A stretch of 64,000 nt of DNA. It comes from Crossaster papposus. Its lineage: Eukaryota; Echinodermata; Asteroidea; Velatida; Solasteridae. The notes beneath the pieces were generated by a model. That model did no database searches and was not told the origin of the DNA. It saw only the letters and a list, made by a program, of their open reading frames with translations. Position 1 is the first letter of the stretch; each line of letters opens with the position of its first letter. Location of the stretch: the NCBI GenBank assembly GCA_037893245.1, contig JBAIAA010000877.1, positions 248,001-312,000 of the forward strand. The letters are read 5' to 3'. Shown piece by piece: positions 1 through 64,000 of this stretch. A program made the translations under genes and the position numbers.

Positions 1-25
1 TACCACGGTCATTGGGCCCCCGAAA

Positions 26-285
26 AATTCCACATACCATCCGAGCTCCCTGGGAGTCAGTATACAGCTCAATTATGCAGCCATTTCGGTGCAAAGTAGC
101 TATAATAAACCACAACAACCATCTCTAGTCTCATAGGTACCCATCCATTTACTCCTGGGTGGAAGGAAGCAAAGAGTGGCAAAGTGCCTTGCACCAACGC
201 ATCATAGTCCCGGGCCAGACTTAAACCCACAACCTGCAGCTTTACCTACAGGTAACAAATTCAATACCCCAAACTATATAGGCTA
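26..285 (+). repeat. SINE-like dispersed repeat, copy 1
   Basis: Shares an ordered series of blocks with 62730-62965: ATACCATC..AGCTCCC, a TACAGCTC..GCAGCCATTTCGG block, ACCATCTC..CACAGGTACCCAT, CCTGGGTGG, and ACCCACAACCTGCAG. The last block with upstream GACTTAAACCC resembles a degenerate inverted tRNA B box, suggesting a tRNA-related SINE read on the minus strand. No coding capacity. The family assignment is mine from internal comparison; no database name is claimed. Confidence 0.6.
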
Positions 286-299
286 GGGCACTGCACTGC

Positions 300-678
300 A
301 CTGCAGTATGCAATTACTACACTGCAGTCCGGTATAATTCAAAACATATATGGTACCTTAATACATATTCATGAATCCTGTCAAATGGTATCACATGGTA
401 CCAAAAATAACCAGAGGTCGTGTGCAGTTGTTTGTGCAAGCACTGCATGACTGCGGTATTCTGTAGTATGCGCGTGATGATGTCATTTTTAAGCAAACTG
501 ATTGAATGAATGACGTATAACGCACCATAGTCTCAGGCCGGACTTAAACCCACAACCTGCAGCTTTACCTACAGGTTACAAATTCAATACTCTGACTATA
601 AGGCCACGGCACTGCACTGCAGTATGCAGTACACTTACTACACTATAGTACACTGCAGCCTAGTGTAATTCCAAATAT
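300..678 (+). repeat. Tandem duplication of a roughly 320-bp segment, interrupted in its second copy
   Basis: The block from the GCACCATAGTC/CACAACCTGCAG tail of the SINE-like repeat through CTGCAGTCCGGTATAATTC and TGGTACCTTAATACATATTC to GAATGAATGAC occurs once contiguously (about 200-515). It occurs again starting at about 520, but there it is split: the part up to CCAAATAT ends at 678 and the rest resumes at 4092 (GGTACCCTAATACATATTC). The contiguous first copy is therefore the empty-site equivalent of the element at 679-4091. Confidence 0.75.
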
Positions 679-795
679 CCCTTACGAAAATGTCCTGTGG
701 TATTACCACAAAAAATACCACAGGACAGTACCACAGGAAATGTCCTGTCATTTTTTGGGACATTACCACAGGACAAATTCCTGTGGTATTCCTGT

Positions 796-1128
796 GGTAC
801 TTTTTCCTGCGGTACTTTTTTCCTGCGGTACTTTTTTCCTGCGGTACTTTTTTCCTGCGGTACTTTTTTCCTGCGGTACTTTTTTTCCTGCGGTACTTTT
901 TTTCCGCGGTACTTTTTTTCCTGCGGTACTTTTTTTCCTGCGGTACTTTTTTTCCTGCGGTACTTTTTTTCCTGCGGTACTTTTTTTCCTGCGGTACTTT
1001 TTTTCCTGCGGTACTTTTTTTCCTGCGGTACTTTTTTCCCTGCGGTACTTTTTTCCCTGCGGTACTTTTTTCCTGCGGTACTTTTTTCCTGCGGTACTTT
1101 TTTCCTGCGGTACTTTTTCCTGCGGTAC
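796..1128 (+). repeat. Minisatellite, about 20 copies of a 16-18 bp unit
   Basis: The unit CCTGCGGTACTTTTTT repeats with only the T count (5-7) and occasional single-base changes varying; one unit reads CCGCGG. It sits in the left arm of the 679-4091 foldback and is plainly derived from the arm motif CCTGTGGTAC by a T-to-C change that was then amplified. The open frames across it on both strands are a by-product of the repeat. Confidence 0.9.
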
Positions 1129-1249
1129 CTGTTGAACTATTCCTGTGGTAGCTGTGGTACTATATTCCTGTGGTACCATTCCTGTGGTAACATGTTCCTG
1201 TGATACATGTTCCCAGTACTTGTTCCTGTGGTATCGATCATGTGGTATT

Positions 1250-3160
1250 TCCCTTTCAATGAGTACCACTTTCTTCTGTTGAATATTCCTGTAAAAACAT
1301 GGCACTTTGAAATTAAAGTGATGCACTAAAACCCTTTAAATATGCTCTTTTAGATTGTTGTTTATTGAAAGCCCTTCCACCACCACCACCACCAATCCTA
1401 CATGTACTTGTGTCGATTTTTAAGATATACAGCAAACAAAGTAGATTCAGGTTACATTCAAATTTTGGATTCAAGGAGCAACTGTTTGCATTCATACATT
1501 TCTTTGCAATGAAGTTTCATGTCCTTAAACTATAATGACGGTAATAACAGCAAGTCAGCAAGTTATTTTATATATATTTCTGAGTCAACTTGTGCGTAAT
1601 TTGATTAAGTAAAGTGGAAGGGTTTATTGGGTTTTTTAAACAAATGAATTTAGGTTCTGTCACATTTGATTTACATGTGATGATACAAAAGTCATAGAAC
1701 AGTCTCTTCGCTTGATATTTGCAAATTGTACTGATTCAAGAAGAGGAAAGAAACTACTGATTGCTTAGTTTCAAACCTAATGTATTTGACTTACAAATAC
1801 AATTATGTTCAAGTAAAATTACCGGTAGCTGTTAAAATCTTTGTGGTGCGAATGCGAAAAGGAATAATGAACATGTATATATACACAAAAAAAGTCCTTC
1901 AACATTTCTTAGTGTCCAGAGTTTACCCTTATAATGCACAAGTTTGTTCGATCACATCAACAATTAAGACTTCATTTATAAAGTCTCTGTACGTATGCTC
2001 CTCTCGGTGTTTGCTGAATTCCCCCATCTACATCTGTTTCAACCATGCAGCCACAAATTTGATCTCTTCACTAGTAGTACGGTTGAACTGATCTTCAATC
2101 TTGACCAACTCCCTGGCATTGAGAACAAAAATAAAAATTACAAAAAGGACAAATCATTAACAAAGTTCAAAACCAAGGGGAAAAACAAAGACTATAATCT
2201 GAAAGAATCAAACGTAGTTTAAGACGTACACCTTAAAGAATGGCACCAATCACAAACCTAGTCTTTTCAGCCTTCATAATTTTCAGTCATTACATTGACA
2301 TTGTTTGTAGTTGTTTAAGCACCCATGATGATGTTTTAATATTCCATTACATTGGTTTTTAATAAAGTCTTCTTATTATCCCTAAAGTACATGCAATGTG
2401 ATCAAAAATCGTAATTAGTTGCATATTGGAATAAGCAATCAGTTGACTATAACATTACAGGATCACAACAAGTATATAAAAGATTGACACGATATAAATG
2501 TTAAACATTGAAGTCAATACAAAAAAACTTACCACACAACCGAGTCAACCGACAGCCATGACAGCAGGACTATATGCAGAATGCAGTGAAGTTCTGTCCA
2601 AATGAAAGCCTTATGTTTTCAACCAAAACATACATAAACTCAAGTCATTTGGTCATGATATCTTGACAGGCATGTGAGATACATTTTGGCAGTTCTGGGT
2701 CACCATTATACTATGAATAGTTGCAGTTTTCTAGCAAACATTGATGTACATATACCACTGATAAACTGCTCTTTCCTCAACCCAATTCAAAATATGCAGC
2801 ATGTGCAGTGGAGTAGCCAAGCCTAGAGTTAATGCAAGGTCATTGCACCTTGAGACTTGCATGCACTGTATAGGGGTCAAAGGGCATTCACATGTCCTTG
2901 CAAGACAACCACAAGCCATTGTGTGCCTATACTGCACCAGAGCTGTGTACACTGTATGTACACAATGACTGAGAGATAAGCATTTAGTTTGAGATTGTGT
3001 GATGTGTGTATTAACTGGAATAAGAACAGCATTTCTTGTCTGGTATCTTCTTCCAGCATCCACACAAAAAAACCGCAGACAGTTCTGTGAAAAAAATTAC
3101 CATTTCTACCTGCCCTCAAAATTAAAATCCCTATGAAAATTACAGCAAAAGTAAATTTAA
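1250..3160. other. Unrecognised interior of the foldback element
   Basis: About 1.9 kb of AT-rich single-copy DNA between the two repeat arms. It contains a (CCA)n run near 1378-1393 and no open frame with recognisable similarity or coding bias. It may be captured host DNA, but nothing here allows it to be identified. Confidence 0.4.
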
Positions 3161-3164
3161 CTCG

Positions 3165-4080
3165 AGTACCACAGGGATACCACAGGACAGAGATGTAGTA
3201 GGAACCCAATCTATGTGGTACGATGTGTACTGTGTGGTATCTCAGTTTGTACCACAGGGATACCACAGGGATACCACAGGGCAACAAGATGGGAACTAAT
3301 TATGTAGTACTTCAATGTCTTTAATTTGTGTGTTATCTCAGCATTTACCACAGGGATACCACAGGACAGAACAGCAATATTGCGGTACTTACTGTCCTTG
3401 TGTGGTCTCTTGATATTTACAACACATGAGTACCACAGGGCAGAGATGTCCTGTGGTACTTACCACACAGAACCATTTTGTATGACATGTTTGTGTCCTG
3501 TGGTAATTTGTGTGGTATCTAAGTAAATACCACAGGAATATACCACAGGACATCTCTATCCTGTAGTATCCTATGGTATATTACCACACAAAACCATTTT
3601 GTATGACATGCCCTGTGGTATTTGTGTGATATCCAAGTAAATACCACAGGAATACCACAGGACATCTCTATCCTGTGGTATATTACCACGTACACAAAAC
3701 CATTTTGTATGACTGTCCTGTGGTAATTTGTGTGGTATCTAATTTTATTACCACAGGAATACCACAGGGCAGCAATGTCCTGTAGTATCCTATGGTATAT
3801 TACCACACAAAACCATTTTGTATGACATGCCCTGTGGTAATTTGTGTGATATCCAAGTAAATACCACAGGAATACCACAGGACATCTCTATCCTGTGGTA
3901 TATTACCACACAAAACCATTTTGTATGACTGTCCTGTGGTAATTTGTGTGGTATCTAATTTTATTACCACAGGAATACCACAGGGCAGCAATGTCCTGTG
4001 GTACATACCACACAAATTTGTGTGGTATTTGACTGTCCTGTGGTAATTGTGTGGTATACCACAGGAATACCACAGGACTT
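3165..4080. repeat. Right-arm imperfect tandem repeats of the foldback element
   Basis: Units of roughly 100-220 bp contain ACCATTTTGTATGACATG, then CCTGTGGTA, then TTTGTGTGGTATCTAAGT-like sequence, then AATACCACAGGAATACCACA. At least five copies start near 3470, 3590, 3695, 3805 and 3910. Each unit is itself an inverted repeat around the ATTTTGTATGAC core. Open frames here merely translate the repeat. Confidence 0.8.
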
Positions 4081-4091
4081 TTTCGTAAGGG

Positions 4092-4275
4092 ATGGTACCC
4101 TAATACATATTCATGAATCATGTCACATGATACCACACCACCAATCAGTGACAGCAAAAATAACCAGAGGTCGCGTGCGGTTGTTTATGCAAGCACGGCA
4201 TGACTCGGGTATTCTGTAGTATGCGTGTGATGTCATTTCTAAGCACAGTGATTGGATGAATGACATAAATAACTC
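4092..4275 (+). repeat. Right half of the interrupted tandem duplicate
   Basis: Closely matches 349-530 (TAATACATATTCATGAATC, ATAACCAGAGGTCG, GTTGTTTATGCAAGCAC, GGTATTCTGTAGTATGCG). Continues the block that was cut at 678. Confidence 0.8.
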
Positions 4276-4408
4276 ATGAATGCCATATTTGGAATTACAC
4301 CAACTGATAAGTAGTATTTTGCAGTATTGTGTACCGGTACTTTACTCCAAATGCCTAGAACATTAGGGTTAATTTCTGCTTTAATTAAAATTAGGGCCTG
4401 TTACCCCA

Positions 4409-4798
4409 TTTAACTAGTTCGCGCCAGGATTTTTTGGACATTGATGATGGCACCCAGATGCAGGATTTTTTTCCTGAACATCAATCCCAGGCTGGCTGGC
4501 ATCTGATGGGTAGCACACTCATGACGGCTTTGAGCCGGTTGCTGACAAATATTTTCGGTCTAGCTCTGAGTTCCTTATTCATGAAAAGACCATTACAAGT
4601 CAGTGGAATGGAGTCTGGTAATGTAGTGCTTAGTAATTAAGCTGGGTGCGGGATGGTTTTTGTTGGTGATAGACTCTGCTCCGAGGATGGAGAAAGGACA
4701 AAAAGCCTTGTATCTGGCAGCATTAACGCTCTCTGTTGTTTGGTCATAGGACAATCAAAAACAAGTTTATACATTTATGGTAAGTGCAATTCACTCCT
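4409..4798. other. Possible end of a TTAA-type MITE, then unannotated DNA
   Basis: TTTAACTAGTTCGCGCCAGG at about 4408-4427 resembles the left end of the MITE at 56809-57042 (TTAACCAGTTCGCGCC). A matching right end was not found, so the copy is truncated or diverged. The remainder up to the candidate exon contains nothing recognisable. Confidence 0.35.
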
Positions 4799-5026
4799 TC
4801 AGAGGAACGTTTGTTGAAACTGCTGGTGATTATCATCCATCATCTCGCGCAACCTACAGTTGTCCTTTTTCATACAACGCACTTCTAGAATCACACCGTC
4901 TGAATATGTGAAGATCAATGAGGCACTTTGAATTATGTGGAGCTCAAGTGTACTGCAAATTGATGTATCTTCCTTCAGCTTTATAAACCACTCATAACAA
5001 GTCTTGTGGAACCCAGGTTCGACTGC
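4799..5026 (-). CDS. Candidate terminal coding exon, unknown protein
   Basis: On the minus strand about 75 codons are open to a TGA at 4799-4801. The peptide is not low-complexity: it includes CYEWFIKLKED, then TLELHIIQSASLIFTYSDG and RCMKKDNCRLREMMDDNHQQ near the end. An AG at about 5027-5028 precedes it, but its pyrimidine tract is weak. Residue composition (mixed charged and hydrophobic, few rare residues) is more protein-like than surrounding frames. I do not recognise the family. It could be a last exon, a captured gene fragment, or chance. Confidence 0.35.
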   Translation of the reverse strand, partial: AVEPGFHKTCYEWFIKLKEDTSICSTLELHIIQSASLIFTYSDGVILEVRCMKKDNCRLREMMDDNHQQFQQTFL

Positions 5027-5029
5027 CTT

Positions 5030-7390
5030 CCATGTGATTTATTGCAGATCAAGTAACAGTATATTTCACGGTATCTACCATTTAAATTAAGCTATTTTTA
5101 TGTGCACTCAACACTTGGCATCATCAGTCGATATTGAAGTTGGTGCACTGTTGGAACTGGGATGTCGCCATTTTCAATAATTTGTTTTTATGTACCACAG
5201 TAGAGTCTCCTAATTCCCTGGTGGCAAAATAGTTTGCTTTTTCAAGTACAATTATGGAAAAACAGCAGGATGAAATGTGAAGGACTTTGCGTAATATCAA
5301 TGTTCAGTAATTTATGTAGTTGGAGTTTTCAGAAAATCTATTTCTGGTCTTGCTGTAGCTAAATAACGAAGTGCGCAGTTGATGAGAGCCTACCATATGC
5401 AGCAGAGGAGCTGATCCTACGGGAGGATGATCAGAGGATATGGTTGATGTCCAACACTGTACAACTGACTGGCTGTAATCTTCTACTGATGACCATGAAG
5501 AAGGATATGTATATCTGAGCACAGCACAAGCAAGCAAAGACGCCATTTACTTCACGTCATTAGTGCGAAGCCAAAGTCATACTCTGTAAAGATAAAAAGC
5601 AGTCCCCTAATAAATAAAACTAGAAATATAAAAAAAGGCTCATCAGAAGATACCAATTGCACTGCATATGGCATCAAGGCTTGTATACGATGTGTATGTT
5701 TACAAGTACTGTTGTGGCTCCCTAAAGCATAATATAGCTCAATGCCCAAAGCAAGTTATACCCTGCATAATCCGTGGCAATAATCTAGTAATGTAAGCCA
5801 AAAGTGTGAAGTCTATTTGTTTCTGTTTATATTTATTAATGATTGTATGCTTCAGTAGTGTTCTATGTGTTGGTTATCTAAAGTAGCTTCAGGGCAATTA
5901 CATGCAAAAGTTAAATGTATCATTCTATATTGAAGACTTCATTTTCAATAGAATGTCCACATTTGCATGAAACTGCCCTCAGGTTGAAATGACAATGAAG
6001 CTTGCAAAATGTGACATAATATAATGTACTTACCCGAAATAAGGAGTAAACTGCAAGAAGGACACTTAATTAGTGTCACCAGTGTCCACTTGGATGTGCT
6101 GACTAATGACCTGTATGGCAGAGAATTGGTGATAGAGCTTCAAATAATGAAATATAGACATACAGAAGCTTTGTCATTTCATACTATAATTTGACTTGAA
6201 AGGATTTTATACTTAAACAGTACTGCATTCATCATTGTCAATCTAAATTTGTACACACCACAAGAGTGTGTGTTAAAGTAGTGTTTATGGTAGTGTTAAT
6301 TTGGTTTAACAAAACTTTGGTCCTTGAAGAAAAAAGATAAATACCAAATACTATAACCCAAACATGGAACTGACATATTTGCTTATTACTGGTGTTATAT
6401 GCAGCTTTTACGAATGATAAAACAATAAATGTCATGTACCAGTACACCCAATAACATAGTTACCCAAACTAAACTTACCTTCAAGTGATGAAGTGCAGCC
6501 ATGCATGTACAGTAAATGCTGCAGACTAGCAGCAAATTGGTGAATCCAGTACAGTATTTTGACTAAAGTAACACGGTCAACCTTTGTTCAAGATAAACAA
6601 AAGAGAGCAAGGTTGATTGATGACTTGTACAACTTAATAAGATCTTTTAAGATCACAAAAAATTGACTATCTCTTAATTATTTGGATATATTTTAAAGAA
6701 TACTATAATTAAGACTTATTATAACTGCACCAGGATTTGAATGGGGAATCTGCCACAACATGAACCCTGCAGGTAATACCAAATATAACCAAAACATATC
6801 TCCATGTATCTCAAAGAACTGAAGCACAACAATGTCTAATGCACGGTGCAGAAAATCAGAACGTGCTGAAAAATTGTACTTGGGCATTTATTAACTGCAG
6901 CACTTTGGTCACCCAGAGAACTACTCTACTAGGTCAGCTAAAAGCTATAATTGTTACACACGTAATTTCCATAGAAATGAAAAAACAAACTGTTCAAAAA
7001 GTGTTGTACTCACCTGTCCAATTAGATGCTCCAATAATGTAATGTTGCCAATGGAGAAGACACAGTGTAATTAGGTAGCTGCTTTGAATGAAGTATCCTT
7101 TAGACCTTGAGAGGCGAGTTGATTGGATCCACTTGACGAGTACATCTGACATTTAATGATAACAATCAGTTTAATTTGTTAGTGCAACACTTATCGAATG
7201 AGCGATAACAAAGTATTAGTGGAGCATTAATTGGGTAATAATTTATAGACCTTGCTTGAGATGTTTCTGAAGGTTCCTTTTAAACTTTACTTGAGACTTC
7301 AGTTGAAGCTTCGTTAAATACAAGCTTTTTTTAAAGCTTTGGTACAAACATGAAAAAGGCTTTCTTAAGGGCTATATATTTGGGGGGTTC
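5030..7390. other. Unannotated AT-rich interval
   Basis: Only short open frames, none with recognisable domains or bias. A minus-strand frame beginning ATGGCGTCTTTGC at 5546 could be a first exon but has no convincing continuation. No structural RNA or transposon terminus was recognised. The left limit of the Helentron-type element may lie in this interval. Confidence 0.4.
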
Positions 7391-7445
7391 CTTTGAGGCT
7401 TTGCTATGGGGCTTTAAATTTGCTTTGGGTTTTGTTTTGGATTTT

Positions 7446-7605
7446 CTCCGATGAGAGTTTCTCCGATGAGAGTTTCTCCGATGAGAGTTTGCTCGATGAG
7501 AGTTTGCTCGATGAGAGTTTGCTCGATGAGAGTTTGCTCGATGAGAGTTTGCTCGATGAGAGTTTGCTCGGAAAGTTTGCTCGGAGAGTTTGCTCGGAGA
7601 CTTTT
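7446..7605 (+). repeat. 15-bp minisatellite downstream of the Helentron polyprotein
   Basis: Eight copies of a 15-bp unit, three with TCTCCGATGAGAGTT and then five with TGCTCGATGAGAGTT, decaying into GCTCGGAGAGTTT units. It is followed by CTTGAGG/CTTTCCTTG-rich sequence to 7700. It lies about 450 bp beyond the polyprotein stop, on its 3' side. Helentron-type elements are known to carry minisatellites near their ends, so it may mark the 3' subterminal region, but no terminus was defined. Confidence 0.85.
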
Positions 7606-7740
7606 CTTGAGGATTTTCTTTAGGCTTTTTCTTAAGGGTTTCCTTGAGGCTTTTCTTGAGGATTTCCTTGTGGTTTTTCTTGAGGCTTTCCTTGTGGTTG
7701 AGGTTTTCAACTTCTGAGAGATAGTTGCATACATGTAACT

Positions 7741-8038
7741 GACTAGAATTAAAATTTATTCACATATGTAAGCTCCATATTATGTATTAATTTCCACGTT
7801 TTCCAAATATTGAACATGTTGGCCATTACGTCATATACGTACTGCAATGTATATGTGTTATTGCGGAAGTAAGCAGAAGGTAAAATCTGTATGAATCAGT
7901 TGTTTGCTCTCACTGGCCTGGTTTACTTTAAGGATCTTCTAAGTACTTATTTTCAGAATTTCTTCTCAACATTTGTTGGCAGTTATTTATTCTATATTTT
8001 TACTCAGAACCACAGCCGTTGTCTTTTCTCCTGTGTGT
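7741..8038. other. 3' flank of the Helentron polyprotein
   Basis: About 300 bp between the minisatellite region and the polyprotein stop. No further domain and no obvious terminal hairpin recognised. Probably the 3' untranslated part of the element. Confidence 0.4.
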
Positions 8039-11000
8039 TCACATGGTTATACAAACCGACTCATGATAACTATAATATGTTGGGACTACTGAAGCATTCA
8101 CTGAATCCATATTCCTAACATAAACATGATCAATCAATGTTCCACTCTCAGTTGTTGACTCAGTCACAATCTGTTTGTAGCCATGACCTTCAATTACCTT
8201 TTGAATACCTGAAGAATGTTTCAGAATGTCTTCGTTAAAATCACCCATGATAATACATCTATTAGACACCTTATGAAGTTCATCAAGCAAAGTTGTAAGA
8301 TTACCAATAAATTCATTTATGCAGTATGATGCTGGACGGTAAATGACTACCACAGAGCATGATATCTTACTAATTATCTTAAATGCAATGTATTCAATAT
8401 TTTGCACCGACAGCATAAGCCTACTGAAAGCTCTGTTCCTTCTTCCATATACACTGACGCCTCCGTGACACTGTTGTTTTAAAACTCTGGTTAATTTACT
8501 GGAATTATTGTAACAAGCACTTCTGATTTGATGATAAGCTTTGAATTCAGTTAATTCTGTATCACAGTACAGTTCATCATCAAGCCATGTCTCAGTAAGG
8601 CAAATGAAATCTGATTTAATCATTTCATTATTCAATGTCAAGTCCATATAATGTTCCTTTAATCCTTGAATATTATGCATCATTATAACAGTCAAATTTG
8701 ATTTTCCTTTTGTTGATTCTGTCGCATTAATAAATGCTGGCATATTTTTCAATGATTCTGATACTACCTTATTACAGTAAATATATTTTTCATCAAAACC
8801 TTCAATGACAAGGCCATTCATAGATGTTACTCTGCTCAGTGCAACATAAGCTTGTCCACATGAAAATGTACGCTTGAGAGAAACAACTGCTCTATCTGTT
8901 GTCATTCCTTGCACTTTGTGAACTGTACATGCCCAGGCTAATTTTAAGGGAAACTGTTGTCTAACACACTGCTTGGTAACATTTTCTTCCTCCTTTTGAA
9001 TTGGAACTGTGTCTTCTTTATTTGATGATTTAAATTTTCCTTTCAACTTAGACCCAACATCCTTATTATCAAACTCAACTTCAATGCACTTTGGCCACGA
9101 ATTATCAGGCAACATATTTATTGCACGAACAATGCCAAATACTCCATTCACAAGTCCGTCCGAAGTGTCAATATTTTTAGTTAACATTACTCTAGCACCA
9201 ACACCAAGCCACAATGATTCAGGCAAGTTTGTGTACATTGATTTTTTAGTAACTTTTACCTTTGCTTTACTTTTGCACGAATCCTTTCGCAAATCTTTTG
9301 CAACAATACATGTACAATCAGTACACTTTGAAAACAATGTCTGAGTATTGTATTCGTCCACCTGTTTGTTACATGGAAAGATATGTAATGCATCATCCCA
9401 ATCCTCTCCCGTTTCTCGGGATCTTAAAATCAACACATCTTCATCTGATAACTTTTTGTTCTTTGGTCTGATACGTAATCTATTCAGTATTTCTGCAAAT
9501 TTAACATCATTTTTTTGTCGCATAATTTCAACAAGCTCGACTTTCTTGAAATTATCATTCCAGAAATCAACTGCAACTGCTCTTTGATGAAGTGGCTTTC
9601 CTTTTACCGGAGGCAACTGATAGAAATCACCAACAGCTAAAATACTGACATTGCCAAAGGGATTATGATTACGTGTTTGTTTTATCTGACGCAAACGTCC
9701 ATGTATATAGCACAACATCTTGTGATCAACCATTGATATTTCATCAATAATCACAATTTGAAGATCTTGCAATTTATTCCTTAATGTATTCAACTTCTCT
9801 TCACCAAGTGGTTGATAAGGTAATCTAGCATCAACAGGGATTGACAAGGCACTGTGAATTGTACTACCATGAATATTAAATGCAGCAACTCCTGTAGGTG
9901 CAATTATCAATACAGAAACATTGTCAGGGTTATCAATCATTCTACACAAAAGTCTTGCTGCTTCATAATGAACTGATTTTATTAAGTGGCTTTTCCCAGT
10001 TCCGGCTCCACCTGTCACAAATACATGAAATGCTTCAGGATTTTTACCATTCACTTTCTGTAAGCACCAATTACGAATCTTGTTGAACACCCGTCTCTGT
10101 TTTTCATTTAATGATCTTAATAAATTCAGAGCTTCATGTTTTGAAATTTTTACTGAATGCGGTTCAATATTGCATATTTTAGCATCTTTTCCATCAACTT
10201 TTAGGTCAGGGATATCAAATTCATTCTCTTCCTCTGTTACTGGTTTACGTTTTGCTTCACAGTCAAGTCTTTCTTGTTCAGAGTTAGGACAAATCAGAGC
10301 CCATGCATCTTCTTGAGGACCAAACTTTCTTACATGCTCTTCTGCTGCTGCAAGACACTCTGCATTTGCCTCATAAATAGACCGATTACTTTCAACAATG
10401 CATTTAACAAGGTTTAATTGCTTCTTTACACATATAGCTCCAGTTTTGTAAAATTCTTCATAAGTTTCAAATTGAGGTGGTTTTAGCTGAGCATCTACTC
10501 GATATGGAAGAAATAGCTGCAATATACTATGATAATATTTCTCAGGATATTTATTCTCTGAAAATCTAGGATATCTAATCACTGCAGGCTCAGTTCTACT
10601 CCGTTTCTGTATGTGACCCAAACCATCTTTTAGTGCATACACTGGTGATTTATTTCTTTTCATGTCTGTGTTTGCATTATAAATAATTCTGTATTCTGAG
10701 CAAAATGTTGCAAGGCACATGTCATTAAATTTAGCAATATCTGGTCTTGCTTTGTAGCGATCAACTCTGTTAGTCATAAATATATCACGGTCATCATCCT
10801 CACATCTGTTCTGAATTACACTCAGTGGCAAGCTCATTCTGACAGGATTCTCCCCTACAGGTATAAACTCGACTTTTCTAGAACCTTCTTTCAATCTCAG
10901 ACTACAAACACGAAACACTGCTTCTTGTGCTGATATTTCTCGATTATGTAGATACACAGAACCTAATTCTTTCATACTTTGTCTGGCGTCCAAGTTACCC

Positions 11001-11110
11001 TTCTCTGCTTCTTTTTGTGTATTCGATAATAACTGTCCCATTTCACGTTCAGACTTTGACATATATGACACAACATAAGCTGCACAAGCATATGCATCAC
11101 TGATATACTA
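8039..11110 (-). CDS. Helentron Rep (tyrosine motif) - PIF1 helicase - APE-like endonuclease, 3' part
   Basis: This segment unwinds DNA during rolling-circle-type transposition and carries an extra endonuclease. It begins just after the TAG with the Rep tyrosine motif ([16 protein letters not shown]), matching the two-tyrosine motif of Helitron Rep proteins. Counting from 11071, a PIF1 helicase follows: Walker A GGAGTGKS near residue 353, Walker B IIDEIS near 440, motif [11 protein letters not shown] near 480 and the late motif [12 protein letters not shown]. Residues about 790-1010 form an endonuclease/exonuclease/phosphatase fold with [27 protein letters not shown] and a final SYHESV. The frame is continuous with the upstream part: no ATG lies between the TAG and the tyrosines, so this is the second half of one protein rather than an independent gene. 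Confidence 0.93.
11108..11110 (-). other. In-frame premature stop (TAG) splitting Rep
   Basis: The minus strand reads NANMDI, stop, [15 protein letters not shown]. The frame is identical on both sides (12 sense codons link the stop to the GTG at 11071), and this junction falls inside a conserved Helitron stretch in which a glutamine commonly follows MDI. A single C-to-T change (CAG to TAG) would account for it. The following bases (TAT) do not resemble a known readthrough context. Confidence 0.9.
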
Positions 11111-14100
11111 GATATCCATGTTAGCATTCCAACATCTTATCAAATTAGGATTGTACAGATTGACCCATACATCTTGTGGTTTTCTCTTTAAGACAATAGT
11201 AGGTTTAGCATTCAAAACATTATTTGCTTTTTCAAACTCTACTTGTGTAATATTAATTCTGTTAAACAATTCTGTAGTTGATAAATACTGGTTCTCTTCA
11301 TTCTGTATTGCTTCCCACACCGACTTCAATAATTCTTTGGCCTCATTATGCCTCTTTCCAGATGTACTTTTATCAGTATCACTGTGTTCATCACCAGAAA
11401 ACTCACAATGATCACTGTCAACATGATCACTTCTAACATTATCATCAATGTTATCACCATCATCCTCATCAATTAGATCTGGCTCAGTAATGAATGTTCT
11501 ACTGGACGGTGGTCTTGGGAAATTAAATCTACAGTCAGTGCCCTTTTTCCTACAAGATTTTGAATGTTTTCGGCTATGTAGCTGTACATGACTTATTATG
11601 TCATTTAACTCTTTGTCCTCTTCCTCTGATGGCATTTTGCAGCTGATGTATGTATCAATGAATTTAATAACATCTTTATCATTGTCAACTCCCAATCTTG
11701 GAGCATTCTCAATCCAAAACAAACAGTGAGTATGTGGAGATCCTCTCTGCTGAAATTCCACTCTATAAAAATAATCCTTGACTTTACCAATGGGATGAGC
11801 TCTAGACATGATGACATCTTTTAAAAATGTGTGGAATCTTTGATCAAACATTCTAGCTGCAGTCACTGGATTACTTCGCAATATTTTACACTTTTCATTC
11901 CAATCTAATTCATCAATATCTCTTGAATCACCCTGCTGCCTCAATATTGTGTTTATAATTTCAGGCCATCTCATATCTGCCGCTGAAAATGAACAAAACC
12001 ATGTTGGAATTCCAAGTTGTCTAATCATAGCCATGACATCTTTCTGAGCTGCTTGCCAGTATGGAGGTGTACCTCTGATTGGCTTCAAGAATTTATAACC
12101 ACTATCGGATTGCAATATATCTCTGAGTTGATCCCTATCCTTAATCATGCTAGCATTCACATTCTCGGCACAGTGTACTTTGCCCGAAGTCTGACGCATT
12201 GCAATTGATACACTTGACATTACTTGCTGTATTTCCGATAGGTACTGAGCATAAAATATGTACTGAATACTCTTTGCAAATCTATTATCTGCATTCATTA
12301 ACCTGTTATGAAAATATCTGATAAGACTTAATCTGACATCACGATCATCACTGAATATGGGTTGGCCTCTTGGAAACAATGCTGGAAAACACTTAGCCTC
12401 ATTACCTTCGTCCATTAATACTCGGATTGGACTATTTGCTTCACAAGGTGCAACACAGAGCACATCATCAAAATATTGATCTAGAACCTCAGAGGCAATA
12501 TTCACTGATTGCATACATGTATCATAAGCTATTCCTGTCAAACGCTCCTCGTCTGTGTCTTCATCTGTTTCTTCATCACTGTTCGTAGAATCATCACTTT
12601 CATGTACTTTGCTATTATTTTCATTTTTCAAGGGATTTTCCCACTCGCAGTTTATGTCAATGTTATTATACCACTTATTATTTGTCTTTAGATAACACAG
12701 CGCCTGCTCAACATGTTCCCTGCTTATAAATTGATACTGGTAATACCCTTTGAATGATAATTTTCTCTTCAACTTAACTCTGATTAATTGGTCATTTCTA
12801 CATCTAGGCAATGATGTCACCGTTTCTGAAATATCCGAAGGTACACAAACTACCGGGCCATGTACACAATTCTGTCCGCCTCTGGGTAAAGCTATCATTT
12901 TAATGAAGGCAATGTTAATTGCAATAAGGTGTTCCTCTAATGTATTTAAACAACTCAATTCCTCAGGGATATCTTCCAATGACAAATTGTTTGCACAAGC
13001 TTCTGATGGTATCTTGTTCTGAAGCAATTTCCTGTGGCATGTGTAGCAAATCCACAGAGATGACCAACTTGATTGTGACACTAGACAGTTTTCACCACAC
13101 TCTCCACACCTATGCAAATACTTGTCAGATATACAAACAACACTTCTGTATTTATTTGGATTACACTTAACAACTTGCTTACGGAAAAGAAGTTTATGAC
13201 AAACTGCACATACATACTCGGGTCCTGTAGATACACTTTGCCTCCAATTTTGCACAACATTATTCATCTTAGTTTGACTTTCTTTCCTTCTGTTTGACCT
13301 GTCTTTATTCATTCTTTTCATATTTTTACGATAATTTTTATTCTTCTGGTATTTTCTTTTTCCTTTTTCAATTAAATTTATCCGATAACATCTATTGATA
13401 GCATACTTGTTTTTTATAGATCTGATGAGAGCATTTCTATACACTAAATTACACTGATATTTTCTTTTTGCCTGATCAATCTTTCTTTGCCTGTGTGCTG
13501 CATCCTCATGATACTTAGTTTTGGCATATTTAATCATATTTTGTCTATGTGCTGCATTATTCTTGTACTTACTCCTATATTCAGCATTTTCATGGTATCT
13601 TTGTTTTGCACTTCCAACTTTTTTGTCTTTATACTCTGCATTTTTCTTATATTTTTGCTTTAATGACTCTTTCTTTTTTGAAGCATTTTCTTTGTATATT
13701 TGTTTGCCATACTCTATTGCATCCTCTTTATAATTTGCACAGCTGTGGTATTTTTCTTTCTTTCGTGTGCTACGTTTAGTTTTCTTTACATTTTCACAGT
13801 TTGTTGGATTGGCCTCATTTTTTTTTCTCCAATATCTTTCTCTGCTCTGCTCTTTTCTTAGTTTTTTATTCAATCTCACATTAACATGTTTACGCTTTTT
13901 ACAATTTGACTGCTTTGATATTTTTATTTTTGAGTCTTGAGATTCATTTTTATTTTCGCAGCTGTCTAACTTCACAGTTATGGGTTTATGTACTTGCGTA
14001 ACAACATTTACACGTTTACTACAATTTGACTGCTTTGATACTGTTATATTTGACCGTTTACATTCATCTTTATTTTTACAGCTGTCTAACTTCACAGTTC

Positions 14101-17100
14101 CGGGTTTATGTACTTGTGTCACCAAATCATAATGTACTCTATTCCTATGGTACAAATAAATTCCAAACTTCACTGAACCGTCAATACTACTATCTGTACA
14201 TATGTATCTATTTGAAAATAAATACCACTCATTAGCATCATCATACGTGTAGATATTAAAATTCAACATATGTGCTGTTGCAATAATTTCCACCTCAGTA
14301 GCCCATGTACCATAATTGTACAATCCTGCACTTGTTACATACTCTTCCACTGTTCTGTAACCTTCACGTAAATAGCCCCTGAACTGAGCTGCATTTTCCA
14401 ACAAATGATTCACAATTGCCAATCTCAATTCCATGTGATTATCTTCAGTTCCTGATATAGCAAAGGAAATCGCTCTGAAAAAACAGTTGCCATCACCTTT
14501 AATTTTCTTTATAGAGTCAGGTCTCCCCAAGTTCTTGCATTTCATAGACATGTTATCATCATTTAGAATAACTTTGGTCACACCCAACCTCTCACATAAT
14601 GCAATCCTATTACTATAAGTTAATGGAACAAACTTAAAATTAACTTTCTCTGCTACTACAATTTGTATGTCATTTTCTCTAGGTTCCTCTGTTTCCTGTC
14701 CAATACTACCGGTACATGTACTAGTGCTTGCATTCGCACTTTCAGCAGTTTCGTCATTATGTACACTGACATGATCATCTATCCAGACCGTAACACCTGT
14801 TATTTCAAACTGTTCATAGTCTCTGACATTCATAGATTTGCCAAGTTCAGTACAATACATGTACACACCTTGCCACGATGATACGCATTTGAGCAAGCTC
14901 CTCCCTTCAGAATCTAAGTGCGAATTGTGATTTCTGCTATGTGAATCAAAAATGAAATACATGTCATCTTGAACAATTACTGCAAATGTGTTTCCATGGA
15001 AACAGATAAAACATGCACAATATTTCTGAACTGTCTGCTCTACAGCCGTACTGAATGGAATCATATTGAACTCAGCCAAAACTGTTTGTTCTGCAAAAGT
15101 ACCAGAAACAGATTCATCAATCTTCATATGGAAATGTTTACTGAATGCATCAATTTCATCAGGCAACTCACTGATTAACAAATATTCATTCTTCATTGTA
15201 GAACTACGAGACAAATAACGGTACAGTTCATTTCCAGTATTCAACACAAAATCCATGTCTTTAGGACACCACATGTTCAACGATTTTATCTGGCTGAAGA
15301 GGATTCCGCAGAGGCTCATACAAACACATTGTCTACCAGCCAAGTCTGCAAATCTGAAATCACCTTGATGAAAACTGCCTTGAATGCATTTGACATCCAT
15401 CTTTTGACTGTCTTTACCAGAACTGCGTTCACGACATGTTTGGTTTTCCTCGGCAGGCTTACCAATTCTCTGTGAATTATTTCTTTGTGTGAGGATTCTG
15501 ACCTTTTTTCTACAATTAGTTTTTTCAACACAATTTTGCAAATTATCTCCTGCTTTTCTTTTCGACGTCATTTTCACATCTGTATCTTTTTCATTTACTA
15601 CCGACACATTTCTACTTAGAAGCTTAGATCTAGTAGATTTGTCTTCCAAAGTTGCATCATTTCTGCTCACATCATGCTGTTGACCTCGACTGACAGATTG
15701 CCTTCTCGTCTGCTTTACTTTTACCTCATTTCTTTTAGATTTTTCCTTTTCACTATCAACAGTACTTTTCTTGCTGCGCAGGTTATAACCTCCACTTTGC
15801 CTAACTACATTTATTTGCAGGTTTTCATTTGAATCCATATCTCTGCATTTCATATGTGCCATTACATGTTTCATATTGCCAGTACTTCTCTGGGTCTCAC
15901 CTCCATGATTTCCATTCTCTGTTGAAACTTGACCATAATCTTCTGACGAGTGAGAAACCCCCTCAGTACATGAATTGACAGCTCCATCCTCCATGGTCAC
16001 TTCGTATGTCATCTGAAATTTGTTCTTATCTGTAGGAATGCCAAGATTATACAACAAAGAGTCTGCATAAGTACATCTTCCACATTTCAAACACAACCAT
16101 GATACTGATTTACTTGCCAACATAGACTGCATGTTTGAAAATCCCATACAATTGACATGATAGCTGATATTGCAAGTATCACAGTCCACAACTCTATTAA
16201 CTGCAGTAGTTACTTGATCACATAACCAACACATAGCTTGTGATTCCTTCACAGCGTGATTGATAGTCTTAGTCTCTGCCTTCTCAATTCTTTCATGTGA
16301 CACGTTTCCTCTTCCATTTTTAATTACTACATGAGAACATTTACTTTTCTTCAATGAATCCTGTTCTTTCTTCTGACTTTTGTTAGCTGTTCTTTTTTTC
16401 CATTGTTCCTTCTTAATCTGCATATTCTTGATAACATAGCTCAGACCTCTTCTTGTGTGACTTTGGATACTTTTCTGTGCTTTGTCATGGTTCTTCCTCT
16501 CTTCCTTACTCATGCGTGATTCAATAATCCTACCATTCCTCAACCTTTTGTTTGCCTGTCTTCGTTGACATCTTCTAATTTTCTTTCTATTTGGTTTTGA
16601 AACCTTCCTTTCCTCTCTACTGTACTCTACCAGACACTCCAATACCTCATCTCTGCTACAGCAGGTCTTGTTCCTCACCTTTAACTCTGTCACTGCTGTG
16701 TGATTGCTCCCTTTTTTCTTGATACTCACATTAGCCATTATCTTCTTCTTAGGTTCAGCCACAAGATCTGCATCCTTTCTCAGCTCATGCCTCTGGTAAC
16801 TTCTCTTCAGTTTATAGCTCAATGAGCCTCTCTGATACTTTCTCAATAAGCCATTAATTGAACCATTCATTAAGCCATTCATTAAGCGATTCATTAAGCC
16901 ATTCAATCGGGTACACCTTTTATAAGCCATAATATCCCAGCTGAAGGACACACTGGTCCCAGTACCCTCGTAAAGAGAACTGGGGGTACACTGGCCCCCA
17001 AGTTCTCGGAGTACGAACACACGCTGTATGTGTGCCAGCTGGGTTGCGCAATGCCTACACTGGGGCATGCGTCTTCCCCGAGGAGGTGCCAACCTCAGGG

Positions 17101-17167
17101 AAGTTGATGGAACACAGTGTCTGAAGTGATGGCCTTCGCCTGCTGAAGTCTTCACAGTCTTCACCAT
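11108..17167 (-). CDS. Helentron polyprotein, 5' part: PHD, protease-like domains, Rep HUH nuclease
   Basis: I start at the ATG at 17167-17165 because it directly follows a strong predicted splice acceptor. Residues about 311-362 are a PHD-type finger (CWLCDQ..CDTC..YHVNC..CLKCG). Residues about 610-790 (AGRQCVCMSLC ... FIFDSHSRN) resemble a C76-type cysteine protease fold. Residues about 850-1020 are an OTU protease with DGNCFFRAI (Cys near 895) and VHYDLV (His near 1010). Lys/Tyr-rich helical repeats follow (KYHENAEYR, about 1125-1290). Next are a CxxC zinc region (CAVCH, CGECGENC, CYTCH) and an ALPRGGQ segment. The Helitron N-terminal Rep domain has the HUH motif PHTHCLFW near 1810 and CRFNFPRPP. 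The frame ends at TAG (11108-11110), where relatives continue into the tyrosine motif. Confidence 0.92.
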   Translation of the reverse strand: MVKTVKTSAGEGHHFRHCVPSTSLRLAPPRGRRMPQCRHCATQLAHIQRVFVLRELGGQCTPSSLYEGTGTSVSFSWDIMAYKRCTRLNGLMNRLMNGLMNGSINGLLRKYQRGSLSYKLKRSYQRHELRKDADLVAEPKKKIMANVSIKKKGSNHTAVTELKVRNKTCCSRDEVLECLVEYSREERKVSKPNRKKIRRCQRRQANKRLRNGRIIESRMSKEERKNHDKAQKSIQSHTRRGLSYVIKNMQIKKEQWKKRTANKSQKKEQDSLKKSKCSHVVIKNGRGNVSHERIEKAETKTINHAVKESQAMCWLCDQVTTAVNRVVDCDTCNISYHVNCMGFSNMQSMLASKSVSWLCLKCGRCTYADSLLYNLGIPTDKNKFQMTYEVTMEDGAVNSCTEGVSHSSEDYGQVSTENGNHGGETQRSTGNMKHVMAHMKCRDMDSNENLQINVVRQSGGYNLRSKKSTVDSEKEKSKRNEVKVKQTRRQSVSRGQQHDVSRNDATLEDKSTRSKLLSRNVSVVNEKDTDVKMTSKRKAGDNLQNCVEKTNCRKKVRILTQRNNSQRIGKPAEENQTCRERSSGKDSQKMDVKCIQGSFHQGDFRFADLAGRQCVCMSLCGILFSQIKSLNMWCPKDMDFVLNTGNELYRYLSRSSTMKNEYLLISELPDEIDAFSKHFHMKIDESVSGTFAEQTVLAEFNMIPFSTAVEQTVQKYCACFICFHGNTFAVIVQDDMYFIFDSHSRNHNSHLDSEGRSLLKCVSSWQGVYMYCTELGKSMNVRDYEQFEITGVTVWIDDHVSVHNDETAESANASTSTCTGSIGQETEEPRENDIQIVVAEKVNFKFVPLTYSNRIALCERLGVTKVILNDDNMSMKCKNLGRPDSIKKIKGDGNCFFRAISFAISGTEDNHMELRLAIVNHLLENAAQFRGYLREGYRTVEEYVTSAGLYNYGTWATEVEIIATAHMLNFNIYTYDDANEWYLFSNRYICTDSSIDGSVKFGIYLYHRNRVHYDLVTQVHKPGTVKLDSCKNKDECKRSNITVSKQSNCSKRVNVVTQVHKPITVKLDSCENKNESQDSKIKISKQSNCKKRKHVNVRLNKKLRKEQSRERYWRKKNEANPTNCENVKKTKRSTRKKEKYHSCANYKEDAIEYGKQIYKENASKKKESLKQKYKKNAEYKDKKVGSAKQRYHENAEYRSKYKNNAAHRQNMIKYAKTKYHEDAAHRQRKIDQAKRKYQCNLVYRNALIRSIKNKYAINRCYRINLIEKGKRKYQKNKNYRKNMKRMNKDRSNRRKESQTKMNNVVQNWRQSVSTGPEYVCAVCHKLLFRKQVVKCNPNKYRSVVCISDKYLHRCGECGENCLVSQSSWSSLWICYTCHRKLLQNKIPSEACANNLSLEDIPEELSCLNTLEEHLIAINIAFIKMIALPRGGQNCVHGPVVCVPSDISETVTSLPRCRNDQLIRVKLKRKLSFKGYYQYQFISREHVEQALCYLKTNNKWYNNIDINCEWENPLKNENNSKVHESDDSTNSDEETDEDTDEERLTGIAYDTCMQSVNIASEVLDQYFDDVLCVAPCEANSPIRVLMDEGNEAKCFPALFPRGQPIFSDDRDVRLSLIRYFHNRLMNADNRFAKSIQYIFYAQYLSEIQQVMSSVSIAMRQTSGKVHCAENVNASMIKDRDQLRDILQSDSGYKFLKPIRGTPPYWQAAQKDVMAMIRQLGIPTWFCSFSAADMRWPEIINTILRQQGDSRDIDELDWNEKCKILRSNPVTAARMFDQRFHTFLKDVIMSRAHPIGKVKDYFYRVEFQQRGSPHTHCLFWIENAPRLGVDNDKDVIKFIDTYISCKMPSEEEDKELNDIISHVQLHSRKHSKSCRKKGTDCRFNFPRPPSSRTFITEPDLIDEDDGDNIDDNVRSDHVDSDHCEFSGDEHSDTDKSTSGKRHNEAKELLKSVWEAIQNEENQYLSTTELFNRINITQVEFEKANNVLNAKPTIVLKRKPQDVWVNLYNPNLIRCWNANMDI

Positions 17168-17169
17168 TT

Positions 17170-17202
17170 TCTGCAAAATACAAAAGAAAAAAAATCATAA
17201 TT
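17170..17202 (-). promoter_or_regulatory. Predicted 3' splice site before the Helentron start codon
   Basis: On the minus strand a long pyrimidine tract (TTTTTTTTCTTTTG) and TATTTTGCAG abut the sequence AAAATGGTGAAG, placing an intron/exon border three bases before the first ATG. The transcript is therefore likely to have an upstream non-coding exon. The donor was not established; one candidate is at 21411-21413. Confidence 0.6.
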
Positions 17203-17242
17203 AATACAATGTGCACATACATAAGCAACAATTTCTTCATTA

Positions 17243-17511
17243 TTAGGCCAAGTAAAAACAAAATGTTGTCACAATCACTTTATGTTTTGGGCACAGGGCC
17301 TCATTTTACTTTTTTATTTCAACATTTGATAACAACGGTAAATATAGACTTACATGTAGATTCCCTAGCCTCTACATACAAGACTACATGTACAGTCATT
17401 CAAAAAAAGAAACAGATGAAAACCATCCAGGAAAAAAGTCAACTATTCGAAACTGTTGTCAAAATGGCCAAACAAGGAGCCAATCCACTGTTATGTTTTT
17501 ACTTGGCCTTA
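17243..17511. mobile_element. Small MITE-like inverted repeat
   Basis: TAGGCCAAGTAAAAACA (17244-17260) is matched by its exact complement at 17494-17510. The enclosed 230 bp has no coding capacity. It lies immediately upstream of the Helentron coding unit. Confidence 0.6.
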
Positions 17512-17519
17512 TTAAATCA

Positions 17520-17691
17520 ATCAAGACGAGTTTCAGGCCGCATATTAGTATGAAGCACACCCATGATATTTCCAGCCTCGCCCTCTGCTGACCGATATTC
17601 CCCGACTTGCTCATGACGTGTTTATCCGTCCTCCGCTTCGAATCTGGGAAAAACTTATATGGATTTGTATACGTCATCCGACACGAACTGG
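17520..17691 (-). mobile_element. TTAA-type MITE fragment
   Basis: The reverse complement aligns over its length with the first two thirds of the MITE at 56809-57042 (CCAGTTCG..GATGACGTATA, then AAACACGCC-like and GGGTGTGCT blocks). It is bordered on the high side by TTAA at 17692-17695. The other end is diverged. A further partial match lies at about 50372-50460. Confidence 0.6.
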
Positions 17692-17699
17692 TTAAACTT

Positions 17700-18552
17700 A
17701 CTTTGATATCAAAACTTGCTTTAATTAAAGTGAGAATAAGCAAATTCATAATTCCTCAGCACCTTAAAGTGTTTAAAATTAGATTATCTGTATTCTATAA
17801 ACATCAACACACATGTACATTTATGTTACATGTACACTGAAATAATTCTACAAACTTGATTCAATATTTCCGACTCGAGTCACAAATTTGGTGTCATGTC
17901 AACCTCAGTTCCAACACAGACCTCACTCAACTGATCAACTCAAGTCAATGCAAGGAAAAAACATTTTGACTTGAACCATCAGCAAAATAATGTTATTCTT
18001 AATTAGGTTGCATCATTTTGAAATCATGCCAGATATTTATTTTACTAAGGACTACTTGACACCAGTTGGAAATTCCTTCTGTATCATAGCCCATTTTCTT
18101 GATCTTTCATTTTAATTTGTGTTTGATATCACTGATTCAATGTAAATAACTAAAATAACTTTACTGTGCCCTACAGTGATTTGTTTTTGTATCACATTAG
18201 GTATGACCCAACAAAATGTACAAATGTCAAATGATTTGTGAATCCCAAACCACTCATTCTCCGAGTCGTGATAATATTTTACAGTGCCGGTGCAACAATA
18301 ATAGTAACTTCAATTCGGTGTAAAAAAAGACATATTAAGGAAACTTGACAATAGAACTCAATTTCACACAATCAACTTAACTCAAGTCACTTCCTAAAAT
18401 GACTAAAAAACAAAACACTTGACTCACCAAATTTAGTAAGTCAATTGTCCATCATCTTTAGGCTAGAATTCCACTTTTTCAAATACTAATCCCCCTCAAA
18501 AGCTATCTTCAATGTAAATTAACTACAGCTCTTTGAGACTTTTACAATATTT
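17700..18552. other. Unannotated interval rich in CAAGTCA/TGACTTG words
   Basis: No gene recognised. The words TTGACT, AAGTCA and ACTTGAC recur at irregular spacing between about 17930 and 18450, without a clear period. They may be remnants of an old degenerate repeat. Confidence 0.35.
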
Positions 18553-18619
18553 GTGGACCATGGCCTGAAAACAAATTCTGAATTTGTTTTACTCACCAAC
18601 CAACATGACCTGACACAAA

Positions 18620-18990
18620 CAAATTACATGTGTACATGTACACGTACGTGGGGGTGTACATGTACGTGTACATGTACGTGTACGTGTGCATGTATGTGTG
18701 CATGTACGTGTGCATGGGGGTGTACATGTGCATGTACATGTACATGTGCATGTACATGTACATGTACATGTGCATGTGCATGTGCATGTGCATGTGCATG
18801 TGCATGTGCATGTGCATGTGCATGTGCGCGTGCGCGTGCGCGTGCGCGTGCGCGTGCGCGTGCGCGTGCGCGTGCGCGTGCGCGTGCGCGTGCGCGTGCG
18901 CGTGCGCGTGCGCGTGCGCGTGCGCGTGCGCGTGCACGTGCACGTGCACGTGCGCGTGCACGTGCACGTGTACGTGTACGTGTACGTAAT
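18620..18990 (+). repeat. GT/GC/CA alternating purine-pyrimidine microsatellite
   Basis: TGTACATGTACGTG-type units pass into GTGCAT units, then a long run of GCGCGT units (about 18825-18935), and back through CACGTG to GTACGTGTACGT. From about 18719 to 18986 purines and pyrimidines alternate without a break, and the centre is pure GC/GT. The frames open across it translate to Ala-Arg, Cys-Thr or Val-His dipeptides and are not genes. Confidence 0.95.
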
Positions 18991-19213
18991 CTCTGTCATG
19001 TCACGTGGTGGTATTTTCTTTTGTGGGTCCTGATGGGCTTTACCATTTTTTCAAGGGAAATTATTGTCCTTTTATTAAAAAACAGTAACGTATGGACATG
19101 ACATGCTGTTATACACAGCTTTCGGCGGCCTCTGTGTCAGCTTTTAAATGCTGAAATTACTGGTTTTGGCTTCTTTTTCTAAATACTGTACAACTACAAG
19201 TCAACTTAACATG

Positions 19214-19426
19214 AAATCAATAAAATTTATCACAGAAATTCTAATAATTATTTCAGTTGTCTTTACTTCCCATTTTGTTGTTATTGTTTAGCCTTAAATA
19301 AATTTAACTGAAACAAAATTGTGTTTGTTAATTTAACTGTAATATTCAACTAATAATCAGCAAAAAAATATTTCAAAACAGCATAAGCACGTCATATCCA
19401 CACATACACCATTGCCATTACACAAT
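19214..19426 (+). repeat. 213-bp segment duplicated at 20184-20399 (source-like copy)
   Basis: AAATCAATAAAATTTATCAC through ACCATTGCCATTACACAAT is present twice in the same orientation 970 bp apart, with only a few substitutions and a short indel. This copy is in ordinary flanking sequence; the other is enclosed in a small transposon-like element. Confidence 0.9.
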
Positions 19427-19429
19427 AAA

Positions 19430-19884
19430 AACAAAATAAGTCCCCCTTAAAAAATGGTCGTGCCCATACAGAGATATGATGACCTACCCATCATGACAGA
19501 GATGACGTACCCGCAGCTCAGTCATGTAATTTGTTCCTGTCCAATCACATCGGTTGGTCAGTATTAAAAAGTAAAGAATGTAGTACCTCGACACTACATG
19601 TGATTCAGCGGTAATTGTGTACGAAGTATAGACAGTCAAACAATTTTTTTTAAATCTAAGCATGGTCTTATTATTTCCTCAAAAAAATTTCAACATTTTT
19701 GCACTGATTGACCTGCATTGACATATAATCAAAGAAAAAAACACTGTCACGCTCCAACATTCCTTCCAAGTAAAACATTTAGCCATATTGCTATAGTCAT
19801 ACGTACTCGGTCCACAATTTTTTGAACAAGCTGATCACAATACATGTAATTAGGAGTAGGACTATTTGAGAAAGTGGAATTCTA
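19430..19884. other. Unannotated interval
   Basis: No coding frame or repeat recognised. A CCAATCACATCGGTTGG stretch and a TATTAAAAAG at about 19540-19570 could be promoter-like but have no associated gene. Confidence 0.3.
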
Positions 19885-19885
19885 T

Positions 19886-20585
19886 CTAATAATATAAACC
19901 CGTTAACCCGACAGTAGTTGCATGGCCCTGCATTCTATATCTAGTGTAAATGTAATGTACTGTCTTTACTGAGTGTAAGGGTTGGGGAACACCAAACAGT
20001 TCTGAAAATGCGCATTGTCAGACCATGGAGGAATAAGAAGGAAGAATTCCTTCTTATAAAAAGGAATAAGAAGGAAGAATTCCTTCTTATTCCTCCATGC
20101 CCTTAAACAAATGTCCTGTGGTAATTTATACCACAGGACAGATTCCTGTGGTTTTTTGGGACATTACCACAGGGCCCTGTGGTAAATCAATAAAATTTAT
20201 CACAGAAATTCTAATAATTATTTGAGTTGTCTTTACTTCCCATTTTGTTGTTATTGTTTAGCCTTAAATAAATTTAACTGAAACAAAATTGTGTTTGTTA
20301 ATTTAACTGTAATGTTCAACTAATAATCAGCAAAAAATTATTTCAAAACAGCATAAGCACGTCATTATATCCACACATACACCATTGCCATTACACAATT
20401 TTTGTAAGGGCATGGAGGAATAAGAAGGAATTCTTCCTTCTTATTCCTCAATGGACTGACAATGCGCATTTCAGAACTGTTTGGTGTTCCCCAACCCTTA
20501 GTCAAGACAGTACATTACATTTACACTAGATATAGAATGCAGGGCCATGCAACTACTGTCGGGTTAACGGGTTTATATTATTAAT
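19886..20585. repeat. Large palindrome (two arms of about 170-210 bp)
   Basis: The left arm 19886-20096 (AATATAAACCCGTTAACCCG ... GAATAAGAAGG ... CCTCCATG) is repeated as its complement at 20413-20585 (CATGGAGG ... GTTCCCCAACCC ... GGGTTAACGGGTTTATATT). The centre is occupied by the element at 20097-20412. The inner AAGGAAGAATTCCTTCTT sequences are themselves palindromic and duplicated in the left arm. Confidence 0.88.
20097..20412. mobile_element. Short CCCTTA/TAAGGG element carrying a copy of nearby DNA
   Basis: Begins CCCTTAAACAAATGTCCTG and ends TTTTTGTAAGGG, related to the ends of the 679-4091 element. It is flanked by CATG on both sides. The left part has the CCTGTGGTA/TACCACAGG arm; the right part is the 216-bp duplicate of 19214-19426. 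Confidence 0.7.
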
Positions 20586-20668
20586 GTCCCAAAAAATCAC
20601 AGGAATATGTGTGGTAATAATATCCTGTGGTATACTGTCCTGTGGTAATACCACAGGACATTTTTGTA
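20586..20668. mobile_element. Second partial CCTGTGGTA element end
   Basis: AATGTCCCAAAAAATCACAG followed by CCTGTGGTA/TACCACAGG repeats and terminating ACATTTTTGTAAGGG at about 20668. It corresponds to the right end of the family represented at 679-4091. No paired left end was found nearby, so it is a fragment. Confidence 0.55.
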
Positions 20669-20689
20669 AGGGTGGTCAGACTACACCAT

Positions 20690-22189
20690 TCATGTACATG
20701 TGATGTACAATGTACATGTATGTACATGTACATGATGTATCATGACATAGACAGTTAACGAACGATAACCTTAACCGGAGCTTAATGTTAAAGTTAACCC
20801 CCAAAACCACCAACACTATTGACTAGGCTAATTTTAAAATTCAAACAACTAATCATAATCATCCAATGGACATTTATAACTACAAACTAAACACACATTT
20901 TATCGAAAAATGACATTTTAAACCAAAAATCTCCTAAAGATTGACACAAATCTCTTTTTCGTTGACAAACCTCGCAGTCGCATGGCATAATGATATCTGG
21001 TACTGATCGTATACAATAACAACCTAGACTAAGACCGTTTTCCAAACACCAGCTTCATTTCGTTTGTGCTTCATTTATTCAACCTAACAATAATCTGAAG
21101 CCAAAGAGCCGGAGCCAGGGGTTTGGAAAACGGCCCTATGTCGCGAGGAACACAACCTCGTTATCATTGCTATGATCTTGCTGCGCCATGTTTTCCCATC
21201 ATGCCTTGGGCGATTAACGCGCTGATTAGCCAAAAATAGAGGGCGCTGTACCGTTTTCAACGTTTACAGGCACACTTCTTCACTGACTCACTCAATCTTT
21301 TTCGTCTGAAAAATTAACAACGCACTCTTAAATACAGTTTTTAAACAAATTTACTGCGTAACACAACAATTATAACAAAATTTACAAAATCATTTACAAA
21401 ATGTAATCTTACCTTTCACTACTTCACAAGTCAGTCCCAAATCCAAGCAGCCTGACAAGTGGACTACACTAGACGCGTATTTTGGGAGTGCGCCCAACAG
21501 CTAGTATTTATTTTGTTCCATTTGTTTAATTTCCAGTGCACGGATAACGGGATAAGCAACGATTTGTTATATGAGCGTCCCCCCTCATACAATTTTATAA
21601 CAATTTTTTGAACGTTTTATGCTAAAACTGTTTGAGCTTTAATAGTATAGAACATATCTATGAACAAAACCTAGTTGTAAAATACTTGATTGTGTTCAAT
21701 GAAGTTTCGAGCTAACATACTTACCCCTCTCGGACTCAAATATACTTCATCCTGTGAAAGGACATCAGTTGCATATTTTCATTGTCGCAGATCTCCAGTC
21801 ATTGCGTCCGGTACTGGATTATAAATATCATCAATGTTATTCACTTTCTGATGTCTGTTCAGTTCGGAGTGCCTTTTCTACGGTTTATGATATTGACACA
21901 TGCATGCACGCAGCTCAGAGGCAAGTGATCTAAATTATGTTCCAGTCGGTTTTCATCTGATCTCTAATACCTTTCCCTATTCGCGTCACATAAATGTTGA
22001 CATTTTCTGATGACCTGCAGCGATATTTACTGAGATGTAGAGAGCATTTACGTAATTAAACCTTGTCGCCAAGTCGCCATGCGTACCGTATGTCACCAAT
22101 CTGTAAATAATTACAAAAATGTACCTAAACATATCTAATTATATATTACCATGGAACATAAAAAGTGGTTTATTTTTTTACCCTAATAC
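20690..22189. other. Unannotated interval with a small MITE and a possible minus-strand first exon
   Basis: Contains TGTACATG-rich palindromic sequence at 20693-20740 and a 104-bp inverted repeat at 21033-21136. A minus-strand donor consensus (GTGAAAG then GTAAGATT) has its exon border at 21413. A segment at 21140-21260 is relatively GC-rich, with GCGCTGATTAG and AGAGGGCGCTG. No protein-coding frame recognised. Confidence 0.35.
21033..21136. mobile_element. 104-bp inverted-repeat MITE
   Basis: GACCGTTTTCCAAACACCAG at the left is complementary to the AGCCAGGGGTTTGGAAAACG region ending at 21136, with two to three mismatches. No target duplication confirmed. Confidence 0.55.
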
Positions 22190-23121
22190 ACTTAACAAAA
22201 ACATTTTAGAAATGTAAACGGTAACTTCATAAAATTGTATAGCGCCCTTTAGCGACAGGTTTAACAAATTGTTAAAATTAATAATCTGTTGATGTGTGTG
22301 TCGAAGTTTGCTGAAATCACTTTATAACCGGTGTATATAATCAGCTTCATGCTAAGAACATATTGAGAAGTAGAAATGTTGATGACGTCACCAAACCGGA
22401 AGTTACAATGAAAAGACCTTTAAACCTATAAAAATCGCTAAAAATTCCACCGCGATGGATATAATCTAGATTTTTGCTACAAATAGCAAAGGTAAGACAG
22501 CTCTCAAGCGTTTTGTTAATTACGTCACGATGACGTCATCAAGTGTCAGATTACAAGCAAACCAAATATTTATAGATTTAATCTTTGAAAATCAATAAAA
22601 AATCAACTGTAAGAGATCTGATTTAGATTTCTAAGGGAATTGCAAACTACATGCAAACCGGAAATGCCTTATAATTTAAAAGTGGAAAACGATGGGAACT
22701 TACTTTCAACGATGTTAGGCTCTGGCTAGGTTGTAAGTAACAACAAAGTTAACGGTAAATTCATAAAATGTTATAGTGCCCTCTAGCGGCATGTTGGCAA
22801 ATGTTACGTCATATTACGATTATATTTGAATTATTACGTGTTTAGACCTTTAAGCCATATCTCACCAACGAAACGTGCTAACATAACATACGTTTGTATT
22901 GTTAGGTGATAGATAGTTGCACAAAAAGTTCACAAACGTGTGACGTCATCGTTTTAATCAGTTTGGATTCATTTTAATCTGTTTAAATTAACTTAAATTC
23001 GTTTTCGATGATTTTAAATTATTTTGATGGTATAAAAGTTCAATTTTTGAAAAATTTAATCTAAAAAATTGCGAAAGCGAAAAAGCCCTATGTTCTGTTC
23101 CTCGAACAGACGTAGTTCTAG
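22190..23121 (+). mobile_element. Family A, 5'-truncated body with 3' end (unpaired)
   Basis: Starts abruptly inside the A body (AAACGGTAACTTCAT, then a degenerate GCGCCCTTTAGCG) and runs to the A 3' hairpin, with CTAG at 23118-23121. The missing 5' stack would have lain to the left. Confidence 0.75.
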
Positions 23122-24539
23122 TTTTTCTTTTCTTTTAGTAACCTAAACCCCATAGACTTTGTACACGTTTTTTCTGCCCGTCACTTTTAATAGAAAACAA
23201 AGTCGTATTTACATAAAACTTAACCCAGGTGAAGACCCCATAGTGAACTCGTGTCTCGCAGAAATACGTCATGGTGACGTCATCAGGGGTCACGTGACGT
23301 CATCTTAAAGGTGTAATTGATTTAATCTTTGAAAATCAATAACAAATCAACCGCAAAAGACCGAAACTTAATTTTTGTGGCAATAGATAGGATAATCCAG
23401 GATCTTAATTTTATCTCGCGTGCGTGAAATCACGTGACCCTTCCTTCCGGTCCAAACCGGAAGTGCCTTATAATTTAAAACTGAAAAATGATATGAACTT
23501 ACTTTCAACGATGTTAGTGTCTGGCTAGAATAAACTTTTCAAAATAATTACCGGCGACGTCATAACACGTTATAGCGCCCTCTAGCGGCAGGTTGAAAAA
23601 TTGTTAAAATGAATAATCTGTTGATGTGTGCAGCGAAGTTTGCTGAAATCACTTTATAACCGGTGTATATAATCAGCTTCGTGCTAAGAACATATTGAGA
23701 AAGATATTTATTGATGACGTCACCAAACCGGAAGTTACAATGAAAAGACCTTAAAACCTTAAAACGTCGCTTAAAAATCAACCGCGATAGATATAATCTA
23801 GATTTTTGCTTGAAATAGCAAAGTTAAGACAGCTCTCGATAGATAGAATAATTAAAGATCTTCATTTCAACTCATGTGCGTGAAATCACGTGACCCTTCC
23901 TTCCGGTCCAAACCGGAAGTGCCTTATAATTTAAAACTGAAAAATGATATGAACTTACTGTCAACGATGTTAGTGTCTGGCTAGAATAAACTTTTCAAAA
24001 TAATTACCGGCGACGTCATAACACGTTATAGCGCCCTCTAGCGGCAGGTTGAAAAATGGTTAAAATGAATAATCTGTTGATGTGTGTGGCGAAGTTTGCT
24101 GAAATCACTTTATAACCGGTGTATATAATCAGCTTCGTGCTAACAACATATTGAGAAAGAGATTTATTGATGACGTCACCAAACCGGAAGTTACAATGAA
24201 AAGACCTTAAAACCTTAAAACGTCGCTTAAAAATCAACCGCGATAGATATAATCCAGATGTTTGCTTTAAATAGCAAAGTTAAGACAGCTCTCGAGCTTT
24301 CTGTTAATTACGTCACGATGTTATGACGTCACTAGACCGGAAATTACAAATAAAAAACCTTTAAACATTTCTGAAAATTAACCGCGAGAGATATAATCCA
24401 ATTAATAATTTAAAATTTGCAGTTTTGAAAAAATTAAAGTAAAGAAATTTATTAAATGAAATTATAAATGTAATGAACAATACAACACAAAAATGCGAAA
24501 AAGCCATATGCTCTGTTCCTTGAACAGACATATCTCTAG
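23122..24539 (+). mobile_element. Family A body and 3' end (5' end not in window)
   Basis: T/C-rich head, TTTTAGTAACCTAAACCCC, full body, and 3' end with a TTGAACAG variant hairpin; CTAG at 24536-24539. Contains an internal duplication of the segment with the GCGCCCTCTAGCGGC motif (two copies at about 23574 and 24030). Confidence 0.78.
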
Positions 24540-25529
24540 TTTCTTCTTCTTCTTCTTCTTCTTTTTTTCTTTCTTTTCTTTTAGTAACCTAAACCCCATA
24601 GACTTTGTACACGTTTTTTCTGCCCGTCACTTTTAATAGAAAACAAAGTCGTATTTACATAAAACTTAACCCAGGTGAAGACCCCATAGTGAACTCGTGT
24701 CTCGCAGAAATACGTCATGGTGACGTCATCGGGGGTCACGTGACGTCATCTTAAAGGTGTAATTGATTTAATCTTTGAAAATCAATAACAAATCAACCGC
24801 AAAAGACCGAAACTTAATTTTTGTGGCAATAGATAGAATAATCTAGGATCTTGATTTTATCTCGCGTGCGTGAAATCACGTGACCCTTCCTTCCGGTCCA
24901 AACCGGAAGTGCCTTATAATTTAAAACTGAAAAATGATATGAACTTACTGTCAACGATGTTAGTGTCTGGCTAGAATAAACTTTTCAAAATAATTACCGG
25001 CGACGTCATAACACGTTATAGCGCCCTCTAGCGGCAGGTTGAAAAATGGTTAAAATGAATAATCTGTTGATGTGTGTGGCGAAGTTTGCTGAAATCACTT
25101 TATAACCGGTGTATATAATCAGCTTCGTGCTAACAACATATTGAGAAAGAGATTTATTGATGACGTCACCAAACCGGAAGTTACAATGAAAAGACCTTAA
25201 AACCTTAAAACGTCGCTTAAAAATCAACCGCGATAGATATAATCCAGATTTTTGCTTTAAATAGCAAAGTTAAGACAGCTCTCGAGCTTTCTGTTAATTA
25301 CGTCACGATAATATGACGTCACTAGACCGGAAATTACAAATAAAAAACCTTTAAACATTTCTGAAAATTAACCGCGAGAGATATAATCCAATTAATAATT
25401 TAAAATTTGCAGTTTTGAAAAAATTAAAGTAAAGAAATTTATTAAATGAAATCATAAATGTAATGAACAATACAACAACAAAATGCGAAAAAGCCATATG
25501 CTCTGTTCCTTGAACAGACATATCTCTAG
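24540..25529 (+). mobile_element. Family A body and 3' end (5' end not in window)
   Basis: (TTC)n-rich head, A body, and the same variant 3' hairpin (TTGAACAGACATATCTCTAG) as the preceding unit; CTAG at 25526-25529. The shared variant suggests these two units are close relatives. Confidence 0.78.
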
Positions 25530-26442
25530 TTTTTTTCTTTTTTTTTTTCCTTTTTTTTTTTTTTTCCACTTTCAGTGTTTTTACCCATAGGATTTACACA
25601 CGTTTGTTCTGCCAATACACTTTGGCACTTTGGTGAATCCAATTGACTTGAGACTTGGTGTACACTTAGACCTCCACCCACAGATGGTCCTAGAAGAAAT
25701 TTGGCTCGATTGCGTCATTCAAGGTCACGTGACGTCACGTTAAAGGTTTAATTTTCCCCATAGGTTTTGTACACGTTTTTCTTCAGACTATTGACTTTGG
25801 CACTTCGGTAAATCCGACCGACTTGAAACTTAGCATACACTTAGAACACCATCCCCAGATGTTTCTGAAAGAAAGTCGTCACGATTGCATCATTCAAGGT
25901 CACGTGACGTCACATTAAAGGTTCACATTTTTCTCCCATTGGTTTTGTACACGTTTTTCTTTAGACTATTGACTTTGACACTTTAGTAAATCCGATCGAC
26001 TTAAGACTTGGCACACACTTAGACCACCATCCACGGACGGCCCCAGAAGAAATTCGGCACGATTACGTCATTCAAGGTCACGGGGCGTCACGTTAAAGTT
26101 TCTATTTTTTCCCCATAGGTTTTGTACACGTTTTTCTTCAGACTATTGACTTTGACACTTTAGTAAATCCGACCGACTTGAAACTTGGCATACCCTTAGA
26201 ACATCACTCATATATGGTTCTGGAAGAAATTCGGCACGATTGCGTCATTCAAGGTCACGTGACGGCACGTTAAAGGTTCAATTTTTCCCCCATAGGTTTT
26301 GTACACGTTTTTCTTTAGACTATTGACTTTGACACTTTAGTAAATCTGATCGACTTAAGACTTGGCACACACAAAAGATAATCACACACATATTGAAAGA
26401 CACTCGAAACAGCTCTGTGTTTGTCCACAAACACATGTCTAG
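25530..26442 (+). mobile_element. Family B body and 3' end (5' end not in window)
   Basis: T-rich head, CCACTTTCAGTGTTTTTACCC, then five tandem monomers of about 175-185 bp, each with TTTGTACACG..TCATTCAAGGTCACG..TTAAAG. Ends with the B hairpin and CTAG at 26439-26442. Confidence 0.8.
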
Positions 26443-26582
26443 TTTTTTTTTTTTAGCTGTTTCGGTTTTTCACCGAAACAGCTATTGTTTTCGTTCTGGT
26501 TTTTTTTTTTTTTTTTAATTTTTTTTTTGGCTTTTTCGCAAATTTTGCGAAAAAGCCTTTGTTTTTGTTCTGATTTTTTTTT

Positions 26583-29500
26583 GGCTTTTTCGCAATTTTG
26601 CGAAAAAGCCTTTGTTTTTGTTCTGATTTTTTTTTTTCTTTTTTGGCTTTTTCGCAAGTTGCGAAAAAGCCTTTGTTTTTGTTCTGATTTTTTTTTTTCT
26701 TCTTCTTTTTTTCTTTTTTTCTTTTAGTAACCTAAACCCCATAGACTTTGTACACGTTTTTTTGCACAAGTACTTTTACCAGAAAACAAAGTTGTATTTT
26801 TATAAAACTTAACCCAGGTGACGACCCTATAGTGAACTCGTGTCTCGCAGAAATACGTCATGGTGACGTCATCAGGGGTCACGTGACGTCATCTTAAAGG
26901 TGTAATTGATTTAATCTTTGAAATTAAATAACAAATCAACCGCAAAAGACCGAAACTTGATTTTTGTGGCAACATATAGAATAATCCAGGATCTTCATTT
27001 TATCTCGTGTGCGTAACATCACGTGACCCTTTCTTCCGGTCCAAACCGGAAGTGCCTTATAATTTAAAACTGGAAAATGATATGAACTTACTTTCAACGA
27101 TGTTAGTGTCTGGCTAGAATAAACTTTTCAAAAAAATTACCGGCGACGTCATAATACGTTATAGCGCCCTCTAGCGGCAGGTTGAAAAATCGTTAAAATG
27201 CATAATTTGTTGATGTGTGTGGCGAAGTTTGCTGAATTCACTGTATAACCGGTGTATATAATCAGCTTCGTGCTAAGAACATATTGAAAAAGAGAAATAT
27301 TGATGACGTCACCAAACCGGAAGTTACAATGAAAAGACCTTTAAACCTTAAAAAGTCGCTTAAAAATCAACCGCGATAAATATATTCCAGATTTTTGCTT
27401 CAAATAGCAAAGTTAAGACAGCTCTTGAGCTTTCTGTTAATTACGTCACGATGACGTCATCAAGTGTCAGATTATAAGCAACCAAATATTTATAGATTTA
27501 ATCTTTGAAAATCAATATAAAATCAACTGTAAAAGATCTGATTTAGATTTTTAGGGGGATTGATAGATTAATCCATGGTCTTCATAATTTTATTACATGC
27601 AAACAAAACCTGACAATTCCTTCCGGTCCAAACCGGAAGTGCCTTATAACTTAAAAGTGGAAAACGATGTGAACTTACTTTTAACAATGTTAGGCGCTGG
27701 CTAGGTTGTAAGTAACAAAAAAGTTAACGGTGACTTCATAAAATGTTAAGGCGCCCTCTAGCGGCATGTTGACAAATGTTACGGCATATTACGATTATAT
27801 TTGAATTGTTACGTTTTTAGACCTTGAAGCCATATCTCAGCAACGGATCTTGTTAATATACCACCTCATTTTGTATTGTTAGGTTATAGATAGTTGCAAA
27901 CAAAGTTCACAAACGTGTGACGTCAACGTTTTAATCATTTTGAAATAATTGTAATCTGTTTAAATTAATTTAAATTCGTTTTTAATGATTTCAAATTGTT
28001 TTGATAGTAACAAAGTTCAAATTTTGAAAAAAAATATTCTAAAAAATTCCGAATACGAAAAAGCCCTATGTTCTGTTCCTCGAACAGACGTAGTTCTAGT
28101 TTTTCTTTTTTCTTTTAGTAACATAAACCCCATAGACTTTGTACACGTTTTTTTGCACAAGTACTTTTAATAGAAAACAAAGTTGTATTTTCATAAAACT
28201 TAACCCAGGTGAAGACCCTATAGTAAACTCGTGTCTCGCAGAAATACGTCACGGTGAGGTCATCAGGGGTCACGTGACGTCATATTAAAGGTGTAATTGA
28301 TTTAATCTTTGAAATTCAATAACAAATCAACCGTAAAAGACCGAAACTTGATTTTTGTGGCAATAGATAGAATAATCCAGGATCTTGATTTTATCTCACA
28401 TGTGTGAAATCACGTGACCCTTCCTTCCGGTCTAAACCGGAAGTGCTTCATAATTTGAAAGTGAAATATGATATGAACTTACTTTCAACGATGTTAGTGT
28501 CTGGCTACAATGTATTTTTCAAAAAAAATATTGGTGACGTCATAACATGTTATAGCGCCCTTTAGCGGCAGTTTGAATAATGGTTAAAATGAATAATCTG
28601 TTGATGTGTGTGGCGAAGTTTGCTGAAATCACTTTATAACCGGTGTATTTAATCAGCTTCATGCTAGGAACAAGTTGACGGGAAGAAAACATTATGACGT
28701 CACCAGACCGGAAGTTAGAATGAAAAGACTCCTTTTCCTTTGAAAATTCCTAAAAAATTGATCATGACAGATACAATCTTGATTTTTGCTCTAAAGGTTA
28801 GTGTAAAAGTAGTTCTCGAACTTTCCTGTGTTTTTTGGCAAACAACAAACTTGGACATACCCTGCGGCACCCTTGAAATTTAATCGTTTTGGCCTAAGCG
28901 CATAAAGCATTGACCCCTTATATGTGCATGGCACACGTATAATAGGGGTGTACATGCTTGTATATGTACGTACGTATACACTGATAGTGTACTATGCATT
29001 GAGCGAATGTATTACTACTGACATCGTACGTGCATGCAAATGTACGCTCACCCAAGAGGACACTAGCCGCCAACAAGCGAAACAGGATGACGTCATCAAA
29101 TTGCCTATGGGGAAGGGCACCGTGTGCGACAGGTAGGTAAACAGGCTCTCGGCTACGCAGAATCCAATCCCATAGATTTTGTAAACGTTGTTTGCACAAT
29201 TCAAAGCACTTTTAACGAAAAACAAAGTCGTATTTCCATAAACCTTAACACCCAGGTAAAAACCCTATAGTAAACTCGTGTCTCGCAGAAATACGTCATG
29301 GTTACGTCATCAGGGGTCACGTGACGTCATCTTAAAGGTGTAATTGATTTAATCTTTGAAAATCAATAACAAATCAACCGCAAAAGACCGAAACTTAATT
29401 TTTGTGGCAATAGATAGGATAATCCAGGATCTTAATTTTATCTCGTGTGCGTGAAATCACGTGACCCTTCCTTCCGGTCCAAACCGGAAGTGCCTTATAA

Positions 29501-29844
29501 TTTAAAAGTGAAAAATGATATGAACTTACTTTCAACGCTGTTAGTGTCTGGCTAGATTGTATTTAACAACAAAAATACCGGCGACGCCATAACATGTTAT
29601 AGCGCCCTCTAGCGGCAAGTTGAAAAATGGTTAAAATTAACATAACACCTCATTTTGTGTTGTTAGGTGATAGATAGTTGCACAAAAGGTTCAGAAACGT
29701 GTGACGTCATCGTTTTAATCAGTTTGAATTTATTTTAATCTGTTTAAATTAACTTAAATTCGGTTTTTTTGAAAACAAATACTCTAAAAAAATGCGAAAG
29801 CGGAAAAGCCCTATGTTCTGTTCCTTGAACAGACGTAGTTCTAG
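26583..29844 (+). mobile_element. Family A element containing one nested A copy
   Basis: The 5' hairpin at 26583-26610 pairs with the 3' CTAG at 29841-29844. Its own body is 28100-29840. This is a long variant that includes the GGCACACGTATAATAGGGG segment at about 28930. Confidence 0.75.
26645..28099 (+). mobile_element. Uninterrupted family A element (1.45 kb)
   Basis: Innermost of the first nest: 5' hairpin 26645-26671 (GGCTTTTTCGC/GCGAAAAAGCC), T/C tract, TTTTAGTAACCTAAACCCC, body with CRE, E-box, ETS and CTCF-like motifs, and 3' hairpin CTGTTCCTCGAACAG with CTAG at 28096-28099. A good short-form reference copy. Confidence 0.82.
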
Positions 29845-31256
29845 TTTTCTTTTTTCTTCTTCTTTTTTTTTCTTTTAGTAACCTAAACCCCATAGACTTT
29901 GTACACGTTTTTTTGCACAAGTACTTTTACCAGAGAACAAAGTCGTATTTCCATAAAACTTAACCCAAGTGAAGACCCTATAGTAAGCTCGTGCCTAGCC
30001 GACATACGACATGATGACGTCATCAGGGGTCACGTGACGTCATCTTAAAGGTGTAATTGATTTAATCTTTGAAAATCAATAACAAATCAACCGCAAAAGA
30101 CCGAAACTTGATTTTTGTGGCAACAGATAGAATAATCCAGGATCTTCATTTTATCCCATGTGCGTGAAATCACGTGACCCTTCCTTCCGGTCTAAACCGG
30201 AAGTGCCTTATAATTTAAAAGTGATAAATGATATAAACTTACTTTTAACGATGTTAGTGTCTGGCTAGATTGTATTTTTCAAAAAAAATACCGGCGACGT
30301 CATAACATGTTATAGCGCCCTCTAGCGGCAGGTTAAAAAATGTTAAAATGAATATTCGGTTGATGTGTGTAGCGAAGTTTGCTGAAATAACTTTATAACC
30401 AGTGTATATAATCAGCTTCATGCTAAGACCATATTGGGAAGGGGAAATATTTATGACGTCACCAAACCGGAAGTTACAATGAAAAATCCTTTAAACCTTT
30501 AAAAATCGCTTAAAAATCAACCGTGATAGATATAATCCAGATTTTTGCTTCAAATAGCAAAGTTAAGACAGCTCTCGAGCTTTCTGTTAATTACGTCACG
30601 ATGACGTCATCAAGTGTCAAATTACAATAAACCAAATATTTCTAGATATAATCTTTGAAAATCAATACAAAATCAACTGTAAGAGATCTGATTTAGATTT
30701 TTAAGGGAATTGATAGACTAATCCATGGTCTTCATAATTTGTATTGGATGCAAAAAGACCCGACCCTTCCTTCCGGTCCAAACCGGAAGTGCCTTATAAT
30801 TTAAAAATCGAAAACGATGTGAACTTACTTTCAACGATGTTAGGCGCTGGCTAGGTTGTAAGTAACAACAAAGTCAACGGTGACTTCATACAATGTTATA
30901 GCGCCCTCTAGCGGCATGTTGACAAATGTTACAACATATTACGATTATATTTAAATTATTACGTTTTAAGACCTTTAAGCCATATCTCAGCAACGGAACG
31001 TGGTAACATAACACATATGTTTGTATTGTTAGTTGATGGATATTTTCACAAATAGTTCACAAACGTGTGACGTCATCGTTTTAATCAGTTTGGATTCATT
31101 TTAATCTGTTTAAATTAACTTAAATTCGTTTTCAATAATTTTAAATTGTTTTGATGGTATAAAAGTTCAATTTTTGAAAAATTTAATCTAAAAAATTGCG
31201 AATGCGAAAAAGCCCTATGTTCTGTTCCTCGAACAGACGTAGTTCTAGTTTTTTTT

Positions 31257-31299
31257 AGCTGTTTCGGTTTTTCACCGAAACAGCTTTTGTTTTCGTTAA

Positions 31300-31339
<40 letters not shown>

Positions 31340-32035
31340 CTTTTGTTCTCCATAGGATTTGTACACGTTTGTTCAGACAATACACTTTGACACTTTGGTA
31401 AATCCGATGGACTTGAGACTTGGCATACACTTAGACAACCACCCAAGGACGGTCCTAGAAGAAATTCGTCGCGATTACGTCATTCAAGGTCACGTGACTT
31501 CGCGTTAAAGGTGAAATTTTTCCCATAGGTTTTGTACACGTTTTTCTTCAGACTGTTGAATTTGACACTTTGGTAAATCCGACCGACTTGAAACTTGCCA
31601 TACACTCAGAACACCACCACCAGATGTTTCTGAAAGAAATTCAGCACGATTGCGTCATTCAAGGTCACGTGACGTCAAGTTAAAGGTTTAATTCGTCCCC
31701 CATAGGTTTTGTACACGTTTTCTTTAGACTCTTGACTTTGACACTTAGTTAATCCGATCGACTTGAGACTTGGCACACACATAGACCACCATCCACAGAC
31801 GGTCGTAGGAGAAATTTGGCACGATTACGTCACTCAAGGTTACGGGGTGTCACGTTAAAGGTTCAATTTCCCCCCATAGGTTTTGTACACGTTTTTCTTT
31901 AGACTATTGACTTTGACACTTTAGTAAATCTGATCGACTTGAGACTTGGCACACACAAAAGATTACCACATACATATTGAAAGTAATTTTAGACACTCGA
32001 AACAGCTCTGTGTTTGTCCACAAAACATGTCTAGT
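31257..32035 (+). mobile_element. Uninterrupted family B element (0.78 kb)
   Basis: The 5' hairpin 31257-31285 (AGCTGTTTCGG..CCGAAACAGCT) is followed by a pure T run of more than 30 bases, about four 180-bp monomers, and a B 3' hairpin with CTAG at 32032-32035. The 3' hairpin has lost one base pair (CCACAAAACATG). It is the reference B copy. Confidence 0.82.
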
Positions 32036-33195
32036 TTTTTTTCTTTTTCTCCTTCAGACTTTTTCCCATAGGGTTTGTACACGTTTTTTGTTCGGACAAT
32101 ACACTTTGACACTTTGGTAAATGCGATCGACTTGAAACTTGGCATACACTTAGACCACCACCCACAGATGATCCTAGAAGAAATTTGTCACGATTACGCC
32201 TTTTGTGGTCACGTGACGTCACGTTAAAGGTTCAATTTTTCCCCATAGGGTTTGTACACGTTTTTCTTCAGACTATTGACTTTAATACTTTGGTAAATGC
32301 GATTGACTTGAAACTTAGCACACACCTCGACCACCATCCCCAGGAGGTCCAAGAGAAAAATCGTGATGATGACGTCATCGTGGGTCATGTGACGTCAAAT
32401 TAAAGGTGCAGTTTTTGGGACCCTCTATCTCTGAAAGTACATGTCCGATTGGGGACAAACTTGATATGCAAGTATCCTGAGATGTGTTATAGACGAAAAT
32501 TAAGATGACATGAAGATGACGTCATCGGGTGTCATGTGACGTCACATTAAAGGTGCAATTTTTCCCCATAGGGTTTGTACACGTTTTTCCTCAGACTATT
32601 GATTTTGACACTTTGGTAAATCCCATCGACTCGAGACTTAGTACACACCTCGATCACCATCCATAGGAGGGCCACAAGGAAAATCGTCATGATGACGTCA
32701 TCGTGGGTCATGTGACGTCACTTTAAAGGTGTAGTTTTTAATACCCTCTATCTCTGGAAGTAAAGGTCTGATTGGGGTCAATCTTGGTATGCAAGTATTC
32801 CAGGATGTGTTATAGACGAAAATTAAGATGACGTCATGATGACGTCATCGTGGGTCATGTGACGTCACATTTAAGGTGTAGTTTTTAAGACCCTCTATCT
32901 CTGGAAGTACAAGTCCGATTGGGGTCAAACTTGGCATGCAAGTATTCAAGTGTGTGTTATAGACACAAATTAAAATAACATCATGATGACGTCATCGTTG
33001 GTCATGTGACGTCTCCTTAAAGGTGTAGTTTTCCCCAAAGGATTTGTACACGTTTTTTCCAACCAATATATCTTTGGCACCTGGGTAAATAAGATTGACT
33101 ACAGATTTGCGACACACTTAGACCACCACCCACTTATTACAAAACAAATTAGACACCCGAAACAGCTCTGTGTTTGTCCACAAACACATTTCTAG

Positions 33196-33751
33196 TTTTT
33201 TTTTCCTTTTTTTTTTTTTTTCCACTTTCAGTGTTTTTACCCATAGGATTTACACACGTTTGTTCTGCCAATACACTTTGGCACTTTGGTAAATCCAATC
33301 GACTTGAGACTTAGTATACACTTAGACCTCCACCCACAGATGGTCCTAGAAGAAATTTGGCTCGATTGCGTCATTCAAGGTCACGTGACGTCACTTTAAA
33401 GGTTTAATTTTCCCCATAGGTTTTGTACACGTTTTTCTTCAGACTATTGACTTTGGCACTTCAGTAAATCCGATCGACTTAAAACTTGGCATACACTTAG
33501 AACACCACCCCCAGACGGCCCTAGAAGAAATTTGGCACGATTACGTCATTCAAGGTCACGGGGCGTCACGTTAAAGTTTCATTTTTTTCCCATAGGTTTT
33601 GTACACATTTTTCTTTAGACTATTGCCTTTGACACTTTAGTAAATCTGATCGACTTGAGACTTGGCACACACAAAAGACCACCACACACATATTGAAAGT
33701 AATTTTAGACACTCGAAACAGCTCTGTGTTTGTCCACAAACACATGTCTAG
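33196..33751 (+). mobile_element. Family B body and 3' end (5' end not in window)
   Basis: T-tract, CCACTTTCAGTG head, three monomers, and B 3' end with CTAG at 33748-33751. Under the nesting model this is the tail of an older B whose 5' hairpin lay left of 22190. Confidence 0.75.
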
Positions 33752-34477
33752 TTTTCCTTTTTTTTTTTTCCACTTTCAGTGTTTTTACCCATAGGATTTA
33801 CACACGTTTGTTCTGCCAATACACTTTGGCACTTTGGTAAACCCAATCGACTTGAGACTTGGTATACACTTAGACATCCATCCACAGATGGTCCTAGAAG
33901 AAATTTGGCTCGATTGCGTCATTCAAGGTCACGTGACGTCACGTTAAAGGTTAAATTTTCCCCATAGGTTTTGTACACGTTTTTCTTCAGACTATTGACT
34001 TTGGCACTTCGGTAAATCCGACCGACTTGAAACTTGGCATACACTTAGAACACCACCCCCAGATGTTTCTGAAAGAAATTCGGCACGATTGCGTCATTCA
34101 AGGTCACGTGACGTCACATTAAAGGTTCACATTTTTCTCCCATTGGTTTTGTACACGTTTTTCTTTAGACTATTGACTTTGACACTTTAGTAAATCTGAT
34201 CGACTTGAGACTTGGCACACACTTAGACCACCATCAACATACGGCCCTAGAAGAAATTCGGCACGATTACGTCATTCAAGGTCACGCGGCGTCACGTTAA
34301 AGTTTCTATTTTTTCCCATAGGTTTTGTACACGTTTTTCTTTAGACTATTGCCTTTGACACTTTAGTAAATCTGATCGACTTGAGACTTGGCACACACAA
34401 AAGACCACCACACACATATTGAAAGTAATTTTAGACACTCGAAACAGCTCTGTGTTTGTCCACAAACACATGTCTAG
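33752..34477 (+). mobile_element. Family B body and 3' end (5' end not in window)
   Basis: Same organisation with four monomers; CTAG at 34474-34477, followed directly by eight T and a new B 5' hairpin. Confidence 0.75.
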
Positions 34478-34642
34478 TTTTTTTTAGCTGTTTCGGTTTT
34501 TCACCGAAACAGCTTTTGTTTTCGTTAAAGTTTTTTTGGCTTTTTCGCAAATTTTGCGAAAAAGCCTTTGTTTCTGTTCTGATTTTTTGGCTTTTTCGCA
34601 AATTTTGCGAAAAAGCCTTTGTTTCTGTTCTGATTTTTTTTT

Positions 34643-37050
34643 GGCTTTTTCGCAAATTTTGCGAAAAAGCCTTTGTTTTTGTTCTGATTTTTTTTTTTCT
34701 TCTTCTTCTTTTTTCTTTTCTTTTAGTAACCTAAACCCCATAGACTTTGTACACGTTTTTTCTGCCCGTCACTTTTAATAGAAAACAAAGTCGTATTTCC
34801 ATAAAACTTAACCCAGGTGAAGACCCCATAGTGAACTCGTGTCTCGCCGAAAAACGTAATGGTGACGTCATCAGGGGTCACGTGACGTCATCTTAAAGGT
34901 GTAATTGATTTAATCTTTGAAAATCAATAACAAATCAACCGCAAAACACCGAAACTTAATTTTTGTGGCAATAGATAGAATAATCCAGGATCTTAATTTT
35001 ATCTCGTGTGCGTGAAATCACGTGACCCTTCCTTCCGGTCTAAACCGGAAGTGCCTCATAATTTGAAAGTGAAAAATGATATGAACTTACTTTCAACGAT
35101 GTTAGTGTCTGGCTACAATGTATTTTTCAAAAAAAATATTGGTGACGTCATAACATGTTATAGCGCCCTCTAGCGGCAGTTTGAAAAATTGTTAAAATGA
35201 ATAATCTGTTGATGTGTGTGGCGAAGTTTGCTGAAATCACTTTATAACCGGTGTATTTAATCAACTTCATGCTAGGAACAAGTTGACGGGAAGAAAAAAT
35301 TATGACGTCACCAGACCGGAAGTTAGAATGAAAAGACTCCTTTTCCTTTGAAAATTCCTAAAAAATTAATCATGACAGATACAATCTTGATTTTTGCTCT
35401 AAAGGTTAGTGTAAAAGTAGTTCTCGAACTTTCCTGTGTTTTTTGGCAAACAACGAACTTGGACATACCCTGCGGCACTCTTGAAATTTAATCGTTTTGG
35501 CCTAGGCGTATAAAGCATTGACCCCTTACGTGTGCATGGCACACGTATAATAGGGGTGTACATGCTTGTATATGTACGTACGTATACACTGATAGTGTAC
35601 TATGCATTGAGCGAATGTATTACTACTGACATCGTACGTGCATGCAAATGTACGCTCACCCAAGAGGACACTAGCCGCCAACAAGCGAAACAGGATGACG
35701 TCATCAAATTGCCTATGGGGAAGGGCGCCGTGTGCGACAGGTAGGTAAACAGGCTCTCGGCTACGCAGAATCCAATCCCATAGATTTTGTAAACGTTGTT
35801 TGCACAATTCAAAGCACTTTTAACGAAAAACAAAGTCGTATTTCCATAAAACTTAACACCCAGGTGAAAACCCTATAGTAAACTCGTGTCTCGCAGAAAT
35901 ACGTCATGGTTACGTCATCAGGGGTCACGTGACTTCATCTTAAAGGTGTAATTGATTTAATCTTTGAAAATCAATAACAAATCAACCGCAAAAGACCGAA
36001 ACTTAATTTTTGTGGCAATAGATAGGATAATCCAGGATCTTAATTTTATCTCGCGTGCGTGAAATCACATGACCCTTCCTTCCGGTCCAAACCGGAAGTG
36101 CCTTATAATTTAAAACTGAAAAATGATATGAACTTACTTTCAACGATGTTAGTGTCTGGCTAGAATAAACTTTTCAAAATAATTACCGGCGACGTCATAA
36201 CACGTTATAGCGCCCTCTAGCGGCAGGTTGAAAAATTGTTAAAATGAATAATCTGTTGATGTGTGTAGCGAAGTTTGCTGAAATCACTTTATAACCGGTG
36301 TATATAATCAGCTTCGTGCTAAGAACATATTGAGAAAGATATTTATTGATGACGTCCATAAACCGGAAGTTACAATGAAAAGACCTTAAAACCTTAAAAC
36401 GTCGCTTAAAAATCAACCGCGATAGATATAATCCAGATTTTTGCTTGAAATAGCAAAGTTAAGACAGCTCTCGATAGATAGAATAATTAAAGATCTTCAT
36501 TTCAACTCATGTGCGTGAAATCACGTGACCCTTCCTTCCGGTCCAAACCGGAAGTGCCTTATAATTTAAAACTGAAAAATGATATGAACTTACTTTCAAC
36601 GATGTTAGTGTCTGGCTAGAATAAACTTTTCAAAATAATTAAAAAAGTAAAAAACGATGTGAACTTACTTTCAACGATGTTAGGAGCTGGCTAGATTGTA
36701 AGTAACAAAAATGTTAACAGTGACTTCATAAAATGTTAAAGCGCCCTCTAGCGTCATGTTGTCAAATGTTACGTCATATTACGATTATATTTGAATTATT
36801 ACGTTTTTAGACGTTGAAGGCATATCTCAGCAAAGGATCGTGTTAACATAACACCTCATTTTGTGTTGTTAGGTGATAGATAGTTGCACAAAAAGTTCAG
36901 AAACGTGTGACGTCATCGTTTTAATCAGTTTGAATTTATTTTAATCTGTTTAAATTAACTTAAATTCGGTTTTTTTGAAAACAAATACTCAAAAAAAATG
37001 CGAAAGCGGAAAAGCCCTATGTTCTGTTCCTTGAACAGACGTAGTTCTAG
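34643..37050 (+). mobile_element. Uninterrupted family A element (2.4 kb, internally rearranged)
   Basis: The 5' hairpin 34643-34671 pairs with CTAG at 37047-37050. The body is a long variant with internal duplication of the CTCF-like segment (35162, 36209, 36741) and an abrupt junction at about 36640, where AATAATTAAAAAAGTAAAAAACG departs from the usual order. Confidence 0.75.
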
Positions 37051-37067
37051 TTTTCTTCTTCTTCTTT

Positions 37068-38875
37068 GGCTTTTTCGCAATTTTGCGAAAAAGCCTTTGT
37101 TTTTGTTCTGATTTTTTTTTTTCTTCTTCTTTTTTTTTTTTTTTTTCTTTTCTTTTAGTAACCTAAACCCCATAGACTTTGTACACGTTTTTTCTGCCCG
37201 TCACTTTTAATCGAAAACAAAGTCGTATTTACATAAAACTTAACCCAGGTGAAGACCCCATAGTGAACTCGTGTCTCGCAGAAATACGTCATGGTGACGT
37301 CATCAGGGGTCACGTGACGTCATCTTAAAGGTGTAATTGATTTAATCTTTGAAAATCAATAACAAATCAACCGCAAAAGACCGAAACTTAATTTTTGTGG
37401 CAATAGATAGAATAATCCAGGAACTTGATTTTATCTCGCGTGCGTAAAATCACGTGACCCTTCCTTCCGGTCTAAACCGGAAGTGCCTCATAATTTGAAA
37501 GTGAAAAATGATATGAACTTACTTTCAACGGTGTTAGTGTCTGGCTACAATGTATTTTTCAAAAAAAAATTGGTGACGTCATAACATGTTATAGCGCCCT
37601 CTAGCGGCAGTTTGAATAATGGTTAAAATGAATAATCTGTTGATGTGTGTGGCGAAGTTTGCTGAAATCACTTTATAACCGGTGTATTTAATCAGCTTCA
37701 TGCTAGGAACAAGTTGACGGGAAGAAGAAATTATGACGTCACCAGACCGGAAGTTAGAATGAAAAGACTCTTTTTCCTTTGAAAATTCCTAAAAAATTAA
37801 ACTTGACAGATACAATCTTGATTTTTGCTCTAAAGGTTAATGTAAAAGTAGTTCTCAAACTTCCCTGTGTTTTGGGGCAAAAAACGAACTTGAACATACC
37901 CTGCGGCACCCTTGAAATGTAATCGTTTTGGCCTAGGTGCAAAAAGCATTGACCCCTTACGTGTGCGTGCCACACGTATAATATACATGCTAGTACATGT
38001 ACGTATACACCGATAGTGCATTATGTATTGAGCGAATGTATCACCACTGACATCGTTCGTGCAAGCACATTTACGCTCACCCAAGATGACACTAGCCGCC
38101 AACCTGTGAAACAGGATGACGTCATCAAGTTGCCCATGAGGAAGGGCGCCGCGTACGACAGGTAGGTAAACACGCTTTCGGCTACGCAGAATCCAACCCC
38201 GTAGACTTTGTAAACGTTGCTTGCACAATTCAAAGCACTTTTAACGGAAAAACAAAGTCGTATTTCCATAAACTCGACCCAGGTGAAGACCCAATAGTGA
38301 ACTCCAGTCTCGCCGACAGACACCACGAGGAAGACGTCATCAGGCCCACGTGACCTTATCTTAAAGGTGCAATTGATTTAATCTTGGAAAATCAATAAAA
38401 CATCAACCGCAAAAGACCGAAACTTGAATTTTGTGGCAATTAATCGAATAATCCAGGATCTTCATTTTATTCTAATTTTATTCCACTTAAAAAATTCACA
38501 CTTCCTTTGATCAGATTGACTGCAGACTTGGCACAGACCAATATCATAGTGACAATATGTGAATTGACACGTATTGTCGTGGTGACGTCATCAGGGGGCA
38601 TGTGACGTCATGAACTTTGATTTTGTTTACATGCGTTTATATTCGTTTTATTTTATTTTCAATTCTTTAAAAATGTTTTTAATAGTTTAAATTCGTTCAA
38701 AATCATTTAAATTTGATTTAATCTGTTTAAATTCATTTTAATCTGTTTCAATTCAGTTAAATTCGTTTTGAATGTTTTTAAGGTATAATAGTTTAATTTC
38801 TTGAAAACTAAATCTAAACAAAATGTACATGCGAAAAAGCCCTATGTTCTGTTCCTCGAACAGACGTAGTTCTAG
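37068..38875 (+). mobile_element. Uninterrupted family A element (1.8 kb, long variant)
   Basis: The 5' hairpin 37068-37095 is followed by T/TTC tract, body with the long-variant segment near 37970, and 3' end CTAG at 38872-38875. It sits in the T/C tract just after the 3' end of the previous A element, and is the only A insertion of the array not stacked on another A 5' hairpin. Confidence 0.8.
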
Positions 38876-41800
38876 TCTTCTTCTTCTTCTTCTTCTTCTT
38901 TTTTCTTTTCTTTTAGTAACCTAAACCCCATAGACTTTGTACACGTTTTTTCTGCCCGTCACTTTTAATAGAAAACAAAGTCGTATTTACATAAAACTTA
39001 ACCCAGGTGAAGACCCTATAGTGAACTCGTGTCTCGCAGAAATACGTCATGGTGACGTCATCAGGGGTCACGTGACGTCATCTTAAAGGTGTAATTGATT
39101 TAATCTTTGAAATTCAATAACAAATCAACCGCAAAAGACCGAAACTAAATTTTTGTGGCAATAGATAGAATAATCCAGGATCTTAATTTTATCTCGTGTG
39201 CGTGAAATCACGTGACCCTTCCTTCCGGTCTAAACCGGAAGTGCCTCATAATTTAAAAGTGAAAAATGATATGAACTTACTTTCAACGATGTTAGTGTCT
39301 GGCTACAATGTATTTTTCAAAAAAAATATTGGTGACGTCATAACATGTTATAGCGCCCTCTAGCGGCAGTTTGAAAAATTGTTAAAATGAATAATCTGTT
39401 GATGTGTGTGGCGAAGTTTGCTGAAATCACTTTATAACCGGTGTATTTAATCAGCTTCATGCTAGGAACAAGTTGACGGGAAGAAAAAATTATGACGTCA
39501 CCAGACCGGAAGTTAGAATGAAAAGACTCCTTTTCCTTTGAAAATTCCTAAACAATTAAACCTGACAGATACAATCTTGATTTTTGCTCTAAAGGTTAAT
39601 GTAAAAGTAGTTCTCGAACTTCCCTGTGTTTTGGGGCAAAAAACGAACTTGAACATACCCTGCGGCACCCTTGAAATGTAATCGTTTTGGCCTAGGCGCA
39701 TAAAGCATTGACCCCTTATATGTGCCTGGCACACGTATAATAGGGGTGTACATGCTTGTATATGTACGTACGTATACACTGATAGTGTACTATGCATTGA
39801 GCGAATGTATCACTACTGACATCGTACGTGCATGCAAATGTACGCTCACCCAAGAGGACACTAGCCGCCAACAAGCGAAACAGGATGACGTCATCAAATT
39901 GCCTATGGGGAAGGGCGCCGTGTGCGACAGGTAGGTAAACAGGCTCTCGGCTACGCAGAATCCAATCCCATAGACTTTGTGAACGTTGTTTGCACAATTC
40001 CCAGCACTTTTAACGAAAAACAAAGTCGTATTTCCATAAAACTTAACCCAGATGAAGACCCTATAGTAAACTCGTGTCTCGCAGACATACGTCATGGTTA
40101 CGTCGTCAGGGGTCACGTGACGTCATCTTAAAGGTGCAATTGATTTAATCTTTAAAAATAAATAACAAATCAACCACAAAAGACCGAAACTTGATTTTTG
40201 TGGCAATAGATATAATAATCCAGAATCTTCATTTTATCTCGTGTGCTTAAAATCACGTGACCCTTCCTTCCGGTCCAAACCGGAAGTGCCTCATAATTTG
40301 AAAGTGAAAATGATATGAACTTACTTTCAACGATGTTAGTGTCTGGCTAGAATAAACTTTTCCAAAAAAAATCAGGCGACGTCATAATATGTTATAGCGC
40401 CCTCTAGCGGCAGGTTGAAAAATGGTTAAAATGAATAATCTGTTGATGTGTGTGGCGAATTTTGCTGAAACCACTTTATAACCGGTGTATATAATCAGCT
40501 TCATGCTTAGACCATATTGGGAAGGAGAAATATTTATGACGTCACCAAACCGGAAGTTACAATGAAAAATCCTTTAAACCTTAAACAATCGCTTACAAAT
40601 CAACCACTATAGATATAATCCAGATTTTTGCATCAGATAGCAAAGTAAAGACAGCTCTCGAGCTTTCTGTTAATTATGTCACGATGACGTCATCAAATGT
40701 CAGATTACAAGCAACCAAATATTTCTAGATTTAATCTTTGAAAATCAATATAAAATCAACTGTAAGAGATCTGATTCAGATTTTTAAGGGAATTGATAGA
40801 TTAATCCATGGTCTTCATAATTTGTATTACATGCAAAAAAACCTGACCCTTCCTTCCGGTCTAAACCGGAAGTGCATTATAATTTAAAAGTGGAAAACGA
40901 TGGGAACTTACTTTCAACGATGTTAGGCGCTGGCTAGGTTGTAAGTAACAAACAAGTTAACGGTGACTTCTTAAAATGTTATAGCGCCCTCTAGCGGCTT
41001 GTTGACAAATGTTACATCATATTACGATTACATTTGAATTATTACGTTTTTCGACCTTTAAGTCATATCTCAGCAACGGAACGTGCTAACATAACATACG
41101 TTTGTATTGTTAGGTGATAGATAGTTGCACAAAAAGTTCACAAACGTGTGACGTCATCGTTTTAATCAGTTTGGATTCATTTTAATCTGTTTAAATTAAC
41201 TTAAATTAGTTTTCGATGATTTTAAATTATTTTGATGGTATACAAGTTCAATTTTTGAAAAATTTAATCTATAAAATTGCGAAAGCGAAAAAGCCCTATG
41301 TTCTGTTCCTCGAACAGACGTAGTTCTAGTTCTAGTTTTTTCTTCTTCTTCTTCTTCTTCTTCTTCTTTTTTTCTTTTAGTAACCTAAACTCCATAGACT
41401 TTGTACACGTTTTTTCTGCCAGTCACTTTTAATAGAAAACAAAGTCGTATTTCCATAAAACTTAACCCAGGTGAAGACCCTATAGTGAACTCGTGTCTCG
41501 CCGAAAAACGTAACGGTGACGTCATCAGGGGTCACGTGACGTCATCTTAAAAGTGTAATTGATTTAATCTTTGAAAATCAATAACAAATCAACCGCAAAA
41601 GACCGAAACTTAATTTTTGTGGCAATAGATAGAATAATCCAGGATCTTAATTTTATCTCGTGTGCGTGAAATCACGTGACCCTTCCTTCCGGTCTAAACC
41701 GGAAGTGCCTCATAATTTGAAAGTGAAAAATGATATGAACTTACTTTCAACGATGTTAGTGTCTGGCTACAATGTATTTTTCAAAAAAAATATTGGTGAC

Positions 41801-44700
41801 GTCATAACATGTTATAGCGCCCTCTAGCGGCAGTTTAAAAAATTGTTAAAATGAATAATCTGTTGATGTGTGTGGCGAAGTTTGCTGAAATCACTTTATA
41901 ACCGGTGTATTTAATCAGCTTCATGCTAGGAACAAGTTGACGGGAAGAAAAAATTATGACGTCACCAGACCGGAAGTTAGAATGAAAAGACTCCTTTTCC
42001 TTTGAAAATTCCTAAAAAATTAATCCTGACAGATACAATCTTGATTTTTGCTCTAAAGGTTAATGTAAAAGTAGTTCTCGAACTTCCCTGTGTTTTGGGG
42101 CAAAAAACGAACTTGAACATACCCTGCGGCACCCTTGAAATGTAATCGTTTTGGCCTAGGTGCAAAAAGCATTGACCCCTTACGTACGTGTGTATGGCAC
42201 ACGTATAATATACATGCTAGTACATGTACGTATACACTGATAGTGTATTATGTATTGAGCGAATGTATCACCACTGACATCGTTCGTGCAAGCACATGTA
42301 CGCTCACCCAAGAGGACACTAGCCGCCAACCTGTGAAACAGGATGACGTCAACAAATTGCCCATGGGAAGGGCGCCGCGTACGACAGGTAGGTAAACACG
42401 CTTTCGGCTACGCAGAATCCAACCCCGTAGACTTTGTAAACGTTGCTTGCACAATTCAAAGCACTTTTAACGGAAAAACAAAGTCGTATTCCCATAAACT
42501 TGACCCAGGTGAAGACCCAATAGTGAACTCCAGTCTCGCCGACAGACACCACGAGGAAGACGCCATCAGGGCCACGTGACCTTATCTTAAAGGTGCAATT
42601 GATTTAATCTTTAAAAATAAAAAACAAATCAACCACAAAAGACCGAAACTTGATTTTTGTGGCAATAGATAGAATAATCCAGAATCTTCATTTTATCTCG
42701 TGTGCTAAAATCACGTGACCCTTCCTTCCGGTCCAAACCGGAAGTGCCTCATAATTTGAAAGTGAAAAATGATATGAACTTACTTTCAACGATGTTAGTT
42801 TCTGGCTAGAATAAACTTTTCCAAAAAAAATCAGGCGACGTCATAATATGTTATAGCGCCCTCTAGCGGCAGGTTGAAAAATGGTTAAAATGAATAATCT
42901 GTTGATGTGTGTGGCGAAGTTTGCTGAAACCACTTTATAACCGGTGTATATAATCAGCTTCATGCTTAGACCATATTGGGAAGGAGAAATATTTATGACG
43001 TCACCAAACCGGAAGTTACAATGAAAAATCCTTTAAACCTTAAACAATCGCTTAAAAATCACCCGCTATAGATATAATCCAGATTTTTGCATCAGATAGC
43101 AAAGTAAAGACAGCTCTCGAGCTTTCTGTTAATTACGTCACGATGACGTCATCAAATGTCAGATTACAAGCAACCAAATATTTATAGATTTAATCTTTGA
43201 AAATCAATATAAAATCAACTGTTAGAGATCTGATTTAGATTTTTAAGGGAATTGATAAATTAATCCATGGTCTTCATAATTTGTATTACATGCAAAAAAA
43301 ACTGACCCTTCCTTCCGGTCCAAACCGGAAGTGCATTATAATTTAAAAGTGGAAAACGATGTAAACTTACTTTCAACGATGTTAGGCGCTGGCTAGGTTG
43401 TAAGTAACAAACAAGTTAAGGGTGACTTCTTAAAATGTTATAGCGCCCTCTAGCGGCATGTTGACAAATGTTACGTCATATTACGATTATATTTGAATTA
43501 TTACGTTTTTCGACATTTAAGTCATATCTCAGCAACGGAACGTGCTAACATAACATACGTTTGTATTGTTAGGTGATAGATAGTTGCACAAAAAGTTCAC
43601 AAACGTGTGACGTCATCGTTTTAATCAGTTTGGATTCATTTTAATCTGTTTAAATTAACTTAAATTCGTTTTCGATGATTTTAAATTATTTTGATGGTAT
43701 AAAAGTTCAATTTTTGAAAAATTTAATGTAAAAAATTGCGAAAGCGAAAAAGCCCTATGTTCTGTTCCTCGAACAGACGTAGTTCTAGTTTTTTCTTTTT
43801 TTTTTTCCTTTTTTTTTTTTTTTCCACTTTCAGTGTTTTTACCCATAGGATTTACACACGTTTGTTCTGCCAATACACTTTGGCACTTTGGTGATTCCAA
43901 TCTACTTGAGACTTGGTGTACACTTAGACCTGCACCCACAGATGGTCCTAGAAGAAATTTGGCTCGATTGCGTCATTCAAGGTCACGTGACGTCACGTTA
44001 AAGGTTTAATTTTCCCCATAGGTTTTGTACACGTTTTTCTTCAGACTATTGACTTTGGCACTTCGGTAAATCAGACCGACTTGAAACTTAGCATACACTT
44101 AGAACACCACCCCCAGATGTTTCTGAAAGAAAGTCGGCACGATTGCATCATTCAAGGTCACGTGACGTCACATTAAAGGTTCACATTTTTCTCCCATTGG
44201 TTTTGTACACGTTTTTCTTTAGACTATTGACTTTGACACTTTAGTACATCCGATCGACTTAAGACTTGGCACACACTTAGACCACCATCCACGGACGGCC
44301 CTAGAAGAAATTCGGCACGATTACGTCATTCAAGGTCACGGGGCGTCACGTTAAAGTTTCTATTTTTTCCCCATAGGTTTTGTACACGTTTTTCTTCAGA
44401 CTATTGACTTTGACACTTTAGTAAATTCGACCGACTTGAAACTTGGCATACCCTTAGAACATCACTCATATATGGTTCTGGAAGAAATTAGGCACGATTG
44501 CGTCATTCAAGGTCACGTGACGGCACGTTAAAGGTTCAATTTTTCCCCCATAGGTTTTGTACACGTTTTTCTTTAGACTATTGACTTTGACACTTTAGTA
44601 AATCTGATCGACTTAAGACTTGGCACACAGAAAAGATCATCACACACATATTGAAAGACACTCGAAACAGCTCTGTGTTTGTCCACAAACACATGTCTAG

Positions 44701-45436
44701 TTTTTTTTTTTTCCTTTTTTTTTTTTTTCCACTTTCAGTGTTTTTACCCATAGGATTTACACACGTTTGTTCTGCCAATACACTTTGGCACTTTGGTGAT
44801 TCCAATCGACTTGAGACTTGGTGTACACTTAGACCTCCACCCACAGATGGTCCTAGAAGAAATTTGGCTCGATTGCGTCATTCAAGGTCACGTGACGTCA
44901 CGTTAAAGGTGAAATTTTTCCCATAGGTTTTGTACACGTTTTTCTTCAGACTATTGACTTTGGCACTTCGGTAAATCCGACCTACTTGAAACTTGGCATA
45001 CACTTAGAACACCATCCCCAGATGTTTCTGAAAGAAAGTCGGCACGATTGCGTCATTCAAGGTCACATGACGTCACATTAAAGGTTCACATTTTTCTCCC
45101 ATTGTTTTGTACACGTTTTTCTTTAGACTATTGACTTTGACACTTTAGTAAATCCGATCGACTTGAGACTTGGCACACACTTAGACCACCATCCACAGAC
45201 GGCCCTAGAAGAAATTCGGCACGATTACGTCATTTAAGGTCACGGGGCGTCACGTTAAAGTTTCTATTTTTTTCCCATAGGTTTTGTACACGTTTTTCTT
45301 TAGACTATTGCCTTTGACAGTTTAGTAAATCTGATCGACTTGAGACTTGGCACACACAAAAGACCACCACACACATATTGAAAGTAATTTTAGACACTCG
45401 AAACAGCTCTGTGTTTGTCCACAAACACATGTCTAG
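44701..45436 (+). mobile_element. Family B body and 3' end, right limit of the array
   Basis: T-tract, CCACTTTCAGTG head, four monomers, B hairpin and CTAG at 45433-45436, followed by TTATATTTTG and non-repeated DNA. Under the nesting model this is the oldest, outermost element. Confidence 0.78.
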
Positions 45437-46350
45437 TTATATTTTGTTTTCATTTTTTTTTTTCAAGACCCATTTTTACTGTGTTTGTTTTTGTACCAAC
45501 TTGTCTCTCACCAAAATTTCGCGAGGATTTTCTCTCCACTGATGTTCACTCCGAACCGTTGAGGGTGTCTGACCCTAGTGCTCGGGATAGCCGGGCTAGG
45601 TAGCCCTTTCGCTGGACTCTGTTGTTCTCTAACACAACTTACTGCTAGATGGACCTTGCTGTAGGCCCAACTCGGATTCGCAGTTTGCTTACTATTGACG
45701 AATATGTTTCAATCAGCAGGTAGACCCAGCCTTGTATTTTACACCCCAAGCGACGAGGTGTGGTGGTCGACTTCAGATTACTCTTTAGTCGATGGGACCC
45801 TTCCTCACAAATTGAAAGGGCCCAGTGATTCAGGTACAACCCCCTGCTACACCTGGCTGGGGCAGTAGAGGGAGCTTAACCCCTCACTGGTGCTAGGAAT
45901 AACACTCCCCTCACCCAAGAAGTATACATCCTCCAGATTATAAGCTAGAAGAGTTAAGTACTCAAATGGTGTTTAAAGCACACAGGAACATTTACATTCA
46001 TTTCAAAAATAACCTAGCGAATGATTAGGCCAGATACAAAGCAAAACTAGTTTCTAGTCCAGATGATTTTTGGTTATAGGGTCGTATCATATAATAATAA
46101 TTAGACTCCACTAATAAAAAAAAATAAGAATTAGGATTGGTAGAAAAGTGCCGATGTGAATATGACTCAGATATTTGTCACTTTTAATTTATTTAAAAAC
46201 TTTTGTTGTAGCAAAAAATTGATCCACACGAGAATAAGAAACAATATATTCATGATTTGGCCTTATAAAAAGCTTACATGGATTAAAGATTGTACTGGTC
46301 CCCCCTTGTTTATTTCATCTGGTTTGTCGTCTAGAAGAAAACAGAAAAAC
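45437..46350. other. Unrecognised, relatively GC-rich single-copy block
   Basis: About 45500-45930 is more GC-rich than its surroundings (GGGATAGCCGGGCTAGG, CGACGAGGTGTGGTGG, CTGGCTGGGGCAG) but holds no long open frame on either strand. It could be the untranslated end of a retroelement or an old pseudogene; neither could be established. From 45950 to 46350 the sequence is AT-rich and featureless. Confidence 0.35.
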
Positions 46351-46409
46351 CAATGTAAGTAATGTTAACGATCATTCAAATGACTGATCGTTGAAAATTA
46401 CTTACATTG
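46351..46409. repeat. Short imperfect palindrome
   Basis: CAATGTAAGTAATGTTAACG is followed, after ATCATTCAAATGACTGAT, by its near complement ending ACTTACATTG. The arms are about 24 bases with two mismatches. Confidence 0.7.
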
Positions 46410-46591
46410 TTGTTTTTTCTTATTATGTACGGTTATGATATTGGGTTTTCCTATAATCACGGCTTTAGCAACTGCTGCGTTTTTTGAGAGACACCTTGTA
46501 GTTAGAGAAGTTATCAGTAAAGATACCAAACATTTCTGTTTTTTAAGAGCCAAAGATTGCAAACTGCATGAAGTCCTGGCTGCAAGACGTC

Positions 46592-46940
46592 CTAATCGCG
46601 GTATGCAGCGCTCCGTAGGCCGCCGATGCAGGCGCCCTCTAACGCCTAACGTGACTACGCCCTTAGCTTCGAATAGAACGTCTTGGCTTACTAACTTAAT
46701 CGTTCGAAAATGTGCATGTGTGTGTGACGTTTGTGTACAATCGCGTGACGTAACATGGTCAAGTTTCTGTTACGTCACGTAATTATGCACGCAACGTCAC
46801 ACGCGCATGCAATTGCGACACAATTATGCTTAATAATTTTCCGAGCGATTGTTGGTTAGCCAAGACGTCCTATTCGAAGGTCATGGCGTGGTCTACGTTT
46901 AGAGGATGCCCTCATAGGCAGCCTACGATACCGCGATTAT
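46592..46940. mobile_element. Foldback MITE, copy 1
   Basis: Arms of about 150 bp: CTAATCGCGGTATGCAG..GGCGCCCTCTAACGCC..TCGAATAGAACGTCTTGGC on the left, with the diverged complement GCCAAGACGTCCTATTCGA..GCCTACGATACCGCGATTAT on the right. The loop contains GTTACGTCACGTAATTATGC and CACACGCGCATGCAA. Confidence 0.8.
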
Positions 46941-47521
46941 AATGCAAAGAATGTGTAATTTTCTTATTTTTTTTTTATATTTTTTTTACGTATAATTGTA
47001 TTTTATACCTTTATATAACATTGTACTATGGATAAGCATTCAGCCATTGAGCTGATTTTTGAATTTTTTTGTGATTGTAAATTAGTGTATAAACAAGAAA
47101 TTTAGACAATTAAAGAACCTTTAATGAAACTGAATTATTGTGTGTATCTTTTTATTATTAAGTGTGATTGAGGTCTGCAGTTAAAACTCCGTTTTTACAA
47201 ACCTAATACTACTGGTTGGCACAAGTCCGGTATATTGGAAATAGAGGCAATGTTAACATTGTAAGGGTTTAGTGTTGCATTTTTGTTTTTAATTGGTTAA
47301 TATTTGACTTTTTAGAAAACATTTAAATTGTAAGGGGGCTAGCCTTGCATTTTTCTTAAAATGTGCAAAAATTCGATTTTTTGAATTAATTGAATTAATT
47401 GAATTAATGTAAGGTGTTAGCCTTGTACTTTTATTAAAATTAACAAAATAATTACTTTTGGGAAAACATTTAAATTGTAAGGGGTTAGTTAATAGCCTTG
47501 GATTTTTATTAAAATTACACA

Positions 47522-47600
47522 AATAAACCACAAGAGAAACTGACTATGTGAATATGCACATTTACAAATAATGCAAACTCAGTTTTACTTGTGGTTTATT
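47522..47600. repeat. Inverted repeat of 79 bp
   Basis: AATAAACCACAAGAGAAACTGA at the left is complementary, with one inserted base, to TCAGTTTTACTTGTGGTTTA at the right. It probably marks a small foldback insertion in the tandem repeat. Confidence 0.7.
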
Positions 47601-47776
47601 TGAGTATTATAAAATAAAACGTCGTATCCTTATTGAGTGATCCCCACAATGTCGCTTCCCATGTTGTATCGTACAATTGGGTGTGATCCCTGGCTAAACG
47701 GCATTCTGGTGTTTATGACTTCTGACTAATATGCCCTCGAACAAAGATACTGACCATTTGGAAGACCACCAACATA

Positions 47777-47845
47777 GGGCAAGATAGCTCAGTTGGTAGA
47801 TCGCCCGACCGGAATTCTAGAGGTCGCAGGTTCAACGCCTTGCCA
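47777..47845 (+). repeat. tRNA-derived SINE-like sequence
   Basis: The A box TAGCTCAGTTGG is perfect and the B box GGTTCAACGCC is near perfect, at normal tRNA spacing. The putative anticodon stem (CCCGA / TCTAG) is mispaired and the nucleotide before the anticodon is C instead of T, so it is not a functional tRNA gene. Confidence 0.7.
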
Positions 47846-48059
47846 ATTTCTTTGTTCACTTTTAATTTTATTTAAATTGACCAAAAATGTACTTTTCTTT
47901 TTGAAAAAAAATGTAAGGGGTTATAGCCTTTCATTTTTATAAAATTGGCCTATTTTTTTATTTTTTAGATAAATTAAACATTGAAAGGGGTTAGCCTTGC
48001 ATTTTTATTAAATTGTTTCCAAATTAACAATATAGAACATTTTTAAATTGTAAGGGGTT

Positions 48060-48385
48060 AGCCTTGACCTTCGCCATGACCTTCGAATATGTCGTCTTGG
48101 CTAACTCGCATAATCGCTCGGGAAATTACGAGCGGAATTGTGTACATTTGCATGCGCGTGTGATGTTGCCTGCATAATCGATGATGCTACATGCATAATC
48201 GCTAACTCATTGGTCAAGTTTCTGTTACATCACATAATTATGCAACGTCACACGCGCATGCAAATCGACACGATTGTGCTTAGAATTTTCCGAGAGATTA
48301 TAAGGCCGATGTGAGTAAGGGTGGTCATAGCGTGGTCTACGGCGTACATCAGAGGGCGCCCGCATTGGCGGCCTACGCGCGCAGC
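48060..48385. mobile_element. Foldback MITE, copy 2 (same family as 46592-46940)
   Basis: Shares TCGTCTTGGCTAAC, GGTCAAGTTTCTGTTAC, the CATAATTATGCAACGTCACA-type loop, CACACGCGCATGC and a right arm GGGCGCCCGCATTGGCGGCC. The left arm is shorter than in copy 1. Confidence 0.75.
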
Positions 48386-48653
48386 ATACAGTGCTGTTTT
48401 CTCAGTTGTTTATTTTGAACTCCAAGGAAGTAATCAATATGTAAACACGTCATATCTCCAGAACCGAAGGGGCCATGGAGCTCTATTATATACTAATTGA
48501 AAGCTGACGTTGTGAGCTTTGCATTCACGTATATAACTATTTTTTGGCGACATAATATTAATTTTTATAAAAATTGACTATATTAATTTTGACTTTTTGA
48601 ATTTTTATTAAAACATTTGTTTTATTTATTTTACCAAATAAATGGTCATAAAT
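48386..48653. other. Unannotated interval
   Basis: AT-rich, short open frames only; nothing recognised. Confidence 0.3.
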
Positions 48654-49075
48654 GTGACCTGTCACCACGAAACCCGGACAAAGTTGCAACCATGCATTCC
48701 ATATAAACAGCGTGTGAAGTCATTTTTGCATGGGATCATCGATTTTTAAGTTTCCATGTTTTTGTTATCTTAAAATATTCACGGAGCATATCCCCCCCAA
48801 AAATACAGTCTGATCACAATAAAGACGTATTTTAACCCTTTTTCCGAACGGTGGTTGTATATAATTACAAAAGCACTTCCTGCACAAAAACCTCGTTTTC
48901 TCTGTTTGGCTTATGATTGATCCTGGGTCTTAATCTCCTCGCAGGGGATTACAGGGAAGGGCTACCCACATAAGTTACATATCATTCAAAAGCTAATGAA
49001 CAGGAGAATTTGAAAATATCATAAACCCGAAATTTATTTTGTCAACTTTGTCCGGGTTTCGTGGTGACAGGTCAC
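48654..49075. mobile_element. 422-bp MITE with about 33-bp terminal inverted repeats
   Basis: GTGACCTGTCACCACGAAAC at the left is repeated exactly as its complement at the right (GTTTCGTGGTGACAGGTCAC); pairing extends through CCGGACAAAGTTG. No transposase frame. A clear target duplication was not found. Confidence 0.88.
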
Positions 49076-49084
49076 AAATTACAA

Positions 49085-50480
49085 ATAAAACAATTGACTG
49101 CATGTGATATCTAAAATCAATGAGAAATTTATTATTATCAGAAAAACACAAGATGAAACCAAATAAGGTCATTTTCTCCCAGAGTTTATACCTAAAACGT
49201 CCCATTTCTTTTTTATATAAGTAATTTGAACGGTTAAACAAAAAATTGCTGGTAAAATTGCATTTTACAGCAATGTTCACGTTGTGGCGTCAGTGATGAC
49301 AGCTAAAGTAATTTCAACTGTTTCCTATAATGTACAAATAAAGTCCAGCCTGAAGTCTGGTGTCGAGACAACAGTGGGTAATACCGACTGCTCTTTCCTG
49401 GCACCAGACTACTTCATATTGAAAATTTGCAAAAATAGACTTCTACAACAATTTGTTATTCACCTTTTTGTAAATTTGAATGCTTCAGATTTAACCGATG
49501 CCTCTTTTTCTTTCGTATGATGAGCAGCTTAACGTGTTACTGCATACATCGGCTGTTACCACAAAAAACGCACCAGTCCTATTTTTTTTTACCCAGTTTC
49601 CCATCTTAAAAAGCAATAAAAACATATCAAAATGAATTTTCACAATGATTAAAGAAAAAACAATAAATGAAATTGTTAGTTAAATTGCATGTTAATAAAA
49701 GGTACTTAATACTGTGACAAATCTACTGATAGATGCGAGGGTGCATATCGGTACTCATGATGTTATGATCAATCATGACAACATCATGATAACCAATTCC
49801 CTGCAGAAGTATCTACTCCACCCTCACCCCCAGTCCATAGCAGCTGGGATGCCATTATACCACAAATTTTTTTTATGGGCTCATTAGTGAGGGGTTCTGG
49901 CAAAATGAGACAGAACTGGGCAGAGGTTGAAATGAGGGTGTTTGGGTATCAGAAAAGAGAATAAAATTCTCCTTATAATACCTCATGTTGTGCTTCAATC
50001 GGACATTCCGTGAACAAGTTATGGAGGTTTAAAGTTCACATTTATTAATATGTCGCAAAAGTAAAATGTTGAGAAAAAGAACTTAATCAAATATAGTTAT
50101 TAGGCATAGCAAAGATTACAAATATCAATCAATCTGAAGACAAATAAACCACCCGTTATTTATTATTTTGCAGTTTTCTCCACCATGCCCTGTGCCCAGT
50201 TCCGCCTCGCCCATTGAAGCACATTGAGTTGCAAGTTTGGTTGTTTTTGTTTTCCCTTAGGGGGAACAAAAAATCATCCAAACCACAAATTAGAACAAGA
50301 AAAAGTTTCCAATGACTTTTTCGGGCAGGGATTATTGTAACATTCACTGAGCCGAGGCGCGGAGTTATTTTTTAATAACGAAACTCGACCCGACGCAGGT
50401 TCAGGCCGAATGTATCGCGAAGCACACCCATGACATTTTCGCCCATGCTCGCTGCTGACTATGGAATTCTATATGTGCCA
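49085..50480. other. Unannotated interval with short repeats
   Basis: Contains a hairpin at 49756-49788 (CATGATGTT/AACATCATG). A fragment at about 50372-50460 (TTCAGGCCG..GAAGCACACCCATGA) is related to the TTAA-type MITE family. No supported coding region. Confidence 0.35.
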
Positions 50481-50496
50481 CTCTAAACGTCGTGCG

Positions 50497-50635
50497 TCGC
50501 CCTTTTTACGTCGCTCTTTTTGCGTCGCCCTTTTTGCGTCGCCCTTTTTGCGTCGCCCTTTTTGGGTCGCCCTTTTTGCGTCGCCCTTTTTGCGTCGCCC
50601 TTTTTGCGTCGCCCTTTTTTCGTCGCCCTTTTTTA
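50497..50635 (+). repeat. 14-bp minisatellite
   Basis: About ten copies of GCGTCGCCCTTTTT with occasional single-base changes (ACGTCGCTC, GGGTCGCCC, TCGTCGCCC). The proline/arginine-rich frames across it are by-products. Confidence 0.9.
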
Positions 50636-50654
50636 ATGGAATTCCAAAGACGAC

Positions 50655-50800
50655 AAAACTGCGTCGCGTCGTGCCGTCGCCCCGACGCCACGGGGCGACG
50701 GCACAACGTCACCGTCGCGCGCCAGACCGTCGTGCCTTTAAGCCGTCGCGTCGTGCCGTCGCGTAGTGCCGTCGCCCCGTCGCGTCGTGTCGTCGCCTCA
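50655..50800 (+). repeat. CGTCG-rich low-complexity tract
   Basis: Irregular repetition of GCCGTCGC, GCGTCGTGC and CCCCGTCGCG. It probably grew from the neighbouring 14-bp repeat's CGTCGCC core. An inverted section (CGTCGCCCCGACG..GGGGCGACGG) near 50678-50702 can form a hairpin. Confidence 0.7.
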
Positions 50801-50925
50801 GACTAGTGGAAATAGGGGGCGCCCTTACAGACGTAATTACAAAGATAATTAAAAAGGATACTGTCCAGATGACAAGGCAAAAGCGGATCTAGCAAACTGT
50901 AAATTCCCAACATGTTCAATTTATG

Positions 50926-51254
50926 CTGCGTTCCAATCGCGTCGTGTTTATCGTGTTTACGAGTTCACGAGTCGTATAATGGCGTTCTAATCGCCTGGTA
51001 ACTCGTGTTCACGAGTGGTGAACTCGAGGTGGAATTTTTTTCTCCATGTTCACGACTTCATAACGATTGAAATACTCGCGCATACGTGTTGGTTCACGTA
51101 CGAGTTCTTGTGCGATAAAGAATATCCTTACCGCACGACTAACTCGACTGTGCGCGTGCGTCGATCTTGGCGGGTAGCGTTTGGAATGCAACCCACTCGT
51201 GAACGTGGAGAAATTCACGGTGAACACGATAAAAACGACGCGATTGGAACGCAG
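50926..51254. mobile_element. 329-bp MITE with about 30-bp inverted termini
   Basis: CTGCGTTCCAATCGCGTCGT at the left matches the complement ACGACGCGATTGGAACGCAG at the right; pairing continues through GTTTATCGTGTT. The interior has many ACTCGTG/CACGAGT words. Confidence 0.85.
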
Positions 51255-51259
51255 TATAA

Positions 51260-52370
51260 CGTTAGGCCGGCAGCTGTTGTAAAATGCGCCCTCTATTGGA
51301 CCTGATCACAAGCCAAAATAAACTTTTCAATTTTATTTGTATTTTTAAATATACCCAAACATGGGGAACAAAATATGTTACACGGGAAGTATTTACGATT
51401 TATACAAAATAGGCATATTGTTTTAAAAACTTCGTAGGGCTCGACATTATTTACTATGCCTTAAGGGATCTTCATGCCAAATATGGTGCTTTTATCCACC
51501 AAGTAACGGTAATCTCTAAATATAACATTAAGCTACCTGATTAAAATATCCTGATAATCCTTACATTCAACTATGTGAACTTTTCAACCTGCCACACATT
51601 ATCATAGGAGAACTGTTAACGACTGTTTTCTGTATATAAACACATTCACAATCACATCATTCCAACAGATGTCAACCCAATTACTATTATGCCCCTAATC
51701 GGCGTACTAGGTCAGCTCCTAAACACAGTTTGCATGTTCCATGGGGTCGGGATGAGGCGACTAAACGAGGGTTTATCTCAAGAATTAGTCGTCTGCCTAC
51801 AACCGACTTCATGAAATTGAAAGATGCGATGCGTTAGGAGCCCCAACGCTAAATTGTTTTCGTAGTCAATTAAGTATACAAAGCTTTGTCGTGTGATCAT
51901 CCAGTTTAGGTCTATTGTCGAATTTGAAGCTCATGATACACTTACTGTAGGTTGTTAATTTTATTGTATGTACATAAGTTGTTTCTAATTGTTTTGTTTT
52001 ACTGTCTTAATGTTTTGTACAATTATTTTAATCTGTAAAGCAAATATATTTTAATACCAAATTCTACTTTGTGTTTAATTTTGATTTTAAACTGATGCCT
52101 ACAAGCTGCAGCTTAATCAAAACAAAACATATTTTGTTCGTTTTTTGGTTCCCGAATTAATAAATAAATCAATAAATAAATAATGAAAATACCAAATAAT
52201 TCTTCTATGAAATAACCAACCATTGTTTATACACATTTATTTCCAAGCAAGCATTGTTCCTATGTAACGAAGAGATACGGATTGTAAAAAAAACACCACG
52301 GATTCAACGCAGTCCGTACAAAAAATGGGGCTCGATGTTTAGAAACGATAGAATGGTCAATACGTATAGC
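51260..52370. other. Unannotated interval
   Basis: AT-rich. Short AATAAATAAATCAATAAATA tract at about 52156-52180. No gene or transposon end recognised. Confidence 0.35.
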
Positions 52371-52376
52371 CTGGAG

Positions 52377-52521
52377 TCGGGTGGTCTGTTCTTGACTCGG
52401 GAAACTCGATTGTGCAAAACCCTGAATAATAGGTGGTATGTGATCCTGTTCCGTGTGCAAGGTTCTTGGGTCGCGTTAAGGCGCGAGAACCGAGTTTCGC
52501 GTGTCAAGAACAGACCGCCCG
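52377..52521. repeat. 145-bp foldback
   Basis: CGGGTGGTCTGTTCTTGACT and CGGGAAACTCG on the left pair with CGAGTTTCGCG and GTCAAGAACAGACCGCCCG on the right, about 30 base pairs with few mismatches. The loop contains a further GCGTTAAGGCGCGAGAAC. Confidence 0.8.
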
Positions 52522-52874
52522 ACAAGCCTGTCAGAGCGGTCAGAGTCACTGGAGTGACCCGGATGTGCAGGGGCCGCATGCGCAGAGTTCATCTAGTTCA
52601 TGTTGTTTTGTCTGGTACGTGACTTCATTTCCGGTCTGTATTTCCTCCAAAGCTCTAGGGGCCAATTCCATTGAGCTGCTAAGAACAATAAATTGGCTTA
52701 GCACAACAATGCCTTGCTCAGTTAAAAAGGTTACTAGTTTAGACTCCATGTGTTTTTTTTCCTGGGCGCCTCCCAAATAAACCAGTTAAACATTCTACCT
52801 GAGTTTAAACCCTTTATAATTGTATGCATGTCTTGAGCTAAATCAATTAAGTAAAATAATAATAATAATGAAGA
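52522..52874. other. Unannotated interval
   Basis: No repeat or coding region recognised; AATAATAATAATG immediately precedes the poly-C run. Confidence 0.3.
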
Positions 52875-52892
52875 CCCCCCCCCCCCCCCCCC
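52875..52892 (+). repeat. Poly(C) run of 18
   Basis: Eighteen consecutive C followed by TTAAACAC and an 18-bp perfect palindrome (ATGCGTGTATACACGCAT, about 52901-52918). The exact C count may be affected by sequencing. Confidence 0.9.
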
Positions 52893-53128
52893 TTAAACAC
52901 ATGCGTGTATACACGCATTAAACACATTATGATAACTTTAGTGTTCAAGCGGCTTTGGCATTAAACCCAGTAAATGCGTTAACATCAAAATCAATTTTAA
53001 CAAAATGTCAAAACATTCGCAGAACAGTATTTTTAAAACTTGATGTAGAGCGTAGAGATATGGAACTCGACAATTTGTTTTAATGATGTTTTGTATTAAT
53101 AGGTTCCCTTTAATAATAATCGTGGCTA

Positions 53129-54479
53129 CACTGTTAGAAAAGGGGTGTTATATCAACACCGAAAAACAGTGTTCACTGAACACCGTTTTTCAGGGTTCAT
53201 TAGTTGCCATCACCAATTTTCGGTGTTGGCCCTGAACACCGATAATCGGTGTTGAGTGATCACCGCTGGACAGTGTCAATTTTTGAACACCGTTAAATAG
53301 TGTAGCTTGAACACTGATGATCAGTGTCAAGTGAACACACTGCAAAAACTGTGGTGTTAAATTGTACACCAATGGTGTAACTAACATTTGATTATTTCCA
53401 GGTGTTTATATTGGGCAGGGATTTGGGTGTTGAATAACACCAGTTTGGGAATCAAATTTTTTTAACACCAATTTTGGTGTACACCCTGATAGCAACATTT
53501 CACGTGGATATCACGTCATTCTAGCGAATAATGTACTGTTTTAACACTATAATTGTGTACATATTAACTGCATGGACAAATTACGTAATGAAATATTACC
53601 AAGAACTGACTTATTACACATCCATACAATAATAACCTATTCCTACTGAATACGTACTACACACATAGCCATTGCCGTTGTTAGTTTTATACTACGCTTT
53701 TTTTGTCCACGACGATGTCACAGCTAGTTTTTAGGAATAATGTCAACATTTGAAAACGAATAAAATGTAACGGGAATTTGTAACTATGTTGCACAAAAAT
53801 CAAAATTCAATCATGGAATCGTTTAAATAATTACATATTATGGTAACAAAAATGAATTTTTGGACTAAATACAACAATTTAACATCGACTATTGTTAACA
53901 TACCCCATAATTCCTCATCGACCAATCAGAGGGCTTTATTTCACACACGCATGCGCACTAGGTCAAATTTAACACCAAAAGTACGTAACAACAGTACTTG
54001 ATTTTAAACTAATACTTCAAGAATCATTTTACTTCATTTTAACACCAATTTTCATTCCAAAAGATTAAAAAAACATTGGTGTTAAAATTTTAACACCACA
54101 GTTTTTGCAGTGCACCGAACAACGGTGTAGCTCACCTGGACACTGAAAACTAGGGTTTATTCAACACCCTTGGGCGGTGTACATCCTTACTCGACACCGA
54201 GAAACAGTATTGATCCAACGCCAATATTCGGTGCAGAATGAACACCGAAAAGTAGTGTTGAATTTAGTGGACACCATTTTTGAACACCAAAAAATGGTGT
54301 TCAATCAAGTGAACACCATTTTGAACACCGACAAATAGTGTTCAATTGGGTGGACACCATTTTGAAAGCAGAAAACGGTGTTCAATCAAGTGAACACCGT
54401 TTTGAATACCGAAAAGTAGTGTTCAAATGAAGTGAACACTGTTTTTCGGTGTTGGGGTAACACTACTTTTCTAACAGTG
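53129..54479. mobile_element. CACTG-ended DNA element (outer), interrupted by a second one
   Basis: The termini CACTGTTAGAAAAG and CTTTTCTAACAGTG are perfect inverted repeats, flanked by TA on both sides (53127-53128, 54480-54481). Inside are many GTGTTCA/TGAACAC and AACACCG/CGGTGTT words, making the arms self-complementary. Without the inner insertion it is about 575 bp. CACTG ends with 2-bp duplications are compatible with EnSpm/CACTA-like MITEs, but no transposase is present to prove this. Confidence 0.8.
53338..54112. mobile_element. CACTG-ended DNA element (inner, 775 bp)
   Basis: The ends CACTGCAAAAACTGTGGTG and its complement are perfect for at least 20 bp. The flanks are CA on both sides (53336-53337, 54113-54114). 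Joining the flanks restores the GTGAACACCGAAC pattern typical of the outer element, so the insertion site is defined. The interior has several GGTGTTAAA/TTTAACACC words and no coding frame. Confidence 0.85.
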
Positions 54480-54980
54480 TAGTGTTGTTTCATAAAGGGG
54501 GCTCTACATACAACACAAACTGAACACTGAACAAATCACGACCGGTGTACGTACAAGTCAGTGGTTCGAGTGGTCTTTCATTAAGGAAGTCACAATAAAA
54601 TATTGTTCAAGGCACTTATCTATCTAATCCGGTTTTTCCTTTAGCCTTGCTCTCTGGTTAAGATATTCCACAAGAAAATTGGTAAACGTTAACAACAGCT
54701 GGACTCGAACCAGAGACCTTTCGATTAATAGCCCATCTCTCTATACAAACTAGGCTATTGGCGAGTTAGTTAAGGACAGGGGTTCTTTAGAGTTTGTTAA
54801 TAATAGATCAGTTGTCATTGTTCTTTTCATGATTATATGTTTAGCATTACCCAGCTGCCGAGGAAAAAAATTGCAAACCGCTACACGTAAACGTGGTTTA
54901 AGTTCATGTATTGCCTTTTTGCCATGCAAACCTTTGAATCTCATCTGTCTTCCTTTCATTGTTCAGTTGTGAGTGTCAAT
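54480..54980. other. Unannotated interval containing a tRNA-like sequence
   Basis: At about 54690-54770 on the minus strand, TAGCCTAGTTTGT (A-box-like), TATTAATCGAAAGG and GGTTCGAGTCC (perfect B box) occur at tRNA spacing. The anticodon stem is mispaired, so this is a SINE or pseudo-tRNA. The rest is unrecognised. Confidence 0.55.
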
Positions 54981-54981
54981 C

Positions 54982-55573
54982 ACGAAGTTTGAACGTGTCA
55001 TCGACGTCTATAAAACGTCAACTAATAAGATATGTTCATTTCACATTTCAGTGTCGGTGACTGAAATCCACATAAACGTAACTTCCGTCTCATGAATATT
55101 AAACGAGTCAGTGGTGCGTGATTGACAGCGCACTAGGGGCCACGCGTTTGAACGTGTCATCGACGTCTATAAAATGTCAACCAATAAGATGTGTTCATTT
55201 CACAGTGTCGGTGACTGAAAGTTGCATTTAACATCATGAATATTAAACGAGTCAGTGGTGCGTGATTGACAGTGCGCTAGGGTGTATGCGTTTGAGCGTG
55301 TCATCGACGTCTATAAAATGTCAACCAATAAGATGTGTTCATTTCACAGTGTCGGTGACTGAAAGTTGCATTTAACATCATGAATATTAAACGAGTCAGT
55401 GGTGCGTGATTGACAGCGCACCAGGGGCCACGCGTTTGAACGTGTCATCGACGTCTATAAAATGTCAACCAATAAGATGTGTTCATTTCACAGTGTCGGT
55501 GACTGAAAGTTGCATTTAACATCATGAATATTAAACGAGTCAGTGGTGTGTGATTGACAGTGCGCTAGGGGCC
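54982..55573 (+). promoter_or_regulatory. Four tandem promoter-like repeats of about 145-159 bp
   Basis: Each unit contains GTCATCGACGTC, then TATAAAA (55009, 55168, 55312, 55456), GTCAACCAATAAG, TCGGTGACTGAAA, CATGAATATTAAACGAGTCA and GTGCGTGATTGACAG. The spacing between TATA motifs is 159, 144 and 144 bp. The array ends just before the predicted first exon of the C1q-domain gene, about 120-270 bp upstream of its donor. Known core-promoter words (TATA, CCAAT, CRE-like) are seen; promoter activity is inference. Confidence 0.6.
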
Positions 55574-55735
55574 AATTACAAACCGGGCAACGTTCCTCAG
55601 TCACTGCTTAGGAAATCACTGGCAAGTTTTTTAAGGCAGGAGCGCACGCTTTATTTCTCACAACGATCGCAACTCATCTTCGCCTTCGGCAGGACAGCCA
55701 GAGAGAGACCTGAACGCAAGAACGAGATTTACAAG
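55574..55735 (+). other. Predicted 5' non-coding exon 1 of the C1q-domain gene (start uncertain)
   Basis: Mixed-composition segment ending GATTTACAAG|GTAAGG, a strong donor (intron starts at 55736). It lies downstream of the tandem TATA repeats. The transcription start is not defined, so the left border is only the end of the repeat array. The link to the C1q exon is inferred from order, strand and the lack of another gene. Confidence 0.45.
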
Positions 55736-56656
55736 GTAAGGTTCTGTGACAGATGAAAACAGGCTTTTCAAGTCTTGAGATGAAATTAATGTTTGTATTC
55801 CTTCTTGATTAGTGGTTCTTACAAAAGTATGTTTTAAACAAAACTCGTGAATAGAGTAAGTTGTGTCAGATTATATTTTGACTCTCTGCTCCGCTGTCCA
55901 TGTAAATGGTTGTAAAAGGCCGTTCATGTACTTGGGGTCCCCTATACATGTATAGAGTACCGAAGTCAATACGTCATCTTTTGTCTGTTGCCAAGGCAAT
56001 TGGCTCCACACAAAAGTTACTCAACCATTTCCCTGTGCTTTTGCAATGGACGTTTCAGTCGACAAGTCGATGTCTGGAGCCATTGCTAGGACAACTGACG
56101 TCACAATTCGGTACTCTATACCCTTGATACTGTGCTTGATGTTCAGGCTGTTCCACCATCCTTCTGACATGCTTTAATGAGCACACACAGCCTACCCCAG
56201 CATCCTACCAAGCATCGTTTAGCATCATGTCAGAATCTGCCGCGTATCCTGTTCCAGAATCTTCCACCTCATGTCCACTGAACTCGGCACCATCCACAAC
56301 CCATACTGTTGTTAGCGCAAGCATCCCATCCTATTGATTTGTTTCACCACTCCATGCAAACCCTTAGGGCATAAGTCTTATTTAAAAGGGTTGGAGCAAA
56401 CGTCAAATGTATTGTATTCCTTCTTTGCATCCACAGACTCCCCTTGCTATCTCCCCATTTTGTCATCATCTTTGTTACTTTCTTTTTAGGGACAGCTGCT
56501 CGCTTTGATAAAACATAATGATATCACAACATCAACAACAAACAAACAAACAAATTATAGCCTTTACGCTGACAACAGCCTCAAAGCGCTGTAAAAATAA
56601 ACAAATAAAGAGACTTGTTGTGAGTTAAGGTGTTTGTTTTTTTGTATTATTTTCAG
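55736..56656 (+). other. Predicted intron 1, containing a MITE
   Basis: Bounded by GTAAGG and by TTGTATTATTTTCAG. Contains the foldback at 55950-56121 and otherwise no recognised feature apart from an AACAAACAAACAAACAAA tract near 56536. Confidence 0.45.
55950..56121. mobile_element. 172-bp foldback MITE
   Basis: GTATAGAGTACCGAA at the left is the exact complement of TTCGGTACTCTATAC at the right. Internal pairing continues between TTGCCAAGGCAATTGGCTCC and GGAGCCATTGCTAGGACAA. Confidence 0.85.
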
Positions 56657-56726
56657 GTGACATTTAACTTCAGTCACTAAGATTTCTTCCCGGCGGCTGA
56701 GCTCTGATTAAGAACACCACGTCAAG
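56657..56726 (+). other. Predicted 5' non-coding exon 2 of the C1q-domain gene
   Basis: A 70-bp segment with a good acceptor (TATTATTTTCAG) and a good donor (GTCAAG|GTAGGC). It contains stops in all frames relevant to the start codon, consistent with untranslated sequence. Confidence 0.5.
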
Positions 56727-57898
56727 GTAGGCCTTACTGTATTAAAAACAAATAAACAAATAACGTTATATTTTTTAACATCGCCACAAAACCATTGACG
56801 TATCTTAACCAGTTCGCGCCAGATGACGTATATAAACGCAAAAAAATTCCCAAATTCAAAACGGATGACGCATAAACACGCCAAGTTCAAGTTCGGAAAT
56901 GTGTGTCAGCACCGCACAAGGCCGGAAATGCGTGGGTGTGCTACCCAGCACTATCAGCCTGAACACGCTTCGGATCGAGTTTCGTTAAAAATAATCCCGC
57001 CCGTCGGCTCGGCGATGTTAAAATAATCCCGGCGCGAACTGGTTAATTGTGAGGAGCTATAGCTAAACAATCAGCGAGACAAATTCTTAAATATTACCGT
57101 ATTTACAGAGTTTTTCAGTCAGGATATTATATCTTTCCCAGTTATTTTAACACTAGTATCACACATTTTTATAACGACACTTTCGTCCCCGAACATCGCC
57201 TAGCTCAATTCTCAATTAAAACAAATAGTTATCAATGAATGCCATTCTAGATCAAGTATTATTGCAATTTGTATACCTTTCTGATTCCTCCTAAAATTGT
57301 GAAATTCGTTTCACGGGGCTTTCGAAATTAAATTTAAAAAATAACTAATGTTGGTCTTTTTTGTCGTTTGTTTCAAGACTCTTGGTCATTTAAATACAAA
57401 AAAAATAACCATAACGTTTGATAGTAAACAGAACAAAATGCAACGACAACAGCGTCTAAATCTATTAAAATAAAAACAAAGCAAAATACCCAAACCACAC
57501 ATTAATTTACGACGAATCGCAATGCTCTAATTAAAATTATACTGCAACTTTAATCAAATCCCTTTGTAATTTTTGAAATTGAGAATCAAGAGTTGAGCTC
57601 GACGATGTTTGCGGACGAAATTAAAGTGCAAATATAATGAATTTCTGGAGAAGAGGAGTGGTGGGATTTGGCCCTACTTTATAGCTTGATTCAAAACCCG
57701 TACGACACTCTTCCTCAAAAAAGTTGTTCCGTCAAATTTGATTTGCCGCTTTATACAAACCGACCAAAACGAACATCTGAAGTTATTTTGTATGCGCTCT
57801 ACCCGAGAACCTTTTAATTCATTTTTTTAAATTCTTTTTCTGTTTAATAATTAGTCCCTTTTGTGATTCATATTGTCTACTTTTGGTAATTTATACAG
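56727..57898 (+). other. Predicted intron 2, containing a MITE
   Basis: Runs from GTAGGC to TTTGGTAATTTATACAG at 57898. Includes the TTAA-type MITE at 56809-57042; the remainder is AT-rich with no features recognised. Confidence 0.45.
56809..57042. mobile_element. 234-bp MITE with TTAA target duplications
   Basis: The ends CCAGTTCGCGCC and GGCGCGAACTGG are perfect 12-bp inverted repeats, each bordered by TTAA (56805-56808, 57043-57046). TTAA duplications are typical of piggyBac and Kolobok superfamilies; which one applies cannot be told from a non-coding copy. Relatives: 17520-17691, about 50372-50460, and an end at 4409. Confidence 0.85.
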
Positions 57899-57899
57899 A

Positions 57900-58748
57900 A
57901 TGAAGATTTTGGTGGCAACCGTTCTTTCAATCGCCCTCCTTCTGGGTAACTCTGTCAAGCTCCGAGCTTCCGTCACTGGGCCGGTTGCGACGGACGGTGA
58001 TGTTCCAGCGTCTCAGGCGTGTCCGATGTGCTGCCAGGGACCTGTTGCCGCACATGGTATACCAGGTTTAAATGGGCAGGTCGGACCGATGGGACCCTAC
58101 GGCCAGCCGGGGTCAAAGGGCGACGCAGGTCAACCGGGTCAAATTGGCGATATCGGGCCAATCGGTCCAATGGGTGAGCGGGGAGCACTTGGGAACGCTG
58201 GGCCTAAAGGTGACGATGGGATAGGTCAGCCCGGCAAGATAGGTCCGAAAGGTCTGCAGGGTGTAGTCGGAAGTCCTGGTCAGACTGGTGTCAAAGGTCA
58301 GAAGGGTGAGCCAGGGGAGACACCAGATGACTCCAACCAGCGGGTAGCATTCACCGCGGTGAGGACGAGCACCTCTGATACCTCCACGAGTGACGACACC
58401 CGTTTGCCCTTCCAGCAGACCGAGACGCTTCTGCCGGGTACCAGCTTCGATCTCGGGACCGGCACGTTCACGTGTACTGTGCCGGGCACCTACGTGTTTA
58501 CGTTTTCTGTGAACAAATATTATTCCAGCAGCCTGTACGTTCATCTCCGGAAGAACGACGACTATGTTGTCACTGGCTTTAGCAGTGATTCAAGTCAGTA
58601 TGAGCAGGTGTCTGGGAGCGCGGTGCTGGTTCTGCAGCGAGGAGACACGGTGGGGCTTACCATGTACGGTAGGGCGTATAGTGATTCCACCTATCACCCA
58701 CTGACCTCAACACCTGGACGGATCATTGTCCATATTCTGCTGTGCTAA
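57900..58748 (+). CDS. Secreted collagen-like C1q-domain protein
   Basis: Encodes 282 residues starting at the ATG at 57900, which directly follows the splice acceptor (ATACAG|A). The upstream frame extension would need a TTG start. A hydrophobic signal peptide (MKILVATVLSIALLLG) is followed by a short Cys-containing linker (CPMCCQ) that could form interchain disulfides. Residues about 58-140 are a collagen-like Gly-X-Y stretch with one or two interruptions (GLNGQVGPMGPYGQPG, KGEPGE at the end). Residues about 150-282 are a C1q globular domain: VAFTAVRTS, FDLGTGTFTCTVPGTYVFTF, LRKND, SGSAVLVLQRGDTV and a terminal hydrophobic strand. Such proteins trimerise and act as soluble recognition or signalling molecules. 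The exon is GC-richer than its surroundings and encodes the whole protein. The specific ligand is unknown. Confidence 0.95.
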   Translation: MKILVATVLSIALLLGNSVKLRASVTGPVATDGDVPASQACPMCCQGPVAAHGIPGLNGQVGPMGPYGQPGSKGDAGQPGQIGDIGPIGPMGERGALGNAGPKGDDGIGQPGKIGPKGLQGVVGSPGQTGVKGQKGEPGETPDDSNQRVAFTAVRTSTSDTSTSDDTRLPFQQTETLLPGTSFDLGTGTFTCTVPGTYVFTFSVNKYYSSSLYVHLRKNDDYVVTGFSSDSSQYEQVSGSAVLVLQRGDTVGLTMYGRAYSDSTYHPLTSTPGRIIVHILLC

Positions 58749-58751
58749 CAC

Positions 58752-58930
58752 TTGAAGTCGGCGCGAACTGGAAGTGCAACATGGCGTCACTGCTGTGAGC
58801 CAATGAAATGTCCAGTTGTAGAGGTCAGTGGATTTACCAACCAACTGAACTCTACACCTGGACATTTCATTGGCTCACAGAGTGACTTCGTGGGTCCGCC
58901 ATGTTGCACTTCTCTGCATGCCGACTTCAA
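58752..58930. mobile_element. Foldback MITE directly behind the C1q stop codon
   Basis: TTGAAGTCGG at the left matches CCGACTTCAA at the right. Further inside, GAAGTGCAACATGGCG pairs with the GCCATGTTGCACTTC segment, and TGAGCCAATGAAATGTCCA pairs with TGGACATTTCATTGGCTCA. The element begins three bases after TAA, so it lies in the predicted 3' UTR. Confidence 0.85.
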
Positions 58931-59012
58931 AATGAAACAATGGATGATCTGTCCATGTATAGAGGTCAGTGCTATCACCGCACCTCATTCAGTGGCTTCC
59001 TCCTTTACCCCG

Positions 59013-59030
59013 AATAAATAATAAATAATT
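59013..59030 (+). terminator. Candidate polyadenylation signals of the C1q-domain gene
   Basis: AATAAATAATAAATAATT holds AATAAA twice, about 265 and 273 bp after the stop. These are the first canonical signals downstream on this strand. Confidence 0.55.
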
Positions 59031-59034
59031 GCTG

Positions 59035-60151
59035 AAACAGTAGCCTAGTCGTATTAAAAAGAAATAATACTCAATGTCATAATAATCAATATTTGTTAAG
59101 CGTCTTATTTAGTCTCCATAAAAAGTTTCAAAACACTTTACAAACCGACATAAAAACTACATGAAAAACAATTTAATCAAAAGTATAGAACTTGTTATAT
59201 AGGTTGCGTATGTTTTTATTCCACACTCGACACTTGTCGCAATAGCTGAAATACATACGGTGTTTTAATTCTAAACCTTGTTTCAATACGATTTAATGCA
59301 GTTAATTAGTTGTACAATGTACTATCGACGTACTAATAAATATCTTACTTATTTGAAAGAAAACAAATGATTCTAGGCATCCAGCAAAATGAATACGGTA
59401 GATATCGTGTAATTGTTCAGAATTGTTTAAACAAATTCACAATCGCCCGCTGGCGAATGCGACAAAACATAATAATAACTGCCCGACTTTGGTTAAAAAA
59501 GAATGCCGTTTTTCTTGCTTTTCTCGGCATCCATGATTGTAAAACTTCGGACAGGTCAGTTAAACGATATTTACTATAGAATACAACCGAACCCCCCAAA
59601 TCCACCCATTCATAATAATTTAAGCAATTACCAATGGTGTATCCTAGTCCTTTAAATGTTCATACATGTCCGCCATATAAACATATTGTTACTGAATAAA
59701 CATATTTACCCATTCTATGTTGTTTCAATTTTTTTTTAAATATACAATTTACTGTTTTTAATATTCATTTTTAATAAAATGTTCAGATATACTGATACCA
59801 GTGCAGCGTAACTGGAGGTCCAAGGTTCAAACCCAGCTAAAGTCAATGTATGAATACAAAATAGAATATTTTGTTTCAATTCCCAATTTGTAAGCATTTA
59901 ATAGCATCTGTATAAATAAAAAAGTAAGGTAGAATATTAGCATTTGCTCTATTTGGTATAAATTAAATGGCTATACTGTACGTGCACATGATAAACTCTA
60001 TTGTTATAAACCATTCGGCTGTGCAATTAACTGCAAGTATAAAGCGTTTGATACTTTGTTAGTTAGCAATTCTAGGATTCCTAGGATATTAAGTATGAGC
60101 ATCATGACCTCTCAGTTTTCACTTCACTCGAAACTTCTCTCTCGGCATGTC
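59035..60151. other. Unannotated intergenic interval
   Basis: AT-rich with no open frame that looks coding on either strand. A B-box-like GGTTCAAACCC at about 59824 has no convincing A box. Confidence 0.4.
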
Positions 60152-60339
60152 CTAGTCCCACTCTCCCTTCAGTATCATGTTAGCTGCCATGTGGCTGATC
60201 TCATCCGAGCACCTGACCCCGACCCCGTTACCGCCAACAAGCACGCCAAGCCCAGGGCCGACCATGTCGCAGTAGAGTAGCCGCGTAGGTGTGGTGGTAG
60301 TCACGCAAGTATCGGTGTAAATGGAAAGTGGCTTCAGAT
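60152..60339 (-). CDS. DAO-family terminal exon
   Basis: Acceptor TACCGTTGCAG, then two bases completing a codon, then LKPLSIYTDTCVTTTTPT, CDMVGPGLGVLGGNGVG and SDEISHMAANMILKGEWD before TAG (60152-60154). The TPT..GPGL..GGNG..SDEI order is that of the C-terminal FAD-contact region of DAO-type oxidases. The second G-rich residue pattern is conserved; KSSDEI of relatives is RCSDEI here. Confidence 0.8.
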
Positions 60340-61067
60340 CTGCAACGGTAATAAAAAGTGTTGCATCTTTTTCGGTTTAATATCCAGAGACAATCACGGC
60401 AACTTGATGAAAGGGCGACGAAAACATAGGACGAACATTTGTGACGCGGTATGTCAAAATCAGGCATTTTGGGGCAAGAAGTCAATTTTGAGTTTCTGCA
60501 ATATTAGTAAAATGCACCCCTTGCTCTTTTAAATGCCACCTTGCGTTTTTTGTATTGAATATTCCAAAGTAAAGATATACAGTTTTGAAATCACATTGTC
60601 TGAAATGTAAAAAATGAGAAAGAGACCTTTCAAGTTGGAGTTTTGTATTACACAAAATGCTTTGTCAATGAAGTTTTAATTGAAACTTTTACATAACAGT
60701 TGAAACATATTAATAGCACCACAAAAAAATGTAAATTCCCCAAATCACTGAAAATCACCCCACATTATTTTGTAGCTGTTTCTCCTTTCGTAGCACAGCC
60801 CAATTCCGCCTGGTTTTGACATACCATGTCACATTTTTGAATGGATGCTTCGTTCTATTTCAATATGCTGCACTTCACTGGATATACTTGTAACAAATTT
60901 GTGATTGACTTTTGTTTTATCCCACCGTTTTGTAAAACCTGCCGATAGTAATTATTGACTAGTTTTGTGGTGACGGCGCTCAATATAACGGGGCACTACG
61001 ATTCCTCGCATTAAATTACACCTACGACGCGCCAATGTGTTTTGTGAAAAAGCTCACAGGACGTGTC

Positions 61068-61141
61068 GCAGCTGCCTTGCGGCGAAATGGCTGCATCAAG
61101 CTGTATACTCCCCACGGAGCCGAGATGGTATTTGGAATGTT
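61068..61141 (-). repeat. SINE-like dispersed repeat fragment, inverted copy
   Basis: CGGCGAAATGGCTGCATCAA and GAGATGGTATTTGGAAT are the complement of the head of the repeat at 62730. It lies in the intron between the last two DAO exons. Confidence 0.7.
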
Positions 61142-61283
61142 TCGTGTGCACAATGAGCAGGGGTAATAATATTGTAGTGACACGCGCCAGTATTGTTGGA
61201 TACGTGCGCTTTACAAATATTTTTATTGTTATCTATAGTTTTTAAACAGTAATAAGATCGATGGAGTCCCGCGGATCACCTAC

Positions 61284-61427
61284 CAGGAATTATGCCTTGT
61301 AGGCACTGCAGGAGTCTATCTGACGTTGGTTGATCACCGTGACCAAAGTACCAGGCCTTCATTTGCTCCTTAGTTGTCATATCTTTCTCACCCACTTTAC
61401 CGTGACCTATTTTCAGGTACCACTTAC
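61284..61427 (-). CDS. DAO-family penultimate exon
   Basis: A 144-bp exon with acceptor TTTTGTAG and donor CCTG|GTAGGT. It encodes KWYLKIGHGKVGEKDMTT, then KEQMKAWYFGHGDQPTSD and RLLQCLQGIIP, open throughout. It is preceded by one and followed by one split codon, in phase with the neighbours on both sides. Confidence 0.8.
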
Positions 61428-61549
61428 CTACAAAACATTTGGGGAAAGAAAACAAAATTTAGCTACATGTATTCAATAGGAATAGTATGGTGGTTTCATT
61501 GGGACTAACAAATGATCAGCGCGGACGCCAAGCACAAGTTCTCCTCTCG

Positions 61550-61700
61550 CTTGGTTGCAGCAAGTGAGTTAGGGGAGACTTGGGTTTGAGTCACCAAACA
61601 TTGAGTCTGAGTCAGAGTCCCAGTCACCACTGTCGAGTCTTGAGTGCGAGTCCTGAATCAAACAGGTAGAGTCCGAGTCTGAGTCATAAGTCAAATGGTT
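61550..61700 (+). repeat. GAGTC-rich low-complexity stretch
   Basis: Irregular repetition of GAGTC, GAGTCTGAGTC and CAGTC words over about 130 bp, in a DAO intron. Short and degenerate. Confidence 0.6.
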
Positions 61701-62147
61701 GGGTCTGAGCAATATTTATTGGTATTTGCCAGAGATTCAGTAAGAATTCAAAATCCAAATTCAGTAAGAATCAAATATCTATATTACTAAAATTGGAAAT
61801 TCATAGCTATTTTCCCATTCATAGCTATTTTATAGCTATTCCCATTTTGCAATCTATAGGTTGGTTGCGCACAAACATTACCGTTGTGACTTTGAATTTA
61901 CAAGGCGGGATTCAGACCTATACACGTCATGCATATCATTTGCATATCTCAGGAGGGAATCTCAGGAGGTACGCAAGATTCGCTGCTCGTAATACTGGAC
62001 ACCATTTGAAGTCTAGGAACCAGACTAGGCTAGACATTGGAGGAGTGTGTTTACTCATAAAGATGTCAAAATCCAGCTGGATTATCTAATGGCCTGTTCT
62101 CTTAATGATTATACATTCATTAGTCACATATACATGGTAATATTTAC

Positions 62148-62600
62148 CGTTTGGGTACGCCGGAATCGGTGGCAAAATGTAGCAGTCTTGTCCCAAGTCC
62201 GTTTCTCCCTCATGAACGTCTAAGGAAGGCATGCCCTGGAGCCTGTCCCTGTCATCTTCTATCAACTACAGAAGCACCACGACTTGAGGCTTGGCCGTTA
62301 TATCAAGTTGCAACCCAGCGGGTAGTAGGTCTCCCACAGCAGTTGAGGCCCCAGTGCGGAGCAAGACTTTCTTAGCATTGATGGTCCTGTCGGCTTCGGT
62401 GGCTAGTGTAAATACGATGTGATAGATCGTCAACGAGGTCGTCCAATATTCTGCATCCTTGGCGCTGAGCCAAGGTCTGCTGGGCAAAAAGGAGCTTCTG
62501 CGGGCTCAGATGATGACACTGATTCCTGTCTGGTTGGCACCATCGAGTAGCTTACGGCCGAGGGAACCATCGTGTGCAGTCAGCCACAACACCCCAACGT
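62148..62600 (-). pseudogene. DAO-family exon with stop and frame changes
   Basis: From the high end: DVGVLWLTAHDGSLGRKLL and DGANQTGISVII, then a TGA in that frame. QKLLFAQQTLAQRQGC and RILDDLVDDLSHR follow in a second frame; HIVFTLATEADRTINAKKVL and LRTGASTAVGDLLPAGLQL return to the first frame. Next come TAG (62266-62268), RLQGMPSLDVHEG and CYILPPIPAYPN. Donor CCAAACG|GTAAAT at 62147. The switch in frame and the TAG indicate decay; the segment between SVII and QKLL also looks shortened relative to what I expect for the family. Confidence 0.7.
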
Positions 62601-62729
62601 CCCTTTAAAAATGTATCCCTACAGAGAAAATGATAGGTAACCAACTATTTAAGGTGTCGTGTGATTAATGGCTGTTGACCGGTTCCCAGCCATTTTCCAC
62701 TCGATAATAATAGCAAGTACTTAGTGAAA

Positions 62730-62965
62730 TATTCCAAATACCATCTCAGCTCCCGGGGGAGCATACAGCTCGATGCTGCCATTTCGGCGCAAAGAAGCTA
62801 TTCCAATGACCATCTCTGCCCTCACAGGTACCCATTTACGCCTGGGTGGGGAAAAGCAGAGGCACACGCACAACCCCAGGTTGGACTCGAACCCACAACC
62901 TGCAGAATTACCAGCAGACCACAAATGAAATGCTCCCAGCCACGATGCCACTCCACAGCCCTAAA
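62730..62965 (+). repeat. SINE-like dispersed repeat, copy 3
   Basis: Best-preserved copy: ATTCCAAATACCATCTCAGC, GCATACAGCTCGATGCTGCC, CATTTCGGCGCAAAGAAGCT, CACAGGTACCCATTTACGCC, CTGGGTGGGG, and GGTTGGACTCGAACCCACAA. The last is a recognisable inverted tRNA B-box region (GGGTTCGAGTCC on the minus strand), supporting a tRNA-derived SINE. Confidence 0.75.
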
Positions 62966-63196
62966 TAAGTGGTCTTCTACAATTGAAAACTTTGATATGA
63001 GAGTTTTTTTTACGGAGCTCTGGAAGTGCCATCCGACTTGTTTACATCCTGACTTATACTTCGACTCAAATAAACCACAAAGGAGACAAGTTATTGAGTG
63101 ATGCCACAGCCTCGAAAATGGCAGTATGTTTTATTCCGGATACCAGTTAAAGGGCATACCGGTAGCAAAAGGAAACAATTCAACAAATAAACAATT

Positions 63197-63345
63197 TGGG
63201 CCACCCAGGCCCCCGGGCAACACCAGGCCCGACCATTAAAATGGGCAACACCAGGCCCGACCGGTCAAGGGGAACACCAATCCCCTATGGGCAACACCAG
63301 GCCCACCAACACAGGGCAACCAAATGCCCATTGCCAAAGAGGCAA
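63197..63345 (+). repeat. Short tandem GGGCAACACCAGGCCC repeats
   Basis: Four to five degenerate units of GGGCAACACCAGGCCCGACC within 150 bp, separated by short spacers. Each unit is partly self-complementary (GGGC..GCCC). No coding meaning is apparent. Confidence 0.75.
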
Positions 63346-63399
63346 CCGTCATGCAACCACAAAGTTGCTTCCATCTACCGATGTTAACTTCGGTCAGGA

Positions 63400-63935
63400 A
63401 AATCTAGCCTCGGGAAATTCGCGAGCGCTATGACAACAGAGCAATTTGCATAAAATATAATTTACTGCCGGATTTGATTATTAGGCCGCTAAATGTGAGG
63501 ACTTGCGTTACTGGCTGTCTGAATCCGTAATAAATTGCCAGGCAGGGGAAAACATAATATTTAATGCCAAAGATAAATTCATTATTACAGCCTATGAAAA
63601 TAGTTTCATGATACCTGCAAACACTGTAGTGAATTCCATGAGTAAAAAGGGGACCTTTACATTTGTAAGTGCTATATTAGAAGCAGAGATGTTTATGCTG
63701 AGTACAGCAATATTGGGAACATATTATAGCCTCATGATACGTTCGAGCGCTATTTAGGATTATAAACTATAAAAAGCCAACCAAGGACATCTATGAGTAC
63801 AGTATAAATCATATATTAGCCTCGGGAAACTTTCGAGCGCTACAGTGTATATTGGAATGTCACCATAAACCCCAGAATTGATGAAATCTGTGAGTACCCT
63901 GAACATAGCCTCATGACACATGCGAGCGCTATATT
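63400..63935 (+). repeat. Recurring 26-nt motif ending CGAGCGCTAT
   Basis: AGCCTCGGGAAA..TTCGCGAGCGCTAT occurs at 63405-63431. Variants occur at about 63728-63753 (AGCCTCATGATACGTTCGAGCGCTAT pattern), 63819-63843 and 63907-63932. The constant parts are AGCCTC and CGAGCGCTA; the centre varies. Intervening DNA is AT-rich and not recognisably repeated. Confidence 0.75.
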
Positions 63936-64000
63936 GTGAACAAAAGATAAAATTGCTAGAATCTAATTATGAATATGTACATCATAATGCAACATCAACA

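Follow-up and report, generated by a model that had tools for sequence, protein, structure and literature searches.

A nested array of HINE-like elements in the sea star Crossaster papposus, probably built by insertion of new copies into the T-tracts of resident ones

In this work we analysed an array of two element families, A and B, in a 64,000-nucleotide stretch of the Crossaster papposus genome (the window; contig JBAIAA010000877.1, positions 248,001 to 312,000). Both families look like HINEs, the non-autonomous Helentrons, which are rolling-circle transposons, and the array is very probably a set of nested HINE-like elements built by insertion, always in the same orientation, into the T-tract of a resident copy. 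This reading draws on direct observation of the element anatomy, the single orientation, the split tracts, the independence of most A members and a complete nest occupying a single TT site.

Elements of both families start with TT followed by a perfect hairpin, a palindromic subterminal repeat near the 5' terminus; the TT is fixed as the 5' edge by the empty site of a nest at another locus, L060. The 5' repeat recurs near the 3' end (GCGAAAAAGCC in A, CGAAACAGCT in B), followed by a hairpin and CTAG. The distance from this copy to the element end is 34 nt in A and 28 nt in B, slightly shorter than the about 38-60 nt given in the available account of mite HINE families. A T/CTT tract lies just inside the 5' repeat, about 15 nt past the hairpin, and B bodies contain tandem repeats of about 177 bp. 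At L060 the insert has TT on each side without a longer target duplication, the extra TT being equally readable as a duplicated target or as a carried TT. These features match the HINE/DINE-1 elements as described (PMC4067079, PMC7492417), with their palindromic 5' subterminal repeat, 3' copy, 3' palindrome, microsatellite inside the 5' end, central tandem repeats (here in B) and TT or T-rich insertion site. They differ in that the internal microsatellite is here T-rich and a recurrent target of further copies, and the same accounts, as far as available, describe clusters without ordered nests. HINEs as a class lack coding capacity and depend for their movement on a Helentron with the same ends. 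The array has a single open reading frame of at least 120 amino acids (132 amino acids). A Helentron-type coding unit lies nearby, and no A or B ends were found beside this unit. Canonical Helitrons, contrasted with Helentrons in the available part of one account (PMC4067079), start with TC and insert between A and T; this class was rejected, as the present elements start with TT and a hairpin and sit between T and T-rich sequence, the 3' CTAG alone fitting. The hairpin-linker motif had 0 matches in viral contigs.

In the window, 10 5' hairpins and 17 3' ends of the hairpin-CTAG type were counted, each of them on the + strand. A hairpin-CTAG scan yielded 16 of the 17 ends; the last one, b2, whose hairpin is imperfect, was assigned to 32034. 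A bare hairpin, being a palindrome, reads on either strand, and the linker was used to orient it; with all hairpins oriented in this way, no minus-strand feature was found in the window. With hairpins read as openers and 3' ends as closers, a strict last-in-first-out (LIFO) parse matches all ten hairpins to an end of the same family and leaves seven orphan closers:

22190..25529, + strand: three A bodies without 5' hairpin, a1 (cut at the left end), a2 and a3, orphan ends 23121, 24539 and 25529
25530..26442, + strand: B body b1 without 5' hairpin, orphan end 26442
26453..33195, + strand: B element, TT and hairpin h1 (26455), end b3 (33195), LIFO pair, outermost member of nest 1, interrupted by an A nest and element h5-b2
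26527..31248, + strand: A element, hairpin h2 (26529), end a6 (31248), tract split T9 / T4, sum 13
26581..29844, + strand: A element, hairpin h3 (26583), end a5 (29844), LIFO pair, split within the T/C part of the tract (T11 C T6 / T5 C T6 C T4)
26643..28099, + strand: A element, hairpin h4 (26645), body a4, end 28099, innermost, unsplit, tract GA T11 CTTCTTC
31255..32034, + strand: B element, hairpin h5 (31257), body b2, end 32034, unsplit, T36 tract
33196..34477, + strand: B bodies b4 and b5 without 5' hairpin, orphan ends 33751 and 34477
34484..44700, + strand: B element, hairpin h6 (34486), end b6 (44700), outermost member of nest 2
34536..43788, + strand: A element, hairpin h7 (34538), end a10 (43788), tract split T6 / T6, sum 12
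34587..41329, + strand: A element, hairpin h8 (34589), end a9 (41329), LIFO pair, tract split by two inserted elements (T9 / T4 CTT.. / CTT..)
34641..37050, + strand: A element, hairpin h9 (34643), body a7, end 37050, unsplit, tract GA T11 CTTCTTCTTC
37066..38875, + strand: A element, hairpin h10 (37068), body a8, end 38875, unsplit
44701..45436, + strand: B body b7 without 5' hairpin, final end of the array, orphan (45436)

These are the ten same-family pairs listed in the initial annotation, which had the b2 end at 32035. Its description of the array as perfectly balanced holds for the openers (10/10 paired) and not for the closers (10/17), because 7 of the 17 are unpaired; in the window closers are in surplus and openers never are. 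A full type match without an unclosed opener arose in 366 of 200000 shuffles of both type sets, in 1669 of 200000 when opener types only were shuffled and in 171 of 200000 when the whole order was. A C variant of the hairpin sits on two hairpins that are obliged to pair with a9 and a10 anyway, so linkage between hairpin and body variants is uninformative. Element h10-a8 is flanked on both sides by a CTT-repeat tract and therefore landed inside another A tract.

In the model that we favour, each element, which consists of TT and a hairpin, about 15 nt, its own T/CTT tract (T10-11 then C in A), a body, and a second hairpin with CTAG, would target TT within a T-rich strand in a single orientation. 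Since a T-tract lies close behind the 5' end of every copy, a newcomer inserting there would cut the resident in two, leaving a 5' hairpin on its own and a body without a head, and would supply a fresh tract for the next insertion. Repeated rounds would produce stacked 5' hairpins, then bodies stacked in mirror order, all in one direction, and because each copy brings its own target, nests would propagate themselves in a single orientation. Later recombination or slippage would have duplicated some bodies and a few hairpins. The mover would presumably be a Helentron protein, and strand choice at the T-tract may be the source of the fixed orientation.

The expectation that a split tract is rejoined when the inner element is removed is borne out in part. 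In intact A copies the T-run after the linker is T11 in 15/22 and T10 in 7/22. Among the pairs that a script identified with a left run of at most 11 (n=22), the T-runs on the two sides add up to 13 in 9/22 (47 of 20000 shuffles as extreme) and to 12-14 in 14/22 (149 of 20000); the other eight sums are 5, 7, 9, 9, 10, 10, 10 and 25, and the variance is not below that of shuffles (12703 and 15781 of 20000). Three further scripted pairs, with left runs of 25-26, have sums of 28, 28 and 40. The script excluded the tandem arrays at C447 and C3, dropped 26 hairpins (impure-T left remnant, 12; child end unseen, 6; linker unrecognised, 2; no next feature, 6 or fewer), and scores two pairs below the hand reading, at C1153 5620, where a G breaks the right run, and at C433 1584, where a degenerate hairpin is missed. 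In a hand-picked set with the same limit on the left run (n=17), ten pairs sum to 13 (1 of 20000 shuffles as extreme; 24 for 12-14, 279 for variance), and for all 20 hand-picked pairs the corresponding figures are 0, 6 and 13912 of 20000. This set omitted the evaluable pairs L051, L057 and L058, and the figures relied on are those of the weaker, scripted test.

The same architecture is found elsewhere in the genome. The search for stacked 5' ends at other loci proposed in the initial annotation returned 401 exact A-A stacked-hairpin junctions, together with 1592 exact A 3' ends (0 in each reversed-pattern control), and features lie on both strands in only 1 of 37 sources. Nests of about 4 kb, with two members about 10% different, recur on other contigs, and balanced two-in-one nests with non-array flanks were found at L049, L056 and L060. 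The two flanks of L060 occur together around a single TT at five other, paralogous places; two of these empty sites were read out, and in both the sequence runs on without a break exactly where L060 carries its 3895-bp insert; the insert adds one TT. Not every other locus is type-matched or balanced: openers exceed closers at L053, and C162 has one A hairpin too many. The layering seen in the window, with B never inside A, was rejected genome-wide, because 104 junctions place a B hairpin directly after an A-type linker. In conclusion, the tract sums, the independence of inner and outer bodies (see below), the balanced nests with non-array flanks and the empty sites support the proposal that insertion occurred beside the 5' hairpin of a resident. 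The strong self-targeting in fixed orientation proposed along with it stands as to the one orientation; the targeting itself is most simply read as T-tract targeting by an element that bears a T-tract, without evident extra preference for self.

Alternatively, unequal exchange or slippage at T-tracts multiplied hairpin units and body-CTAG units separately, and the type match is coincidental. We consider this improbable, but tandem duplication is certain at C447, which has three extra copies of a 3.86-kb two-body unit relative to the near-identical version C1153, and at C3:1912946-1927599, a higher-order tandem array; it is therefore a contributor that stays in play, and the adjoining two T26-tract hairpins and surplus A hairpin of C162 point the same way. 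In the window, b1/b6 (about 1.3-1.4% apart), b5/b7 (2.1%) and a2/a3 (mutually, 1.5%) are nearest sampled relatives, as expected of neighbours in a tandem array, and local duplication is likely to lie behind some of the unpaired ends. A bodies in general do not follow this pattern: the nearest sampled relative is at another locus for 34/39 and at the same locus for 5/39, against 3.0 expected from shuffles (26/61 bodies when known tandem arrays are included), and the median body distance is 0.112 between inner and outer members and 0.108 over all pairs. Most A neighbours are unrelated copies, the two-in-one nests are balanced within non-array flanks, the empty site places both outer ends at one TT, and the tract halves fit. 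The initial view that head-to-tail duplication can hardly explain the stacked hairpins and headless bodies holds for duplication as the sole process, which is refuted for L060 and for most A members, with the limit that duplication contributes in this genome. Neither B-A-A-A stack is a recent copy of the other: linkers and loops differ between them, and their matched bodies are 78.0-92.0% identical (a4-a7, 88.0%; a5-a9, 92.0%; a6-a10, 90.5%; b3-b6, 78.0%).

Nested insertion would also leave inner copies younger than outer ones, as initially predicted, and this was not confirmed: 13 inner copies are younger and 8 older (p=0.12), or 12 and 9 with a larger reference set (p=0.15), the references being 48 and 75 bodies against the 1592 exact A ends of the genome. 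One of the nine opposing pairs in the larger set, L049, is an artefact, as L010 holds the same copy. Dating from private substitutions inside the window proved unusable, since the copies are too few and fall into subfamilies.

Rolling-circle read-through or composite transposition, in which units with several 5' or 3' ends are copied as one piece from elsewhere, has been invoked for multi-terminus FoHeli and maize Helitrons in the accounts available (PMC5148889, PMC3288121). One fixed junction repeating in 17 of 73 matches and the excess of openers at L053 would suit it, and terminator bypass could account for surplus closers. It is nevertheless very unlikely: read-through would not yield a type-matched LIFO order of hairpins and ends, nor leave the two parts of a single tract at an outer hairpin and at a body far away from it, and the window shows surplus closers and no surplus opener. 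That an assembler invented the order of near-identical repeats is hardly credible, even for a highly repetitive array judged from the assembly alone, as the architecture repeats on many contigs, including the nests of about 4 kb with divergent members.

Insertion into the resident's tract has partial precedents, here given as far as the available accounts describe them. In Fusarium, self-inserted FoHeli elements (Helitron2-like) have short duplicated 5' termini that are explained by insertion of one copy close to another's 5' end, as single cases with multiple 5' termini and one 3' terminus (PMC5148889); here, by contrast, a single array has ten paired elements, stacked junctions number in the hundreds genome-wide, and the target tract is defined, with a T count. 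Maize Helitrons acquire multiple termini by nesting and insert near other Helitrons, with no built-in target tract in that description (PMC3288121). SaTar MULEs of guayule and rice form arrays by targeting element-associated microsatellites; they belong to another superfamily and their arrays are uniformly non-nested (PMC5907723). Plant Helitron arrays amplified by rolling circle (Xiong et al. 2016, in PMC12628747) are likewise clusters of incomplete elements, made of truncated tandem copies, many with multiple 5' ends and a single 3' end, whereas the present array has more 3' than 5' ends, and its A members are mostly unrelated copies. Stacking of 5' ends in self-inserted Helitrons is already known; the built-in target and the T arithmetic are new.

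These observations provide a rule for reading nested rolling-circle transposons, namely that the two parts of a split tract add up to an intact tract plus 2 T. Bodies without heads and heads without bodies, usually deemed debris, would arise in one step, and nests would be a natural ordered record of insertions. They also suggest how a transposon could give rise to an oriented satellite-like array, open to later amplification by unequal exchange (compare C447 with C1153). It is conceivable, if rather doubtful, that the internal T-tract evolved as a landing pad, the lineage's own preferred target drawing new copies into old ones; host genes would then be spared, orientation would be fixed, and the arrays would be a last-in-first-out record of transposition order.

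The features of the window (C877:248001-312000) that matter here are the following.

22190-45436, plus strand: array of two element families, A and B (hairpin and end scans)
8039-17176, minus strand: Helentron-type coding unit with two long ORFs (domain matches)
57876-58745: C1q-collagen gene, best matches in Patiria miniata (up to 78% identity), which places the window in a sea star

By their anatomy, A and B look like HINEs, that is, non-autonomous Helentrons. In both families the 5' end consists of TT, a perfect hairpin (stem GGCTTTTTCGC in A, AGCTGTTTCGG in B), a roughly 15-nt linker and then a T/CTT tract; the 3' end carries a copy of one 5'-hairpin arm, a second hairpin and CTAG. HINEs are described in PMC4067079 and PMC7492417 as having, at the 5' edge, a palindromic subterminal repeat with a microsatellite behind it, a repeat copy near the 3' end, a 3' palindrome and insertion at TT, all of which A and B share. 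B bodies contain central repeats of about 177 bp, and the A body a2 has a 456-bp internal duplication (window 23383-24295).

The Helentron-type unit lies near the array, on the opposite strand. One of its ORFs matches Helitron_like_N, DUF6570, OTU, PHD and Herpes_teg_N, the other PIF1 helicase and Exo_endo_phos. A or B ends were looked for beside this unit and not found, so a Helentron is only the inferred mover of the two families. Palindromic CCTGTGGTA / TACCACAGG repeats (window 600-4100 and 20000-20700) flank the unit at a distance. About 400 bp of simple repeat, in which CATG- and CACGTG-type motifs alternate (window 18590-19000), are open in several frames by chance.

In the window, ten 5' hairpins stand against seventeen 3' ends, and every one of these features is on the plus strand. 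Last-in-first-out parsing recovered the ten pairs proposed in the initial annotation, every one type-matched. The balanced bracket structure claimed there stands for the hairpins, all ten being paired with an end of their own type, but not for seven 3' ends, which have no partner. Full matching arose by chance 366, 1669 and 171 times per 200000 shuffles in three kinds of shuffle. At 41326-41335 an A copy has a doubled 3' end (CTAGTTCTAG), which may reflect imprecise end joining.

If the array grew by insertion of copies into the T-tracts of resident copies, two-copy nests are expected. The order hairpin-hairpin-end-end, with non-array DNA on either side, was found at three fetched loci (L049, L056 and L060). 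The L060 flanks are part of a repeat, and in five further places both flanks surround a single TT. Two of these empty sites, read out against the L060 flanks (94.1/91.5% and 97.0/98.1% identity), are contiguous exactly at the 3895 extra bp of L060; therefore everything from its first hairpin to its last 3' end is one insertion at one TT. Compared with the empty site, the filled site gains one TT. A composite of both copies may instead have moved there as one piece, which also fits the empty-site result taken alone.

Nested insertion was also examined through the split tracts, whose left part is read after the outer hairpin and whose right part is read after the inner copy's CTAG. Of 22 intact A tracts, 15 have T11 and seven T10 before the first C and, because the filled L060 site gains one TT, the expected sum is the intact tract plus TT. 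A script evaluated 22 pairs in which the left run is at most 11: nine summed to 13 and 14 to 12-14, values reached in 47 and 149, respectively, of 20000 shuffles in which right halves were dealt anew. Against the prediction, the other eight sums were 5, 7, 9, 9, 10, 10, 10 and 25, long left runs led to 28, 28 and 40 in three further pairs, and the sums had no smaller variance than shuffled ones. An earlier, hand-copied version of the test had given a stronger result than the scripted one. The same parse gave sums of 18 and 5 in contig C447, where the C1153 locus is expanded by tandem duplication, and of 13 and 13 in contig C1153, one of the latter counting an interrupting G. In the window, CTT repeats that belong to an A tract border the element at 37066-38875 on either side.

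If inner and outer copies arrived separately, no kinship within the family is expected between their bodies. The median body distance was 0.112 for nested pairs versus 0.108 for all pairs (48 bodies, first 650 nt). The nearest sampled relative was at another locus for 34 of the 39 bodies that have locus-mates, the five same-locus cases comparing with 3.0 from label shuffles. When the known arrays of contigs C447 and C3 were added, 26 of 61 bodies had their nearest relative in their own locus, as expected since both are tandem arrays. For six of the nine window A bodies compared, the nearest relative lies outside the array; a4, for example, differs by 0.3% from a copy on contig C13 and by 6.5% from its best match within the array.

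Tandem duplication acts as a second process. C447:167349-190610 and C1153:83555-106813 represent the same locus, either as haplotypes or as a segmental duplicate, with stretches about 98-99% identical: a 3.86-kb two-body unit has four copies in C447 versus one in C1153, a difference of three tandem unit copies. C3:1912946-1927599 is a higher-order tandem array (period about 4.3-4.6 kb), each unit combining B material with a stack of three A hairpins. In the window, b1/b6, b5/b7 (against a B sample of twelve bodies from other loci only) and a2/a3 are mutual nearest sampled relatives, and therefore local duplication is the best reading for some of the seven orphan ends; others could result from loss of the array's left end, where a1 is cut. 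Elsewhere, locus L053 has more 5' hairpins than 3' ends, and contig C162 is one A body short.

The prediction that inner copies are younger was not borne out: inner copies were nearer to a relative elsewhere in 13 of 22 pairs and farther in eight (p=0.12), and 12 versus nine in a retest with 75 bodies (p=0.15; one of the nine is an overlap artefact). This distance is a weak proxy for age owing to the small share of copies sampled.

Stacked 5' ends also occur at other loci. Exact patterns across the 1.02-Gb assembly gave 1592 A 3' ends, 401 A-A stacked junctions, 104 A-to-B junctions and 73 B-to-A matches (short tracts only, some unlike B linkers), with no hit for the reversed pattern of any of the four. 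Type matching held in 74 of 80 closed pairs over 37 fetched sources, but these are mostly A-only loci, where it is trivial; both-strand features occurred in one of the 37, sources that are partly non-independent. Eight A hairpins lie within about 400 bp at L058 (C139:316400-321800), overlapping stack matches extend across about 840 bp at C130:511083-511921, and C877:238090-238120, about 10 kb to the left of the window, has a further B-A hairpin junction in the same orientation, which may belong to the orphan ends. Seventeen of the 73 B-to-A matches share one fixed junction in which TTTCGTTCTG TTTGTTTTA precedes an A hairpin; this looks like multiplication as a unit, either of a composite bearing an additional 5' end or of an A copy within some other repeat.

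For Helitrons, self-insertion has already been proposed as the source of nests and stacked 5' termini in Fusarium (PMC5148889) and maize (PMC3288121). Arrays formed by microsatellite targeting are known for MULEs and, as presented in PMC5907723, are non-nested, unlike the sea star array. In the open-licence papers covered by the search terms, we found no report of a Helentron with an internal tract as its own recurrent target. T-runs of at least 10 occur 17 times inside the array and twice elsewhere on the window's plus strand, with none on the minus strand; an element seeking long T-tracts would here mostly meet its own kind.
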